Below are positions 1-48,097 of a stretch of DNA of 48,097 bases, piece by piece. Made by a program: the position numbers and the translations under genes. The notes under the pieces were generated by a model. It was not told where the DNA came from, did not search any database, and saw only the letters and a list, made by a program, of their open reading frames with translations. Positions within the stretch are counted from its first letter, which is position 1; each line of letters begins with the position of its first letter. The DNA is from a virus. The stretch spans positions 1-48,097 of IMG/VR virus record IMGVR_UViG_3300035698_024544, one strand, 5' to 3'.

Positions 1-287
1 CAGGAAGAAAGCTGTTCAGCCTCGGAGTGCGCCCTGTCCATCCACTGGTGTTCGGGTTTTACCTCTTCAACCCTCTTAAGGTCACTATATGAATATAACC
101 GTCCGTGAACCTCCCGCACAAAGTCTTCGAAAGCCGGTGATTTTTTCTCGCCATCCTGGACAACCTGTCTTGTGGGCTCTGACTGATCCATGTGATCAGC
201 GAATAACATTTTGCTCCACTTCGGAGCCTTGTAAACGCAAGGATCCTTTTCCCCAAAGTACCATGCCGGTTTTTTGTCACTTGGCAT
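1..287 (-). CDS. Partial gene next to MoxR ATPase, possible VWA-domain partner
   Basis: The frame starts at ATG 287 and stays open to the left edge (95 codons visible), so the C-terminus is missing. The SD AAGGAGG lies 8-9 nt upstream, and the MoxR stop is only 15 nt away, so the two are co-transcribed. The visible N-terminus begins MPSDKKPAWYFGEKDP and contains FVREVHGRLYSYSDLKRVEE. No catalytic or metal-binding motif is visible yet. MoxR/RavA ATPases are typically followed by a von Willebrand A (ViaA/CoxE-like) protein with a helical N-terminus. The VWA call therefore rests on gene order; that a gene is present is well supported by frame and SD. Confidence 0.7.
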   Translation of the reverse strand, partial: MPSDKKPAWYFGEKDPCVYKAPKWSKMLFADHMDQSEPTRQVVQDGEKKSPAFEDFVREVHGRLYSYSDLKRVEEVKPEHQWMDRAHSEAEQLSS

Positions 288-302
288 ATTCACATCCTCC
301 TT

Positions 303-1664
303 CTATTCATCTTCAGGGTCATAATCCTCAAGCGCAGCTGACAAGGTGTCGCCGGTGAAAGGCTCCAGGCCTGCGCTATCCATTACAAGGTTTGCCGTCC
401 TTCGGTACTGATCGGACATGGCAAGCGCAACCCGCTTGACCCGGGCGTTAGTGCGATTCTGATCCAGGTCCAAGATCCGCTTGGCCATCTTTTTGATTTC
501 CTGATTTACGCCAGCCAAGGCAGCGGAGTACGCGCCTGGATCATCTTCACGATTAGGAAGCTCCTCAACCATTTGAACCGCTGCATCCAGGATCTCTTGA
601 GCCTGCCCTCCGGTTGGATTTGCTACACTTGAAACGACCCGATCGATCACGGGTATCTGCTTCGGATCCTTCCAGATCATGGAAGGCAAACAGTCAACCA
701 CCGTGTCGTCTGTGACCTCCTCCTCACCCCGGATAAACGCCATAACCGGAAGCGCTTTCTTGAACACGATCCTTCGACGACGATCTGAGATCGTAACGCC
801 CGACTGGTTGAGCCTTTCTTCAATGTCCAGGAGCAAGTTCCGGGCATTCATGCTGATCGGCGTTTTCAAGGCCTCCTGTTCAATCATGATTATTTCTACC
901 AGCGACATTTTCTCGCTTGCAGGCTGTCCTAAGCCATCCTCAAAAGCGATCCGCGAACGGCCACCACGAGTAGAGGCGTAATCGACCCAAAAGCGCATGA
1001 CGAACCGGTCATCGAGAGCGGCAAGCTCCGGACCTTCCGGAATCTCGTTGGAGGCGCCGACCGCCATTCGCAGCGGAGTCCTGTACCGTTCCGCATCATC
1101 ATCGAAGTCGCGCTCGTTAAGGATCGTAAGCATCGCGGTCAGGATGGAGCTGTTCGCTTTCCAGATCTCGTCGAGGAAGGCCACCTCCGCTTGCGGCATC
1201 CTTTTTTCGGAAACGCGGGTGAAGCGCCCTTTCAGCATTTGATCCGGTCGGTGCGGTCCGAAAATCTCCTCCGGGACAGTGAACCGCGTAAGCAGGTAGC
1301 GGAAGTAAGTCCCGTCGCCACAAGCGTCGCAGACCCGTTCCGCCAACAGGCTTTTCGCCGTTCCAGGCGGTCCCAGGAGAAGGACGTTTTCACGGGCGAT
1401 GTAAGAACCGAATAGGGCAAGGATGATTTCTTCCCGCTCAACGAAGTTACTCGTCAGTTCCTTGATGATGCGATCGAGCTTCAATCGCGCTTCCTTTAAA
1501 GCCGTAGCCCTGGCCCTGGAAGTCATCGCAGCGATCTCCGCCTCGATGTCGGGCGTCGGGTCATAGATACCGCAAAGAGGAATCTTCGGGTTTTTGGTTG
1601 CCGGGGTCTTGAGCTGGATAGGCTCGACTTTTTTCTTCTTGATGGTTGGCTTCGGGTTCGGCAT
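303..1664 (-). CDS. MoxR/RavA-like AAA+ ATPase
   Basis: A 453-aa AAA+ ATPase. Visible motifs are Walker A GPPGTAKS at about residues 98-105, Walker B VAFLDE at 161-166, a sensor-1 segment ASNEIP near 204-209, and an arginine-finger segment DDRFVMRF at 218-225. The phrase LTRFTVPEEIFGP is typical of RavA-type MoxR proteins. The first 40 residues are Lys/Pro-rich and look disordered; the C-terminal 150 residues are helical. MoxR proteins usually act as chaperones with a VWA partner, here probably the next gene. The ATG at 1664 follows AAAAAGGGAA, a modest SD. It lies with its neighbours on the mRNA downstream of the last ribozyme of the array. The target is unknown. Confidence 0.92.
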   Translation of the reverse strand: MPNPKPTIKKKKVEPIQLKTPATKNPKIPLCGIYDPTPDIEAEIAAMTSRARATALKEARLKLDRIIKELTSNFVEREEIILALFGSYIARENVLLLGPPGTAKSLLAERVCDACGDGTYFRYLLTRFTVPEEIFGPHRPDQMLKGRFTRVSEKRMPQAEVAFLDEIWKANSSILTAMLTILNERDFDDDAERYRTPLRMAVGASNEIPEGPELAALDDRFVMRFWVDYASTRGGRSRIAFEDGLGQPASEKMSLVEIIMIEQEALKTPISMNARNLLLDIEERLNQSGVTISDRRRRIVFKKALPVMAFIRGEEEVTDDTVVDCLPSMIWKDPKQIPVIDRVVSSVANPTGGQAQEILDAAVQMVEELPNREDDPGAYSAALAGVNQEIKKMAKRILDLDQNRTNARVKRVALAMSDQYRRTANLVMDSAGLEPFTGDTLSAALEDYDPEDE

Positions 1665-1727
1665 AGCAGTATTCCCTTTTTTATTTATTCAATTTCCGGT
1701 TTTGGCATGGGTTTGAAAGAAGCTCGC

Positions 1728-2666
1728 TTACGCGGCGATCAGGGACCGAAGGTGTTCCTCCGCGTCCTTCATGCCCTTCATCAGGTTTGTTTTCGTGATT
1801 CCCAGGATGTCAGCGTACATCTCCACTTTCTTACGAAGGGCGTTGATCTGAGTGACTTTCCTGTCCAGCGCTGCCCCACGGGTATCTTTGGAATATTCAC
1901 CAAGCTCCTCTTGGATATATTGCAATTCCTGCGTCAGGTTTCCTTGAGCGGACCGGACGAGAGTTGCAGTGGATTGAATCGTTCCGTACAGGTTCAGGAT
2001 ACCGACCTGATTGTCCCCGACAGCAGGCTCCTCAACAACCGCAGCCAAAGCGGTGAGATCGTTTCGGTAAGCTGCAGGCACGAAGTACACTCCTCCTCGC
2101 TCCCTGATTGCGATCGCGTTGAAATAGATCATCGACTGACGAAGCAGGTGGAGGATGTCTTGTCGGAACAGGTAATCCGTGGCCTCCGTGAAACCCGCGA
2201 TCACCTCCTGGGAAACTGCGTGGCTTACTTCCGAGCGGACCGTTCCAGCTACCTTCTCGAAAACGATCCTGTCAACAGTCGCATGTTCCAAAACCCGACC
2301 CGTCAGCGCCTGACCGGTCGCGGTCGCATTGTCCACCTTGTCCTCCTCCACGACTGCCCAGATATTCTTCGTATCGTTCCCTTCGATTTTCCGGAGCAGG
2401 AAAGCCTCGCTGTTCCCCGCCTTGCGGTTGATTCGGCCTTGCTTGTTGCAGTACGCTTTCCCGCGATCCAGGCCTCTTGTGAACGCCATCGACGCGGTTA
2501 CTTCTCTTGGAAAGACAACCTCAGAAAGCGAATGCTTCTGGAACAGGGCGCGAAGGGCGTCTCGCCCGATCCTCACCTTGGAAACCGACCAGAAAATCTC
2601 GTCGCCCAGGTGTCCAGCCTTCTTGGTCTGTGCTTCTTGTAATTTCTTCATGTTCTGCTTGCTCAT
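1728..2666 (-). CDS. Conserved phage protein beside MoxR (DUF6744-like)
   Basis: A 312-aa protein without recognisable catalytic motifs. It is mixed alpha/beta with a helical C-terminus (about residues 230-312) rich in Gln, Glu and Lys that may form a coiled coil. From memory it resembles a phage family (DUF6744) that sits beside MoxR-type ATPases, so a role with the AAA+/VWA pair is plausible; this was not checked. Start ATG 2666 is chosen over upstream in-frame starts because AAGGAGG lies just upstream and because those starts would lie inside the hammerhead ribozyme of its leader. The next gene begins 63 nt after its stop. Confidence 0.75.
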   Translation of the reverse strand: MSKQNMKKLQEAQTKKAGHLGDEIFWSVSKVRIGRDALRALFQKHSLSEVVFPREVTASMAFTRGLDRGKAYCNKQGRINRKAGNSEAFLLRKIEGNDTKNIWAVVEEDKVDNATATGQALTGRVLEHATVDRIVFEKVAGTVRSEVSHAVSQEVIAGFTEATDYLFRQDILHLLRQSMIYFNAIAIRERGGVYFVPAAYRNDLTALAAVVEEPAVGDNQVGILNLYGTIQSTATLVRSAQGNLTQELQYIQEELGEYSKDTRGAALDRKVTQINALRKKVEMYADILGITKTNLMKGMKDAEEHLRSLIAA

Positions 2667-2695
2667 TAGGTTCCTCCTTGAAAGATTTGAATATT

Positions 2696-2774
2696 GGCTT
2701 GCCATCGTCAGGTACATGGGAGCCACCCACACACGACAAGGAATGCGAATATATCACATCCCTTGTTTCGGCAA
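2696..2774 (-). ncRNA. Type II hammerhead ribozyme HH5
   Basis: On the minus strand the order is: stem II 3' arm TTGCC (2774-2770), core GAAA (2769-2766), stem III of 12 pairs including A15.1-U16.1 with loop ATATATT, cleavage triplet GTC (predicted cut between 2735 and 2734), stem I of 9 pairs closing loop TGGCT, core CTGACGA (2711-2705), then T and stem II 5' arm GGCAA. The variable seventh core position is C here and T in the other copies. GGCT in loop I can pair with AGCC just after stem II. SD and start codon of the 1728-2666 gene follow within about 30 nt. Confidence 0.9.
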
Positions 2775-2947
2775 AAACGGGACATCCATCCAGGGCACGA
2801 CGAAGGAGGACATATGCCCTTCCCCATAATGGTTTTGGCAGACCTGGGGACAAGGGATGGACATCCCTATCATCCGCTCGCATTCGAGCGTTTTCTACTC
2901 GCTAAAAGGGCTTACCGTCATCAGGGTAACGGTGGCCGACCGCTACC
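2735..2947 (-). ncRNA. Predicted 213-nt RNA released between ribozymes HH4 and HH5
   Basis: The span between the predicted cut sites of HH4 (2948/2947) and HH5 (2735/2734). No minus-strand ORF with an SD is present in it. It contains short hairpins: CGCTCG-AATG-CGAGCG near 2890, and GGGATG-TC-CATCCC near 2862. It also carries CCTCCTT (complement of 2803-2809), which complements the AAGGAGG SD shared by genes of this operon. If both ribozymes cut, the RNA would have a 5'-hydroxyl and a 2',3'-cyclic phosphate. Release, stability and any function are inference. Confidence 0.4.
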
Positions 2948-2978
2948 GACGGGGACCGCTCAGTCCCCGTTTCGGCAA
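2908..2978 (-). ncRNA. Type II hammerhead ribozyme HH4
   Basis: Minus-strand order: TTGCC (2978-2974), GAAA (2973-2970), an 8-pair stem III ACGGGGAC/GTCCCCGT with loop TGAGCG, GTC with predicted cut between 2948 and 2947, stem I of 9 pairs (GGTAGCGGT/ACCGTTACC) with loop CGGCC, CTGATGA (2924-2918), C, and GGTAA pairing to TTGCC. GGC of loop I can pair with GCC after stem II. The stem sequences are almost all different from HH3, but the helices are kept. Unlike the other copies it follows a gene (stop at 2996) and is not directly followed by an SD and start codon. Confidence 0.88.
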
Positions 2979-2995
2979 GGCGCAGTGAAAGGGCT

Positions 2996-3937
2996 TTACT
3001 CCTCGTCGGTTTTGCCCTCTCGAAGCGCATCAAACGTTTTGGCAAGCTTCGGCGCGGAGTTCCGGACAGTCGCGCCTCTGGACGTTTTGCAACCTATGGT
3101 ATACTTGCTATACCGCTTTCTGTCGTAGGTGAAATCGGACGCGAAATCCGCTGTACTGATTTTGCCGCCTCCCTTAAGTATCCCGCCGATGATACTTGTA
3201 GAAATAATATCTTCGGCTTTCGCAGTCCCTTTCCCTCCGCTCCAGGCTTCGTACTGAACGACAAGCCCTGCTCCCTCGATTTTATACGCAGTCGCCAGGG
3301 CTACCTCGATAGTGTTCTCTCCGCAGGCGACAAAGAAACACGTACCAAGAGCCGGAACAGGTTCCTTCGAAGTCCAGAGCTCAAGCAGGGCATCGGGTTT
3401 TTGGCCAGCCCAGCCAGCATCGGCGATCGATGCCGCAGCCCTTACCGATTTTAAAACCAGTCGCTCGCCCTGGCTCCGTCCTGCTGTCCCCGCTCGGAAG
3501 ATCCTTCTTCTCTGTTCATCCTCCAGGGCTTTCTCCGCCTCGCCGAAAGCGCTTATCGGCTCCGGTTCCGTGGTGTCGATTTCTTCCGTCAGCGCCAAGC
3601 CCTGAACCGGTTCAAACACTACTATCGGCTCTTCGGCTTCGGTTTCGTCAGGCTTCGCAGGTTCCGCCTTTGTAGGCCTCTTTGCCTTTTCCTTGACGGG
3701 CACCTCAGGCGTTTCCTGGACAAGCTTCGCAGGCTTTTTCTTGGCGGGTTTCTTGGCGGGTTTCACGGGCGTTTCCTGGACAGGTTTCGTCGCCCGCTCA
3801 ACCTTCGCATCATCCACCTTCGCCTTCACCTTCACCCGCTTCGCCTTTGTGGCCTTCGCCCGCTTCGCGGTCGTCTTCGTCATGTCATCGGGCTTCCCAG
3901 GTTCCAAGCCCTCAATCTTTTCAGTTTTTTTCCTCAT
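2996..3937 (-). CDS. Lys/Ala/Pro-rich protein with folded C-terminal domain
   Basis: A 313-aa protein. The first 95 or so residues are a basic, low-complexity tail with repeats such as KPAKKPAKKKPAK and VQETP, like histone H1 or other nucleic-acid-binding tails. Residues 95-135 are acidic. The C-terminal half (about 150-300) looks folded, with GTCFFVACGENTIEVALAT and a Gly-rich stretch GGILKGGGK. I do not recognise the family; non-specific DNA or RNA binding by the tail is inference. ATG 3937 follows AAGGAGG. Its leader contains ribozyme HH3, and the leader plus the first codons (MRKK) duplicate those of the 4144-4416 gene. Confidence 0.75.
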   Translation of the reverse strand: MRKKTEKIEGLEPGKPDDMTKTTAKRAKATKAKRVKVKAKVDDAKVERATKPVQETPVKPAKKPAKKKPAKLVQETPEVPVKEKAKRPTKAEPAKPDETEAEEPIVVFEPVQGLALTEEIDTTEPEPISAFGEAEKALEDEQRRRIFRAGTAGRSQGERLVLKSVRAAASIADAGWAGQKPDALLELWTSKEPVPALGTCFFVACGENTIEVALATAYKIEGAGLVVQYEAWSGGKGTAKAEDIISTSIIGGILKGGGKISTADFASDFTYDRKRYSKYTIGCKTSRGATVRNSAPKLAKTFDALREGKTDEE

Positions 3938-4008
3938 AACATTCCTCCTTGTGAATTATCAAACGGCTTGCCATCATCAGCGATTCGGGAGCCACCCGAA
4001 ACGGACGC
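3933..4008 (-). repeat. Duplicated leader, copy A
   Basis: About 76 bp matching 4412-4487 with one mismatch seen by eye (c versus t at 3964/4443). It covers the first codons, SD, spacer, stem II 5' arm, core, stem I and cut site of the hammerhead leader. Identity ends at stem III, which differs in sequence and loop. This points to recent duplication or recombination of a gene-start cassette. Confidence 0.9.
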
Positions 4009-4038
4009 ATCAGCCCAAAGACTGATGCGTTTCGGCAA
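3965..4038 (-). ncRNA. Type II hammerhead ribozyme HH3
   Basis: Minus-strand order: TTGCC (4038-4034), GAAA (4033-4030), stem III ACGCATCAG/CTGATGCGT with loop TCTTTGGG, GTC with predicted cut between 4004 and 4003, stem I of 9 positions with one T-T mismatch closing loop TGGCT, CTGATGA (near 3980-3974), T, and GGCAA pairing with TTGCC. GGCT in the loop can pair with AGCC after stem II. It lies about 25 nt upstream of the ATG of the 2996-3937 gene, just before its SD. Confidence 0.92.
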
Positions 4039-4143
4039 TGCTTGATCAGCGTGAGTGAAGTGACTTTTTACATCATAGATTGTGAGGGTAAAAGATTAGA
4101 ATATTTGAAGGTGCATGACACGCCAACCAAGCTCGCAAACTGT

Positions 4144-4416
4144 TCAACTTTTCAGAATCCCTCGGCCACAAACCTTTTTCAGGCCTCCGCCAAAAACCTT
4201 TGTAAGGCTGGAGCCCTGGACCCGGACCGGGTTTTCCCCGACTTTTTCAATTTCTCCCTTGGCTATCCGACGACGGATGGTCCGCTCAGCCTTGCCCGTC
4301 GCGATTACCGCGTCGGCAACAGTGTAGACACGCTTGCTTCGCCTCTGCTGGGCGACCATCCAATTGTTAGTTTTGGATTTCTTCCTGGCTTCGCCAGCGT
4401 TTCCCTTTTTTCTCAT
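4144..4416 (-). CDS. Small helix-turn-helix-like DNA-binding protein
   Basis: A 90-aa basic protein. Residues about 30-60 (VYTVADAVIATGKAERTIRR then RIAKGEIEKVG) read as a helix-turn-helix of the MerR or excisionase type. A regulatory role in this operon is inference. ATG 4416 follows AAGGAGG with good spacing. Its leader carries ribozyme HH2 and is almost identical to the leader of the next gene. The stop (TGA) is about 105 nt from the next ribozyme, HH3. Confidence 0.75.
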   Translation of the reverse strand: MRKKGNAGEARKKSKTNNWMVAQQRRSKRVYTVADAVIATGKAERTIRRRIAKGEIEKVGENPVRVQGSSLTKVFGGGLKKVCGRGILKS

Positions 4417-4487
4417 AACATTCCTCCTTGTGAATTATCAAATGGCTTGCCATCATCAGCGATTCGGGAGCCACCCGAAACGGACGC
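4412..4487 (-). repeat. Duplicated leader, copy B
   Basis: Partner of 3933-4008. It includes the start of the 4144-4416 gene, its SD and the 3' half of ribozyme HH2. Stem III, outside the repeat, has diverged from copy A but still folds. Confidence 0.9.
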
Positions 4488-4525
4488 CAGGGCAAAACTC
4501 ACGTTTTACCCCAGCGTTTCGGCTA
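4444..4525 (-). ncRNA. Type II hammerhead ribozyme HH2
   Basis: Minus-strand order: TAGCC (4525-4521), GAAA (4520-4517), a 15-pair stem III closed by the GNRA tetraloop GTGA, GTC with predicted cut between 4483 and 4482, stem I with one T-T mismatch and loop TGGCT, CTGATGA, T, GGCAA. Stem II has three GC pairs, then an A-A mismatch and an A-T pair. GGCT of loop I can pair with AGCC after stem II. The SD and ATG of the helix-turn-helix gene follow directly. Confidence 0.92.
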
Positions 4526-4526
4526 T

Positions 4527-5039
4527 TTAGCAGGGAGCCAAACCGAAGAAGTAAAACACCTTTTTGCTTGCATCTTTCACGCTGTAAAACTTTCGCACCA
4601 CATCCGCCTTGTCCCCGGTCACTTCCACGCATCCGCATTCGTATTTCTTAAATTCACCTAATGTTATCAACGCCGAAGCCATCGTTTCGAGGTCATCCTC
4701 CTTCAGGCTTCGCTTTTCGGCCTCCAGGGTCGCCTTGTCTTCCTTAACATCGCGAAGCCTGCGAGTCGCCGTCCCCAGAGCCGGTCCCTTCAATCTTTCC
4801 TGGAACATTGACAACGTTTGAACATTCCGTTCACAGAATCCTATCGCCACCTCTACGTTTTTGCAGATTGTCTCAAAAGACATAGTCGAATATCGAAATC
4901 CTCTTGTACTGTCAATCTCTCCACTGTATCCATCAGCTCCCCCGTTAAAGAATTTGCTCTGAGCCTCACTCCAGGCGTGAGCGTAAGCTGATTCTGCATC
5001 TTTTCCGAAAGCGTACTGCGTGAATTTCCGTGCTCCCAT
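4527..5039 (-). CDS. Uncharacterised 170-aa protein, first gene of the ribozyme operon
   Basis: A 170-aa protein of unknown function. The N-terminal part is mixed and includes GYSGEIDSTRGFRYSTMSFE; the middle (about residues 75-120) is charged and helical; a CGC motif lies near residue 137. ATG 5039 is chosen over upstream in-frame ATGs because AAGGAGA lies 7 nt before it, and the longer reading would run through the hammerhead ribozyme in the leader. Its stop (TAA) is directly followed by ribozyme HH2, so cleavage would give a single-gene mRNA of about 620 nt. Confidence 0.72.
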   Translation of the reverse strand: MGARKFTQYAFGKDAESAYAHAWSEAQSKFFNGGADGYSGEIDSTRGFRYSTMSFETICKNVEVAIGFCERNVQTLSMFQERLKGPALGTATRRLRDVKEDKATLEAEKRSLKEDDLETMASALITLGEFKKYECGCVEVTGDKADVVRKFYSVKDASKKVFYFFGLAPC

Positions 5040-5062
5040 AATTGTCTCCTTCGTATGTTTGT

Positions 5063-5141
5063 GACCTGCCATCATCAGGCGAAAGGCGGTCAACCCTTCC
5101 ACGACCCTGACACGGCGAACCGCGTCAAGGGTTTCGGCTGG
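5063..5141 (-). ncRNA. Type II hammerhead ribozyme HH1
   Basis: The most divergent copy. Minus-strand order: CCAGCC (5141-5136), GAAA (5135-5132), a 12-pair stem III with one bulged T and a TTCG tetraloop, GTC with predicted cut between 5103 and 5102, stem I of 8 pairs (GTGGAAGG/CCTTTCGC), CTGATGA (5078-5072), T, GGC pairing with GCC. Loop I carries GACC and the segment after stem II carries GGTC, so the four-pair pseudoknot is kept with different bases from HH2, HH3 and HH5. SD and ATG of the 170-aa gene follow. Confidence 0.9.
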
Positions 5142-5286
5142 AATATTCAAAGGCATAGCGATCACCGTATAGGCACCCGAAGGATTTATGCTACCATTTT
5201 TGCCAGCGAATATTCCGTTCAAAACATATAAAAAGCAACAATCCAAGCCGAGCCAGTTTCCCGGTTCTCGACTTGTCTTATTGATT

Positions 5287-5317
5287 ATTGTAGTTTTGCG
5301 TCTATTCCGCTTGTCAA
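5287..5317 (-). promoter_or_regulatory. Candidate sigma70-type promoter for the ribozyme operon
   Basis: On the minus strand, TTGACA (5317-5312) and TACAAT (5292-5287) are separated by 19 nt, one or two more than ideal. Transcription would start near 5280, about 140 nt before ribozyme HH1. No terminator is visible between it and the operon. Confidence 0.5.
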
Positions 5318-5345
5318 ATCGTCTGTTAAAGCCTCAAGGCGTTAG

Positions 5346-5527
5346 CCCGTCCAGCCTCGTCCCAGCATCTCGATTGTCGCCGGTCCGGTTCTAATTTTCT
5401 TTGCCCACGAAGAAGGTAATACCGAAAATACCTCCGCTTCCTTCCAGGTCTTTATGTCTCACCTTTGCTTGAACTCCGTTACCCTGATTTGACCATCCCT
5501 TGTCCTGTTCTGGAAAGGCTGGACGGG
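5346..5527. repeat. Long-range inverted repeat (11 bp arms)
   Basis: CCCGTCCAGCC at 5346-5356 is perfectly complementary to GGCTGGACGGG at 5517-5527, with 160 nt between. On the minus strand the 5' arm directly follows GAAA, as in a hammerhead, but the other core elements are missing. The span overlaps the small ORF at 5391-5576. Function unknown. Confidence 0.5.
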
Positions 5528-5576
5528 TTTCGGCTCTCGTTATCGCATCGGCGGGGAAGCGTGCCAGAAATTTTAT
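5391..5576 (-). pseudogene. Protein-like small ORF lacking a standard start
   Basis: The minus-strand frame ending at TAG 5391-5393 reads like real protein for at least 60 codons (KGWSNQGNGVQAKVRHKD, then GSGGIFGITFFVGKEN at the end). It has no ATG, and its only GTG is internal with 23 codons left. A possible ATA start at 5576 has AGAGG 7 nt upstream and would give 61 aa beginning MKFLARFPADA. Reading further upstream, a TGA at 5610-5612 interrupts a frame that stays protein-like. It is either a decayed gene or a small gene with an unusual start. Function not recognised. Confidence 0.35.
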
Positions 5577-6063
5577 TGTTGCGCCTCTGGTTAGGTCGCT
5601 ATTAAGTTTTCAGGTGGGGTTGATTCTCCCGGTTTGCTTTTCACCTCTTGGGCTTGTTTTTAGGTCCCGAAAGCAGACCCCGAAAAGCGCCGAACCAAAG
5701 AACCAAAGAACATGACCCTTTATAGGCGGAGGCGCGAAAGAAGTAAAGTTAAAAGTTTATTTTTTTACTACAAACCTTTATTTCAGGTCTTTTCTCCCCA
5801 AATCTAACAAACCAATATATTTATTCAAAAGAAGAAATAGCGACAAAAACACTAGTAATTCAAGCAACTTCCGCTGGTGTTCTGCAAAAATGGCTTCGCC
5901 AGGGCGGCAAACCTGGACCCGGATAAAAAAAAGAAAAAAAACCCGTCAGCAAACAAGCCTTCCCTCTCGTTTTGAACGGAATGACATCTTTTGCCGGTTT
6001 GTCAACGTGTGAGCAGGGCTTTTCCGCTCAGATTCTAGCGGAAGAAAAACTCTTCACATACAT

Positions 6064-6081
6064 AGAACTTTCTTAAGTTCT
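6064..6081. repeat. Small inverted repeat
   Basis: AGAACTT and AAGTTCT separated by TCTT. It sits at the left edge of the hexamer repeats. Confidence 0.6.
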
Positions 6082-6091
6082 AAAAAACGTG

Positions 6092-6138
6092 AACGTTAAC
6101 GAAAACATAACCATAAACGTAAACGTTAACGTTAACGT
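6092..6138. repeat. GTTAAC/AACGT hexamer repeats
   Basis: GTTAAC occurs at 6095-6100, 6125-6130 and 6131-6136. Between about 6114 and 6138 the hexamers TAAACG, TAAACG, TTAACG, TTAACG run in tandem. This suggests a protein-binding array. Confidence 0.7.
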
Positions 6139-6146
6139 GACATACG

Positions 6147-6168
6147 ACTTTGATATATTTATCAAAGT
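6147..6168. repeat. AT-rich hairpin
   Basis: ACTTTGATA and TATCAAAGT with a TATT loop. On the plus strand it is followed by a T-rich run, so it could be a weak plus-strand terminator or part of a melting region. Confidence 0.5.
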
Positions 6169-6226
6169 TCTATTTTTCTAAAATCCTACCCTGAAAACCT
6201 TAGTATTATCAACGACTTGCAAGAAC

Positions 6227-6305
6227 TCTTGCAAAACTCCTGGCGACAAGCGTTTTGCAAGAGTTGGATTCTTGCAAAACTCCTGGCGACAAGCGTTTTG
6301 CAAGA
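6227..6305. repeat. Two identical 36-nt repeats, each an inverted repeat
   Basis: Copies at 6227-6262 and 6270-6305. Each has arms TCTTGCAAAAC and GTTTTGCAAGA (11 bp, perfect) around the same 14-nt spacer. A related half-site CTTGCAAGA starts near 6216. The layout suits a dimeric DNA-binding protein bound at two sites. Confidence 0.85.
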
Positions 6306-6352
6306 ATAAAAAAAACCTAATGAAAACGACAACTTGACACGAAAACCCAAAA

Positions 6353-6433
6353 AACGCTGTCCAAACGCTGTCCAAACGCTGCCAGGTTTTTGGCAACGCT
6401 ATCCAAACGCTATCCAAACGCTGTCCAAACGCT
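6353..6433. repeat. Tandem 11-nt iterons around a hairpin
   Basis: Units of AACGCTRTCCA at 6353-6363, 6364-6374, 6375-6384 (one base short), 6395-6405, 6406-6416 and 6417-6427, then a partial AACGCT. The third and fourth units are separated by a small hairpin, GCCA-GGTTTT-TGGC (6381-6394). An 11-nt period is about one helical turn, as expected for iterons bound on one DNA face. Confidence 0.85.
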
Positions 6434-6524
6434 AAAACGTGTAAGGATACCACCCAATTTTTAAGCGGAATCAGTGATTGCGTATTTCGCTTGAGCCCTG
6501 TCAAGGCGTGCGCTTCTGGTAAAC

Positions 6525-6553
6525 GTTCTGCTTTCTCAAAGCAGAACTTTTTT
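6525..6553 (+). terminator. Rho-independent terminator on the plus strand
   Basis: GTTCTGCTTT and AAAGCAGAAC form a 10-bp stem with a CTC loop, followed by TTTTTT on the plus strand. No plus-strand gene is seen upstream, so it would end a non-coding rightward transcript from the repeat region. On the minus strand the same hairpin has no U-tract after it. Confidence 0.7.
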
Positions 6554-6697
6554 CGCGATTTTAGCGCCCTTTTGGCCCAGGCGGGTGAAAGGGTCCAAGT
6601 CGACCTGGTTAGAGCAAGGGCGCTGAGGTAACGAAACGGGTTAGGTAGAAAAAAACAATAACCATCAACGCCCGGACCACCTGGGAAGGCCGACAAT

Positions 6698-6744
6698 GAA
6701 AAAAAGAAACGGCAACCGTCGCTGGCTAGGCGTCGATTGCCGTT
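6698..6744 (-). terminator. Rho-independent terminator on the minus strand
   Basis: On the minus strand, AACGGCAA (6744-6737) pairs with TTGCCGTT (6715-6708) with additional inner pairing, followed by TCTTTTTTTC. It lies about 140 nt beyond the last tail/lysis gene and about 150 nt after a strong promoter. Confidence 0.75.
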
Positions 6745-6854
6745 CGGAGGAACGATCCGCTGGCGGCGTGCCCTATCAATCCAGCATTTCACGGAAAGAA
6801 AGATAGAGGCGAGCAAGGCGGAGCGCGAACAGTTGAATGTCAAAGACCGAATAA

Positions 6855-6883
6855 ACAATACCTCACCGGGCGAATCCTGTCAA
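6855..6883 (-). promoter_or_regulatory. Sigma70-type promoter pointing into the non-coding region
   Basis: TTGACA (6883-6878) and TATTGT (6860-6855) with a 17-nt spacer on the minus strand. The -35 box begins two bases past the stop of the 6885 gene. The next terminator is at 6698-6744, so the shortest product would be a roughly 150-nt RNA without an SD-led ORF. Confidence 0.6.
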
Positions 6884-6884
6884 C

Positions 6885-7520
6885 TTAACCGGTCCTTGTT
6901 TTGCTTTGGCCTAAAAGGTGTTCATCGATAATCTCATGGAAGGCGACGGCTGTCGGTCCGGAAAACAAAACAGCAACAGCATCAACAGCGGAAGCTCCAG
7001 CAATATAAGACAACGCGGAAACAAGGGCACCAAGGAACACCGGAATATATGCCCTGTACTTTGGCTGAATCCTCTTCAGGGCGTTGCCTAAAAAGCGGGA
7101 CTTCAACAGGTTTGTAAACAGGGTCAGCAAAGCAGCAGCGACAGCGGTCAGCGTGGCCATCCTTCCCGCCTGTGACCCGTCATGTTCACTTGCGGTTTTG
7201 ACGAGTGTCTCCATGGCCCGGGCGTTCTCTTCGGCTTCCGCGAAATCCATGGCATCGTTAAAAAGATCGCTAACAGACGACGCCTGGACGATCCCGATTT
7301 CGTTGTCACCATCGGCGGAAACGCCCGTTCTAACAAATACCGTCCCTCCAGGCTCCTGGCCATTAGTCACGAATTCGGGAATGTTTCCTGCTACGGTTGG
7401 CTCGGCGTAAACCACTGTTCCAAAGTCAGCGAACAGCAGGAGTCCGCCGAGGGCAAGCAAACTGAACGCCCCAGCCAAAAACCCGAATAGTTTGTCATTC
7501 ATTCTCATGAGCATTTTCAT
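6885..7520 (-). CDS. Membrane protein, candidate holin
   Basis: A 211-aa protein. One hydrophobic segment lies at about residues 9-31 (LFGFLAGAFSLLALGG), followed by a soluble, acidic stretch. Hydrophobic segments then lie near residues 120-140 (TLTAVAAALLTLF) and 152-185. The ATG at 7520 is chosen because GGAGG lies just upstream and the previous stop is only one base away; earlier in-frame starts would overlap the previous gene. It comes last in the tail operon, where holins often lie, next to another membrane protein. Holin function is inferred from position and topology; no endolysin is visible in the window. Confidence 0.6.
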   Translation of the reverse strand: MKMLMRMNDKLFGFLAGAFSLLALGGLLLFADFGTVVYAEPTVAGNIPEFVTNGQEPGGTVFVRTGVSADGDNEIGIVQASSVSDLFNDAMDFAEAEENARAMETLVKTASEHDGSQAGRMATLTAVAAALLTLFTNLLKSRFLGNALKRIQPKYRAYIPVFLGALVSALSYIAGASAVDAVAVLFSGPTAVAFHEIIDEHLLGQSKTRTG

Positions 7521-7521
7521 G

Positions 7522-7953
7522 TCAGCCTCCAGGTGGATGATTGTTTTGGCCATGCCTGGAAGCGCATTGCACCTCCAAGGCGCGAAAATCACGTTCCATG
7601 TCGTCAATCCTTTTGTGAATACGAGCCTTCGATATATCAAATGCGTTTTTTTGGGTATACCTTTTTTCAGCTTCCAGCAGTAAAGCGGCAATCTGAGCCC
7701 TTATCTCCTCGTCGTTTTTATTGATGAAAAATATCAGGTCGTCCTTTGTTGACGCGCATGTTATCAGTGCAGACCTATCGTGTTCGGTAAACCTGTTATT
7801 CGCATTATCCAACTTCTCTTCGATCGAAGTTAGCCTGTCATCATCCCTGGATATCATTCGCTTGACGAAATAAGCTAATGCAGTAATGAAAGTTGCAAAT
7901 AGGCCACCGTAAATAACTATGGCCCATCCAGGAATTAAGACCGCCTTATTCAT
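7522..7953 (-). CDS. Membrane-anchored coiled-coil protein, possible lysis accessory
   Basis: A 143-aa protein with one N-terminal membrane segment (about residues 7-29, AIVIYGGLFATFITALAYFV) and a long charged helical region after it, ending in a Cys- and His-containing tail. The topology (short N-terminus, one anchor, long coiled coil) is that of small phage inner-membrane lysis accessory or spanin-like proteins. SD GGAAGG precedes ATG 7953. It is coupled to the candidate holin gene. No outer-membrane lipoprotein partner lies beside it, so the spanin reading is weak. Confidence 0.55.
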   Translation of the reverse strand: MNKAVLIPGWAIVIYGGLFATFITALAYFVKRMISRDDDRLTSIEEKLDNANNRFTEHDRSALITCASTKDDLIFFINKNDEEIRAQIAALLLEAEKRYTQKNAFDISKARIHKRIDDMERDFRALEVQCASRHGQNNHPPGG

Positions 7954-7980
7954 TAGTTCACCTTCCCAGGTTTGAACGAA

Positions 7981-10008
7981 TTAGAGTTCTACAATCTCGA
8001 GCCTTGTGGCAGGAAGGACAGTTGCTCCACCACTGGAAATATCCTTGAGGATATCCATGTCGCCTCCGGTTGAATGATACGCCCAAACTTCGATATAATC
8101 CGTATCGCTTATTTCGAGAATCGTTTCTCCACTCTGGGTAAAGGGAACGAGATGAGTATCATCCCTGTCCATCTGGGCTAGCACTGCAATGTCCGTTGTC
8201 CCCGCCTTCTTGAGGTATATCTGATAGGTTCCGACTGCTCCTTTTTCCCAGCACACCTGAGCACGAACCTTGAAACGTCTCGTCACTCCAAGGTCATCTG
8301 CAACCAAAGCAAAACGGCTGTTTGCCGTGCTGTACCTGGTAGCAGTAAGAGGAGTTCCGATATTCAGCGTTTCAAATGTTACTTTTGTTGCGGTTAAGTT
8401 GGTAATGGTTTGGTCTGAGCCGGACTTTACGGCCTGGATGATGATCTTCGAAGTAGGCACAGTCGGCCACCATCCGCCTGAGACACTTAGGTCTGAGGTC
8501 CAGGTTGCATTATTTCCGAACGGACGGTAGTACGTACCATGAGCGCCTTCATAGGCATCATGGGACTGAATGAATATGCACTGAGCGGACCAATCATCCT
8601 TGTCCTTCTCCCAGGCTGTACCATTCCACAAGGCATTCGTGGTGATATATAGTGTTACTCCGCTGGAAACGTAGAGGCGGATCCTGGAGCTTCCTGTTGC
8701 CTGTTGGGTTTCCCACAAAAGCACAGGAGCGGCGTCTGATGTGGAGCTATGGTCAAACTGGAGAGGGATCTTGTGCAAGCCTTTGTTCGTTCCAGATTCT
8801 TTTTGCGTAATATGTCCCGGACTGAATGCGCTAAGCAATTCAGAAAGCGCAGCGTCCACATCAGCCGCATCATAAGTAGCTGCCAAACTGACAGAGACGG
8901 CAACGGCACCATGAGCATCAGTGCCATCAGCGATGTGATCAGAAATCGCATCGGACAAAGCGCTATCAGCTCCAGAACGGGTCCCGGCCTCAGAGTGTAT
9001 GGATGCATCCGCGTTGTCGGCAAGGGCTCGTATCGCAGCCTTCAACCCTCCGGCTGTGAAATCAGAGAGCCCGTTGGTTGTGGTGTGGGCGTCAATTCCG
9101 ATCCGCTCGGCACCGACCGTTCCCGTCGACAAGCCCAGGTCGCCGATCATTTGCTCAACAACCTTTTTGACTGTTGGCGCTCCTGATACCGCCAGGGCGA
9201 TCGCATCTCGCCAGATTTGCCCTTGCTCTGCTCCCAGGTTTTCCCAGAAACCAGCAGCCGTTCCAAGGCCAAAGTTATCGTTCCACCAGCTTATCAGCTT
9301 CTCGTAAGCATCTTGCGGCTGATTGGCGACAAAAGGACCAATATATGCATAATCCGCAAGGCTAAGGCGAATCCAGTTTTCACGGCGAGTAGAATCGAAC
9401 GATCCGGACCCGTCCAGGGTGGTATCATCGTCACCCGCATCTCCAGTAACGACCATGCCGCCAGGATCTTCGATCGCGATGTCGCAAAGTTTTATCGCGT
9501 CTTTTATGAAGGGATACGATTCAGTGTTTACAGGGTTTGCCGGGCGATTGGAAACATCGGTAAGATCCGCGACTGCAACCAGTGGTCCTTTGATCACATA
9601 AAAAACCACGTTTTCCTCTTGAAGGGTATAAACAGGATTTCCATTGCCGTCCGTGGTGACTCCGCCATACTCCCGATCGAAAGCCGCGAGGATAGTGACC
9701 CATCGCCCATTCACAGAACCCGAAACGATGTCATTGACTGTTGAATCCCCCAGGTAATCAACCGAAACGTCGATCGTCTGCTCCACTGTCCAAGGGCAGC
9801 GCTTTCCCCCGTGGTCCCTGACCACACCGGGAGCAACCAACGCGGTAAGATCCGCAGGAGTATTAGCGCTTACCGTCGCGCCTTCCCTGATCCCTGGCCC
9901 AAACGAATCCAAGGAAGCGGTCGCAATTGAAGCCTCCACGTTGTCAAACGCTAGGTTCATATCAGCGCTTGAAACAAGCTGTTTGAAATAGAACTCATAC
10001 CGATCCAT
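7981..10008 (-). CDS. Tail fibre protein with C-terminal jelly-roll-like domain
   Basis: A 675-aa protein. The N-terminal third probably attaches to the baseplate. Residues about 290-385 are Ala/Asp/His-rich, with patterns such as ISDHIADGTDAHGA typical of trimeric fibre shafts. The C-terminal 130 or so residues are beta-rich (RFKVRAQVCWEKG, ending ATRLEIVEL), like a C1q/TNF-type receptor-binding tip. Between them is another beta domain containing LYITTNALWNGTAWEKDKDD. AAAGGAG precedes ATG 10008. It lies directly downstream of the gpI-like gene, the usual place for a P2-type fibre gene. Receptor unknown. Confidence 0.75.
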   Translation of the reverse strand: MDRYEFYFKQLVSSADMNLAFDNVEASIATASLDSFGPGIREGATVSANTPADLTALVAPGVVRDHGGKRCPWTVEQTIDVSVDYLGDSTVNDIVSGSVNGRWVTILAAFDREYGGVTTDGNGNPVYTLQEENVVFYVIKGPLVAVADLTDVSNRPANPVNTESYPFIKDAIKLCDIAIEDPGGMVVTGDAGDDDTTLDGSGSFDSTRRENWIRLSLADYAYIGPFVANQPQDAYEKLISWWNDNFGLGTAAGFWENLGAEQGQIWRDAIALAVSGAPTVKKVVEQMIGDLGLSTGTVGAERIGIDAHTTTNGLSDFTAGGLKAAIRALADNADASIHSEAGTRSGADSALSDAISDHIADGTDAHGAVAVSVSLAATYDAADVDAALSELLSAFSPGHITQKESGTNKGLHKIPLQFDHSSTSDAAPVLLWETQQATGSSRIRLYVSSGVTLYITTNALWNGTAWEKDKDDWSAQCIFIQSHDAYEGAHGTYYRPFGNNATWTSDLSVSGGWWPTVPTSKIIIQAVKSGSDQTITNLTATKVTFETLNIGTPLTATRYSTANSRFALVADDLGVTRRFKVRAQVCWEKGAVGTYQIYLKKAGTTDIAVLAQMDRDDTHLVPFTQSGETILEISDTDYIEVWAYHSTGGDMDILKDISSGGATVLPATRLEIVEL

Positions 10009-10019
10009 GGGTTTCTCCT

Positions 10020-12338
10020 TTATTCAAGAACAGTTTCTCCTACATCACTTTCGCCAGTTGCCTCGTCTGCGCTAAATCCCATCACTACAGAAGCGTCTCC
10101 AGTAGCGAGAAGAGTCGCGTCGTCACCGGCTAATATCGTAGCAATCACAACCTTTGTCCCATACCTGTAAGATATAGCGGACGAAATATATCTATTAATG
10201 ATCGTTGCGACATCAACCGAACTTGCATTTCCCAGGGTGCTTTCCAGGCCCACAAATTCAGCAGCGCCGAAAACGATGTCTTGATAAAGACCACCGTTAG
10301 GAGCGACGGACAAGGTGTCGCCTTCTCCAAGCACAAACGGACCTGGATCAGAAACAAGGATTGCTGGCGCATCGCCGCCGAGAGCAGTTAGCCCGAGCAC
10401 CCATCCAGCCTGCTCATCCTCGGATATGGGAGAAATTAGATTTATATAATGAGTATGCGGAGGCTTCATGTAATTCACGAGCCGTCTTGTCGTCAGGGTT
10501 TCTGCATCCGTCAGCGGACGCAAAACCCCGCCGATAGTAACAAGCTCCAGGTCAAAAGAATACAGCGCCCTTCTTGATCCCATGGCGAGCGTGGTGTTTA
10601 CGCCTAGCTGGGAAACAAAGTAATCCGCGTCCCCGACCTCCCCGTCCTCCTCGCCGAGATACCATGCCTCGCCCTGATCAGTATAAGGCTTCACCGTAAC
10701 ATCCATGTCCAAGAAAAACCCGAGGACAGCCTTGAGCCCTGACGCGGTCCCTTTTAGCTTGTAAATAGCGACAAGGTTCAACGCAAGCCAGCGCTTGTTA
10801 TCAACATCAAGTTCTATCCACCCAAAAGGGTTTCCCAGTCCGTACAAGGTAGCATCCACAAAACTTTCCGGAGCAGACAGGGCGTCCGTAATCGAAGAGA
10901 ACCTGTCCGCGTCATAAAGCTGCAAATTCACAATCTCTTGCCAACAGAGCATGAACCTGTGAAACGCATCCGTGATGTCTATGGTTTTGTTCCATCCAGG
11001 GAAGAAACTATATAAATCAAATTGTCTGCCAACCGGAACAGGAGGTGCCCACCCAAGAAACGAAGCCTGATTATTCGGGCTTGCCATTTCATTTCCAGAA
11101 ATATCAGTCACACCGGAAACCGTTAGCACGTAAGGAGCATTCGGCGTGATTGGAATATTCAATGTAAGCTCAATTACGTTTGAAGTAATCGCCCTTGCAG
11201 AAAGCACCTCAACCGTAACGGCTGGAGTGAATGAATCGTTGTTCCGCTCGATGGAGTAATTGTCCGGATCAGCAGCCTCCGGAAGGTCCACGTCCTCCGC
11301 CTCCGGGTCGAGGACAAAATCAACAACCGAATGATCAAGAATCGCGACAACCGTTCGCTCTCCTGTGCGTCCGTCTTCATAGAGAGTGAAAACCGGAACG
11401 ATAAAACTCCCAGGTGAGGTTCCATAGGGCAACCGGCGAGTTTGTTCCTCAAGCGGAAAAAGAAGGACATCGACAGAGTTGCCGGCAACGCGGAAAACAG
11501 AAGACGCCGAAACAGGCCGGACGTAAACACGCCCGTTCACAGGCCAAGCGATCAAGCCAGGGTAGGCGCTCTGTATTACCAAGGCCACCTCTGATGCTGT
11601 AGCTGCTCCAATGGCGGCAAACTGGTAAGCCCGAAACTGGATTTGACTGAAAGCGCCTCCGTCAACCGATACTGAAAAACTGAGCCTGTCTCTCAGGGCG
11701 TATGGCTCGACAGCCGAGACGACGTAAGGGTAAGTCACGTCGGAAAAGGTATACCTGTCCAGAATCGTATCAAATGAAAAGGTTTCTGTCCCCCAGGGAA
11801 AAACAGCACTGACCGTGCTTACGGCAAGGCCTCTGTTGATCACCGGGTTTCCGAAATTCACTCGAACAACTTTTTGGTCCCAGGGCGTAACGCTCGAAAC
11901 GATTGGAGCCGTTTTGTCTTCAATCGTAAAGGTGTATTCAGAATCTATCCCCCCAGGCAAACCTACCACATCAGCAATAATGCGAATGTCTGTTTTGTTC
12001 AAGGAGACAAAATCTTCTTCAGGGTCTATAATGACAGAAAACCCGTCATCAATGGCGGTCACCACTGACCCATCGCCATCAAACCCGAGCTGGAACGGGC
12101 TTGCATCCGCTCCATCGAACGCAAGCGTTTCGTCAATCCATATTTGAATAGTTCCCAGGCTAACCCCGTCTGATTCAGGGTCGATTATATTCATACTTAT
12201 GAAAGTTGACGCAGGGATTCCCGTTTCGCCTGGCTCAGGGTCGCGGTTGAAAAGCAGAGGACGTGTAGCATCGGCGTCGCGTGCTACGGTGTCTATCGCG
12301 AGAAAAGGAATTCCGTAAACGATATCACCTGTACTCAT
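10020..12338 (-). CDS. P2 gpI-like baseplate protein with added beta modules
   Basis: A 772-aa protein. Residues about 430-640 match the phage tail protein I type: a helical start (DAFHRFMLCWQEIV), then WLALNLVAIYKLKGTASGLK, and VNYMKPPHTHYINLISP near its end. Ahead of it are Ig-like segments (about 25-145 and 305-420). Two copies of a roughly 80-aa module lie at about 217-296 and 684-757; a related module is in the tail sheath. gpI links the wedge (gpJ) to fibres, and P2 gpI is only about 180 aa. The start overlaps the upstream stop (ATGA) and has SD GAGGAGAAGG. The beta modules probably decorate the baseplate edge. Confidence 0.75.
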   Translation of the reverse strand: MSTGDIVYGIPFLAIDTVARDADATRPLLFNRDPEPGETGIPASTFISMNIIDPESDGVSLGTIQIWIDETLAFDGADASPFQLGFDGDGSVVTAIDDGFSVIIDPEEDFVSLNKTDIRIIADVVGLPGGIDSEYTFTIEDKTAPIVSSVTPWDQKVVRVNFGNPVINRGLAVSTVSAVFPWGTETFSFDTILDRYTFSDVTYPYVVSAVEPYALRDRLSFSVSVDGGAFSQIQFRAYQFAAIGAATASEVALVIQSAYPGLIAWPVNGRVYVRPVSASSVFRVAGNSVDVLLFPLEEQTRRLPYGTSPGSFIVPVFTLYEDGRTGERTVVAILDHSVVDFVLDPEAEDVDLPEAADPDNYSIERNNDSFTPAVTVEVLSARAITSNVIELTLNIPITPNAPYVLTVSGVTDISGNEMASPNNQASFLGWAPPVPVGRQFDLYSFFPGWNKTIDITDAFHRFMLCWQEIVNLQLYDADRFSSITDALSAPESFVDATLYGLGNPFGWIELDVDNKRWLALNLVAIYKLKGTASGLKAVLGFFLDMDVTVKPYTDQGEAWYLGEEDGEVGDADYFVSQLGVNTTLAMGSRRALYSFDLELVTIGGVLRPLTDAETLTTRRLVNYMKPPHTHYINLISPISEDEQAGWVLGLTALGGDAPAILVSDPGPFVLGEGDTLSVAPNGGLYQDIVFGAAEFVGLESTLGNASSVDVATIINRYISSAISYRYGTKVVIATILAGDDATLLATGDASVVMGFSADEATGESDVGETVLE

Positions 12339-12874
12339 ATTACAACCTTCTCCTCAAATCCAGCCGCCTCAAGCCCGATGGCGCATCCCTCAGCCGCTCC
12401 CTCCGCAACGAGAGCAAGGACGAAGGAAACCTCGTGAACGCTGGACAGCTTGGAAACGTTTGCCGCCAAATCATATCGCGTTCTCATCTTCGCCCTGCTC
12501 ATCACTGCGATGCTTGCGATAACTGAATCAATTCCTATCAGAAAAACCCAAACCATGCCAGGAGGCGGGACCGTCGGCAAAACAGACCTCATCGCAACCC
12601 TGATTAGGTTTATATTCGACATGTTTATTTCCTGGGAAACTCGCTGGTAATCTCCAGGAGCTAATCCCAGGTTCAGGATGTAGGTGTCTACTGAATCGCC
12701 AACCAGCCCAGACGTGATAATGTCTTCTTCCCGCGAATGCCCAAACCGTTCATTCAAACCTTGGCTTCCAAGGCAAAAAACATAGTCACCTTGCGGAGGC
12801 GTCCACTGCGAAGGCACCACCCGACCATAGTTTTGTCCAAGTGTGCCAAACTCGAAAACGGTAGTTTCAGTCAT
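12335..12874 (-). CDS. Virion-associated hypothetical protein in the fibre cluster
   Basis: A 179-aa protein with no family I recognise. It starts MTETTVFEFGTLGQNYGRVV and is predicted to be mostly beta, with a hydrophobic stretch near residues 105-125 (PPGMVWVFLIGIDSVIASIA). SD AGGAT precedes ATG 12874, and its stop overlaps the start of the gpI-like gene. Position among fibre genes suggests a minor tail or baseplate part. Confidence 0.65.
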   Translation of the reverse strand: MTETTVFEFGTLGQNYGRVVPSQWTPPQGDYVFCLGSQGLNERFGHSREEDIITSGLVGDSVDTYILNLGLAPGDYQRVSQEINMSNINLIRVAMRSVLPTVPPPGMVWVFLIGIDSVIASIAVMSRAKMRTRYDLAANVSKLSSVHEVSFVLALVAEGAAEGCAIGLEAAGFEEKVVI

Positions 12875-12887
12875 TCTATTTATCCTA

Positions 12888-13664
12888 TCAAGCTATCGGG
12901 GACTGACGAAACAGAGCCATGTAATCAAAGAACGCTCGCCGGTTGATGTCATCAGCGCGAAAACCGAATCCTGCATAACCGTTACCGAGAGGAGCCGAAT
13001 CAGAATTGATTTCCAGATGGTCATCAACAAAGGTTCCATCGCCGAATTCAAGTTGATCGTTGAACACGATAGGAACCCAGGCAGCGCTCGCAACACCACT
13101 TACCGAATTAATCTCGTAAGCATACGCCTTAAGGATGACATCATTGTCAACTCCGTTCTCATTGACAATCATGTCCAAGCGTAAATTCATCCATAGGTCC
13201 CAGTCAAAGCTTTCCAATGAAGACCTGAGAACCTTCGTAGTTGAAGATTCTTCCAACGAAACAAGTCCGTTTGCAATTGGACCCTTCGCAAGTACAAGGT
13301 GTGAGGGATCATTGTCCTCAAAACCAAGCATATAGGCGTCCGCATTTATGGAGTTGGACTGCGCGCCGAGGAAAATAAAGGCTGAGAAGTTTTTCTTCCC
13401 TCCGGAAATTCCTCGCTTCACCGCAGCCCGCATACTTCCTCCGCCCTGGCTTGTGGGCGTTTCAATCGGCGCGAAATCCGTAATCGCACAAGACACTCCG
13501 ACAGCTCCATGGAGAACTTGGCGAGAGTTGAAACCGAACACAAAATCCCCGACAGCTCCAGCCGGAGGAGTAATCCCGCTGGTGACACCACGCCGGATAG
13601 CAGTCCCGTAAAGGTCTGTCCCGTCAATGCTGTCCTCCATAATGCCCCAATCAATCTCCGCCAT
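12888..13664 (-). CDS. Putative tail protein, beta-rich (lectin-like)
   Basis: A 258-aa protein with a beta-rich pattern and few charged helices. It includes GKKNFSAFIFLGAQSNSINADAY-type strands and a C-terminus with GYAGFGFRADDINRRAFFDY that recalls concanavalin-like folds. A carbohydrate-binding role is inference from composition and position. SD AAAGGAG precedes ATG 13664. Confidence 0.6.
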   Translation of the reverse strand: MAEIDWGIMEDSIDGTDLYGTAIRRGVTSGITPPAGAVGDFVFGFNSRQVLHGAVGVSCAITDFAPIETPTSQGGGSMRAAVKRGISGGKKNFSAFIFLGAQSNSINADAYMLGFEDNDPSHLVLAKGPIANGLVSLEESSTTKVLRSSLESFDWDLWMNLRLDMIVNENGVDNDVILKAYAYEINSVSGVASAAWVPIVFNDQLEFGDGTFVDDHLEINSDSAPLGNGYAGFGFRADDINRRAFFDYMALFRQSPIA

Positions 13665-13675
13665 GGCCTTCTCCT

Positions 13676-14803
13676 TTACAGGTTTTCATTTATCGCGTTG
13701 GGCCAAAGGGTCCCTTCGAACTCTTCAGCTTCTACAGTGTCTCCATCAAACAAAACTGCCGTTCCGTTTACATCCCAATCATACTCGTCATCTCCAGCAG
13801 TATACCCGTTGCTGAACCCTTCCTCAAAGCTTTCAAGCGTTCCTGTAAAAACCAAGAAATCTTCCCAGGTTCTGTTCATCTGGGAAAGGTGCCCATGGTT
13901 CATTTGTAACACTTCCCATCCGTTGTGATTTCCATCCGTAGGGCCGACAAGCCTTACAGCAAAAGCGGTTCCGACATCCGGATCGGTAGTGTTGGCAAGC
14001 CTGATCCATATTCCATCGTAATTGACCAATGACGTGACGCCGAGCACGGTTTCCTCATACCTCCAGGGCAAAGAGATCTCAATCGCATCTACACGGGCAC
14101 TCCAGCCTGCAACAGCCTCAGCCCCATCGATAACATCATTCAAAAGATCAACTATTCCCTCGCGAGGAACGGTACTCCCGCCAGGAAGTGTTTCAACCCA
14201 CGCATGGAGCCTTCGGGTAAGGCCAGTTTCGTACTCCTGCTCATACCGAGTTACTTGCGGAACATTCGAATCATCGAACTTCCAAAGCTCAATCGCAAAA
14301 GTTGTTCCGGGCGGAATGGTCACTTCATTTGTCCCGGTTTTCAGATGGTACATACAGGCCAAGCGATCATGGAACGAAGCTATTTTTGTTTGCCATCCAA
14401 TTGACCCGTCAAAATTGTTCCATTCTTCTTGCTCAAGGTCACCATCGAAAAGAGCAAACTCACTAAGCGCCTCTAGAAGTGTGGTTGTAAAGCGATGAGT
14501 ATTGTCCCAGTTTTTTTCGAATGATTCAGCCAGCCCGGTTTCGGGAGTATCCACGAAATCAGCTTCAAACAAGGCTGAGCCGAGGTCAAAGCGAAAACCA
14601 GCAACAGAGAATTCCTCGTAAGGATTTGTTTCTGCAAATAGGGCGTAAATAGAATTACTATTCCTGAGAACATCCCACTTGTCAGCCCTTCCAGGAAATC
14701 CAATCACGCCCGTTTCAAAAGACCCGTTGATGTCTTCATCAGCCACAATCGCGACGCCACCCCAAGCGCCTGATCCCCAAGGACTATTACCCCATCCAGC
14801 CAT
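13676..14803 (-). CDS. Putative tail fibre or adhesin with Trp/Gly-rich N-terminus
   Basis: A 375-aa acidic protein starting MAGWGNSPWGSGAWGG, a Gly-Trp repeat seen at the N-terminus of some phage tail proteins. Short related motifs recur along it (SFETGVIGF near 29, SFEKNWDN near 94, SFEEGFSNG near 330), suggesting an internal repeat of a beta unit. SD AGGAGG precedes ATG 14803. Probably part of the baseplate-proximal fibre set. Confidence 0.65.
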   Translation of the reverse strand: MAGWGNSPWGSGAWGGVAIVADEDINGSFETGVIGFPGRADKWDVLRNSNSIYALFAETNPYEEFSVAGFRFDLGSALFEADFVDTPETGLAESFEKNWDNTHRFTTTLLEALSEFALFDGDLEQEEWNNFDGSIGWQTKIASFHDRLACMYHLKTGTNEVTIPPGTTFAIELWKFDDSNVPQVTRYEQEYETGLTRRLHAWVETLPGGSTVPREGIVDLLNDVIDGAEAVAGWSARVDAIEISLPWRYEETVLGVTSLVNYDGIWIRLANTTDPDVGTAFAVRLVGPTDGNHNGWEVLQMNHGHLSQMNRTWEDFLVFTGTLESFEEGFSNGYTAGDDEYDWDVNGTAVLFDGDTVEAEEFEGTLWPNAINENL

Positions 14804-14844
14804 AATTCCAACCTCCTCTTGATCTGCCCTGGATCATGCTCAAC

Positions 14845-16641
14845 TTAACCTATAAGCAGGTCTATATTGTTATTACCGGGCACGATTTGATACGTCGCGC
14901 CATCGCATAGGAAAATCTGACCCGTGATGATACAGTTTATAGCACCGTCAAGAACCGCTCCTACAAAGTGAGGATACGCTGCACCATTAAACGAGTTGCT
15001 CCCACTGGAGATATCAATCTTGATGCGACTCGTTTGGACAAAACTCGACACGACCACGCCATATGAGCTGGAAGAATTCTCAAGGTCTATGTTTTTGAAG
15101 AACATGTCTAGATGTATGCAGCTGCAAACACCTACCGCCAACAGCCTACTATAAGCAACTGCATAATTTGTTACTTCAAGTCTTCCAAAATTAACGTTAC
15201 CAGAATAACCGATGTCAATCTTTTGGGCCGTATCAAGCATTCTTATTGTAAGATCTTTAAGATTACAGTCTCCAAGCCCTTGAAGGTCAGCTACGGCCGA
15301 AGCGGTTGAATTGGAGAGTGTTACCAATCCTGACAAGATGACATCGAAAAGAGCATGTTTTACCCAGAATATTCTATTGGTGGCTCCTGCGTCCGTTACT
15401 GCAATAGGTTCGCCAATGGTGATGGTGTGCGCCGTGTCATCGGCAGCGCTTATGGTGTACCAAGAGCCACGGTAACAAAGATGATAATCCGCCCAGTTTG
15501 TTTCAAGATCAGTTAGGACAACTGTATTGTCTACTGTGAATATTCCAGGTGTCCCAGCTGTATAGGTGGCCGTGCTAAATGCCTGGAGAACGTAGGACTC
15601 CAATGCGAATAGGGTAGTAATACCTTTGGACAGTCCTCCAAAATCTATTACTACCCCACCACCGTTTCTTTCGAATATTACCTCTTGGCCTGGAAGGAGT
15701 ATGATATTTTCTGTCTCCTCGTAAAGCCCAGGCTTGACCCTGAATCTCGCATTCACTCCCTCCGTTAACAACGCAAGGGCGATACTGGTATAGGCTCCAT
15801 CCCCGGCAGCATCCACAATGATTTCGTCACTCGTTGCAGACGAACCAATCATAGACATAACCGCTTGGCCGTTATTGTAAGCAAGGCCGATGGTTGGTGA
15901 ATCTCCAAAAGCGATTGTCCCAGCCGTGGCTCCAATAGTTATCGGCGACGGATATGACCCAGGCTCAGCACCTGTTATGGACAAGCCGTTCATCAGCCCA
16001 GGCCCAAAGGCAACGTTGACGTCTTCACCATCAGCGATAGCATCCAGGCCCAACGGGCTCCCAATCACGAACCCGACAAAAGCCGCACCTTCCACCGCTG
16101 ATGCATAACCCGCCTGGGTTGCTTTAATCACGTCGGGTTTCAGCTCACCAGATGCCCATCCGTCTATCATCACGCAAGTCCCGGAAACAAGCTCTCCACC
16201 AGTCGCATTTTTGCAAATCCAGACAGAGCCTCGGCCGATAGAGTTTAGGATTGTGCGAAGCGCTTCTCCAATTTCGTCAGCCCATCCCCGTTCCGAATCT
16301 GCTTCAGTAGTCTCTCCCGCAGCAGGAATTCTTGTTTCTATATACTTTGTGCGAAGGGCGTAGTACTTTGTAACTGTTGCTTCTCCGTCGTTAATGGACA
16401 TTTCAATCAAGTACGTTCCATCGATATCAGGCGTGAAAACCGCTTCCTCCGCATGGGAATCCACGAACGAAGAAACGCTTCCTTGCGGCTTGTCCACAAA
16501 CCTCCAGGAGCTTTGCGAAATAGCAACAGAACCAGATGGAGAGCACGTAACAGCAAGCCCAAGCCGACTGTTTATCACTTCCGCATTACCGGCAGAGTGG
16601 GTCTCGGCAGATGTGGAAAATATTATATTCAATCCAGCCAT
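14845..16641 (-). CDS. Tail spike or fibre with right-handed beta-helix
   Basis: A 598-aa protein. Residues 1-100 resemble a PKD/Ig-type domain (VFTPDIDGTYLIEMSINDGE). Residues about 120-260 look like a baseplate- or trimer-forming region. From about 270 the sequence has the start of a pectate-lyase-like helix (EIIVDAAGDGAYTSIALAL, FRVKPGLYEE, GQEVIFERNGGGVVID) and regular beta repeats to the end. Such spikes bind or degrade surface polysaccharide; no catalytic residues can be assigned by eye. ATG 16641 overlaps the gpJ stop (TAATG). It sits between gpJ and gpI, which are usually adjacent. Confidence 0.75.
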   Translation of the reverse strand: MAGLNIIFSTSAETHSAGNAEVINSRLGLAVTCSPSGSVAISQSSWRFVDKPQGSVSSFVDSHAEEAVFTPDIDGTYLIEMSINDGEATVTKYYALRTKYIETRIPAAGETTEADSERGWADEIGEALRTILNSIGRGSVWICKNATGGELVSGTCVMIDGWASGELKPDVIKATQAGYASAVEGAAFVGFVIGSPLGLDAIADGEDVNVAFGPGLMNGLSITGAEPGSYPSPITIGATAGTIAFGDSPTIGLAYNNGQAVMSMIGSSATSDEIIVDAAGDGAYTSIALALLTEGVNARFRVKPGLYEETENIILLPGQEVIFERNGGGVVIDFGGLSKGITTLFALESYVLQAFSTATYTAGTPGIFTVDNTVVLTDLETNWADYHLCYRGSWYTISAADDTAHTITIGEPIAVTDAGATNRIFWVKHALFDVILSGLVTLSNSTASAVADLQGLGDCNLKDLTIRMLDTAQKIDIGYSGNVNFGRLEVTNYAVAYSRLLAVGVCSCIHLDMFFKNIDLENSSSSYGVVVSSFVQTSRIKIDISSGSNSFNGAAYPHFVGAVLDGAINCIITGQIFLCDGATYQIVPGNNNIDLLIG

Positions 16642-18209
16642 TATATCGCCCTTCCTGTTGCCCCGTTAACTATTGTAACGGTTCCCAGAATCGGGAAGTC
16701 GCTCAATCGAATGGGAACATTCAAATGATTTCCGTTTAGCAAAAAGTCGCTGATCCCTACGCCCATTCTGTCCACTCCGGTCGTGTCACGGACAATATTG
16801 TAGATGTCACTTAAGGCAATCTTCGCTTCCTTGGTTCCTTGGGCGCTGAGGTTATATCCAAAGTCAACATTCGGGTTTGGAGTTTTATCAGCCTTAAGCG
16901 GAGCAAAGAAGGCTTGCAACCTTGTAATAATTGCATTTCGAACAACGACTCCCGAATACCCATCGGCCACGAAAAGACCAGCCTTGACAGTGATTGGCAA
17001 AAAGACAGCCGGGAGTACTGCCAATTTGAACGTAATCATGTTTGGATACTCTACGGTGCAAGCTGAATATATGGCCGACATGGTTGCCTGGGACGGAGCG
17101 CCACCGGTCGAAGAAACGACATAAAGACGTCCATGGTTCTCCTCGATCCCCGGGTCTTGGTCACTCGTGAGCATTATCGCCCGTCCTGCCCCGTTCCGAC
17201 TGGCTCTCACTTCGTAATCTTCGCCTCCAACCGTGCGCTCGGTAGCCCTGAGTGAAGCGGGTCCAGACAGTTTTGCAGAGTTGAGTGTTTCTCGGTTGTT
17301 TCCGCCGTCTGAAGAAAGAGGATTCGTCACCTCGATGCGTACAGGCGTTCCGTTCCTGCTACGGTAAGAACCCTCAAGGGTATTCAATGACCCATCAGCA
17401 ACCCTGCCAGACTCGCCTCCGCCTGTTTCATAGGTGAAGGTGATCGGAGTCGTGGGAATTTTGCCAAGAACTCCAGTCCCAAAATACACCGTCGCTTTGT
17501 TGTATTGGTCAACCCTGACCATGCAATGCGGGTCATTTGGGCCAGACCGAAGAAGGTTTGTCTTGACTCGCCAGGATCCTTCCGAGCTTACTCCAATTAT
17601 GTCATCGCCGCCTGGATCATCAATTTCATTTGCGTCGATCTCCAAATACGGAGCATTTAGCAATAAATATGATTGGTTTGGGGTATTGCCTGGATAGAAA
17701 ACTTCCGCCTGAAGGCTGGAGTTCTTGCCATCGCCTTCCCCGGACGTGACAAGTATTCCACCTTCATAATCAAAGGAAACCGCTTCGAGAAGGCGGTACA
17801 CGATAGACCCATCAGCGGTTTTAATCGTAGCGCCAGCAGGAATATCCACGCCATCACTCGGGTCGGCCAGATCAGTGAGAAGGGTAAAAGCCAGCCCAGC
17901 GATCGCAGCCGTTTGCCCTGTCATCGCATACTGGATAAGCGCCAGGAGGTTTATTGCTTCCTTACGCTGCGTGGCACTACCAAGAAAACATTGAGACGCC
18001 TGCTCGTCTTGGTAGCCAGCGAAAATATCCCCGACGAAACAAGCGCACTCAATTAGCATATTCCCAAACTGCGCTACTGAACTGTCCTTCCACCCTGGCA
18101 TCACAGAGCTGATAAGGCTATAAAGGCGAGCCCTAAGCGAATCGAAGTCCCTGTCGGTGTAATCGAGAGAGTCAGGGAAAACGGCTGGATTCAAATTGTT
18201 AGTAGTCAC
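16641..18209 (-). CDS. Baseplate wedge protein J (gpJ/gp6-like)
   Basis: A 522-aa protein with the baseplate J signature: LDYTDRDFDSLRARLYSLI near the start, then AGATIKTADGSIVYRL, the Gly-rich ETGGGESGRVADGSLN, and the central LRATERTVGGEDYEVRASR. Two copies of this family member dimerise around the hub to make the wedge ring. The start is GTG 18209 with SD TAGGAGG. It directly follows the gp25-like gene, as in P2, Mu and most contractile systems. Confidence 0.92.
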   Translation of the reverse strand: MTTNNLNPAVFPDSLDYTDRDFDSLRARLYSLISSVMPGWKDSSVAQFGNMLIECACFVGDIFAGYQDEQASQCFLGSATQRKEAINLLALIQYAMTGQTAAIAGLAFTLLTDLADPSDGVDIPAGATIKTADGSIVYRLLEAVSFDYEGGILVTSGEGDGKNSSLQAEVFYPGNTPNQSYLLLNAPYLEIDANEIDDPGGDDIIGVSSEGSWRVKTNLLRSGPNDPHCMVRVDQYNKATVYFGTGVLGKIPTTPITFTYETGGGESGRVADGSLNTLEGSYRSRNGTPVRIEVTNPLSSDGGNNRETLNSAKLSGPASLRATERTVGGEDYEVRASRNGAGRAIMLTSDQDPGIEENHGRLYVVSSTGGAPSQATMSAIYSACTVEYPNMITFKLAVLPAVFLPITVKAGLFVADGYSGVVVRNAIITRLQAFFAPLKADKTPNPNVDFGYNLSAQGTKEAKIALSDIYNIVRDTTGVDRMGVGISDFLLNGNHLNVPIRLSDFPILGTVTIVNGATGRAI

Positions 18210-18217
18210 GCTACCTC

Positions 18218-18640
18218 CTAAAAGTCGAAAGTCGAAGAAACCTCACCACTTACAAAACCTTGAGAAAGAATGTAATAGTGAAGATCTACAACTATTCGGT
18301 TTTTTTCTCGCTCGTTGATATTTTCGTCAGCTTCTATGCTCACCAGAACCCGTGTAAGACGAATCCTCGGTTCCCATTTTTTTATCGCATCAATCACCCA
18401 ATGACGAGCAAGGTTTTTTAGCACTTCTACAGGCGCGGACTTGTGCCGTAGGTCCCCCAGGCGGGAGCCAAACGAAGGACGCCAAGGAAGTTCGCCGTCG
18501 TAAAGCGGAGTCTTCGCCCGGGTCATAAGTATTTGAGCAATTGAAGATTCAATAGCTTCTTGCCCTTGTGACGTGCCTACGTCGCCGTTTCCGGCAATCG
18601 TAAAGGGCGCGACAATTCCTCTCCATTGGGTATCTTGCAA
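18218..18640 (-). CDS. Baseplate wedge protein W (gp25-like)
   Basis: A 140-aa protein of the gp25/gpW lysozyme-like wedge family. It has ESSIAQILMTRAKTPLYDGE followed by LPWRPSFGSRL and a central conserved WEPRIRLTRV. Typical length for the family. The start is TTG 18640, supported by GGAGG 6 nt upstream, with no alternative ATG. It joins the inner baseplate to the sheath initiation site and precedes gpJ. Confidence 0.92.
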   Translation of the reverse strand: MQDTQWRGIVAPFTIAGNGDVGTSQGQEAIESSIAQILMTRAKTPLYDGELPWRPSFGSRLGDLRHKSAPVEVLKNLARHWVIDAIKKWEPRIRLTRVLVSIEADENINEREKNRIVVDLHYYILSQGFVSGEVSSTFDF

Positions 18641-18649
18641 CTTTTCCTC

Positions 18650-19408
18650 CTATGCCATGGAAAGCCCGGTCGGTATCGCCCTTAGAACATCATGGAGAGT
18701 CTCCTTGGTGGCCGTAAGCGCTTCAATAACCGGGTCCAGGTATGTTGGCTGCAATGTTGTTCCAGCAGACCCGCTAATCGCCAAGGATGGTAGCTCAATT
18801 GGGTCCAGTCCTGCAAGATCTGCAAACAGATTGTAAATAGCAAGTAATACTGCAATCAATTCAAACAGTCCTGATATCTCATCAAGCATCCCGAGCAGGT
18901 TTGCATTTCCACAAGAAATAATCGCCGAAAGATTCACATCTTCTAGGTCCAGGTTTTGCGCAAAGGCGACCCCGATATCGACAGCCGAATCTCTGATCCA
19001 TTGCAAAAATGCTATAATCGCAGCAAGAAATGAAACTATCAAGCACAAAAAACCTGCTACGGTTTTGAACAGGCTGAACGGAGGTATCAGGGCAAGCAAG
19101 GCGGTAAGCAATTCAACCAGCTTTGGAACGCAATTAATGATTCCGCTCGGGTCCAGCGAAAGAATGGCATCCGGTATTGATTGGATACATTTGACAATTT
19201 GAATCACCAACATAAGAAGGTCAAGCAAGGGCTTGAGTGGTCCCAGTTGGCCGACAAGGTTATTGATGGCTTCTAAGACAGGTGATAACGGGTCGAAAAA
19301 GTTACCGCTCAAGCCAAACTGAACCGGGATGCCGCCAAACTCCGGAGCGCAACTCAAGCGCTCGACACTCAACTTTATACAATCCGCATGTGATAGCACA
19401 ATTGCCAT
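18650..19408 (-). CDS. Hydrophobic protein of unknown function inside the baseplate cluster
   Basis: A 252-aa protein with at least four strongly hydrophobic segments (for example PLLDLLMLVIQIV near 60-72, LVELLTALLALI near 97-108, FLCLIVSFLAAIIAFLQWI near 119-137, LFELIAVLLAIYNLF near 186-200). It lies between the spike and gp25 genes, where contractile systems rarely encode a membrane-like protein. SD AAGGGAAT precedes ATG 19408. It could be a membrane-interacting hub or central plug protein, or an alpha-helical bundle that inserts at infection. Family not recognised. Confidence 0.65.
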   Translation of the reverse strand: MAIVLSHADCIKLSVERLSCAPEFGGIPVQFGLSGNFFDPLSPVLEAINNLVGQLGPLKPLLDLLMLVIQIVKCIQSIPDAILSLDPSGIINCVPKLVELLTALLALIPPFSLFKTVAGFLCLIVSFLAAIIAFLQWIRDSAVDIGVAFAQNLDLEDVNLSAIISCGNANLLGMLDEISGLFELIAVLLAIYNLFADLAGLDPIELPSLAISGSAGTTLQPTYLDPVIEALTATKETLHDVLRAIPTGLSMA

Positions 19409-19420
19409 AGTTTTATTCCC

Positions 19421-20020
19421 TTACTGGATCGGACGCGGAAGGGCCAGGACAACGCGTCGCAAAATTTCGCCAACAATTCCGCTTACCTTCACCCGCCCTA
19501 CGGCAGAAAGGAACAGGTTTGTTATCCCCGCTACCGATGTTGAATTTGTCTCTCCATCAATTTGCACTTGGCATCCCTTATCCCCAGGCATAGCAGCGAC
19601 GCGGAAATACCCTCGTCCTTCAGGGTGCTTACTGTCCACTTTACCTCGGCCAAGCGTCATCCTGATTCCACCAAGGGAGATAGCCAAAATATTTGTATCC
19701 CCCGCTCCGGACTCTTCGGGCACGTCTCCCAGGTTCCACGGACCGCAAAAATAGCGAGGGTCGTTCCTGTCTCCTCCATTGAAAAACAGACCGACATTTG
19801 CACCTACAGCGGGAGCCAAGTAGCCTCCACGGTTTTTTGAGCCTCCGCCGATCGTAGCCATGGGTAGCGCCCATCCGCTTGATGGCTCACAGATACCCGG
19901 AACCCGGACCTTCACCCGGTATCGCCCTTCCGGGTCGGCATTGCTATAAACTGTTCCATCATGGATAAACGGATACAGGATTTCTCCATCTTGGCTAACG
20001 ATATGCCTTGCGCTTGTCAT
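19421..20020 (-). CDS. Baseplate spike protein V (gpV/gp5-like)
   Basis: A 199-aa protein. Residues about 15-110 form the OB-fold of baseplate assembly protein V (NADPEGRYRVKVRVPGI, WALPMATIGGGS, PAVGANVGLFFNGGDRNDPR). The C-terminal part has short beta repeats that would make a small triangular helix. It caps the hub and punctures the outer cell surface. It follows the hub gene as usual. No terminal metal-binding HxH tip is seen. Confidence 0.85.
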   Translation of the reverse strand: MTSARHIVSQDGEILYPFIHDGTVYSNADPEGRYRVKVRVPGICEPSSGWALPMATIGGGSKNRGGYLAPAVGANVGLFFNGGDRNDPRYFCGPWNLGDVPEESGAGDTNILAISLGGIRMTLGRGKVDSKHPEGRGYFRVAAMPGDKGCQVQIDGETNSTSVAGITNLFLSAVGRVKVSGIVGEILRRVVLALPRPIQ

Positions 20021-20044
20021 AACAGCAACCCCGCCTTACTGGCT

Positions 20045-21508
20045 TTATTGACCGAATATATCAAGGAATGCCTCTCCTGCTTCTTGTCTTAGGTCACCCG
20101 AAGAGTTCCCGGCTGACTGGGTAAAGGCCACACCATCCAGCATCGGCACGGGATCGTCCCAGTGGTACTCCGCCGCCTGGGCGACTGTTCCGTCTGGTAA
20201 TTCCACGTCTCTCGTTCTCATATAGAACCCATTATGTCGAATTTCTTGTTTTACTATCGTTGCCTTGCTTCGCTCAGCCCCAGAAGGAGCGCCATCCCCA
20301 ATCGTGTTTTCATCGACGACGTTTTCAGCAGCCAGTGGATCGTAAGGCACGTAAGGGATAGGAATGGAAATCCCTGGAACTTGCATTTCCAAAGGAGCTT
20401 TTTTAGAGGCGTCCCTGATACATGTCAAGTCCTGGCTGAAAACGCCTGGAGAAATTGCAGTGCCGACCTCGCTCAAGTAATAAGACCCGGAAACATATAT
20501 ACTCTTACACCAGAATTCTATAATCTGTTTTGCTTGAACCGAAGGGTCGCCGATTGCCTTGAATTTGAGAATCGCCCTATCAGTCGATCTCTGGAAGTAT
20601 TGCCGGTCAGCAATTAGCTTCGCTTCCTCCTCTGTTTTCGCTGAAGTCCAGTAGGTGGCGGCTGAAGCTACCCTGCTTTGAACAGAACCCTTTGCAGCCT
20701 TTTCAGGATTCGCGACTTCTTGCGCTTCGCCGAGCCCTGCCCTCTTGGTGTCTTCGTTCGACGCCCTTACCTCAAACTCTTTACCCGTAACAGAATTCTT
20801 ACCCTTGACGATAATCAGTCCAGGTTTTTTTCGCAAGTGGTCCGCCTCGTAATTAGGCTCGCCTATGACCTCCCCGCCTGGATGAGAGTTTTGCGTTTCA
20901 AATCCGTAAGCGTAAGCCCGGACAGGTGGAAGATCAAATTGCCTTCTGTGAAAATGGAAACCGGTTTGGTCAGTGAAAAAAACATAGCCGTTTCTTTTTG
21001 CCAAGCGTGCCATAAATTGAGCATCTGTCTCGGCCTGCTGTTCATTTTCACGGACCGCAACCGTGTCTTCTATGAATGACACCGAAGGGTCAAAGCCTTC
21101 AGCGAGTGCGATCTCTTGGGCGATTTCAGAATCTTTCCTTCCCTCAAAAAGCCTGTGCTTGGTTTCCCTGTTGAGCTGGTGCGTTTCTGAGCGCCCTTCC
21201 AGGGTAAACTTTGACCATCCGCGAGGCTTGGACAGGATGAGCTTTCGCGGAGGCGTCATGTTGCCGCGATACCCCCAGGAGACCTCGACTTTTTGACCCT
21301 TGGCAAAAAACGGACTGTCGAATAGCTCAAGATCACTATTGTCTAACGTTAGCTTGAAAGAATCTGCTTTTTTGTCCGAATCCGTATGGGTGAAACCCAA
21401 AAACCTATTAGCCAACAGGTCGCTCGGTAACTCCCCCGTCAAAGGCCCGGAGTCAATGATGCGGAGCGAAAACAAAACGCCCGTTCTGTTGTCTTCAAAA
21501 ACCGGCAT
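20045..21508 (-). CDS. Baseplate hub protein D (late control D-like)
   Basis: A 487-aa hub protein (gpD/XkdQ/gp27 type). The N-terminus has SDLLANRFLGFTHTDSDKKA and VEVSWGYRGNMTPPRKLIL, typical of the first tube-like beta domain. The middle has VRENEQQAETDAQFMARLAK, then RNGYVFFTDQTGFHF. The C-terminal quarter is an extension ending with a helical segment. Trimers form the ring that connects spike and tail tube. ATG 21508 overlaps the upstream stop (TGATG). Confidence 0.9.
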   Translation of the reverse strand: MPVFEDNRTGVLFSLRIIDSGPLTGELPSDLLANRFLGFTHTDSDKKADSFKLTLDNSDLELFDSPFFAKGQKVEVSWGYRGNMTPPRKLILSKPRGWSKFTLEGRSETHQLNRETKHRLFEGRKDSEIAQEIALAEGFDPSVSFIEDTVAVRENEQQAETDAQFMARLAKRNGYVFFTDQTGFHFHRRQFDLPPVRAYAYGFETQNSHPGGEVIGEPNYEADHLRKKPGLIIVKGKNSVTGKEFEVRASNEDTKRAGLGEAQEVANPEKAAKGSVQSRVASAATYWTSAKTEEEAKLIADRQYFQRSTDRAILKFKAIGDPSVQAKQIIEFWCKSIYVSGSYYLSEVGTAISPGVFSQDLTCIRDASKKAPLEMQVPGISIPIPYVPYDPLAAENVVDENTIGDGAPSGAERSKATIVKQEIRHNGFYMRTRDVELPDGTVAQAAEYHWDDPVPMLDGVAFTQSAGNSSGDLRQEAGEAFLDIFGQ

Positions 21509-21840
21509 CAGAACTCCGCCCTTCTGGAAGGATTCATGATTTCCTGGTACAGCGTTTGCCTAGAAGGAATGAGCACAATCGAGCCTATTTCGAGGCGTAT
21601 TGTCGGATCAGAAACGGGCGTTTCCTGAAACTCCATAATTGCTTTCCACTGCTTCCATCCTTCGTCACCGTAGTATCGTTCGGCAAGGCTCCACCACGTA
21701 TCTCCAGATCTAACGACGTGCGAAATGGTGTCGTCCTTTTCCTTATACCTGAACGCCTGCGGTCTGGTAAGGAACCATTTTTCCTCTGAAGTTTGCATTG
21801 CAAGGCAAAGCTGATACCTGCTGTTTTTTTGTGGCGGCAT
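21508..21840 (-). CDS. LysM-like tail protein (gpX/XkdP type)
   Basis: A 110-aa protein. Residues about 41-95 match a LysM-like fold: HVVRSGDTWWSLAERYYGDE, then a helix and SIVLIPS. In contractile phages such proteins lie between tape measure and hub and help join them. SD GAGG precedes ATG 21840, and the stop overlaps the hub start. Confidence 0.85.
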   Translation of the reverse strand: MPPQKNSRYQLCLAMQTSEEKWFLTRPQAFRYKEKDDTISHVVRSGDTWWSLAERYYGDEGWKQWKAIMEFQETPVSDPTIRLEIGSIVLIPSRQTLYQEIMNPSRRAEF

Positions 21841-21842
21841 TG

Positions 21843-22403
21843 TTACCTCGTCAACAAAGGAGGAGCGCCCAGAGTCATCGTTGAATCTTGCCTGACTTCT
21901 TCAGACCAGAACCGACGTTGATTATACTCCGAAAACTCACAAGATGCAGTAAAGACACGAACAGAAGCATCGCGGTCAAACAACTTGAATGCGAATTGTA
22001 ACCGTCTCAGAATACATACCCTTGTGAAAACGTTCGGCCAACAAACGAGACACTTTGGAGGCTCCGCACCAGCGAGCCCTTGTGCGGCAAAATTCCCATC
22101 AGGAATACCAAGGGAATGCAAAAAGTTTTTGAAGTCCATCACGGCCTCGCTGGCCTTGCTGTAAGGGATCGAGAGAGCCCGCTTTGTGACAAGCTTCGAG
22201 ATAAAAAGATTGATCGGAAACCTCAAGGAATTTGTACCCTCAAAAACCGGCGCCTGATGGCTCATTGCAAAAACCCGTCCGTCTTTCCATACAGGCTCAA
22301 CCGTTTCACTGGTTTCCATGGGATTCATGAACCATTGGCGCTCTTCACCAGTGGTCAGATTCTGAATATATCCTCTAGTCGGCGAGGAAAACGTATTGCT
22401 CAT
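21843..22403 (-). CDS. Tail tube/hub junction protein (gpU-like position)
   Basis: A 186-aa protein. It opens MSNTFSSPTRGYIQNLTTGE followed by conserved-looking WFMNP and FPINLFISKL segments. ATG 22403 is chosen over an earlier in-frame ATG because AAGGAG lies directly upstream and the earlier start would overlap the tape measure. The position after the tape measure and before the LysM protein is that of tail-tube initiator or adaptor proteins. Sequence alone does not decide which. Confidence 0.65.
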   Translation of the reverse strand: MSNTFSSPTRGYIQNLTTGEERQWFMNPMETSETVEPVWKDGRVFAMSHQAPVFEGTNSLRFPINLFISKLVTKRALSIPYSKASEAVMDFKNFLHSLGIPDGNFAAQGLAGAEPPKCLVCWPNVFTRVCILRRLQFAFKLFDRDASVRVFTASCEFSEYNQRRFWSEEVRQDSTMTLGAPPLLTR

Positions 22404-22413
22404 AAAATTCTCC

Positions 22414-24855
22414 TTAAGACGAGAAATTATCTTCCTCAAGGCGTTCATTTGCCGAACTATTCACTTCGGCGAGTCGTTGGCCATCCACCTCCAAAACCAC
22501 GTTTACAGGCTTGCTCTGACTCGCCTCCAGCGCTTTTTTAAGACCGTCTATATTTCCAGCCTGTTGCACCTGCGACGAAGACAAGGCCTCGCTTACGTTT
22601 TTGCTTTTGCTCGATGAAGCCTCCTGGATGGCGACCGCCTGGGGTGACGTTGACTGGAGGCCATCCGCAGGCCCTCCACCTGCTCCGTCATTGCCCAAAG
22701 AAATCGTAGCGGAGCCATCACCCCGGACGCCAGCGATCACGCTGTCAATGTTTCCTTGGAGCTTTCTGGCAGTGTTTCCAATTTCGCCCGGTATGTTTGC
22801 CGCAAGAGAAAGCAGGCCACGGATCGGAGCCGTAGCAGCTTGCAGGACAAAGGCTGCACCTCGGCGAACGGAATTTATTACAAAGTTGAAACTGCTAATA
22901 ATCATATTTTTAAAACTCCCCCAGATTTCACCGAGGACACCCTTGACAATTCTCATCGCACCCAACGCTCCAGACGTCGCGCTATCCCAAGCTTCGGACA
23001 TCCAGTCAAAGGCAGCGCTTACCGCGTCTCCAATGGCGGCAAAGGCGGCAGGAACATTCACCACAAGCCATCCGATAGTTGTTCCGATGACTGTACCAAT
23101 CGCAAGAAACATCTGAAGCATAAACGCGCTAAATTTTACAAAATATCCTATCGCATATGCAATGACGGTAACGACAAAACCCACGACCTTGCCAACCGTG
23201 AAGCCAATAGCCTTCACCATGGAGATGAAATCAAATCCGCCTTCCGTTGCGCCTGCAACCCCGCCGAACATTTCGCTGACTTGCCCTATCACGCCACCAA
23301 TCATGGTGAACATCAACCCAAAGGATTCCCTGAGCGGTTCAATGGCACCATCAAACGAGCTTGACAAGCCATCCCAGATCCCGGAAAGGTAGCCAGAAAG
23401 AACATCATAAGCAAAGCTGAATACCGAAACAATTCCGTTCCACACATTCGCAGCCGTTTCCTGGATTCCGCCAAGATTCACGTCCCATACTTTTTTCAAC
23501 AAGTAGACGGCAAGCATCACAGCGCCCACCACTGCGAAGACTGGCCACATTGCCGCAACAAAGCCTATGACGGCAGGTATCGCCGCTCCTATGACGACTG
23601 ACAGAGCCAGGAAGGCTCCTTTGACAAACAAAATAAGCCCTGCTCCCATCAACAGGCCACCGATGGCGGCTACTACAGTCAAAATAGTTTGGACAAGCCC
23701 TTGATTGTTCTTTGCCCAATTGGCCATGTAACCGATTATAACATTTATCACTTTGGCCACGGGAACGAGCGCCTTGGCTAATCCCTTCCCTAGCTGAGTC
23801 ATGAGCACGCCGATTGACGCAGACCCGCGTTTTGTCTGGAAGTCAAGTGTATTAGACATTTTCAAATATGCTGCATCGCTCGCTCCAGTCGCATTTCCCA
23901 TTGCAGCAAGATCATCCGCAGCCGTTTTCGCGTTAGCTCCAGTCATCGCAAGAATGGCCGATGCCGCCTCCGACGATCCCACAAGCTTTATCAATTTTTC
24001 CTGTGACCCTCCAGTGGCCTCCGCGATATCGGCCATCCAAGCTTGCAAGCCCTTCGTTTTCAGGTTGTCCAGGCTAAACGCCTTCGCAACTGCCGGTCCC
24101 ATTTTTGCCGCTTCTTTTTGTTTGCTCATCGCCGCAACAAGGGCAGACTTCATCAAGGTCGTCGCCTTGCTCGTGTTGATTCCTTGCTTCGTCATTGTCG
24201 CGTATCCAGCAGCAAGCTGATCAAACGAGACGCCAAGGGAATTTGCGGTCGGTATAACATCACCGATCACACCAGCCATTTCACCGAAGGTTGTCTTACC
24301 GCGTTTGACAGCGGTGAATATCAGGTCCGAAGCTCGACCCGCGTATGCTGCATCTTTCTGGTAACCATTAACGACGGTCGACAAGGCATCAACCGCAGTA
24401 TTCGCATCGGTAACCCCGCCAACAGAAGCGGAAAATGCAGTGTCCATAAATTTAGCGGCGTCCGCTGCGTCGATGGATGCTGACACGGTATTGTAAAGAG
24501 CAGTGGTCGCGATACCCAGGCCTGAGCCGTACTTCGCAGACAAGCCCAGAACCTCGTTACCAAGCTTGTCCACATCAACGACAGCCGTATCCACAAGGGT
24601 TGAAACCTCCGCCATCCCTTTGTTAAACGAGGCGGCAACAACGACAGGAGCAGCGACCGCACCGGTGATCGCTGCTCCTGTGCCAAATAGTCCAAGCCCT
24701 TTTTTCATTAGAGAAGTCGCGGAGTCCATACGCTGTGATGCGCGTTCGGAATTTGCCCCAAGCTTATCCATCTGGCCATTTAGCCCACGAACGGCGCCAG
24801 ATGCCATGTCTTTTGCAGTGAAGACAAAACCCAAACCTAAACTATTCAAAGACAT
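22414..24855 (-). CDS. Tail tape measure protein
   Basis: An 813-aa protein with a TP901-type tape-measure core: LGLGFVFTAKDMASGAVRGL at the start, then ASFNKGMAEVSTLVDTA and LGVSFDQLAAGYATMTKQGI-type segments. Several hydrophobic stretches lie between about 365 and 620, followed by an Ala/Ser/Gln-rich C-terminus. At about 1.5 angstrom per residue the tail would be roughly 120 nm. SD GGAGG precedes ATG 24855. Confidence 0.92.
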   Translation of the reverse strand: MSLNSLGLGFVFTAKDMASGAVRGLNGQMDKLGANSERASQRMDSATSLMKKGLGLFGTGAAITGAVAAPVVVAASFNKGMAEVSTLVDTAVVDVDKLGNEVLGLSAKYGSGLGIATTALYNTVSASIDAADAAKFMDTAFSASVGGVTDANTAVDALSTVVNGYQKDAAYAGRASDLIFTAVKRGKTTFGEMAGVIGDVIPTANSLGVSFDQLAAGYATMTKQGINTSKATTLMKSALVAAMSKQKEAAKMGPAVAKAFSLDNLKTKGLQAWMADIAEATGGSQEKLIKLVGSSEAASAILAMTGANAKTAADDLAAMGNATGASDAAYLKMSNTLDFQTKRGSASIGVLMTQLGKGLAKALVPVAKVINVIIGYMANWAKNNQGLVQTILTVVAAIGGLLMGAGLILFVKGAFLALSVVIGAAIPAVIGFVAAMWPVFAVVGAVMLAVYLLKKVWDVNLGGIQETAANVWNGIVSVFSFAYDVLSGYLSGIWDGLSSSFDGAIEPLRESFGLMFTMIGGVIGQVSEMFGGVAGATEGGFDFISMVKAIGFTVGKVVGFVVTVIAYAIGYFVKFSAFMLQMFLAIGTVIGTTIGWLVVNVPAAFAAIGDAVSAAFDWMSEAWDSATSGALGAMRIVKGVLGEIWGSFKNMIISSFNFVINSVRRGAAFVLQAATAPIRGLLSLAANIPGEIGNTARKLQGNIDSVIAGVRGDGSATISLGNDGAGGGPADGLQSTSPQAVAIQEASSSKSKNVSEALSSSQVQQAGNIDGLKKALEASQSKPVNVVLEVDGQRLAEVNSSANERLEEDNFSS

Positions 24856-24883
24856 AAGTCCTCCAGCGACGGTGATTAGCGAT

Positions 24884-25090
24884 CTACTTTGACGCTTCCT
24901 TGATTTGCCTTGCTTCCTCTTGTCTCATGTCTGATACCCATTCCGTAAGTAGCTGAAGGGTGTCAATTGTCAAGTCTGCAAGGGTGTCCACTCCAAGAGC
25001 GCGAGTAATTGTTTCAACATTTAGGCCACTCCCACCGTGTGATGTCCAGCAAAGGTGAAGGTACTGACTGATAGACGACGGTTCGTCCAT
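24884..25090 (-). CDS. Small protein before the tape measure gene
   Basis: A 68-aa mostly helical protein, with WVSDMRQEEARQIKEASK at the end. It lies where tail assembly chaperone frameshift products are often encoded. The SD is weak (CAGGG about 14 nt before ATG 25090), so it may depend on coupling to the preceding gene, whose stop is 8 nt upstream. No canonical slippery heptamer was seen at the junction. Confidence 0.6.
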   Translation of the reverse strand: MDEPSSISQYLHLCWTSHGGSGLNVETITRALGVDTLADLTIDTLQLLTEWVSDMRQEEARQIKEASK

Positions 25091-25098
25091 CGGGAAAA

Positions 25099-26058
25099 TC
25101 AGCCCTGGGTGTCCGAACCCGCAAAGCGAACTTTCCTCCGCCTCGCTCTCACTCCGCTCTGTGGTGACAGCAACCCCCGGTCGAAAGGGAGTTCTAAATA
25201 CAGATACTGCTCACACGACGCGCACTGATAAGCGATTTCTGTATCAACTCCACAATTCACCTTATCCATTTCAGCCTGAAGGTCGTCTATGTCGCTGTCC
25301 GTCAGCTCGTTTCGAATAAAGTCCAGCAAATCACTTTTGTTGACACCTTCGATTGAGATGAGCTGGCGTGCGACGCGAGCGGTCTCCTCGCCCTTTTCAA
25401 GCTGACCACTAAGGCGCATCTGGATTAAATCGGATTCGTCCTGCCCGGTATCCAGTTTGAATAATGCGAGCTTCTGTTCGTCCTCCAGGAAAAACTCGAA
25501 AACATTCTTTTGGGTGAATTTGTCGAATGTTTCAGAAGACATCAGTTTTCGGTTGAGTGTCCTGAGGTCGGGATCCGGAACCTGAGGCGCTGAACAGAAC
25601 GGGCAGGTAATGTCAAACGAATAAATAGGCCCGTAGGTGCGTACTCGGTTCTGGACGAGAAAGTCGATTCGGTCGCCTGTCAAAACGTGCTGCCAGTTAA
25701 GCTTTCCACTTTCTGCGTCGTAGACCTCTCGTCGCTTTCCCTTCTGCGATTTGTAGGTCGCCAGGGCGTAGGGCCCAGGCTCCAGGACTTTTACGCAGCA
25801 ACCGTCGAGGATACGTGTCAGTCCACCCTTTTGCATCTCTTTGCGGGACGTCCAGACGTCGCGATGCTTACCGACATATTTCTTTCCGATGAGTTTCAAG
25901 CCAGAGCATAGTTCAAACTCCGCTTCCTTGCCTCGCCCAAACCGTTCATCCGCTGTTGGATTGTCGTAAGCATCAACCGGATCCTCGGTAGCATTCAGAA
26001 TCCCTACTCCGATTCCACTTCCTGCTTGCAAGTTTTGATTTTTTTTGTTGTCTACCAA
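25099..26058 (-). CDS. Zinc-ribbon tail assembly protein between tube and tape measure
   Basis: A 319-aa protein. CPFC near residue 152 and CASC near 278 could form one zinc ribbon, with a helical insertion between (LMSSETFDKFTQKNVFEFF and on). The middle contains EGVNKSDLLDFIRNELTDSD. The place in the order fits the chaperone or T4-gp26-like hub assembly slot. The start is TTG 26058 with SD AAGGAGAG. A structured 133-nt leader lies upstream. Confidence 0.6.
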   Translation of the reverse strand: MVDNKKNQNLQAGSGIGVGILNATEDPVDAYDNPTADERFGRGKEAEFELCSGLKLIGKKYVGKHRDVWTSRKEMQKGGLTRILDGCCVKVLEPGPYALATYKSQKGKRREVYDAESGKLNWQHVLTGDRIDFLVQNRVRTYGPIYSFDITCPFCSAPQVPDPDLRTLNRKLMSSETFDKFTQKNVFEFFLEDEQKLALFKLDTGQDESDLIQMRLSGQLEKGEETARVARQLISIEGVNKSDLLDFIRNELTDSDIDDLQAEMDKVNCGVDTEIAYQCASCEQYLYLELPFDRGLLSPQSGVRARRRKVRFAGSDTQG

Positions 26059-26191
26059 TTTACTCTCCTTGCTATTCTATGCCTTTCGGCCTCTGTGAAC
26101 GACAGGCAGTGGGTGGCGACCGGCTATGCACTGGAAGGTAAACACGCCAAACCACCCACTGCCCACATCTTACGCCTTACGGCGCTATTTC
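26059..26191 (-). other. Intergenic region with a 12-bp hairpin
   Basis: GGCAGTGGGTGG (26105-26116) and CCACCCACTGCC (26152-26163) are perfectly complementary around a 35-nt loop with further GC pairing. No U-tract follows on the minus strand, so it is not a standard terminator; it may be an mRNA processing or stability element after the abundant tube gene. A GCC-GAAA-GGC mini-hairpin lies near the next SD. No small ORF with an SD was found. Confidence 0.6.
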
Positions 26192-26656
26192 TTAGCCCTT
26201 GTTAAGTTCAGGGTAATTGATCCGAAGGGTCAGTTTCTCGACCTGAGCTTCGTCGGCGGAATTGTCCCATCCACCAGTTTCGAAAGCTTTAACATGAGCG
26301 ACCGATACAGGCCAGCTCGACTTTTTCACTTGGTTTCTCCCGTACTCGACGATCTCCATGGTAAAAGCGACATCATCCTCATCACCAGACCCGACCTCAG
26401 TATCAACGCCTTCAGCCGATCCGGGCCGGAACATTGATGTCCACTTGTCATACAGATCGCGGTTCATCGTGACGCCGCGTTCCAGGGTGACATCATCGAA
26501 AGTGACCATCCCAGGCTCTTTGTGCGCGACAAGCGCTCCGCCTTCTTTTACCTCGATGTCAGCGACTTCGCCCTTGATCGGGGAACAATTCATGAAGGCA
26601 GCACTTTGTATTCCGTCAATGAACACCCGGAATAAGAATTTTTTATGGTACCGCAT
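26192..26656 (-). CDS. Tail tube protein (gp19-like)
   Basis: A 154-aa protein of the contractile-tail tube family: FLFRVFIDGIQSAAFMNCSP, then EVKEGGALVAHKEPGMVTFD, LERGVTMNRDLYDKW, and a final beta strand LRINYPELNKG. Length and gene order (after sheath) are typical. Hexameric rings stack to form the inner tube. SD GGAGG precedes ATG 26656. Confidence 0.9.
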   Translation of the reverse strand: MRYHKKFLFRVFIDGIQSAAFMNCSPIKGEVADIEVKEGGALVAHKEPGMVTFDDVTLERGVTMNRDLYDKWTSMFRPGSAEGVDTEVGSGDEDDVAFTMEIVEYGRNQVKKSSWPVSVAHVKAFETGGWDNSADEAQVEKLTLRINYPELNKG

Positions 26657-26707
26657 TTTTCCAATCCTCCAGATTGTGGAATTACTGTTTTTGTTTATTC
26701 ACTATTT

Positions 26708-28990
26708 CTAACTTGCCGCCAGCTCCGCTTCCAGGGCTCGGGTATCGCGAGTGATCTTGACCCACACGAACTTAGCAGGAGTCGAAAAGGCTAAGCCGAT
26801 GCGAATCACCAGGTATCCTTGTCGCTGGACGCTTGGCGGATTCAAAGCATCCGAAACGTCAACGTAGAACGCAAAGTTTGGATCCTTGCAACAGAAGGCT
26901 CCTTTGGCCATCTCCTGAAGAAGGTACAGCCGAACCGTTCTTTTGACCTGGGCGCGGAGTTCCGAAGTGTTGTTCCGGTGACGAACCCATTCCAGGTTTG
27001 ACTTGATGGAGCGAGAGATGCTTTGCGCGCCACGGATCTGAGCAATGTAAGGAAAGTTCCCATCAGCTTTCAGGGTGTCACTGCCGTCAACGTAGTACCC
27101 GGATCCCGCCTTCCGTATGGGATTGATCCGTTTCGGGCAAACGATATCGCGCTTCTTTTTGTCGTTGACCTCGTGAACAGAATCTTCCGCTCCCTCGAAA
27201 CCAACGATCCCGTAAAGCAAACCGTTTTCAGTTCCAGCGGGAGTCACGTAAACCCCACCTTCTTTGGTTACATCATTCCTGGCGAAAAGGCCGGCAATGG
27301 CGCCGGAAGGGCCACACGCAATCGTATTCGCCGTGCCGAATACGCCCGACCATCGGTTTGATGTAAGGACTCTCGGCCAATAGATCGCAGCATTTTCCGT
27401 ACGGCCAAGAATAGCAGCGGTCGTCTCGATGTAGGTCACCATTTGAGAGGCGGAGTATTCGCTCGGCGGATCGAGGATCGTAAAACACAAGCCTTCCCGG
27501 TTCTCATCCACGTACTGAATCATCGCGTCCGCAATGGCTGGGGTGGCCATGTCGGGAACCATCAAAAGTGTTATGTCCGCAATCCTGTCCAGGGCGTAGA
27601 TGCCTTCTTCGTTTACAACGCTACCGATGAAATCTGTTTCGCCCAGCGGATAAGTAGCATCATCAAGTCCATCATCCCCGCCTGTCATCACCGCGTTCGT
27701 GGTTCCGGTGTTCGCAGGCCTCTTGAGCAGAGTGGACCCGGAGGCACCCGCATCGCTCGCGACGAGATAGGTAGAGCCAGCGGAGGCATGGTTCACGATG
27801 GTGTCAAAATACCTGTCAGCGGCTGAGTCCATCGTCAGGTTCGGGAATTTTTCCTTGGCAACCCCGTTATAGTACGTTATCCAATCGAACTCCTCGGCGA
27901 TGCCACTCGAAGCATCCTCAATCCCGATGCTTACGTTGTTGCTGGATGCGCTTGCCCACAAAGACTCCAGGTCCACGGTATCGGAAACTCCGGAAGCTGT
28001 CCCTTCGTGAAGGGTGGCGTCCAGCCCGAGCTCGGTAACCACAGCGCCAGCGGTACACTGAACAGAACTTGAAGCGCCCGTGGTCTGGGAGGTGATGCGA
28101 ACATACCCACCCGAAACGACTGTGACATCAACTCCGGCAATCCCGGAAGCACCATCCTCGATGATGGTTTTCAGTTCCGTTGCGGTGATAGACGAAAGGT
28201 CTGAAACGTTTCCTGTTCCGGCGACCGCAGTGGTAGAAAAGTTGAATCCAGCAACCACCGCATTGGCCGTCCCGCCTGTGACCTCAACCGCCGAGGACGA
28301 GCCAGCCACATCGCTTTTGATCGTGACTTTGGTTCCCCCAGTGGAAGGAATCGCACTTCCGCCGACCATTTGAATGTTGATCACGGAGGCCATTTCAGGA
28401 CCGGTTGGAGTGGCAATATTCACAAATGACCCGTCATCGGCGAAGGTAATCGTTTGCTCTTCACCCCCGTCAATCTTCAGGGTCAGCGTATGGCCTGCTG
28501 CCAGGACAATTACCCCGGCAGCATTTCCGCTTTCAACCGCTGCCTGCGTACCTGTGACGGAAACAGTTTCAGCCGCACCGCCATCAACAGCGACCTCCAG
28601 TTCGTCAGCATTGTCCAGGCTGAATGGAGACGCTTGGTCACCGGTCAGTGCTCCCGCCTCTTCTTGTGTTGCCTCTGTCTCCAGCGCTCCCGTGGCTTTT
28701 ACGGCGAGGGTTGCACCGGTAACTCCGTGGTGGCCTGCGATGCGAACGATCCAGGCCCTCTGTCCTTGGTTCAAGAAGAACAGGAATACCGCAAGGTAAA
28801 CCGTTCCGTCTGCTGTGGCTCCGCCGTAACGGACGCCATACTCCTCGATAGATGACGCAAGGGTCGCTTCATCGAGCGGTCCGAACTCGGTTACGCCCAC
28901 GAAGGAGGCAACGGTTGAAATTAGTGTTTGAATATTCCGTGTCGACGGCTCCTCAAACGTAACCACGACATCCGACGATAGTGCTTGCAT
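26708..28990 (-). CDS. Tail sheath protein with inserted beta modules
   Basis: A 760-aa sheath, longer than the 400-500 aa of most simple sheaths. The N-terminus (ISTVASFVGVTEFGPLDEA, YGGATADGTVYLAVFLFFLN) and C-terminus (LVIRIGLAFSTPAKFVWVKI) are sheath-like and form the contracting core. The extra length is mainly at about residues 110-335, where two copies of a Gly/Thr/Ser-rich beta module lie (about 166-250 and 256-330). These would face outward from the tail. SD AAAGGAG precedes ATG 28990. Confidence 0.92.
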   Translation of the reverse strand: MQALSSDVVVTFEEPSTRNIQTLISTVASFVGVTEFGPLDEATLASSIEEYGVRYGGATADGTVYLAVFLFFLNQGQRAWIVRIAGHHGVTGATLAVKATGALETEATQEEAGALTGDQASPFSLDNADELEVAVDGGAAETVSVTGTQAAVESGNAAGVIVLAAGHTLTLKIDGGEEQTITFADDGSFVNIATPTGPEMASVINIQMVGGSAIPSTGGTKVTIKSDVAGSSSAVEVTGGTANAVVAGFNFSTTAVAGTGNVSDLSSITATELKTIIEDGASGIAGVDVTVVSGGYVRITSQTTGASSSVQCTAGAVVTELGLDATLHEGTASGVSDTVDLESLWASASSNNVSIGIEDASSGIAEEFDWITYYNGVAKEKFPNLTMDSAADRYFDTIVNHASAGSTYLVASDAGASGSTLLKRPANTGTTNAVMTGGDDGLDDATYPLGETDFIGSVVNEEGIYALDRIADITLLMVPDMATPAIADAMIQYVDENREGLCFTILDPPSEYSASQMVTYIETTAAILGRTENAAIYWPRVLTSNRWSGVFGTANTIACGPSGAIAGLFARNDVTKEGGVYVTPAGTENGLLYGIVGFEGAEDSVHEVNDKKKRDIVCPKRINPIRKAGSGYYVDGSDTLKADGNFPYIAQIRGAQSISRSIKSNLEWVRHRNNTSELRAQVKRTVRLYLLQEMAKGAFCCKDPNFAFYVDVSDALNPPSVQRQGYLVIRIGLAFSTPAKFVWVKITRDTRALEAELAAS

Positions 28991-29024
28991 AGGTCTTCTC
29001 CTTTGTCAGTCTGCTGAAAGGTTG

Positions 29025-29387
29025 TTATCGCTTCTTTCGGCTGTCCCTCTTGGCTTTTCCATGACCAACCGATGCTTCTTTTTTCGTTTCTCGGGAGATG
29101 CCATAAACGGCAATAGTACGATTCTCCCTCACAGCCTTTCGGACCTCTGGCAACGCAAGAACAGCGCTATCCACGGGAGCGGATTTCCTTCCAGGAGGAA
29201 TGATCAAAGCCCGAGGAATTTTTTGATTCCGCGTCGTCGTGACTCTTTCGCCTTCGGCGTCTGACGTGACGAAGGGAACCATGCGAGAATCACAGGAGCA
29301 CTTTCCCGAACGGGAGCAGTAGATACCGTGCTCTAGGATAATCGACATTGGCCTCTTCGTTTTGTTCTCAAGTCTGAGCTGAGACAT
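29025..29387 (-). CDS. Small basic protein between tail terminator and sheath
   Basis: A 120-aa protein with a Cys cluster (CSRSGKCSC near residues 24-32) and a Lys/Arg-rich tail ending SRKKR. I do not recognise the family. SD AAAGGAG precedes ATG 29387. A tail assembly or neck role is suggested only by position. Confidence 0.6.
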   Translation of the reverse strand: MSQLRLENKTKRPMSIILEHGIYCSRSGKCSCDSRMVPFVTSDAEGERVTTTRNQKIPRALIIPPGRKSAPVDSAVLALPEVRKAVRENRTIAVYGISRETKKEASVGHGKAKRDSRKKR

Positions 29388-29423
29388 ATTCTCTCCTTTG
29401 CGGTTTCAGTAATGACCATTCAA

Positions 29424-30443
29424 CTATTCATCTTCATCTGGGCACTCAAGCTTCTCCACTGTCAGCCAGTCCGTGGGGAAACCATGTTCCCATTGCTCCT
29501 CAGCCGAATCAATAGAGTATCCCTTGGATTTTTCTGTAACAGAAATGACACTTACGTTTTCAATGGCGATCCGGCCTGTCCATTGGTAAAGCATTTCAAT
29601 TTTTCGCAAGTCTGGTTGACCGTCAGCCGCGAGCCCCATCTCATAAGTTTCTACGTCTGTTGACGCAAGGTCCGAAGGGTTGACAGGAACAGTGATCTCA
29701 CTGGTTTTTTCAGCCCACTCTAAAAAAATCTGGCTCATATTTCTGGCTTCGACACGAGAATCAGAAACGCCAATAATCGAATAAACAAGGTCAGCCCTGC
29801 GCTTCACAGAGTACTCGGTCCAGTCGGAATCGTCTTCGGCGTCGTCGGTATCGGTTGCAACTTCCGCGCCTTTTTGAGACGACCGTTCCTCGTCATTCCG
29901 GAGGTCCCTCATGTCCGGTCCGTCCACGTATATCGCCGGTAGCTCAGCCAGCGGAACCTCTCTCGCGACAAGCCCTTCGTCAACAATATATTCAAAATTT
30001 GTGCCGATAATAACATTGCTCAGAATCGACCGGCGAAGCGACATGATCAGGGCAGCATCCACGGCCGTAAGGTGAAGATATCCAGTCAGTGATTTTCTGG
30101 AATACCGGAAAAAATTTTCCTTCGTCGTTGCTTCCCCACTGATTGGTTCTTGGTCATCATCTAAATTCGTAACAACCACGTCAACTGTTTTCGGCAGGTC
30201 TTCCACGTCCCCCGCGTAAGCCGGAAGGGTGAAGCGGAGCAGGTCTTCACCTAAGACCTCTACGCTGCTTACAGCAACCCCGTCAATTTCAACCTTCACC
30301 GTTTCAGGCCAGCTTCCGCCGACATATCCACTTACGGAAGCATCCGGCGTCAGTCGAAAGTTGCTCCCGCTAATATAGCAAACATACCCGCCAATGGTGT
30401 TACCAGCGGAAGGGCCAATTTTAGTTACGACTGGAGCGGTCAT
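29424..30443 (-). CDS. Putative tail terminator with N-terminal IPT/TIG domain
   Basis: A 339-aa protein. Residues 1-110 read as an IPT/TIG Ig-like domain (VTKIGPSAGNTIGGYVCYIS, then GSNFRL). The rest (about 125-339) contains LTAVDAALIMSLRRSILSNV and a beta-rich C-terminus and lies in the tail-terminator slot between the gp10-like protein and the sheath. Terminators are usually 130-200 aa, so the Ig-like domain is an addition, probably on the neck surface. SD GGAG precedes ATG 30443. Confidence 0.6.
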   Translation of the reverse strand: MTAPVVTKIGPSAGNTIGGYVCYISGSNFRLTPDASVSGYVGGSWPETVKVEIDGVAVSSVEVLGEDLLRFTLPAYAGDVEDLPKTVDVVVTNLDDDQEPISGEATTKENFFRYSRKSLTGYLHLTAVDAALIMSLRRSILSNVIIGTNFEYIVDEGLVAREVPLAELPAIYVDGPDMRDLRNDEERSSQKGAEVATDTDDAEDDSDWTEYSVKRRADLVYSIIGVSDSRVEARNMSQIFLEWAEKTSEITVPVNPSDLASTDVETYEMGLAADGQPDLRKIEMLYQWTGRIAIENVSVISVTEKSKGYSIDSAEEQWEHGFPTDWLTVEKLECPDEDE

Positions 30444-30448
30444 TTATA

Positions 30449-31069
30449 TTAATCTCCGAAGACATCCATTGCACCTGAAATACTTTTCTGAACTCGATCC
30501 GGAAGGCCAATGATCCAGAAGTCAAATGACGGCTGGAGAAACGGCCTCGCTGGTATCTTTATTACTATCACGTTTTTCGTCCTTCGTCTTGTTCCAGTCG
30601 CCCCCATTTTCGATTCTCTCGCTACGGCATGGAGGTACTTCCGCATTTTATCAGTGAACGGGATGATAATCGGGCCAGCTCCAAACTCCTGAATCGCCGC
30701 AATATTTTCCAGGGACTTTCCCTTTTTGGATCTCGCCTTTCTGTTCACGCCAACGAAGGCAGCATCACCCTCGACTTTCGCAATGATTGACCTGAGCAGC
30801 TCACCTGAGCGAATAAGGGCTTTCGTTCCTTTGAACTTTCGAATCCCCGAACCCTTCGGCGGATGCTTCCTTGTCGCTGCTGTCCATTTGCTAATCGGCT
30901 TGAATCGCTTCAGCCCTGGCGCCTGCACCTGGATGCCCGTAACCATAATCGCCCGAAGGTTTTGCGCTTCCTGGGCGACCAAGACCCGCGTTGCTTTGCT
31001 TAGCTTTTCTTCGAATTGAGAAAGAGCTCTATATGCGACATCCCACTGCCCTACCGGCTGAACCGACAT
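30449..31069 (-). CDS. Virion morphogenesis / tail completion protein (gpS or HK97 gp10-like)
   Basis: A 206-aa protein. Typical elements are the helical N-terminus, KALIRSGELLRSI, FVGVNRKARSKKGKSLENIA then AIQEFGAG, and near the end IPARPFLQPS. This is the signature of gpS/gp10-like neck proteins that join head and tail. ATG 31069 overlaps the upstream stop (TGATG); GTG 31072 is an alternative. Confidence 0.8.
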   Translation of the reverse strand: MSVQPVGQWDVAYRALSQFEEKLSKATRVLVAQEAQNLRAIMVTGIQVQAPGLKRFKPISKWTAATRKHPPKGSGIRKFKGTKALIRSGELLRSIIAKVEGDAAFVGVNRKARSKKGKSLENIAAIQEFGAGPIIIPFTDKMRKYLHAVARESKMGATGTRRRTKNVIVIKIPARPFLQPSFDFWIIGLPDRVQKSISGAMDVFGD

Positions 31070-31599
31070 CACACTCCTCGCTGCTTGTTCCTTAATGTCA
31101 CCTTGAGCAGGTTCCGGTTCGACTTCCGCGAGCCGAATGAAAGCCCGAAGCTCTCAACGTCCAGCCGTTCTATGTACACTCCGTTTGGATGGTCGGGAAA
31201 TGACAAGCACCCGTCACCGATTTTTGTTTTAATCGTTGCGATCCTGTCACCCTTTCTAAGGGTCGTGTTTCCGTCCGCGTCAACAAGCCCGAGCCGTTCA
31301 AGATCCTTGAAATGGAAAATCAATTCGAGATCGTCTTGAGGATTATCCCCCCCAGGCGTCACGTTGGTTTCATCCAGTTTCTTCGGTTCGTACTGACACG
31401 GTATTTTGATGGAATCCATTTCCTCCCTGATGATGATGCCAACAGGAGAATTTGAATCTTCTTGTTTTACTGGCTCGCGAAAAATGTCGTCGAAACCGTC
31501 ATCGTTCGGCGCAGGAACGGTTTTGTCCTTTGTCGCCGAAGGGTCGTAACGCCTTACATCCGCGATGAACGGGAATATCAACCTTCCACGATAAGCCAT
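31069..31599 (-). CDS. Head closure / head-tail joining protein
   Basis: A 176-aa beta-rich protein (YRGRLIFPFIADVRRYDPSA, DRIATIKTKIGDG, LLKVTLRNKQ) in the head-closure slot between the connector and the gp10-like protein. ATG 31599 overlaps the upstream stop (TGATG) and has GGAGG upstream, so it is chosen over TTG 31602. The assignment rests mostly on order. Confidence 0.6.
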   Translation of the reverse strand: MAYRGRLIFPFIADVRRYDPSATKDKTVPAPNDDGFDDIFREPVKQEDSNSPVGIIIREEMDSIKIPCQYEPKKLDETNVTPGGDNPQDDLELIFHFKDLERLGLVDADGNTTLRKGDRIATIKTKIGDGCLSFPDHPNGVYIERLDVESFGLSFGSRKSNRNLLKVTLRNKQRGV

Positions 31600-32633
31600 C
31601 AAGCACCTCCAATGTCCGAGGCGCGATGATAACGGCCAAGGGCGTCGTCAATGACCCGGTCACCAGTGGGACCGTTTGAAACGACACGAGCATCAAACGT
31701 GACGCTTTGCTTACTTGTCGATTCTGCCAAAACGAAAGCGCCTTTTTGAGCGGAGGTGTCTCCAAGCCCTATCATGTCCATTTCACGGGCGACAAGCCTC
31801 ACACAAGTCCGGCGTATTTCCTCCGGGCATTTACCGAACGACGTTTTGTCAGGCTCTGTGAAGCCAACCACGGCTTTGACAGTCACCTTTTGCTGAGCCC
31901 TGGGCATTTTACCGCCGATATGTATTTTCGCGTCCCACCTGTCATCGGGATTGCGCAAGCCCTGCGAAAGGTGTCGGGCGTAAACCTTCGCCTCTGTAAG
32001 GTCCAGGTCCATTACGCTTGATTGGCCAAGTGACAATACCTCGCTGGACACTGACTCAACGGCAACAAGCGCATCGCTGAAGTGGATAAAGCCTCCGCCC
32101 CGAGTATCCACGTCAACATCCGCGAAAACAGCCTCAAACTGCCGTCCGGTGCTTGCGTCGATAAAACGAGAAGCGCCCTCAATTAGCTTGGCCGCACGAG
32201 CAGCACTGAGCAGGCTTACGGTGATATCTTCCGCCCGCAAGTCATGGAGCAAACAGTAATGACCGCTCGAAAGTCCGCGGTCAATGGCCAGAACTTCGAA
32301 CTCGTAAAACGCCCGTTTCGTAACACCATCCACGACCCAAACGCCTTCCAACCTGAATAGTCCGGTGTCATAAGGTGTTACGTCTTCGTCATCCGGATCA
32401 ATTACGTCGGCAGGTACTTCCCACGGAATCGCATACCTGCCGACACCAAGCTGAGCTGTCTCAAGGTCCAGAACCGTTTCACTGACTACCGCCTCAAGGG
32501 CTGAGCCTGTGTCTCGCTTGATGGAATAGGAAAAGCTGTCAGGGTCAATCAAAAAACCTTCCCGGTCAGCGAACATCCACCAAAGCAAAGGATTGTCAAT
32601 TCCCACTTCCTGGCCTTGAAACAAAGAAATCAT
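31599..32633 (-). CDS. Head-tail connector protein
   Basis: A 344-aa protein. The N-terminal third is beta-rich. A central helical part contains ARAAKLIEGASRFIDASTGR, like the helical adaptor (gp6/gp15-like) family. CPEEIRRTCVRLVAREMD near residue 275 is a second adaptor-type helix. Such proteins bind below the portal. SD GAAGGG precedes ATG 32633. Confidence 0.7.
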   Translation of the reverse strand: MISLFQGQEVGIDNPLLWWMFADREGFLIDPDSFSYSIKRDTGSALEAVVSETVLDLETAQLGVGRYAIPWEVPADVIDPDDEDVTPYDTGLFRLEGVWVVDGVTKRAFYEFEVLAIDRGLSSGHYCLLHDLRAEDITVSLLSAARAAKLIEGASRFIDASTGRQFEAVFADVDVDTRGGGFIHFSDALVAVESVSSEVLSLGQSSVMDLDLTEAKVYARHLSQGLRNPDDRWDAKIHIGGKMPRAQQKVTVKAVVGFTEPDKTSFGKCPEEIRRTCVRLVAREMDMIGLGDTSAQKGAFVLAESTSKQSVTFDARVVSNGPTGDRVIDDALGRYHRASDIGGA

Positions 32634-32644
32634 GGTTTGCCCTT

Positions 32645-32905
32645 CTACCCTTTCGTCCTGGAGATCGCTTTTTTCAAGCCTCTGATCTCGTCGTCGAATC
32701 GCTTCTCGTTGGAGTTGGGGAACGCTACATTCAGCTCCTCAAACCTTCCGTCTTTGTCCGCAAAGAAAAGGATCGGCCGGTTCCTTGCGTTCACTTTAAT
32801 CGACAAGAGCTCAAGTCCGTTCATTTTTAAAAATGCAGCGAACCCCAGGTCGCCGGTTTTGACTGTCGGAACGTCTGGCCCTTGTTGTGTCTGCTCATCA
32901 GGCAT
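32645..32905 (-). CDS. Small DUF5659-like protein
   Basis: An 86-aa protein. DLGFAAFLKMNGLELLSI, PILFFADKDGRFEELNVAF and a final helix (IRGLKKAI) match the layout I remember for DUF5659, a small family common in phage head regions. Function unknown. ATG 32905 has GGAGG at ideal spacing, so it is preferred over TTG 32917. Confidence 0.65.
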   Translation of the reverse strand: MPDEQTQQGPDVPTVKTGDLGFAAFLKMNGLELLSIKVNARNRPILFFADKDGRFEELNVAFPNSNEKRFDDEIRGLKKAISRTKG

Positions 32906-32917
32906 ACTTGCCTCCAA

Positions 32918-33574
32918 TCACGAAGACTGTTTGGATTGTTTTTTCAGCCGAGCCGCCTCTTGTCGCTTTTCCTTGGCCCTTTTTTTTGCAGCTTCTTTTT
33001 TTGCAGCCTTAACGATAGCCTTGGCCTCGGCAATGCCGGGTGACTTGGCTTTCGGCTGGGCAGGTTCGGTGGGCTTTGGGCCAGTAGCGGCTTGGATACC
33101 GAAGTCTTCCTCACCGTCCCAGAATTCATTGTCGTAGTTATCGCTCTCGTCACCTGTGGCCACGTCGCCTTCACCTGCTACGGGCAACTCCTCAAGGGAT
33201 CCGACGTGGGTGGCCTTTCTAGGCTTCACCTTGTCTGTCTCGATGGCTTTTGGACCGGTCCGAGACACGACTGCCCTGGCTGGCTTTGCGGCGTTAGTCG
33301 GACCACAGTATTTCTCTTCGCGAGCCACAGCGCGGGCTTTGGCGTTATCGATGCCTACAAGACGACCGGCTTCCTCGCGGTTTTCGGCCACGTCAAAAAC
33401 CTTCGCCGTTTCGGAATCGAACTTGTCAACAGTAATCGTTGAAAGGTATTCCGCCACGTCTTCATCGACTTCGTACCATCCAACATCGGCGCGGAAAACC
33501 GTCCCGTACACGGTATATCTTTGCTGTGTTTGGCCACGTTTTTTGTTATACGGTTTGATTCTTACGAAGGGCAT
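32918..33574 (-). CDS. Head-region protein with charged C-terminal tail
   Basis: A 218-aa protein. Residues 1-60 are beta-rich with RYTVYGTVFRADVGWYEVDE. Residues 90-160 are low complexity. The C-terminus is highly basic (KAAKKEAAKKRAKEKRQEAA). Family not recognised. It lies between decoration-type genes and the connector. SD AAAGGAG precedes ATG 33574. Confidence 0.65.
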   Translation of the reverse strand: MPFVRIKPYNKKRGQTQQRYTVYGTVFRADVGWYEVDEDVAEYLSTITVDKFDSETAKVFDVAENREEAGRLVGIDNAKARAVAREEKYCGPTNAAKPARAVVSRTGPKAIETDKVKPRKATHVGSLEELPVAGEGDVATGDESDNYDNEFWDGEEDFGIQAATGPKPTEPAQPKAKSPGIAEAKAIVKAAKKEAAKKRAKEKRQEAARLKKQSKQSS

Positions 33575-33683
33575 GTTTTTCTCCTTTGGGTTTCAGCTTT
33601 CGCCTCTAATATTCAAACTGACGGTTTATTTACACCGAACCGCCACGGCTAAGGCTCAAGGCCTCAAGTCACAGGATCAGTGA

Positions 33684-34577
33684 TTACGCAGATCTGAGCT
33701 CAGTCACTGCGGACCATACAAGAATGTCGTCGGCCTGAGCAGGAGTTGCCCCCGCGTCAGGATTGATAACGACTTCACCGTCAGCCGAACCGGCAGCAAG
33801 CGTAGCCGTTGAGGCGACCGGTGCTCCAGCGCGATAGACATTCATCCACCCACCAAGGACATCCCAGCCGTCCTGCGGAAAGAGAGAAATCTCCTGATCC
33901 ACGTTCTGAGCAGTGACGACTATCACTCCGGTATACAGGCGCTGCCATTGGTCAACGCCGTATTCATCCAGGTTTGCTGCAGACCAGTCATTCGTGCTGG
34001 TAAGGCTGGCCGAAATAGCAATGTCAATCTTGCCATCGACTTCTTCACCAACTGCCGAAGCCTCTGCGTCGCCTTCGGCGGTAAAGATATGGAGCAGGTC
34101 AGCGCGTTTGGCGACTACCCTGGCGTAAATCTCATCGGTTGCCAGTTTCGCGTTGATTACCTCAATCGCGTTGTCGCGGGTTGCAGTAGCATCCCCGGCT
34201 GCGATCTGAATGTCCAGGTCGGCATTAACCGGAGTGGTCTTGAATACGAATACTACACCACCGATGGTAAGGGTGTCCGCATCAGCCGGGACGGTTCCCA
34301 GGTCTACGGATGCCCAGCCGGGCGCTCCAGGCATGGGATAACCGGTTTCCGGCCTGGGGTTTTGATCTGTCTGTTGATAAGACGACCCGTCAACGTCGTT
34401 CGGCGCGAATTCCAGCAGGTCAATGGGCGACCCGCTAATTTCGCCGATCAGTTTCACAGAGACGTCCTTGGTATCAGCGTCAACAGTCACGTCAAAGATA
34501 TCGACTTCGGAGCCATCGGCTTTTTGGGCGACAAGTTTTCCAGCACTGAGAATAAGGCGGATTTCTTCATTCCCCAT
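33684..34577 (-). CDS. Putative capsid decoration or head fibre protein
   Basis: A 297-aa beta-rich acidic protein. The middle (about 95-190) has TLTIGGVVFVFKTTPVNADL, then TRDNAIEVINAKL, a module like those found in phage surface proteins. The C-terminus is also beta-rich. Gene order shortly after the capsid gene suggests a surface or head-fibre role. SD AAAGGAG precedes ATG 34577. Confidence 0.6.
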   Translation of the reverse strand: MGNEEIRLILSAGKLVAQKADGSEVDIFDVTVDADTKDVSVKLIGEISGSPIDLLEFAPNDVDGSSYQQTDQNPRPETGYPMPGAPGWASVDLGTVPADADTLTIGGVVFVFKTTPVNADLDIQIAAGDATATRDNAIEVINAKLATDEIYARVVAKRADLLHIFTAEGDAEASAVGEEVDGKIDIAISASLTSTNDWSAANLDEYGVDQWQRLYTGVIVVTAQNVDQEISLFPQDGWDVLGGWMNVYRAGAPVASTATLAAGSADGEVVINPDAGATPAQADDILVWSAVTELRSA

Positions 34578-34599
34578 CTTGAATAACTCTCCTTTCTAC

Positions 34600-34935
34600 C
34601 TACACTCCAGGCTCAGCGCTAGGACCGGAGGCGTCCCAGATACCTTCCAGGGTGTCAGCGATATAGAATTCGAATTGTGCATCAGCCGTGTTCCACACGA
34701 CCTTCGCGGTTCCTGCGGTATTCATGGCAATAGTCACATCACCGGTTACAGCGTCTACGGAAACCTTGCCCTGTAAGGCTAGAATGGCGGCAGCATTAGC
34801 CACTCCGGTTGCGTCTGCGGTGTTCAGGTTGATGGCTGTGATCATTGCATCCAGCTTGTCAAGCAAAGCCGGTGCATGTTGCTCAGCCACGCCAGACCCG
34901 CTCAGTGCCCGACGATCAATAGCAGCGATTGTCAC
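34600..34935 (-). CDS. Small structural protein in the capsid region
   Basis: A 111-aa protein. A helical start (HAPALLDKLDAMITAINLNT) resembles the trimeric collar of head fibres; the second half is beta (AKVVWNTADAQFEFYIAD). The start is GTG 34935 with SD AAAGGAG at good spacing. Function inferred only from location. Confidence 0.6.
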   Translation of the reverse strand: MTIAAIDRRALSGSGVAEQHAPALLDKLDAMITAINLNTADATGVANAAAILALQGKVSVDAVTGDVTIAMNTAGTAKVVWNTADAQFEFYIADTLEGIWDASGPSAEPGV

Positions 34936-34990
34936 GATTGGCTCCTTTCTTTTCAGCCTACGGATGTCAGTCCAGGATTGTTAGTCCGGC

Positions 34991-35311
34991 CTACACCCCG
35001 ACAAGAAGAACGAGGAAGGAATATCCGGAGGCGTCGGCTTCGCTGGCGACCTCGTCTCCAGCGGTATCCTGGAATATGAACTTGCTGTTCTCGTTATCCC
35101 ATTCCAGATACTTTGCCTGAGGCTTTCCACTGGGCGAAAGGACAATCGGAGGGCAGACAAGGGTCGCGCCATCGACAAACTCTGCATCCAGGTCGAAGGC
35201 ATATCCGCCCGTGACATAGGAATCGTCTCCAGTGATCTCAACGGTACGGGCGAATAGCGATTTCATCGGCGAGTCGCCAGCCCGGGTTTCTGCGCTAACT
35301 GTAAGAGCCAT
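34991..35311 (-). CDS. Small protein next to the capsid gene, possible decoration protein
   Basis: A 106-aa mostly beta protein (ARTVEITGDDSYVTGGYAFD, then AKYLEWDNENSKFIFQD) encoded directly after the major capsid gene. Size and place fit a capsid stabilising or decoration protein. SD AAAGGAG precedes ATG 35311. The terminator in front of it could make it depend on readthrough. Confidence 0.6.
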   Translation of the reverse strand: MALTVSAETRAGDSPMKSLFARTVEITGDDSYVTGGYAFDLDAEFVDGATLVCPPIVLSPSGKPQAKYLEWDNENSKFIFQDTAGDEVASEADASGYSFLVLLVGV

Positions 35312-35340
35312 GATTGTTCTCCTTTGGAATTAACATATTC

Positions 35341-35367
35341 AAAAAGTAGCGCTGGCTCTCCAGCGCT
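35341..35367 (-). terminator. Rho-independent terminator after the major capsid gene
   Basis: On the minus strand, AGCGCTGG and CCAGCGCT form an 8-bp stem with AGAG loop, followed by ACTTTTTG. It lies about 20 nt after the capsid stop and before the next SD, and probably works as a partial terminator that raises capsid mRNA over downstream genes. Confidence 0.8.
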
Positions 35368-35385
35368 CAGTTGCCGAGGATGTCC

Positions 35386-36321
35386 TTAAGCGACGAGAAT
35401 GTCCGTGGCCTTGACCACTGCCGCCTCTTCGCTGTATGCGCAGGTGAAACGGATCCTGGCGACCACAATCAGCTCTCCCGCGACGATGTCCCTGTCGTTT
35501 TCAAACTTCAACTGGCGCCAGATACCCGTAAGGATGTTTTTGGGGTTCAGGTACAAGGCCTGCCCACGGTTTGAGGTGATGCCGAGCTCCTCGGGGAAAA
35601 CCGGGATTTCTTTGACGGGCGATCCACCGAAGAAAATCGGGACGTCCTCAGCGAGGAAGCGATCACCGCCCGCGGTCGCCCGTTCGGCCAGCTGGTGTCT
35701 GTAGTCCAGCTCAGAATTCGGGGAAACCAGGTATGTGAGATTGCGCTTGTTTCGGCGATAGCGCTGGGGCATGGTCCGCTGCATCGACCCGAGAATGGTC
35801 TTCGTCAGCGAGGAAGCGGACGCATCGACGGTATTGGAAGTAGCGAGTTTGAATATTCCGTCAAACTTCGCAAGGTCCGGGTCGGTGGAAGCGGTATCGG
35901 CCAAGGTGATGATCTCATCCATGTCCAGGGCGATACGTTCCTTCATCAGGTCGAGAACGGTTTGGCGCAAGGCCTCGCCTTCCACGTTATCGTCGAGCAC
36001 GTCATAGCCGAGATTGACCTGGGCCTTGAATTCCTTGGCGTTCATGACCACTTCAGCGGTTGTCGGCTTGGACCGCTTCGAATCGGAAAGGGCAGTGGAA
36101 GCATCAGCGGCGTGAAGGATGCGAGTGCCGAAGCTGATTTTGGGCTCTTTCTGCTCGTAGGACTTCATCGGGCGGACAGTCGTCATCGGGACAAGTTCCG
36201 CTGACGCGATGACAGAGCGGATAAACTTTCTTGCGACAGCAGCGGGAAGATATCCGCCGTTCGACGAAAGGTCAGTCAAGGCCAGCTGAGCTTTCTGCAA
36301 AAGGGTTTTGTTGTCGGGCAT
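35386..36321 (-). CDS. Major capsid protein
   Basis: A 311-aa protein with the HK97-fold capsid pattern: an N-terminal arm (SNGGYLPAAVARKFIRSV), an extended loop (PMKSYEQKEPKISFG, ILHAADAS), then VNLGYDVLDDNVEGEALRQT, a spine-helix region, and a P-domain with LDYRHQLAERAT and FFGGSPVKEIPVFPE. Length is normal for the family. SD AAAAGGAG precedes ATG 36321. Protease and scaffold genes lie upstream and a terminator directly downstream. Confidence 0.88.
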   Translation of the reverse strand: MPDNKTLLQKAQLALTDLSSNGGYLPAAVARKFIRSVIASAELVPMTTVRPMKSYEQKEPKISFGTRILHAADASTALSDSKRSKPTTAEVVMNAKEFKAQVNLGYDVLDDNVEGEALRQTVLDLMKERIALDMDEIITLADTASTDPDLAKFDGIFKLATSNTVDASASSLTKTILGSMQRTMPQRYRRNKRNLTYLVSPNSELDYRHQLAERATAGGDRFLAEDVPIFFGGSPVKEIPVFPEELGITSNRGQALYLNPKNILTGIWRQLKFENDRDIVAGELIVVARIRFTCAYSEEAAVVKATDILVA

Positions 36322-36384
36322 TTTGGGCTCTCCTTTTCAGTGAGTGAAAATAACGGATCTCCAGTGATCCTTTCGAGTTACTGA

Positions 36385-37092
36385 TTACTTACCAGATCCC
36401 ATGTCACGTTCCCACTTGTCCTTGTCATGGTTTTTCGTTACATGGTTCGAGTTTTGATCGTGTTCAATTCCGGTGTTGCCCTCGCCAGTGGAGCTTTCAA
36501 CGGTGTTGACCCGCTTGGCAAGTTTTAACAAGATATCCGAGGACTTTGTTACACTGGCCTCAATCCCTTCGATTCGCGCAGACATGCCCAGGCCTTCGAA
36601 GAACACCTCCATCGCCTTTTGGAGCTTTGCCTCCAGGCGGGTTTCGGATTCCGCAATCTTAGTAGTCGTGTCTTTGCTCGCTTGGTCCGCAGACTCTTTG
36701 ACCGCGTCGGAAACGATCGTGCTCCGGTCATCCGCTGATAGCGCGGGACCGCTCTTGCTTGCTTTGCCGGTGAGTCCTTGGATCATTTTGACCAACTGGT
36801 CAGCAATTCGCTCGACTGAATCACCCGAAGCCTCGGAAAGCTCTAAGGCTTTTTGGAGTATTCCATCCTTCGCCTCACCCGCTTCTCCATCGCCACCACC
36901 ATCGTTTTTGATAACGGTAAATTTCCTGCGATTCGCAGCACTGTCAACCGGTGAAACCTCATTCACCTCGATCTCGTCAAGGCGATGCGTTCCGCTCCCT
37001 GTACCTGCACCCGCATCTTTTCTGATCGTCGCTTTTTGGCTCGCTTTGGGTGCAAGGGTTTTGCGAGCCTTTCTTTTTCTGTGCATGGTCAT
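36385..37092 (-). CDS. Putative scaffold / capsid assembly protein
   Basis: A 235-aa protein. The basic N-terminus is followed by HRLDEIEVNEVSPVDSAANR then RKFTVIK, a motif seen in protease-associated capsid assembly proteins. The rest is helical and charged, with coiled-coil potential. ATG 37092 has AGGAGGG upstream; longer in-frame starts would overlap the protease frame. Position between protease and capsid fits an internal scaffold. Confidence 0.65.
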   Translation of the reverse strand: MTMHRKRKARKTLAPKASQKATIRKDAGAGTGSGTHRLDEIEVNEVSPVDSAANRRKFTVIKNDGGGDGEAGEAKDGILQKALELSEASGDSVERIADQLVKMIQGLTGKASKSGPALSADDRSTIVSDAVKESADQASKDTTTKIAESETRLEAKLQKAMEVFFEGLGMSARIEGIEASVTKSSDILLKLAKRVNTVESSTGEGNTGIEHDQNSNHVTKNHDKDKWERDMGSGK

Positions 37093-37108
37093 GGGCAACC
37101 CTCCTGTA

Positions 37109-37189
37109 CTATTGTTTCGGCTCTGGATTACGGCTTGCACGACCACCGATGCTCCATCCGGTAAAGTTCCCAGCCTTGACCTCTTTTCA
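37109..37189 (-). other. Continuation of the protease frame beyond an in-frame UGA
   Basis: The protease frame stops at TGA 37189-37187, but the same frame stays open for 25 codons to TAG 37111-37109 and reads KEVKAGNFTGWSIGGRAS and on. This is the C-terminal strand expected of XkdF-type proteases, where a Trp commonly stands at the UGA position. The TAG lies only a few bases before the SD of the next gene, as expected for a true gene end. The base after UGA is A. Confidence 0.75.
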
Positions 37190-38581
37190 AAGGTCTTTAT
37201 CAATGACCTTTGCGCCAAGCACCCACGAGCCCTTAAGGATTTTTGAACTATCCATCGAGGTTCCGGAGTTGTCATATTCGATGTCTTGAGGTGCGATGAA
37301 ACACTCAACCGTAATGATTCGATCGTCACCATATGTCCCGTGTTGGATCTTGTGGTGATGGCCTTTCATCATCCAGTCATGACAAGCTTTCCGGATTGAT
37401 TCCGCTGAGTATATGTCGTTATCGGTATCGGGTTTAAGCGGAGCATCCTTCCCGTCGTTTGGCTCAAGGACAACGCCGAGTATGAAATGCTCCTCTTTTT
37501 CGCCCTCACCCTTTTCGATCTTAGCCGCCTTCAGTGTTACCTTGACAGGCTCAGTATCAGCGGTTTTTTTGATAGGCTCATACCCGATTTTCCGCTCGAC
37601 TTCTTCAGCCTCAGTTATCGCGAAAACGCCCGTTTTAGTATTCCGGGTATAGGACGCCCGGTAATACTTCGAGTTGTTATAAATAACTGCATAATCAGCG
37701 GTAACGGTTTCGGCCCAAAGGTAATGAGAATAGCCTCCCCCGTAAAGGCCTCCGCTGTTTACAGGCCCCAGCTTCCCAGTTTCGACCGAATACGCGGTTA
37801 GTGCGACCTCGAGCTTGTTTTGAAAATCGGAGCAGGCCTCTCCATCCATAAGCGCCAGGGACGCCTTAGCCAGAGAGCTTTCCGCCAGCTCCAGCGCTTC
37901 TTCGACATGCTTATCTGCATTGTCCGCAGAAGACCCGACGCCCATTCCCTTTGCGTGAATCTTCAAATGGGTCAGCGCGGTTTTCTTTTGAGCAGCTGTC
38001 ATCTTGGATTGAGACAAACGAGCAAGAGCGTTCTGCAAATGAGTTTTGTCAACAGTTGCATCATCGCCAGGATCAGTCACAGAGCGAGAATGGTGCGGAA
38101 GCATCCTCAGGTTACGTGGCTCCGTCTTTCCCTCTGCGTCAATCGTTCCACCGGGGAGTATGATTGCGAAGGCTTCGTCCGGGAGCGACTCCTTGAATTT
38201 AGCAGACCATGCAGCCTTCTCAAGCGGTATGCCTGTTCCAAGCTTTTTCCCAAGAGCTTGCTCGATCGAGCCAAGGGCTTTATCGCAAAGGTCGCAAAAT
38301 GGCTCTTGCCCTTCGAGGTAAGGGTATAGTTCGAACAGGATCCCTCCTGCTTCCAGGATATCCGGACTGCCTGAGGCGCCAGGAACAACCTGTTCCATCT
38401 TCTCAAAAAGGGTCGCCATTTCGCTTGTGACCGCGTCGAGCTTTGCTACTCGGGAAATGACTTCCTTCGCGAAAAAGAACAATCCGGTTCCTTTGTAAGT
38501 CAACTGAAAACCCGAACCTTCGGCTTTCACTTTCTTGGCAAGGCGGTCCCGGATTGCTTTCTGTGTATCTTTCAGGGCCAT
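37187..38581 (-). CDS. XkdF-type prohead serine protease, interrupted by in-frame UGA
   Basis: 464 aa to the UGA. Residues about 363-464 are the XkdF protease domain: EEHFILGVVLEPNDGKDAPL, a helix DIYSAESIRKACHDWMMKG, a His cluster HHHKIQHG near 408-415, VECFIAPQDIEYD, then GSWVLGAKVIDKDL. The fold's next strand (FTGWSIGG) is encoded just past the UGA. An additional module around residues 150-215 contains LPHHSRSVTDPG and HLQNALARLSQSKMTAAQKK. The protein should mature the prohead. Either the UGA is read through, or the gene carries a nonsense mutation. SD GGGGGA precedes ATG 38581. Confidence 0.82.
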   Translation of the reverse strand: MALKDTQKAIRDRLAKKVKAEGSGFQLTYKGTGLFFFAKEVISRVAKLDAVTSEMATLFEKMEQVVPGASGSPDILEAGGILFELYPYLEGQEPFCDLCDKALGSIEQALGKKLGTGIPLEKAAWSAKFKESLPDEAFAIILPGGTIDAEGKTEPRNLRMLPHHSRSVTDPGDDATVDKTHLQNALARLSQSKMTAAQKKTALTHLKIHAKGMGVGSSADNADKHVEEALELAESSLAKASLALMDGEACSDFQNKLEVALTAYSVETGKLGPVNSGGLYGGGYSHYLWAETVTADYAVIYNNSKYYRASYTRNTKTGVFAITEAEEVERKIGYEPIKKTADTEPVKVTLKAAKIEKGEGEKEEHFILGVVLEPNDGKDAPLKPDTDNDIYSAESIRKACHDWMMKGHHHKIQHGTYGDDRIITVECFIAPQDIEYDNSGTSMDSSKILKGSWVLGAKVIDKDL

Positions 38582-38592
38582 GGTTCCCCCGA

Positions 38593-39252
38593 TCAGTCTT
38601 TCTCTGCCAAGTCGTAACCCCAGCCATCGTTGGACTTGCTCACATCATTGTCAGCCGGCTTGTCATCGGGCTTGGCCTTGTCCGTTTCGTCTTTCTTGTC
38701 AGCGCCTTTCTCGTCGCCCTTGACGTCGGTAACCTTCGCGGCATCGGCAAGCCTGTCCGTGGCTTCATCCAGCTTGGCGATAGCGCCTTCCAGTGTGGCA
38801 GGTTCCGCCTTGGCGGTTAGGGCTTTCAGGGCGTCGTTAGATGCCTTCAGCTCGGCGACTTCTTCAGCCGTGAGGGTTTCACCGCCAACCGCCTTTGTGG
38901 ACAGCCTGGAGACGACCTCCGCTGCCTCGGCGACCTTGACGGTTTTGTCGGTGTCATCCTTTTCAGTGGTTGCACCTTTTTCCTTTTCGTTTTCCGGAGG
39001 CTGAGTGCTCGCCTGCTCAGAGGTTCCCTCTCCGGGCGTCGAAGGCTGGAGACCCATGACTTTCCCGAGCGACGAGACGATTTCCTTGAGAGATGCCTTG
39101 TAAGCATCCTCATCCATGCCTCCAGCTTTGATGCTGTCAGCCAAGCCGGTCGCCTTGCTTCCAATATCTCGGAGGGATGCTTCAGCAGCAGGCGTCATTT
39201 TCAGGACGAACCATTCAGTCCCGTTCGCGTCTTTCATGATGGTCCAATTCAT
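38593..39252 (-). CDS. Acidic, charged head-region protein (possible scaffold)
   Basis: A 219-aa protein. After about 75 N-terminal residues it is a low-complexity charged helix, rich in Ala, Glu, Lys and Asp, ending in DNDVSKSNDGWGYDLAEKD. No enzyme motif. Directly upstream of the protease gene, it could be an additional scaffold or protease-associated protein. SD AAAGGAG precedes ATG 39252. Confidence 0.65.
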   Translation of the reverse strand: MNWTIMKDANGTEWFVLKMTPAAEASLRDIGSKATGLADSIKAGGMDEDAYKASLKEIVSSLGKVMGLQPSTPGEGTSEQASTQPPENEKEKGATTEKDDTDKTVKVAEAAEVVSRLSTKAVGGETLTAEEVAELKASNDALKALTAKAEPATLEGAIAKLDEATDRLADAAKVTDVKGDEKGADKKDETDKAKPDDKPADNDVSKSNDGWGYDLAEKD

Positions 39253-39275
39253 AGAAATTCTCCTTTCCAGGTCTG

Positions 39276-39668
39276 TTAAATGATGTCAGGTGTCGCCCAT
39301 CGACTCCTTGCCGATGGCTCAAAACTTTTTCCTTCAAGTTCTTGGCGGAGTATGTACGCGAGATAATCAGAGATTCGCTGAGCAGGCCATTTCATGTCTC
39401 TCTTGAGAACTCCAATCCACTTTAGACATAGTTGAAACCTGCGATTGACCTCGCTGGTAGACAGCCCTCCGCCAGGAACTGCCATATTCATGTTTATCAT
39501 AGAAGTTGCTTGGTCCCTCGTGTAGCCCTTGTCTCCGTAGGACGATAGCTGAATCGCGTCAACTACGCCGAGGGTGACAATGGCCGCACCCTTCGAATCT
39601 TGCATTGCCAATTTTCCAAGGACCCCCGCGATTCCATCGTTCCCTGTTTGGACTTGCGCACTGCTCAT
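39276..39668 (-). CDS. Uncharacterised head-region protein
   Basis: A 130-aa, mainly helical protein (STSEVNRRFQLCLKWIGVLK, RISDYLAYILRQEL). Family not recognised. It lies between the MuF-type gene region and the scaffold/protease genes. SD GAGGAG precedes ATG 39668. Confidence 0.65.
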   Translation of the reverse strand: MSSAQVQTGNDGIAGVLGKLAMQDSKGAAIVTLGVVDAIQLSSYGDKGYTRDQATSMINMNMAVPGGGLSTSEVNRRFQLCLKWIGVLKRDMKWPAQRISDYLAYILRQELEGKSFEPSARSRWATPDII

Positions 39669-39698
39669 GTTCGCTCCTCGTCTATTTATTTGCCGGTA

Positions 39699-39827
39699 TT
39701 AACACAGTAGACCTTCCATGCATATCCAAGCGTAACGACAAGACGCTAGTTTTGCAAGCGTTTTCTTTTTCAGGAAAAGCTCTAACCTCTTGTCCATACC
39801 ACTATTTTTAGCCTTTCGCCTACTCAT
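39699..39827 (-). CDS. Possible 42-aa basic protein
   Basis: The ATG at 39827 overlaps the end of the upstream gene, in the style of other couplings here, and the frame fills an otherwise empty 150-nt gap: MSRRKAKNSGMDKRLELF, then KKKTLAKLASC. The SD is poor and there is no family match, so it may be chance. Confidence 0.35.
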   Translation of the reverse strand: MSRRKAKNSGMDKRLELFLKKKTLAKLASCRYAWICMEGLLC

Positions 39828-40026
39828 CCCATACCGCTTCGTAGGCTTCCTTCGCGCCCTTACCAGGTCTTAGCTCAAATATCAGGTCTCCCTTTTGGCC
39901 AGACACGACCTCTTCATGAGTATCGGTTCCGAACACGAACGATCTAGGGATCCCGCCAGGGAATGCGTTACAAAAATCCCCGCCTGTCTTGTGCTTGCAA
40001 AACATACACTTCGAAATCGTTACCAT
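39820..40026 (-). CDS. Small Cys-containing protein (possible zinc binder)
   Basis: A 68-aa protein. CMFCKHKTGGDFCNAFPGGI near the start resembles small phage proteins with a CxxCkh...C.afP.GIP pattern. Only three clustered Cys, plus one His, are visible as ligands. Function unknown. SD GAGGG precedes ATG 40026, 12 nt after the MuF gene. Confidence 0.65.
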   Translation of the reverse strand: MVTISKCMFCKHKTGGDFCNAFPGGIPRSFVFGTDTHEEVVSGQKGDLIFELRPGKGAKEAYEAVWDE

Positions 40027-40038
40027 GCTGAATCCCTC

Positions 40039-42282
40039 CTAGATCTCAGGTGCTGACCTTATCGCTGATATCAACTGTTCCCATTCTTTTCCAGCAGCAC
40101 TCATGTCCTCACCTGCCATATGCATTGCAATCATTTCGGCAAACTTTTCTTGCTTGTCAAAAGCCGCATACTTGCTAACCTTGAAAACAGGCATTTTCTT
40201 TATTGCCGCCTTGAAATCATTATCCACACGAGTAAATCCAAACTGAAGGGCATGGCCGAGTTCGTGATGAACGATAGAAGCTACCGGGTCTTTGCGATTA
40301 AGAACATTGTGCCTTGTATACATATTGCTCTTGTCTTTGCGATATGACTCTTCAACATAATCCATCTGGGAATGCATTCGCGCTTTGGTCTGGTTTTTGT
40401 TTACGCCGAGTCTCATTCGGCCATTGTGAGGCCAATGCGTGAGGTTCCCGAGATGATTTGACCTTGTAACGATCAGGCCATCAAACTGGATCCTATTCAG
40501 TGTCTCCTTTTTCAAGCGGAATTCATTCGCAACATCCGTGAATCCCCGATTTATTGAATTAATAGTGTCAATGTCATACTTGCCATAGGCTGCCCTTGGT
40601 AAGCCCAAAACTTCTTTCGCATACCTTTCGGCCGACTTGAGGTTCTTCGCCTCAATATAATCACCATACGGCTTGTCACGGGTCACACCTGAAACATCAA
40701 AGGATCCCATTCGAGTTGTACTCGAAGGCGCTGATGGTTTCGGCTTCGGCTTCGGCTTCGGCTTGGCCGGAGCAGGCTTCGGCGCAACAGCCACGGGAGG
40801 AGGCGTCGGTGTCGGCCTTGGAACAGGTTTCGGCACGGGCTTCGGTTTCACAGGCGCAGGCGTCCTTACAGGCGGAGGAGCAGCGACCCGCGTCGTCGTC
40901 ATTTCAGGAATCGTGGTCGTTCTGCAGAGCGCATGGTACGGCGGAAAACCTATCCCTTCTTTTACAAGACCTCCTCCGCTACGATTCATGCTCGATCCCT
41001 GGGGTCCGCTTGTCCCAAGGGTCTTAGTGCCGCCTCCTGCTGTCGGCTTTACGATGGCGAAGCTTCCGTCCTCCTGCCTCTTTGACGACATCCACGGCAT
41101 CGCTGTGGTGATATCCTCCGGGTCTTGAAGCGCTTCCGCAACTACGTTCAGTTTAATCGTTTCCCTGACCGGGATGATCGTTCCGTCCATTGCCTTGCAA
41201 ACTACAGTCGTCGCCTCGTCGAGCATCGCCAATACCCGGGCGTTTTCTATCTCCGCCTCGGCGTAGGCACCCATCAGCGACCGGGATCGCGCCCTGTTCA
41301 CGAAATTCATTGATACAACATTCAAATAAAGAGCTTGCTTCTTCGCGTAGGAATCTGGTAACGCAAGCGCCAGGTCCCCCGCGATCTCATCAGCGCCGAG
41401 CCCTTGAGCCAGTCCTTTCTCAACGATACCCTGAGCCCTCAGCGACATCGAGGCTGAACGCTTACCAAAACTGTTCCGCACAAAGTTGTAATTCGAGTTA
41501 GAAATAGAATCGACCGCCTTCAGGTCAGGCAGTTCTAGGCTCAGCGATACGTCAAGCCCTTGTTGAAACTTTGTCGCCTTCTTCGTTCCTCGAAAAATAG
41601 AGTTCGCTGTAGCCTCCAGGGTGGCCTTGTAACGAGGAAGGAATTTTGGGAACGCCTTCTTAGGTAGAGCGCCACGGATGGCCGTGAACATAGACTCACG
41701 CTTGCGCTTGTCATTGAACCACGCCTTTCCGCCGACTGCATCCATGATTTTCTGTAACTGCTCAGCATCCGGTTCCTTGTGTAGCTTTTTTAGTTTTGCT
41801 TTGAACGCCATCGTCGCAGACAGAAACCCGGTCGGCGTCGTTGGGTCGATCCTTCCCGCCTTGTCGAGGTCCATCTTTTCGCCGGTCAATAGATACAAAG
41901 CGGTTGACGCCTCATCCAGGGCGTCCATCACGTAATCAGAAAACGTCACTTCGTCGAACGCCCGGGCGTTTTCCCAAACGACCACGTCACAAGCCTTGGC
42001 AATGGGATAGGCGACTGTGACCTGCTTCTGTGACGAGACGGCCAGGGCCATCGCCGCCTTGTCTACAACCTTGTCCGGTGTTCCCAGGGCGAAGCGCTTA
42101 AAAGCCCGTTGACCTTCCATGATGACAGGACCGGAGGCGTACAAGGTAGGTACAAAATTAGAAGACGCACCGAGTGTGATTAAGGCAACGACCGGGTCAT
42201 CGCCCAGCTTTCGAAACGGAAGAAGCGCGAAGCATCCGCTCGCGCCCTTGGAAAGGATCAGCCTGTGATCTCCCGTAGTCAT
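40039..42282 (-). CDS. MuF-type head protein with C-terminal zincin-like metallopeptidase domain
   Basis: A 747-aa protein with three parts. Residues about 210-465 are MuF/SPP1 gp7-like, with MLDEATTVVCKAMDG near 353-366 and FPPYHALCRTTTIPEM near 446-461, the place of the usual HPxCRC motif. Residues 468-520 are a Pro/Lys-rich linker. Residues 520-747 contain HHELGHALQFG, with the zinc motif HELGH at 673-677 and a likely third ligand in FAEMIAMH (E716). Phage MuF proteins are known to carry variable C-terminal toxin or effector domains. ATG 42282 overlaps the upstream stop (ATGA). It follows portal and a zinc-ribbon gene. Confidence 0.85.
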   Translation of the reverse strand: MTTGDHRLILSKGASGCFALLPFRKLGDDPVVALITLGASSNFVPTLYASGPVIMEGQRAFKRFALGTPDKVVDKAAMALAVSSQKQVTVAYPIAKACDVVVWENARAFDEVTFSDYVMDALDEASTALYLLTGEKMDLDKAGRIDPTTPTGFLSATMAFKAKLKKLHKEPDAEQLQKIMDAVGGKAWFNDKRKRESMFTAIRGALPKKAFPKFLPRYKATLEATANSIFRGTKKATKFQQGLDVSLSLELPDLKAVDSISNSNYNFVRNSFGKRSASMSLRAQGIVEKGLAQGLGADEIAGDLALALPDSYAKKQALYLNVVSMNFVNRARSRSLMGAYAEAEIENARVLAMLDEATTVVCKAMDGTIIPVRETIKLNVVAEALQDPEDITTAMPWMSSKRQEDGSFAIVKPTAGGGTKTLGTSGPQGSSMNRSGGGLVKEGIGFPPYHALCRTTTIPEMTTTRVAAPPPVRTPAPVKPKPVPKPVPRPTPTPPPVAVAPKPAPAKPKPKPKPKPSAPSSTTRMGSFDVSGVTRDKPYGDYIEAKNLKSAERYAKEVLGLPRAAYGKYDIDTINSINRGFTDVANEFRLKKETLNRIQFDGLIVTRSNHLGNLTHWPHNGRMRLGVNKNQTKARMHSQMDYVEESYRKDKSNMYTRHNVLNRKDPVASIVHHELGHALQFGFTRVDNDFKAAIKKMPVFKVSKYAAFDKQEKFAEMIAMHMAGEDMSAAGKEWEQLISAIRSAPEI

Positions 42283-42758
42283 TTTGAAAGACCGATTACC
42301 TTTCCACCCTGAACACTCCACTTGTGCGCGCATCCAGGGCAATTACACTCAAATACAGCAAGGACGTCGCCCGGGTGGCCATTGTTTGGCTTGACGACGG
42401 TTGGCTCCTTGGGCGTTCCCGTCGCAATAAGCCCAGGCCACATTCCCAGCGTTCCGCAATAGGCACAAGTCCCCGCTAAGACAGGGTATGTCTCGTCGCT
42501 ATCTCGCCTGTACCGGTAGAGGACACCCTGCTCCATGGAGCCGTCGAAATCAGAGGAGAGCTTTACTGGAGCCAGGGTAACCCTTGTAACCCTCAAACCC
42601 TTGCTCGGCGTATACCGTTTGGCTTTCACGTCATCGTCCCCCAACCCGTCCAGGCCGACAGCTTTCTTGAGCCTGGACGTCATGTCGAAAGCCGAACCAC
42701 GATTATCCCCGCATGACGTCTGACCCTGAGAGTTTTGCTGTAGAGACATGCGAGCCAT
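42279..42758 (-). CDS. Zinc-ribbon protein between portal and MuF genes
   Basis: A 159-aa protein. The C-terminal half has CAYCGTLGMW and CNCPGCAHKWSV, together a zinc ribbon. The N-terminal half is basic and of unknown fold. Its stop overlaps the MuF start, so the two are translationally coupled. SD AAAGG precedes ATG 42758 at fairly long spacing. Confidence 0.7.
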   Translation of the reverse strand: MARMSLQQNSQGQTSCGDNRGSAFDMTSRLKKAVGLDGLGDDDVKAKRYTPSKGLRVTRVTLAPVKLSSDFDGSMEQGVLYRYRRDSDETYPVLAGTCAYCGTLGMWPGLIATGTPKEPTVVKPNNGHPGDVLAVFECNCPGCAHKWSVQGGKVIGLSK

Positions 42759-42763
42759 CAGAT

Positions 42764-44635
42764 TTACGACCTTTCAACTGCATCATTGAATTCACTTCCG
42801 TCCATCTCAATCACATGGAGGCCGACAAGCGCTGCCTGGGCCTTGAAATCATCAGTCAGTACGGCTGCGCCCTTTGTTCTTACCTCTTCGATCATAGCCC
42901 TCAGCCGTGCAGCCATTTCGCTTAATTCTTTGTCGCCTTCAGGGTCACCGCCGGCATCGCCATCGCCCGGGTCTGCGGTATGGTCTTCCCCGGCTACTTC
43001 AGCAGGGACGATACCGAGCTTCGTTACCTCCAAAGGCTGATTCATCCACCACTTGTCAAGCGCAGGCAGGCTGAGGCCGAGAGCATCACCCAATTTTTGC
43101 CTACCCTCGCTGGGCATCAGCGACATATTCTTCACTCCCAAATCAACGATCTTGGAGATGACTTCAGGGTCAGTGGCTTGTGACCCGAGGCTTTTAAACC
43201 GAGTAATAGTAAGGCCGACCTCCGGACCGAGCCGGTGATTCATGATCCAGTCAAAGTCGCTCCGTTCAGGCGCGAAGACTTGGCTTTCCGCAAACAGGAT
43301 AGAGGCGAAAGCAGTCGCCCGGTTCACGTCCCTGACCACTCCGCGAAGTAACTGAGGAAGGCGGAAGGCTGCGCCTATCTTTTCCATGTTTTTGTCGTCA
43401 TAGTTTTGGAACAGGGCGTCATGCTGCATGGAGTCGAACAGCTTGTGAACTTCGATCACCGGAACATGTGGGGATTTGACGTCTCCACGGGCTGCAGGAG
43501 ACTGGGCCTCGATGATCATGATCTTGTGGAAATTGCCGAGCCCTTTTAGCTGGTGTTCCACGAAGCCTTCGAGCTTCTTGACGGATTTCTCCCTCAGGTT
43601 ACCCCCCGCAACCGTAATCATCACAGGCGGGATGCCTTTGTTGTCAAAGAACGTATAATTCACTTCTCCAGCCAAACGGGATCCTCGCGCCTCAAGCAAC
43701 ACGCCGATCCAACGAGGTACGCCGTAATTCGTCCCAGGGAAATAATTCTTGAAATGTAATATTTCAGTTCCAGGTGAATCGTCTGGATGAATCGTTCCCC
43801 CAGCCTTAGCCGTGTTGAAGGCGGTCAGGTCTTCAAAAATCTCACCTGTCTTTTGGGAAATGGTACGAGGGTCGCCGAGCTCCTTGAACCACACGATGAT
43901 TCCCTCGGAAGACTCCATTGTGAAAGTGCGATACCTTCGCTGAAATTCCTCACGCTCGTGCTTCAGCGGGCCGACCTGACGCCAGCTATAAGCGGTCCCT
44001 GGCCTCTTGGTCAGTGGTCCCAAGCGCATCTTCGTGGTAGGCGCGTGGCGTATCCTGCGAACGCGACCAACCTTGTCCCGCAAGATTTCCCAGTACCCGT
44101 TCCCCGTAGCTTCGTAGTCCAGGCGGGTCACCATCCGAAGGCTAATAAAGCTCATGTCCGGACAGCAAGAATTGAAAAACGCTTCGCCCAGGATTCGCTC
44201 CCTTTGGGACGTCGCTTTCAGCTTCTCCACGTACCCATCAATTTCCTCCTTTGATGGTTCTGGAGGAGCATCCGTCTCGCCGTCAGGATCTTCGACCATC
44301 CACGTCTCTATCCTTTCGGCGTAAAGGGTTTCCTTCACAAGCTCCCATCCAGCGGCAGTGCTGAAGTCAGCGATAGGAGCAATGGAAAAACCAGTCCCAT
44401 CAATGTTGACCCTGTAAGAATCAACAGCGCTTCTCATGCAATTGGATTCTTCGAATACTTTAACAAGGCCATCAGGAGAGTAAGGAGGTAACAGCGAACC
44501 ACTTGCCGCCTTCGTACCGATAGCTTCTTCGCCCGTGAGTTGCTGTGAATCGCTGACACCAGCGCCTTCACCGCCGACAAACTTCAGGACGATTCCGCTA
44601 CCCTGATTTACAATTTGAGTTCGCGTGTTACCCAT
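42764..44635 (-). CDS. Portal protein (PBSX-like)
   Basis: A 623-aa protein. Portal features include EESNCMRSAVDSYRVNIDGT early on, YFPGTNYGVPRWIGVLLEAR in the clip/stem region, then FFDNKGIPPVMITVAGG and LKGLGNFHKIMIIEAQSP, and FRLPQLLRGVVRDVNRATAF. This matches PBSX-type portals. It forms the dodecameric ring for packaging. SD GGAGG precedes ATG 44635. Confidence 0.9.
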   Translation of the reverse strand: MGNTRTQIVNQGSGIVLKFVGGEGAGVSDSQQLTGEEAIGTKAASGSLLPPYSPDGLVKVFEESNCMRSAVDSYRVNIDGTGFSIAPIADFSTAAGWELVKETLYAERIETWMVEDPDGETDAPPEPSKEEIDGYVEKLKATSQRERILGEAFFNSCCPDMSFISLRMVTRLDYEATGNGYWEILRDKVGRVRRIRHAPTTKMRLGPLTKRPGTAYSWRQVGPLKHEREEFQRRYRTFTMESSEGIIVWFKELGDPRTISQKTGEIFEDLTAFNTAKAGGTIHPDDSPGTEILHFKNYFPGTNYGVPRWIGVLLEARGSRLAGEVNYTFFDNKGIPPVMITVAGGNLREKSVKKLEGFVEHQLKGLGNFHKIMIIEAQSPAARGDVKSPHVPVIEVHKLFDSMQHDALFQNYDDKNMEKIGAAFRLPQLLRGVVRDVNRATAFASILFAESQVFAPERSDFDWIMNHRLGPEVGLTITRFKSLGSQATDPEVISKIVDLGVKNMSLMPSEGRQKLGDALGLSLPALDKWWMNQPLEVTKLGIVPAEVAGEDHTADPGDGDAGGDPEGDKELSEMAARLRAMIEEVRTKGAAVLTDDFKAQAALVGLHVIEMDGSEFNDAVERS

Positions 44636-44644
44636 GGAGGCCTC

Positions 44645-45244
44645 CTATTTAACGTACTCCAGAGTGGATCCAGCGGAATCGGTGATTATGTGAACGTCGA
44701 ACTCTTTCAAGTGGGCGTCCCCGGTATACCCATCCGCTCCAGCAAAAAGCGTACTGTCGTTCCCGGTATCCCTGAACAGGGCGAAATCGACTATTGCGCT
44801 TAGCGATGTGATGGCAGAAAGGTCAATGCTGGGAAATTCGGTGATCTGGAGAATCGGGTTCGTAGTGAACGTGGCCATCCTTTTTGTCGCTGGTACCAGG
44901 AGCGCCCAAGCCGGGACTTCCGCTCCGTTAGCGTACGCTCGGTAAGCGAGCAGGAAATTGGGGTCCGCGTCAGCGTTTTGCAGCCAGTGGACGTGAGGAT
45001 AGATCGCACTCCCGAGCTTCCACTTGTGAGGCAACTGTAAAACATAACTGAGCGGGTGGGTTGGGTATACAGCGTTTGAAGCAATAGCTATCAACCCTTC
45101 GTCAAAGTCATAGTCATGCTTCCCTGCTGAAGCATCGAGCTTCGTTGCGCTTGCGGGGAATTTCTCGTCATCCCACTTATCACCGAAGTAGGCGGTAGGA
45201 CACCCGCGAGCAGTAAAGCGGCCAAGGTGAGAAGTGGTTGTCAT
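44645..45244 (-). CDS. Conserved phage protein with YPHVHW motif
   Basis: A 199-aa beta-rich protein containing SAIYPHVHWLQNADADPNF. I have seen YPHVHW-type proteins in other phages, often near structural genes, without an assigned role. ATG 45244 overlaps the upstream stop (ATGA), with SD GGGAGG. It directly precedes portal. Confidence 0.7.
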   Translation of the reverse strand: MTTTSHLGRFTARGCPTAYFGDKWDDEKFPASATKLDASAGKHDYDFDEGLIAIASNAVYPTHPLSYVLQLPHKWKLGSAIYPHVHWLQNADADPNFLLAYRAYANGAEVPAWALLVPATKRMATFTTNPILQITEFPSIDLSAITSLSAIVDFALFRDTGNDSTLFAGADGYTGDAHLKEFDVHIITDSAGSTLEYVK

Positions 45245-45567
45245 TGTTCCATACCTCCCATCTGAACGCTTACGTCAACAGCTCCAGCAGTTGAGGTGAT
45301 AACCGGGCGGACATAATCAACGCCCGGGTTTTCAACTGTGACCATTCCGATATTGTCTCCAGCGAGGAGACCAAAGGCTTGGCCCGTTTCGCAGCCGTCC
45401 TTTGGGATAGTGTCGTATTCGCCGCCTTCAATCTTCCACTGGAAAGTCAGGGTACAAGTTCCCGCACCTGATTTCTGAAACGTGAAAGCGAACCTGTCCA
45501 GGTTTGTTACCTTGACCGGGCTCGGCACGGCATCGTCAGTCGCGTTTACAAACGGGTGGGCCAACAT
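45241..45567 (-). CDS. Small beta-rich virion-type protein
   Basis: A 108-aa protein, mostly beta (DRFAFTFQKSGAGTCTLTFQ). It overlaps the end of the upstream gene by 32 nt and the start of the YPHVHW gene by four. SD AAGGAAAAG precedes ATG 45567. No family recognised. Confidence 0.65.
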   Translation of the reverse strand: MLAHPFVNATDDAVPSPVKVTNLDRFAFTFQKSGAGTCTLTFQWKIEGGEYDTIPKDGCETGQAFGLLAGDNIGMVTVENPGVDYVRPVITSTAGAVDVSVQMGGMEQ

Positions 45568-46018
45568 CGTCTTTTCCTTTTTTTAGGTGCCCGAGGGCAA
45601 GTTCGTCATCTGGAATATTCAGTATGTCCCTGAAGAAATCCGCAAGCATCGCCCGTGTCTTCTGGGCGCAGGAGTCAACGTGCTCCTGGAGTCCAACGAT
45701 GGTACTCACAATGACAGCGCTGACAGAAGGTTCAACTCCCTCGCTACTATCACCATTGGTGACTTCTTCCGCGATGGAATTGAACCGTGTACGGATCATA
45801 GATTCTATTCTGGTAATAGTGCGGGAAGCAAATGCCAAGCCGACGCCGTACCCTCGCTTATATCCTACCGAGTATGCATTTCTGAGAGCGCTTCGAATTA
45901 TTTCATCGCTTCCGTTAATACCGGGGATAAGCGCCTCCATGTCTTCAGCCGTCACCATCGTTAGGGATGAAAGTTTAGAGGTCTGTCGTGCGTCGTCTTG
46001 GCCTTGCTTCCCGCTCAT
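45536..46018 (-). CDS. Uncharacterised helical protein
   Basis: A 160-aa protein, mainly helical in the centre (SALRNAYSVGYKRGYGVGLA, then FASRTITRIESMIRTRF). ATG 46018 overlaps the lipoprotein stop (TAATG) with SD GGAGAAGG, so it is preferred over ATG 46078. No family recognised. Confidence 0.65.
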   Translation of the reverse strand: MSGKQGQDDARQTSKLSSLTMVTAEDMEALIPGINGSDEIIRSALRNAYSVGYKRGYGVGLAFASRTITRIESMIRTRFNSIAEEVTNGDSSEGVEPSVSAVIVSTIVGLQEHVDSCAQKTRAMLADFFRDILNIPDDELALGHLKKGKDDVGPPVCKRD

Positions 46019-46413
46019 TAAATACCTTCTCCGCCCTTCCAGGCCGTAGGTAAGGACTGGTTGTTTTTTATCATCCATCGCCTGAGGCTTGCGCAGGGCT
46101 TTTCACTTGGCTTTTTAAGAATGTCACATGTGAATGTATACGCCTCGTCGTCGCAGACCACTGCAATCGTCAGGTAACTATGCTGGACTCCGGTTTCCTT
46201 CGCCTCTGTATAAAGACCGGTCGGTTGCCTGACGAAGGTGTACAGAAGACCCGCACTGTATTCGTTCGGTTGCTGGGCGAGACATTCCACTCCAGCGTCA
46301 ACGAATACCATCTGGTTGTCGGTAACGAATTGCTTCGCACCTGCGCACCCTGCCACGATGCCTACACCGAGCATCAGCACCAGTAGGGCGAAGACCACAA
46401 ACCTGTTTTTCAT
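46018..46413 (-). CDS. Lipoprotein with lipobox
   Basis: A 131-aa protein with a classic lipoprotein signal: a hydrophobic stretch FALLVLMLGVGIV then VAGC, Cys 23 being the lipidation site. The mature part is small, with three further Cys. Candidates are superinfection exclusion, spanin outer subunit or immunity; a location between terminase and portal genes is unusual for a lysis gene. SD GGAGG precedes ATG 46413. Confidence 0.75.
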   Translation of the reverse strand: MKNRFVVFALLVLMLGVGIVAGCAGAKQFVTDNQMVFVDAGVECLAQQPNEYSAGLLYTFVRQPTGLYTEAKETGVQHSYLTIAVVCDDEAYTFTCDILKKPSEKPCASLRRWMIKNNQSLPTAWKGGEGI

Positions 46414-46475
46414 CTCGAACCTCCGTTCTGTTATGGCAATGTTGCCGTCCTGGGAAAACGCCCGTTTTGTTTGGG

Positions 46476-46670
46476 CTATCGATTGCGCTTTTTGAACGTG
46501 CTCACAAGGCCATCAAGCTTTCGATCATACTTTGCCCGCTTCCTCGCTCTGCCTCGATCTATGCGCGCCTTATTGATCTCGCCGCCTACATACTTCACCA
46601 ACTGAACCGTCGCTTCGAATATAGCGCCTATGCCAATGACGATCGTAGCTACGTTCTTCAGGCCTTTCAT
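46476..46670 (-). CDS. Small basic protein with hydrophobic N-terminus
   Basis: A 64-aa protein. A hydrophobic N-terminal third (VATIVIGIGAIFEATVQLV) is followed by a highly basic tail (RGRARKRAKYDRKLDG). Start ATG 46670 has SD GGAAGG and overlaps the upstream stop by four bases; a longer in-frame start has no such support. Possibly a small membrane protein. Confidence 0.65.
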   Translation of the reverse strand: MKGLKNVATIVIGIGAIFEATVQLVKYVGGEINKARIDRGRARKRAKYDRKLDGLVSTFKKRNR

Positions 46671-46924
46671 TTGTAGACCTTCCTTCGCCTTAGAGGAAGG
46701 GTAAACGTTTTGAGATTGAAAGGGCGATACATGGTATCCCAGCCGGTCTTCGGGATAATCGGAAAAAGGATACCGACAGACATTAACTTGCCCTGCCCAC
46801 CGGTGGAGGTTTTGTCGTACTCCTTGAAGACACGGAAGAACATCCATTGGAAAATATACCAATTGAGCCATCCAAAGAAAGACAGGTCGTCAGGCTTGTT
46901 GCCCGTAGTATTCGATTTTCCCAT
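46667..46924 (-). CDS. Small protein with aromatic hydrophobic segment
   Basis: An 85-aa protein with a Trp/Phe-rich hydrophobic region (LSFFGWLNWYIFQWMFFRVF) and a basic C-terminus. Likely membrane-associated. ATG 46924 is coupled to the upstream stop (TAATG). Confidence 0.65.
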   Translation of the reverse strand: MGKSNTTGNKPDDLSFFGWLNWYIFQWMFFRVFKEYDKTSTGGQGKLMSVGILFPIIPKTGWDTMYRPFNLKTFTLPLRRRKVYK

Positions 46925-47538
46925 TAGTTTAGATCCTTATGACTGCTGGCTTTTCCTTCGTCAAGGCATTTGCCGCATACGGTAATCCATTGGATGCCAT
47001 CGAAGCCTTCTCCTGTCATCGGCTTGCGCTCGGGCACCCGCGCCCAGCCTGGAGGCATCTTAGGTATGCCGCACTGTAAGCCATGGGAAGGCGTGACGAC
47101 TCGGCATTCTTCACAAACGAACGAATCGATGTCGGTTCTGTAACCGCTTGGCCCGTCCACCTGTACGGTTCGTTCGCCGTCCTTGGAAACTACCGTTTTA
47201 GCCTTGAGCTTTTCTGACGCCTCAAGCGCCCGGTCCAGGGCATCGGGCCCTACACCTCCGTTTGCCTGGACGCAAGAACAGATGATTGGGATCTTCTTGG
47301 TTCGTTCCTTTTTAGAACGCTTCTGCTTTTGGCGGAAACCGGGTTTGGCGGACTTCTGCGGTGATTCCATGGTCTGGTACGCCCGAATACCCGTTCCCTT
47401 GCAGTTGGGACATCCAGGGTCCGCCTTGCTGACGTCAACATCAGCCGCCAGCCGGATGCGGGGGAACATATCCACACCAGTTTCCGCCTTGTGGGTTGCG
47501 GCTGCATTAACGATGGCTTTTTTCAGAGGATTGCTCAT
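46924..47538 (-). CDS. Cys-rich zinc-binding protein
   Basis: A 204-aa protein with four Cys pairs: CPNCKGTG (43-50, DnaJ-zinc-finger-like), CSC near 87-89, CEEC near 142-145 and CGKC near 188-191, suggesting two zinc sites. Start ATG 47538 has SD AAAGGA, whereas upstream in-frame starts have none and would overlap the promoter. First gene after the promoter at 47585-47613. Function unknown. Confidence 0.75.
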   Translation of the reverse strand: MSNPLKKAIVNAAATHKAETGVDMFPRIRLAADVDVSKADPGCPNCKGTGIRAYQTMESPQKSAKPGFRQKQKRSKKERTKKIPIICSCVQANGGVGPDALDRALEASEKLKAKTVVSKDGERTVQVDGPSGYRTDIDSFVCEECRVVTPSHGLQCGIPKMPPGWARVPERKPMTGEGFDGIQWITVCGKCLDEGKASSHKDLN

Positions 47539-47584
47539 ACTGTTCCTTTCGATTTGCCGGGAGTCACGACCCGTAGCCAACCAG

Positions 47585-47613
47585 ATTATAACGACATGAA
47601 TTATTGAAAGCAA
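47585..47613 (-). promoter_or_regulatory. Sigma70-type promoter downstream of terminase
   Basis: On the minus strand, TTGCTT (47613-47608) and a perfect TATAAT (47590-47585) with a 17-nt spacer. It would start transcription near 47578 and serve the small-protein, portal and head genes. Confidence 0.75.
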
Positions 47614-47645
47614 GCAAAACGGTTGTCACGTCAAACACATACGAC

Positions 47646-48097
47646 TCACGCAACCTGGGCTTCGTCCTCGTCGTACTCGGTATCATCACCGACCAAAATG
47701 ACCCGTGTAGCGCCATCGCTATCCTCCTGGTGGTCCAGGTATTCCTTGGCGATGAAGTACAGGCCCTGGGAAAAGGCGTCGGCCATGTCGTCATGCCTAC
47801 CAAGCGGAAAATCAAGAAGCTCGGACTCCAGGTCACCGCGCTCGGGTTTTGCCAGGCAACGCGGGTCAAGCTTGTTGATAAAGGAAACAAGCCCATTGTA
47901 CATGTAAGGAGAAACCCGGTTCATCCGCTGGACCTTGTCAGTGGTCGGCTTCATGCGAACGACACGCATTGTTGGGTAGTTCGCCTCCAGGTACTGGGCC
48001 ATCCCTTCTTGAGCAGCGACCGCCTCAACCACTACCGCGTCCGCCTTAAACAGGCGCCAGTCAGCAGCTATCCGCTTTTCCTGCTTCGGCGCTTGCA
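47646..48097 (-). CDS. Terminase large subunit, C-terminal part
   Basis: The frame is open to the right edge (149 codons visible); a GTG at 48032 is internal, not the start. The visible part is the RNase H-like nuclease domain: DAVVVEAVAAQEGMAQYLEA, then PTTDKVQRMNRVSPYM, and near the end FPLGRHDDMADAFSQGL with the conserved HDDMAD acidic motif. The ATPase domain lies outside the window. Terminase cuts and packages the genome through the portal. Stop TGA at 47646-47648, then a promoter. Confidence 0.88.
   Translation of the reverse strand, partial: QAPKQEKRIAADWRLFKADAVVVEAVAAQEGMAQYLEANYPTMRVVRMKPTTDKVQRMNRVSPYMYNGLVSFINKLDPRCLAKPERGDLESELLDFPLGRHDDMADAFSQGLYFIAKEYLDHQEDSDGATRVILVGDDTEYDEDEAQVA

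Follow-up and report, generated by a model that had tools for sequence, protein, structure and literature searches.

Five type II hammerhead ribozymes (HHRs) were identified on the minus strand between positions 5140 and 2692 of a 48,097-nt stretch of viral DNA (the window). They were named HH1 to HH5 in transcript order. The analysis supports their assignment as type II hammerheads located at the gene junctions of one co-directional phage operon. Spaced along this operon, the predicted self-cleaving elements probably divide its message so that most of the resulting mRNAs carry one gene and have protected ends. The array comprises five co-directional HHRs within 2.45 kb. The same record encodes sheath-like, tape measure, portal and capsid genes.

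Identification of the Ribozymes

When both strands of the 48 kb were scanned for the structure, HH1 to HH5 were the only candidates found, against a mean background of 0.15 matches per shuffle (40 dinucleotide shuffles). A covariance model, R1, was built from 36 HHRs of other phages, none of which was taken from the window. R1 matched all five elements in the window with E values of 2.3e-10 to 7.7e-13, and the sixth-best match had an E value of 0.32. The Rfam Hammerhead_II model, proposed as a check in the initial annotation, gave no match at the gathering score. This is literally the result named there as speaking against the ribozymes, whereas R1 matched all five. With permissive filters Rfam RF02276 listed HH3 (32.5 bits), HH2 (28.5 bits) and HH1 (25.6 bits), all below its cut-off of 37 bits, and HH4 and HH5 were not listed even under these filters. 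Only four members of a 23-HHR array in another phage scored at or above the Rfam cut-off, so the miss looks like a limit of the model. It looks to be the Rfam model, rather than membership of the ribozyme class, that the window HHRs fail. The standard Rfam model overlooks most members of some HHR arrays. The naive pattern CTGANGA-N3-20-GAAA was uninformative because the order of elements differs in type II. The coordinates of the ribozymes and of the neighboring features are given in Table 1.

Table 1. Ribozymes, genes and the gene-free fragment of the operon
Feature	Coordinates	Strand	Description	C17	Score
HH1	5060..5140	-	Type II HHR 5' of gene A	5103	R1 51.4 bits, E 3.1e-11
HH2	4440..4525	-	Type II HHR, gene A/gene B junction	4483	R1 55.0 bits, E 3.8e-12
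HH3	3961..4038	-	Type II HHR, gene B/gene C junction	4004	R1 57.7 bits, E 7.7e-13
HH4	2905..2978	-	Type II HHR, no gene after it	2948	R1 48.0 bits, E 2.3e-10
HH5	2692..2774	-	Type II HHR 5' of gene D	2735	R1 52.5 bits, E 1.6e-11
Gene A	4527..5039	-	170 aa; phrog_37401-like, function unknown		PHROG E 7.8e-6
Gene B	4144..4416	-	90 aa; ORF with AAGGAGGA Shine-Dalgarno		
Gene C	2996..3937	-	313 aa, N-terminal part Lys/Ala/Pro-rich; ORF with AAGGAGGA Shine-Dalgarno		
Gene D	1728..2666	-	DUF6744 (PF20529)		Pfam E 3.1e-14
MoxR-type AAA ATPase gene	303..1664	-	bpMoxR, PF20030; shares last fragment with gene D		Pfam E 2.7e-52
213-nt fragment	2735..2947	-	Gene-free, structured; bounded by HH4 and HH5 cuts; apical loop UCCUCCUU (2810-2803)		

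Core, Stems and Pseudoknot

The order of elements described in the initial annotation was confirmed in all five minus-strand segments: stem II 3' arm, GAAA, stem III, C17, stem I, CUGANGA and stem II 5' arm. The closed stem III ending in an A-U pair (A15.1-U16.1) and the closed stem I were likewise present in each, and the 5'-hydroxyl nucleotides predicted there (5102, 4482, 4003, 2947 and 2734) agree with the C17 positions. HH1 to HH5 have closed stems I and III and an open stem II, the arrangement that defines type II, and the stems are backed by covariation in relatives. The core (C3-U4-G5-A6-N7-G8-A9, G12-A13-A14, A15.1-U16.1 and H17) was intact in all five, position 17 being C throughout. 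By scanner counts stem III has 6-15 bp, stem I 8-9 bp and stem II 3-6 bp.

Several features had been missed in the initial annotation. One additional pyrimidine (U or C) is located between A9 and 10.1, before stem II, in every element. In HH1, HH2, HH3 and HH5 loop I pairs with the 3' tail in a pseudoknot of about 5 bp or more. That of HH1 (UGACC/GGUCA) carries a compensatory change, and that of HH4 is weak, with only 3 bp. This pseudoknot is found in most type II HHRs and is not a strict requirement. Also missed was an 82-nt near-identical duplication (98%) shared by HH2 and HH3, starting where stem III ends and stopping shortly beyond the start codon. Stem III itself differs between the two despite the shared leader.

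In one type II HHR assayed by Perreault et al. (2011; PMC3088659), cleavage became about 20-fold to more than 100-fold slower once the pseudoknot was shortened, so HH4, with its 3-bp pseudoknot, may be slow. An additional residue is present at the same core position in a viroid hammerhead, where trans-cleavage was 3-4-fold faster with U than with the natural A and an A-to-C change was strongly detrimental (PMC3705267). The inserted pyrimidine of HH4 is C, which counts against its activity given the viroid A-to-C result.

Operon Organization

A Shine-Dalgarno sequence and start codon follow four of the HHRs within about 40 nt, as the initial annotation had stated, with ATG at +32 (gene A, after HH1), +36, +36 and +38 (gene D, after HH5) from CUGANGA. 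The gene A stop codon ends 6 nt 5' of the HH2 GAAA. HH3 and HH4 are 110 and 22 nt from the preceding stop codon, farther than typical, and this counts against the segmentation reading. No family match was obtained for genes B and C in Pfam and PHROG searches. No HHR lies between gene D and the MoxR gene, which also counts against that reading.

Predicted cleavage would release internal fragments of 620, 479, 1056 and 213 nt, lengths that had been given correctly. The accompanying claim that most genes would receive their own mRNA fits the predicted fragments, with the exception of the 213-nt fragment; this would not be an mRNA, since there is no gene on it.

Covariation and Genomic Placement

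Pairing was found in 94.7% of cells across the 36 HHRs of other records, compared to 64.6% in shuffles and 31-44% in slid versions. Of the 21 pairs, 17 showed changes on both sides; these included all five pseudoknot pairs, which had played no part in selecting the 36 sequences. With no stem II required, 217 of 217 candidates formed at least 2 bp at that site, and a displaced control arm did so in 102 of 217.

Of 242 unique HHRs, 65% have a stop codon whose end lies no more than 12 nt 5' of GAAA, compared to 5% of random positions. A Shine-Dalgarno start lies 15-60 nt past CUGANGA in 70%, compared to 11% in the control. Exactly one gene was carried by 68 of 99 inter-HHR fragments. This stop-ribozyme-start placement across 242 HHRs, the arrays of up to 23 copies and the occurrence in cultured phages go beyond the descriptions found in the literature.

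Repeated stems were also present in other HHR arrays. An annotated start codon in a public phage record can overlap an HHR. No relatives of the window phage were found in IMG/VR with DUF6744, MoxR and the 760-aa sheath-like protein as queries, and DUF6744 gave no match against INPHARED.

Proposed Function and Alternatives

In the proposed mechanism the five HHRs are spaced along a single co-directional operon, four of them directly 5' of a gene. Each HHR would fold during transcription, forming stems I, II and III and the loop I-tail pseudoknot, and the transcript would be cut 3' of each C17. The stem III hairpin, carrying a 2',3'-cyclic phosphate, would form the 3' end of the upstream product, and the downstream product would open with a 5'-OH placed immediately at the stem I hairpin. 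To our knowledge, type II is the sole circular permutation of the hammerhead with a closed hairpin on either side of the cut. The likely benefit would be that one long message yields mostly single-gene mRNAs whose ends are protected, allowing mRNA lifetime and level to be set per gene without separate promoters or terminators. The HH4-HH5 pair would free a structured 213-nt RNA in place of an mRNA. We infer cleavage by HH1 to HH5, a single transcript spanning all five and a benefit to the phage. For tandem phage HHRs of this type, cleavage has been observed both in vitro and in E. coli (PMC3088659), and this was counted for the cleavage model.

The fragment ends would also lend themselves to the formation of closed or circular RNAs, in which half-hammerheads pair through stem II and are religated by the ribozyme or by a host RtcB ligase. 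Each fragment has a 5' stem I-CUGANGA-GGC and a 3' GCC-GAAA-stem III, all arms in the window are compatible, and the 213-nt fragment folds with both arms paired. Circular or spliced products were mentioned as possible for tandem phage HHRs, but they were sought and none were found (PMC3088659). Where neighboring HHRs have differing stem II arms, the fragment ends can reach 3 bp of pairing in just 8 of 25 such cases, whereas each HHR always matches itself. Closure of fragment ends and circular mRNA were not supported as the general function because such differing arms are mostly mismatched across the fragment, and this reading is considered quite unlikely. The 82-nt leaders of HH2/gene B and HH3/gene C, 98% identical with different stem III, together with the repeated stems of other arrays, could instead mark recombination points or mobile leader modules, with the HHRs as conserved folds and cleavage incidental. 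Recombination alone leaves the strict covariation of core, stems and pseudoknot and the strict stop/start placement unexplained, making this very unlikely. GC-rich hairpins at gene ends occur in every element, as would be expected of intrinsic terminators or other end-forming structures that are not ribozymes. There is no U-tract after stem III or stem I, and the GC-rich hairpin with a direct U-tract that characterizes an intrinsic terminator was not found at HH1 to HH5 on the minus strand. No terminator-like site was called on that strand at any of the five. Since the catalytic core is also intact in all five, a terminator reading is extremely improbable.

The 213-nt fragment folds with an MFE of -92.7 (z -6.05; z -4.1 for the inner 133 nt), and no ORF with a Shine-Dalgarno sequence is present on it. 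Its loop UCCUCCUU is exactly complementary to AAGGAGGA at 4429, 3950, 2679 and 302. Being strongly structured and without a gene, and with an apical loop that is the exact complement of four operon sites, this RNA might be the main product of the array, a small regulatory RNA binding the operon Shine-Dalgarno sequences. This is unlikely, as the hairpin searches found no relative sharing the feature, a strong Shine-Dalgarno of any kind would likewise match UCCUCCUU, and HH4 looks weak. The exact anti-Shine-Dalgarno hairpin was not found in IMG/VR, and a looser hairpin pattern gave 10 matches, none with an HHR. It is similarly doubtful, though conceivable, that HH4 and HH5 excise a stable 213-nt non-coding RNA whose UCCUCCUU binds the AAGGAGGA of genes B, C, D and the post-MoxR gene as the operon's own translational brake.

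The role of HHRs in bacteria and phages is listed among the open questions of the field (PMC6155905). If that role is mRNA segmentation with hairpin-capped ends, it would provide a protein-free route to an own mRNA for each gene of a phage operon.

Comparison With Known Systems

The initial annotation knew of no phage operon divided by serial hammerheads and regarded bacterial and phage type II HHRs as mostly single copies. Clustered prophage HHRs had already been reported by Perreault et al. (2011; PMC3088659), clustering is described there and in PMC6155905, and arrays of 23, 11 and 9 exist. In the 2011 study prophages carried multiple HHRs around single genes or short gene blocks, and processing into single-gene mRNAs was the proposed role. 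Tandem sets of Clostridium scindens, Azorhizobium caulinodans and Agrobacterium tumefaciens cleaved in vitro, the last also in E. coli (PMC3088659). A 2017 review notes that HHRs are often close together and flank small ORFs (PMC6155905). The HH1-HH5 array is a further case of the arrangement first described in 2011 and is not novel in kind.

The window resembles the 2011 arrays in its layout, a phage genome in which genes are flanked by several HHRs, as well as in the proposed role and in the loop I-3' tail pseudoknot of the type II members. It differs from them, including the Agrobacterium tumefaciens triple array, in having five type II copies, all with a pyrimidine after A9, and one gene-free interval. 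Cleavage was demonstrated for those arrays and is predicted for the window array. The window HHRs share the core, element order, stem topology and downstream tail with Rfam RF02276, but have the additional nucleotide before stem II and a longer stem III. The Chrysanthemum chlorotic mottle viroid plus-strand hammerhead also has an additional residue between A9 and 10.1 (PMC3705267), although this is A rather than U or C and belongs to a viroid with no phage operon.

Another array is found in IMGVR_UViG_3300033112_000310, with 23 HHRs in 13 kb, nearly one per gene. These lie at successive gene junctions and have the same additional U and mostly the same UGGCU/AGCCA-type pseudoknot. The phiC31 early region has "terminators without poly-U tails". 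These were considered as type II HHRs and rejected, no HHR being found in NC_001978 by model and scan.

The cultured Streptomyces phages Hank144, Animus and Triumph (Janusvirus) and Diane (Omarvirus) carry 7-11 serial type II HHRs each, with 9 copies in Hank144 and 11 in Animus. The HHRs of these phages have diverged in sequence but keep an intact structure. As in the window, they sit at the junctions between genes of a single leftward block, and most of those in Hank144 have a stop codon on one side and a Shine-Dalgarno start on the other. The gene content is unrelated to that of the window and the phages belong to another lineage; most of their HHRs are without the additional pyrimidine and have the GGC/GCC stem II in the opposite orientation. 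With arrays in cultured phages and strict placement, the role of these ribozymes becomes genetically testable.

Identification of the hammerhead array

Five type II hammerhead ribozymes (HHRs), numbered HH1 to HH5 in transcription order, are present on the minus strand of the window. Each comprises, in order, a stem II 3' arm, GAAA, a closed stem III (A15.1-U16.1), C17, a closed stem I, CUGANGA and a stem II 5' arm. When both strands were scanned for this structure, exactly these five and no others were found; the same scan averaged 0.15 HHR matches over 40 dinucleotide shuffles. Against a covariance model built from 36 HHRs, all from other records, HH1 to HH5 scored 48.0-57.7 bits, with E values from 2.3e-10 to 7.7e-13; the next-best window match had an E value of 0.32. 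HH1 to HH5 are real type II hammerhead elements, and the scan and outside model bear out the number and element order proposed in the initial annotation. The 5'-hydroxyl positions that it listed, one nucleotide past C17, and its fragment lengths are correct given the C17 positions.

The Rfam search that it had called for gave no window HHR match at the Rfam cut-off but three matches below threshold. All five HHRs have one added pyrimidine between A9 and the first stem II pair (CUGANGA-U/C-GGC or -GGU), which, from a reading of the alignments, appears to depress the Rfam score. Only 4 of 23 HHRs in another phage's array passed the cut-off. The added residue is common in other phages: it was present in 139 of 165 sampled HHRs and absent from the remaining 26, a frequency that is biased because the gathering pattern required it. 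A chrysanthemum viroid hammerhead has an extra residue in the same place, which is A in the viroid whereas it is U or C in the window. Replacing the viroid's inserted A by U made trans-cleavage 3-4-fold faster, whereas C or G at this position impaired it (PMC3705267).

Among the 36 outside HHRs, 94.7% of cells were base paired compared to 64.6% when shuffled and 31-44% with the partner slid 1-3 columns. Both-sided changes occurred in 17 of 21 pairs, including all five of the loop I-3' tail pseudoknot, which had no role in selecting the sequences. HH2 and HH5 form this pseudoknot with UGGCU/AGCCA, HH3 with UGGCU/AGCCG and HH1, by compensatory change, with UGACC/GGUCA. By reading of the sequence, that of HH4 has only 3 bp (GGC/GCC). 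Pseudoknot shortening slowed cleavage about 20-fold to >100-fold in the work of Perreault et al. (PMC3088659), and HH4 is therefore the least certain of the five.

Features of the window and of two other records
Feature	Location	Strand	Remark
HHR array	5140 to 2692	-	HH1 to HH5
C17 of HH1	5103	-
C17 of HH2	4483	-
C17 of HH3	4004	-
C17 of HH4	2948	-
C17 of HH5	2735	-
82-nt duplicated leader module	3927-4008 and 4406-4487		98% identity
213-nt gene-free structured fragment	2947-2735	-	between HH4 and HH5
AAGGAGGA sites	4429, 3950, 2679, 302		genes B, C, D and gene after MoxR
11-nt-unit repeats	6341-6433		AAACGCTGTCC-like
Near-palindromes	6227-6305		two identical, 36 nt, spacing 7 nt
23-HHR array	873-13935		IMGVR_UViG_3300033112_000310
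RAGATH-28 RNA (RF03052)	2275-2194		Gemmiger sp. An120

The window phage is myovirus-like: the 48,097-base IMG/VR virus record encodes sheath-like, tape measure, portal and capsid proteins. Its long genes lie on the minus strand. Upstream of the array is a gene-poor stretch of ~1.7 kb with no clear genes. This contains repeats on an 11-nt unit, which may be the iterons of an operator or of an origin of replication. The region around the near-palindromes folds unusually well (z about -5).

Placement between genes

A Shine-Dalgarno sequence and ATG lie 32-38 nt past CUGANGA in HH1, HH2, HH3 and HH5, which precede genes A, B, C and D, respectively. The gene A stop codon ends 6 nt ahead of the HH2 GAAA. 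Placement was quantified against random positions for 242 unique HHRs, drawn from records of both viruses and bacteria. The upstream stop codon ended ≤12 nt before GAAA in 65% (5% at random positions), and a Shine-Dalgarno start lay 15-60 nt after CUGANGA in 70% (11% at random). At typical junctions, TAAGCCGAAAC or TGAGCCGAAAC, the stop codon abuts or overlaps stem II. By a simple ORF rule 68 of 99 inter-HHR fragments held exactly one gene. HH2 and HH3 share the duplicated module from the final stem III bases to just beyond the start codon and differ in the remainder of stem III. Leader modules have apparently been copied between genes.

No Shine-Dalgarno-preceded gene was found between HH4 and HH5. 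The 213-nt RNA has a strong fold, with a z score of -6.05 for the whole and -4.1 once the HHR halves are taken away. The apical loop of its final hairpin, UCCUCCUU, is eight bases long and exactly complementary to AAGGAGGA, a sequence present at Shine-Dalgarno sites; TCCTCCTT occurs only twice on the window's minus strand. Searches revealed no relative that shares this feature. This RNA may have a regulatory role, though with low probability.

Arrays in other genomes

A pattern scan of IMG/VR gave at least 120 loci. The longest run among the matches listed comprised 23 HHRs, which occupy 13 kb of a record of 112 kb and mark nearly every gene junction there; by the model, other records contained runs of 11, 8, 8 and 6. 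One record is that of cultured Streptomyces phage Hank144 (NC_054661), with nine HHRs by the scan. Its relatives Animus, Diane and Triumph have 11, 7 and 7, respectively; these are cultured Janusvirus and Omarvirus phages. HHR junctions partly correspond among the four, with stems diverged yet still paired. In these regions their public records list nothing but protein genes, with the HHRs unannotated. The annotated start of Hank144 gp73 (10559) is probably wrong as it falls within an HHR (10586-10535). Matches to the HHR pattern are present as well in bacteria of many phyla and in some archaeal genomes. In Gemmiger sp. An120 a RAGATH-28 RNA and a type II HHR array were located in the same 16-kb stretch.

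Likely role and relation to described arrays

Cleavage of polycistronic RNA by tandem phage HHRs is known in vitro and, for the A. tumefaciens triple, also in E. coli (PMC3088659). By analogy, the window HHRs would likewise cleave their polycistronic RNA. Type II is the sole circular permutation with hairpins flanking the cut on both sides. The upstream RNA would carry a 2',3'-cyclic phosphate at the end of stem III, and the downstream RNA would start at stem I with a 5'-hydroxyl. Given the way RNA decays in bacteria, these hairpins should protect both ends. Alternatively, fragments could close on themselves via the stem II arms of neighboring HHRs. Of 25 cases in which neighbors differ in these arms, only 8 have matching fragment ends, while each HHR matches itself, also when stem II was not demanded (≥2 bp in 217 of 217). 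Every stem II arm in the window is compatible, so closure could occur there. Single-gene mRNAs with protected ends are the most likely benefit.

In the open-access literature covered, quantified stop-HHR-start placement, many-copy arrays and arrays in cultured Streptomyces phages were not found described. Such absence is not proof of novelty for any of the three. The initial annotation knew of no phage operon split by serial HHRs, but clustered phage HHRs had already been described. A 2017 review (PMC6155905) repeats the description by Perreault et al. and calls the role open, and a 2023 paper reports bacterial self-cleaving ribozymes enriched near other self-cleaving ribozymes. The window array is thus a larger case of a known arrangement.
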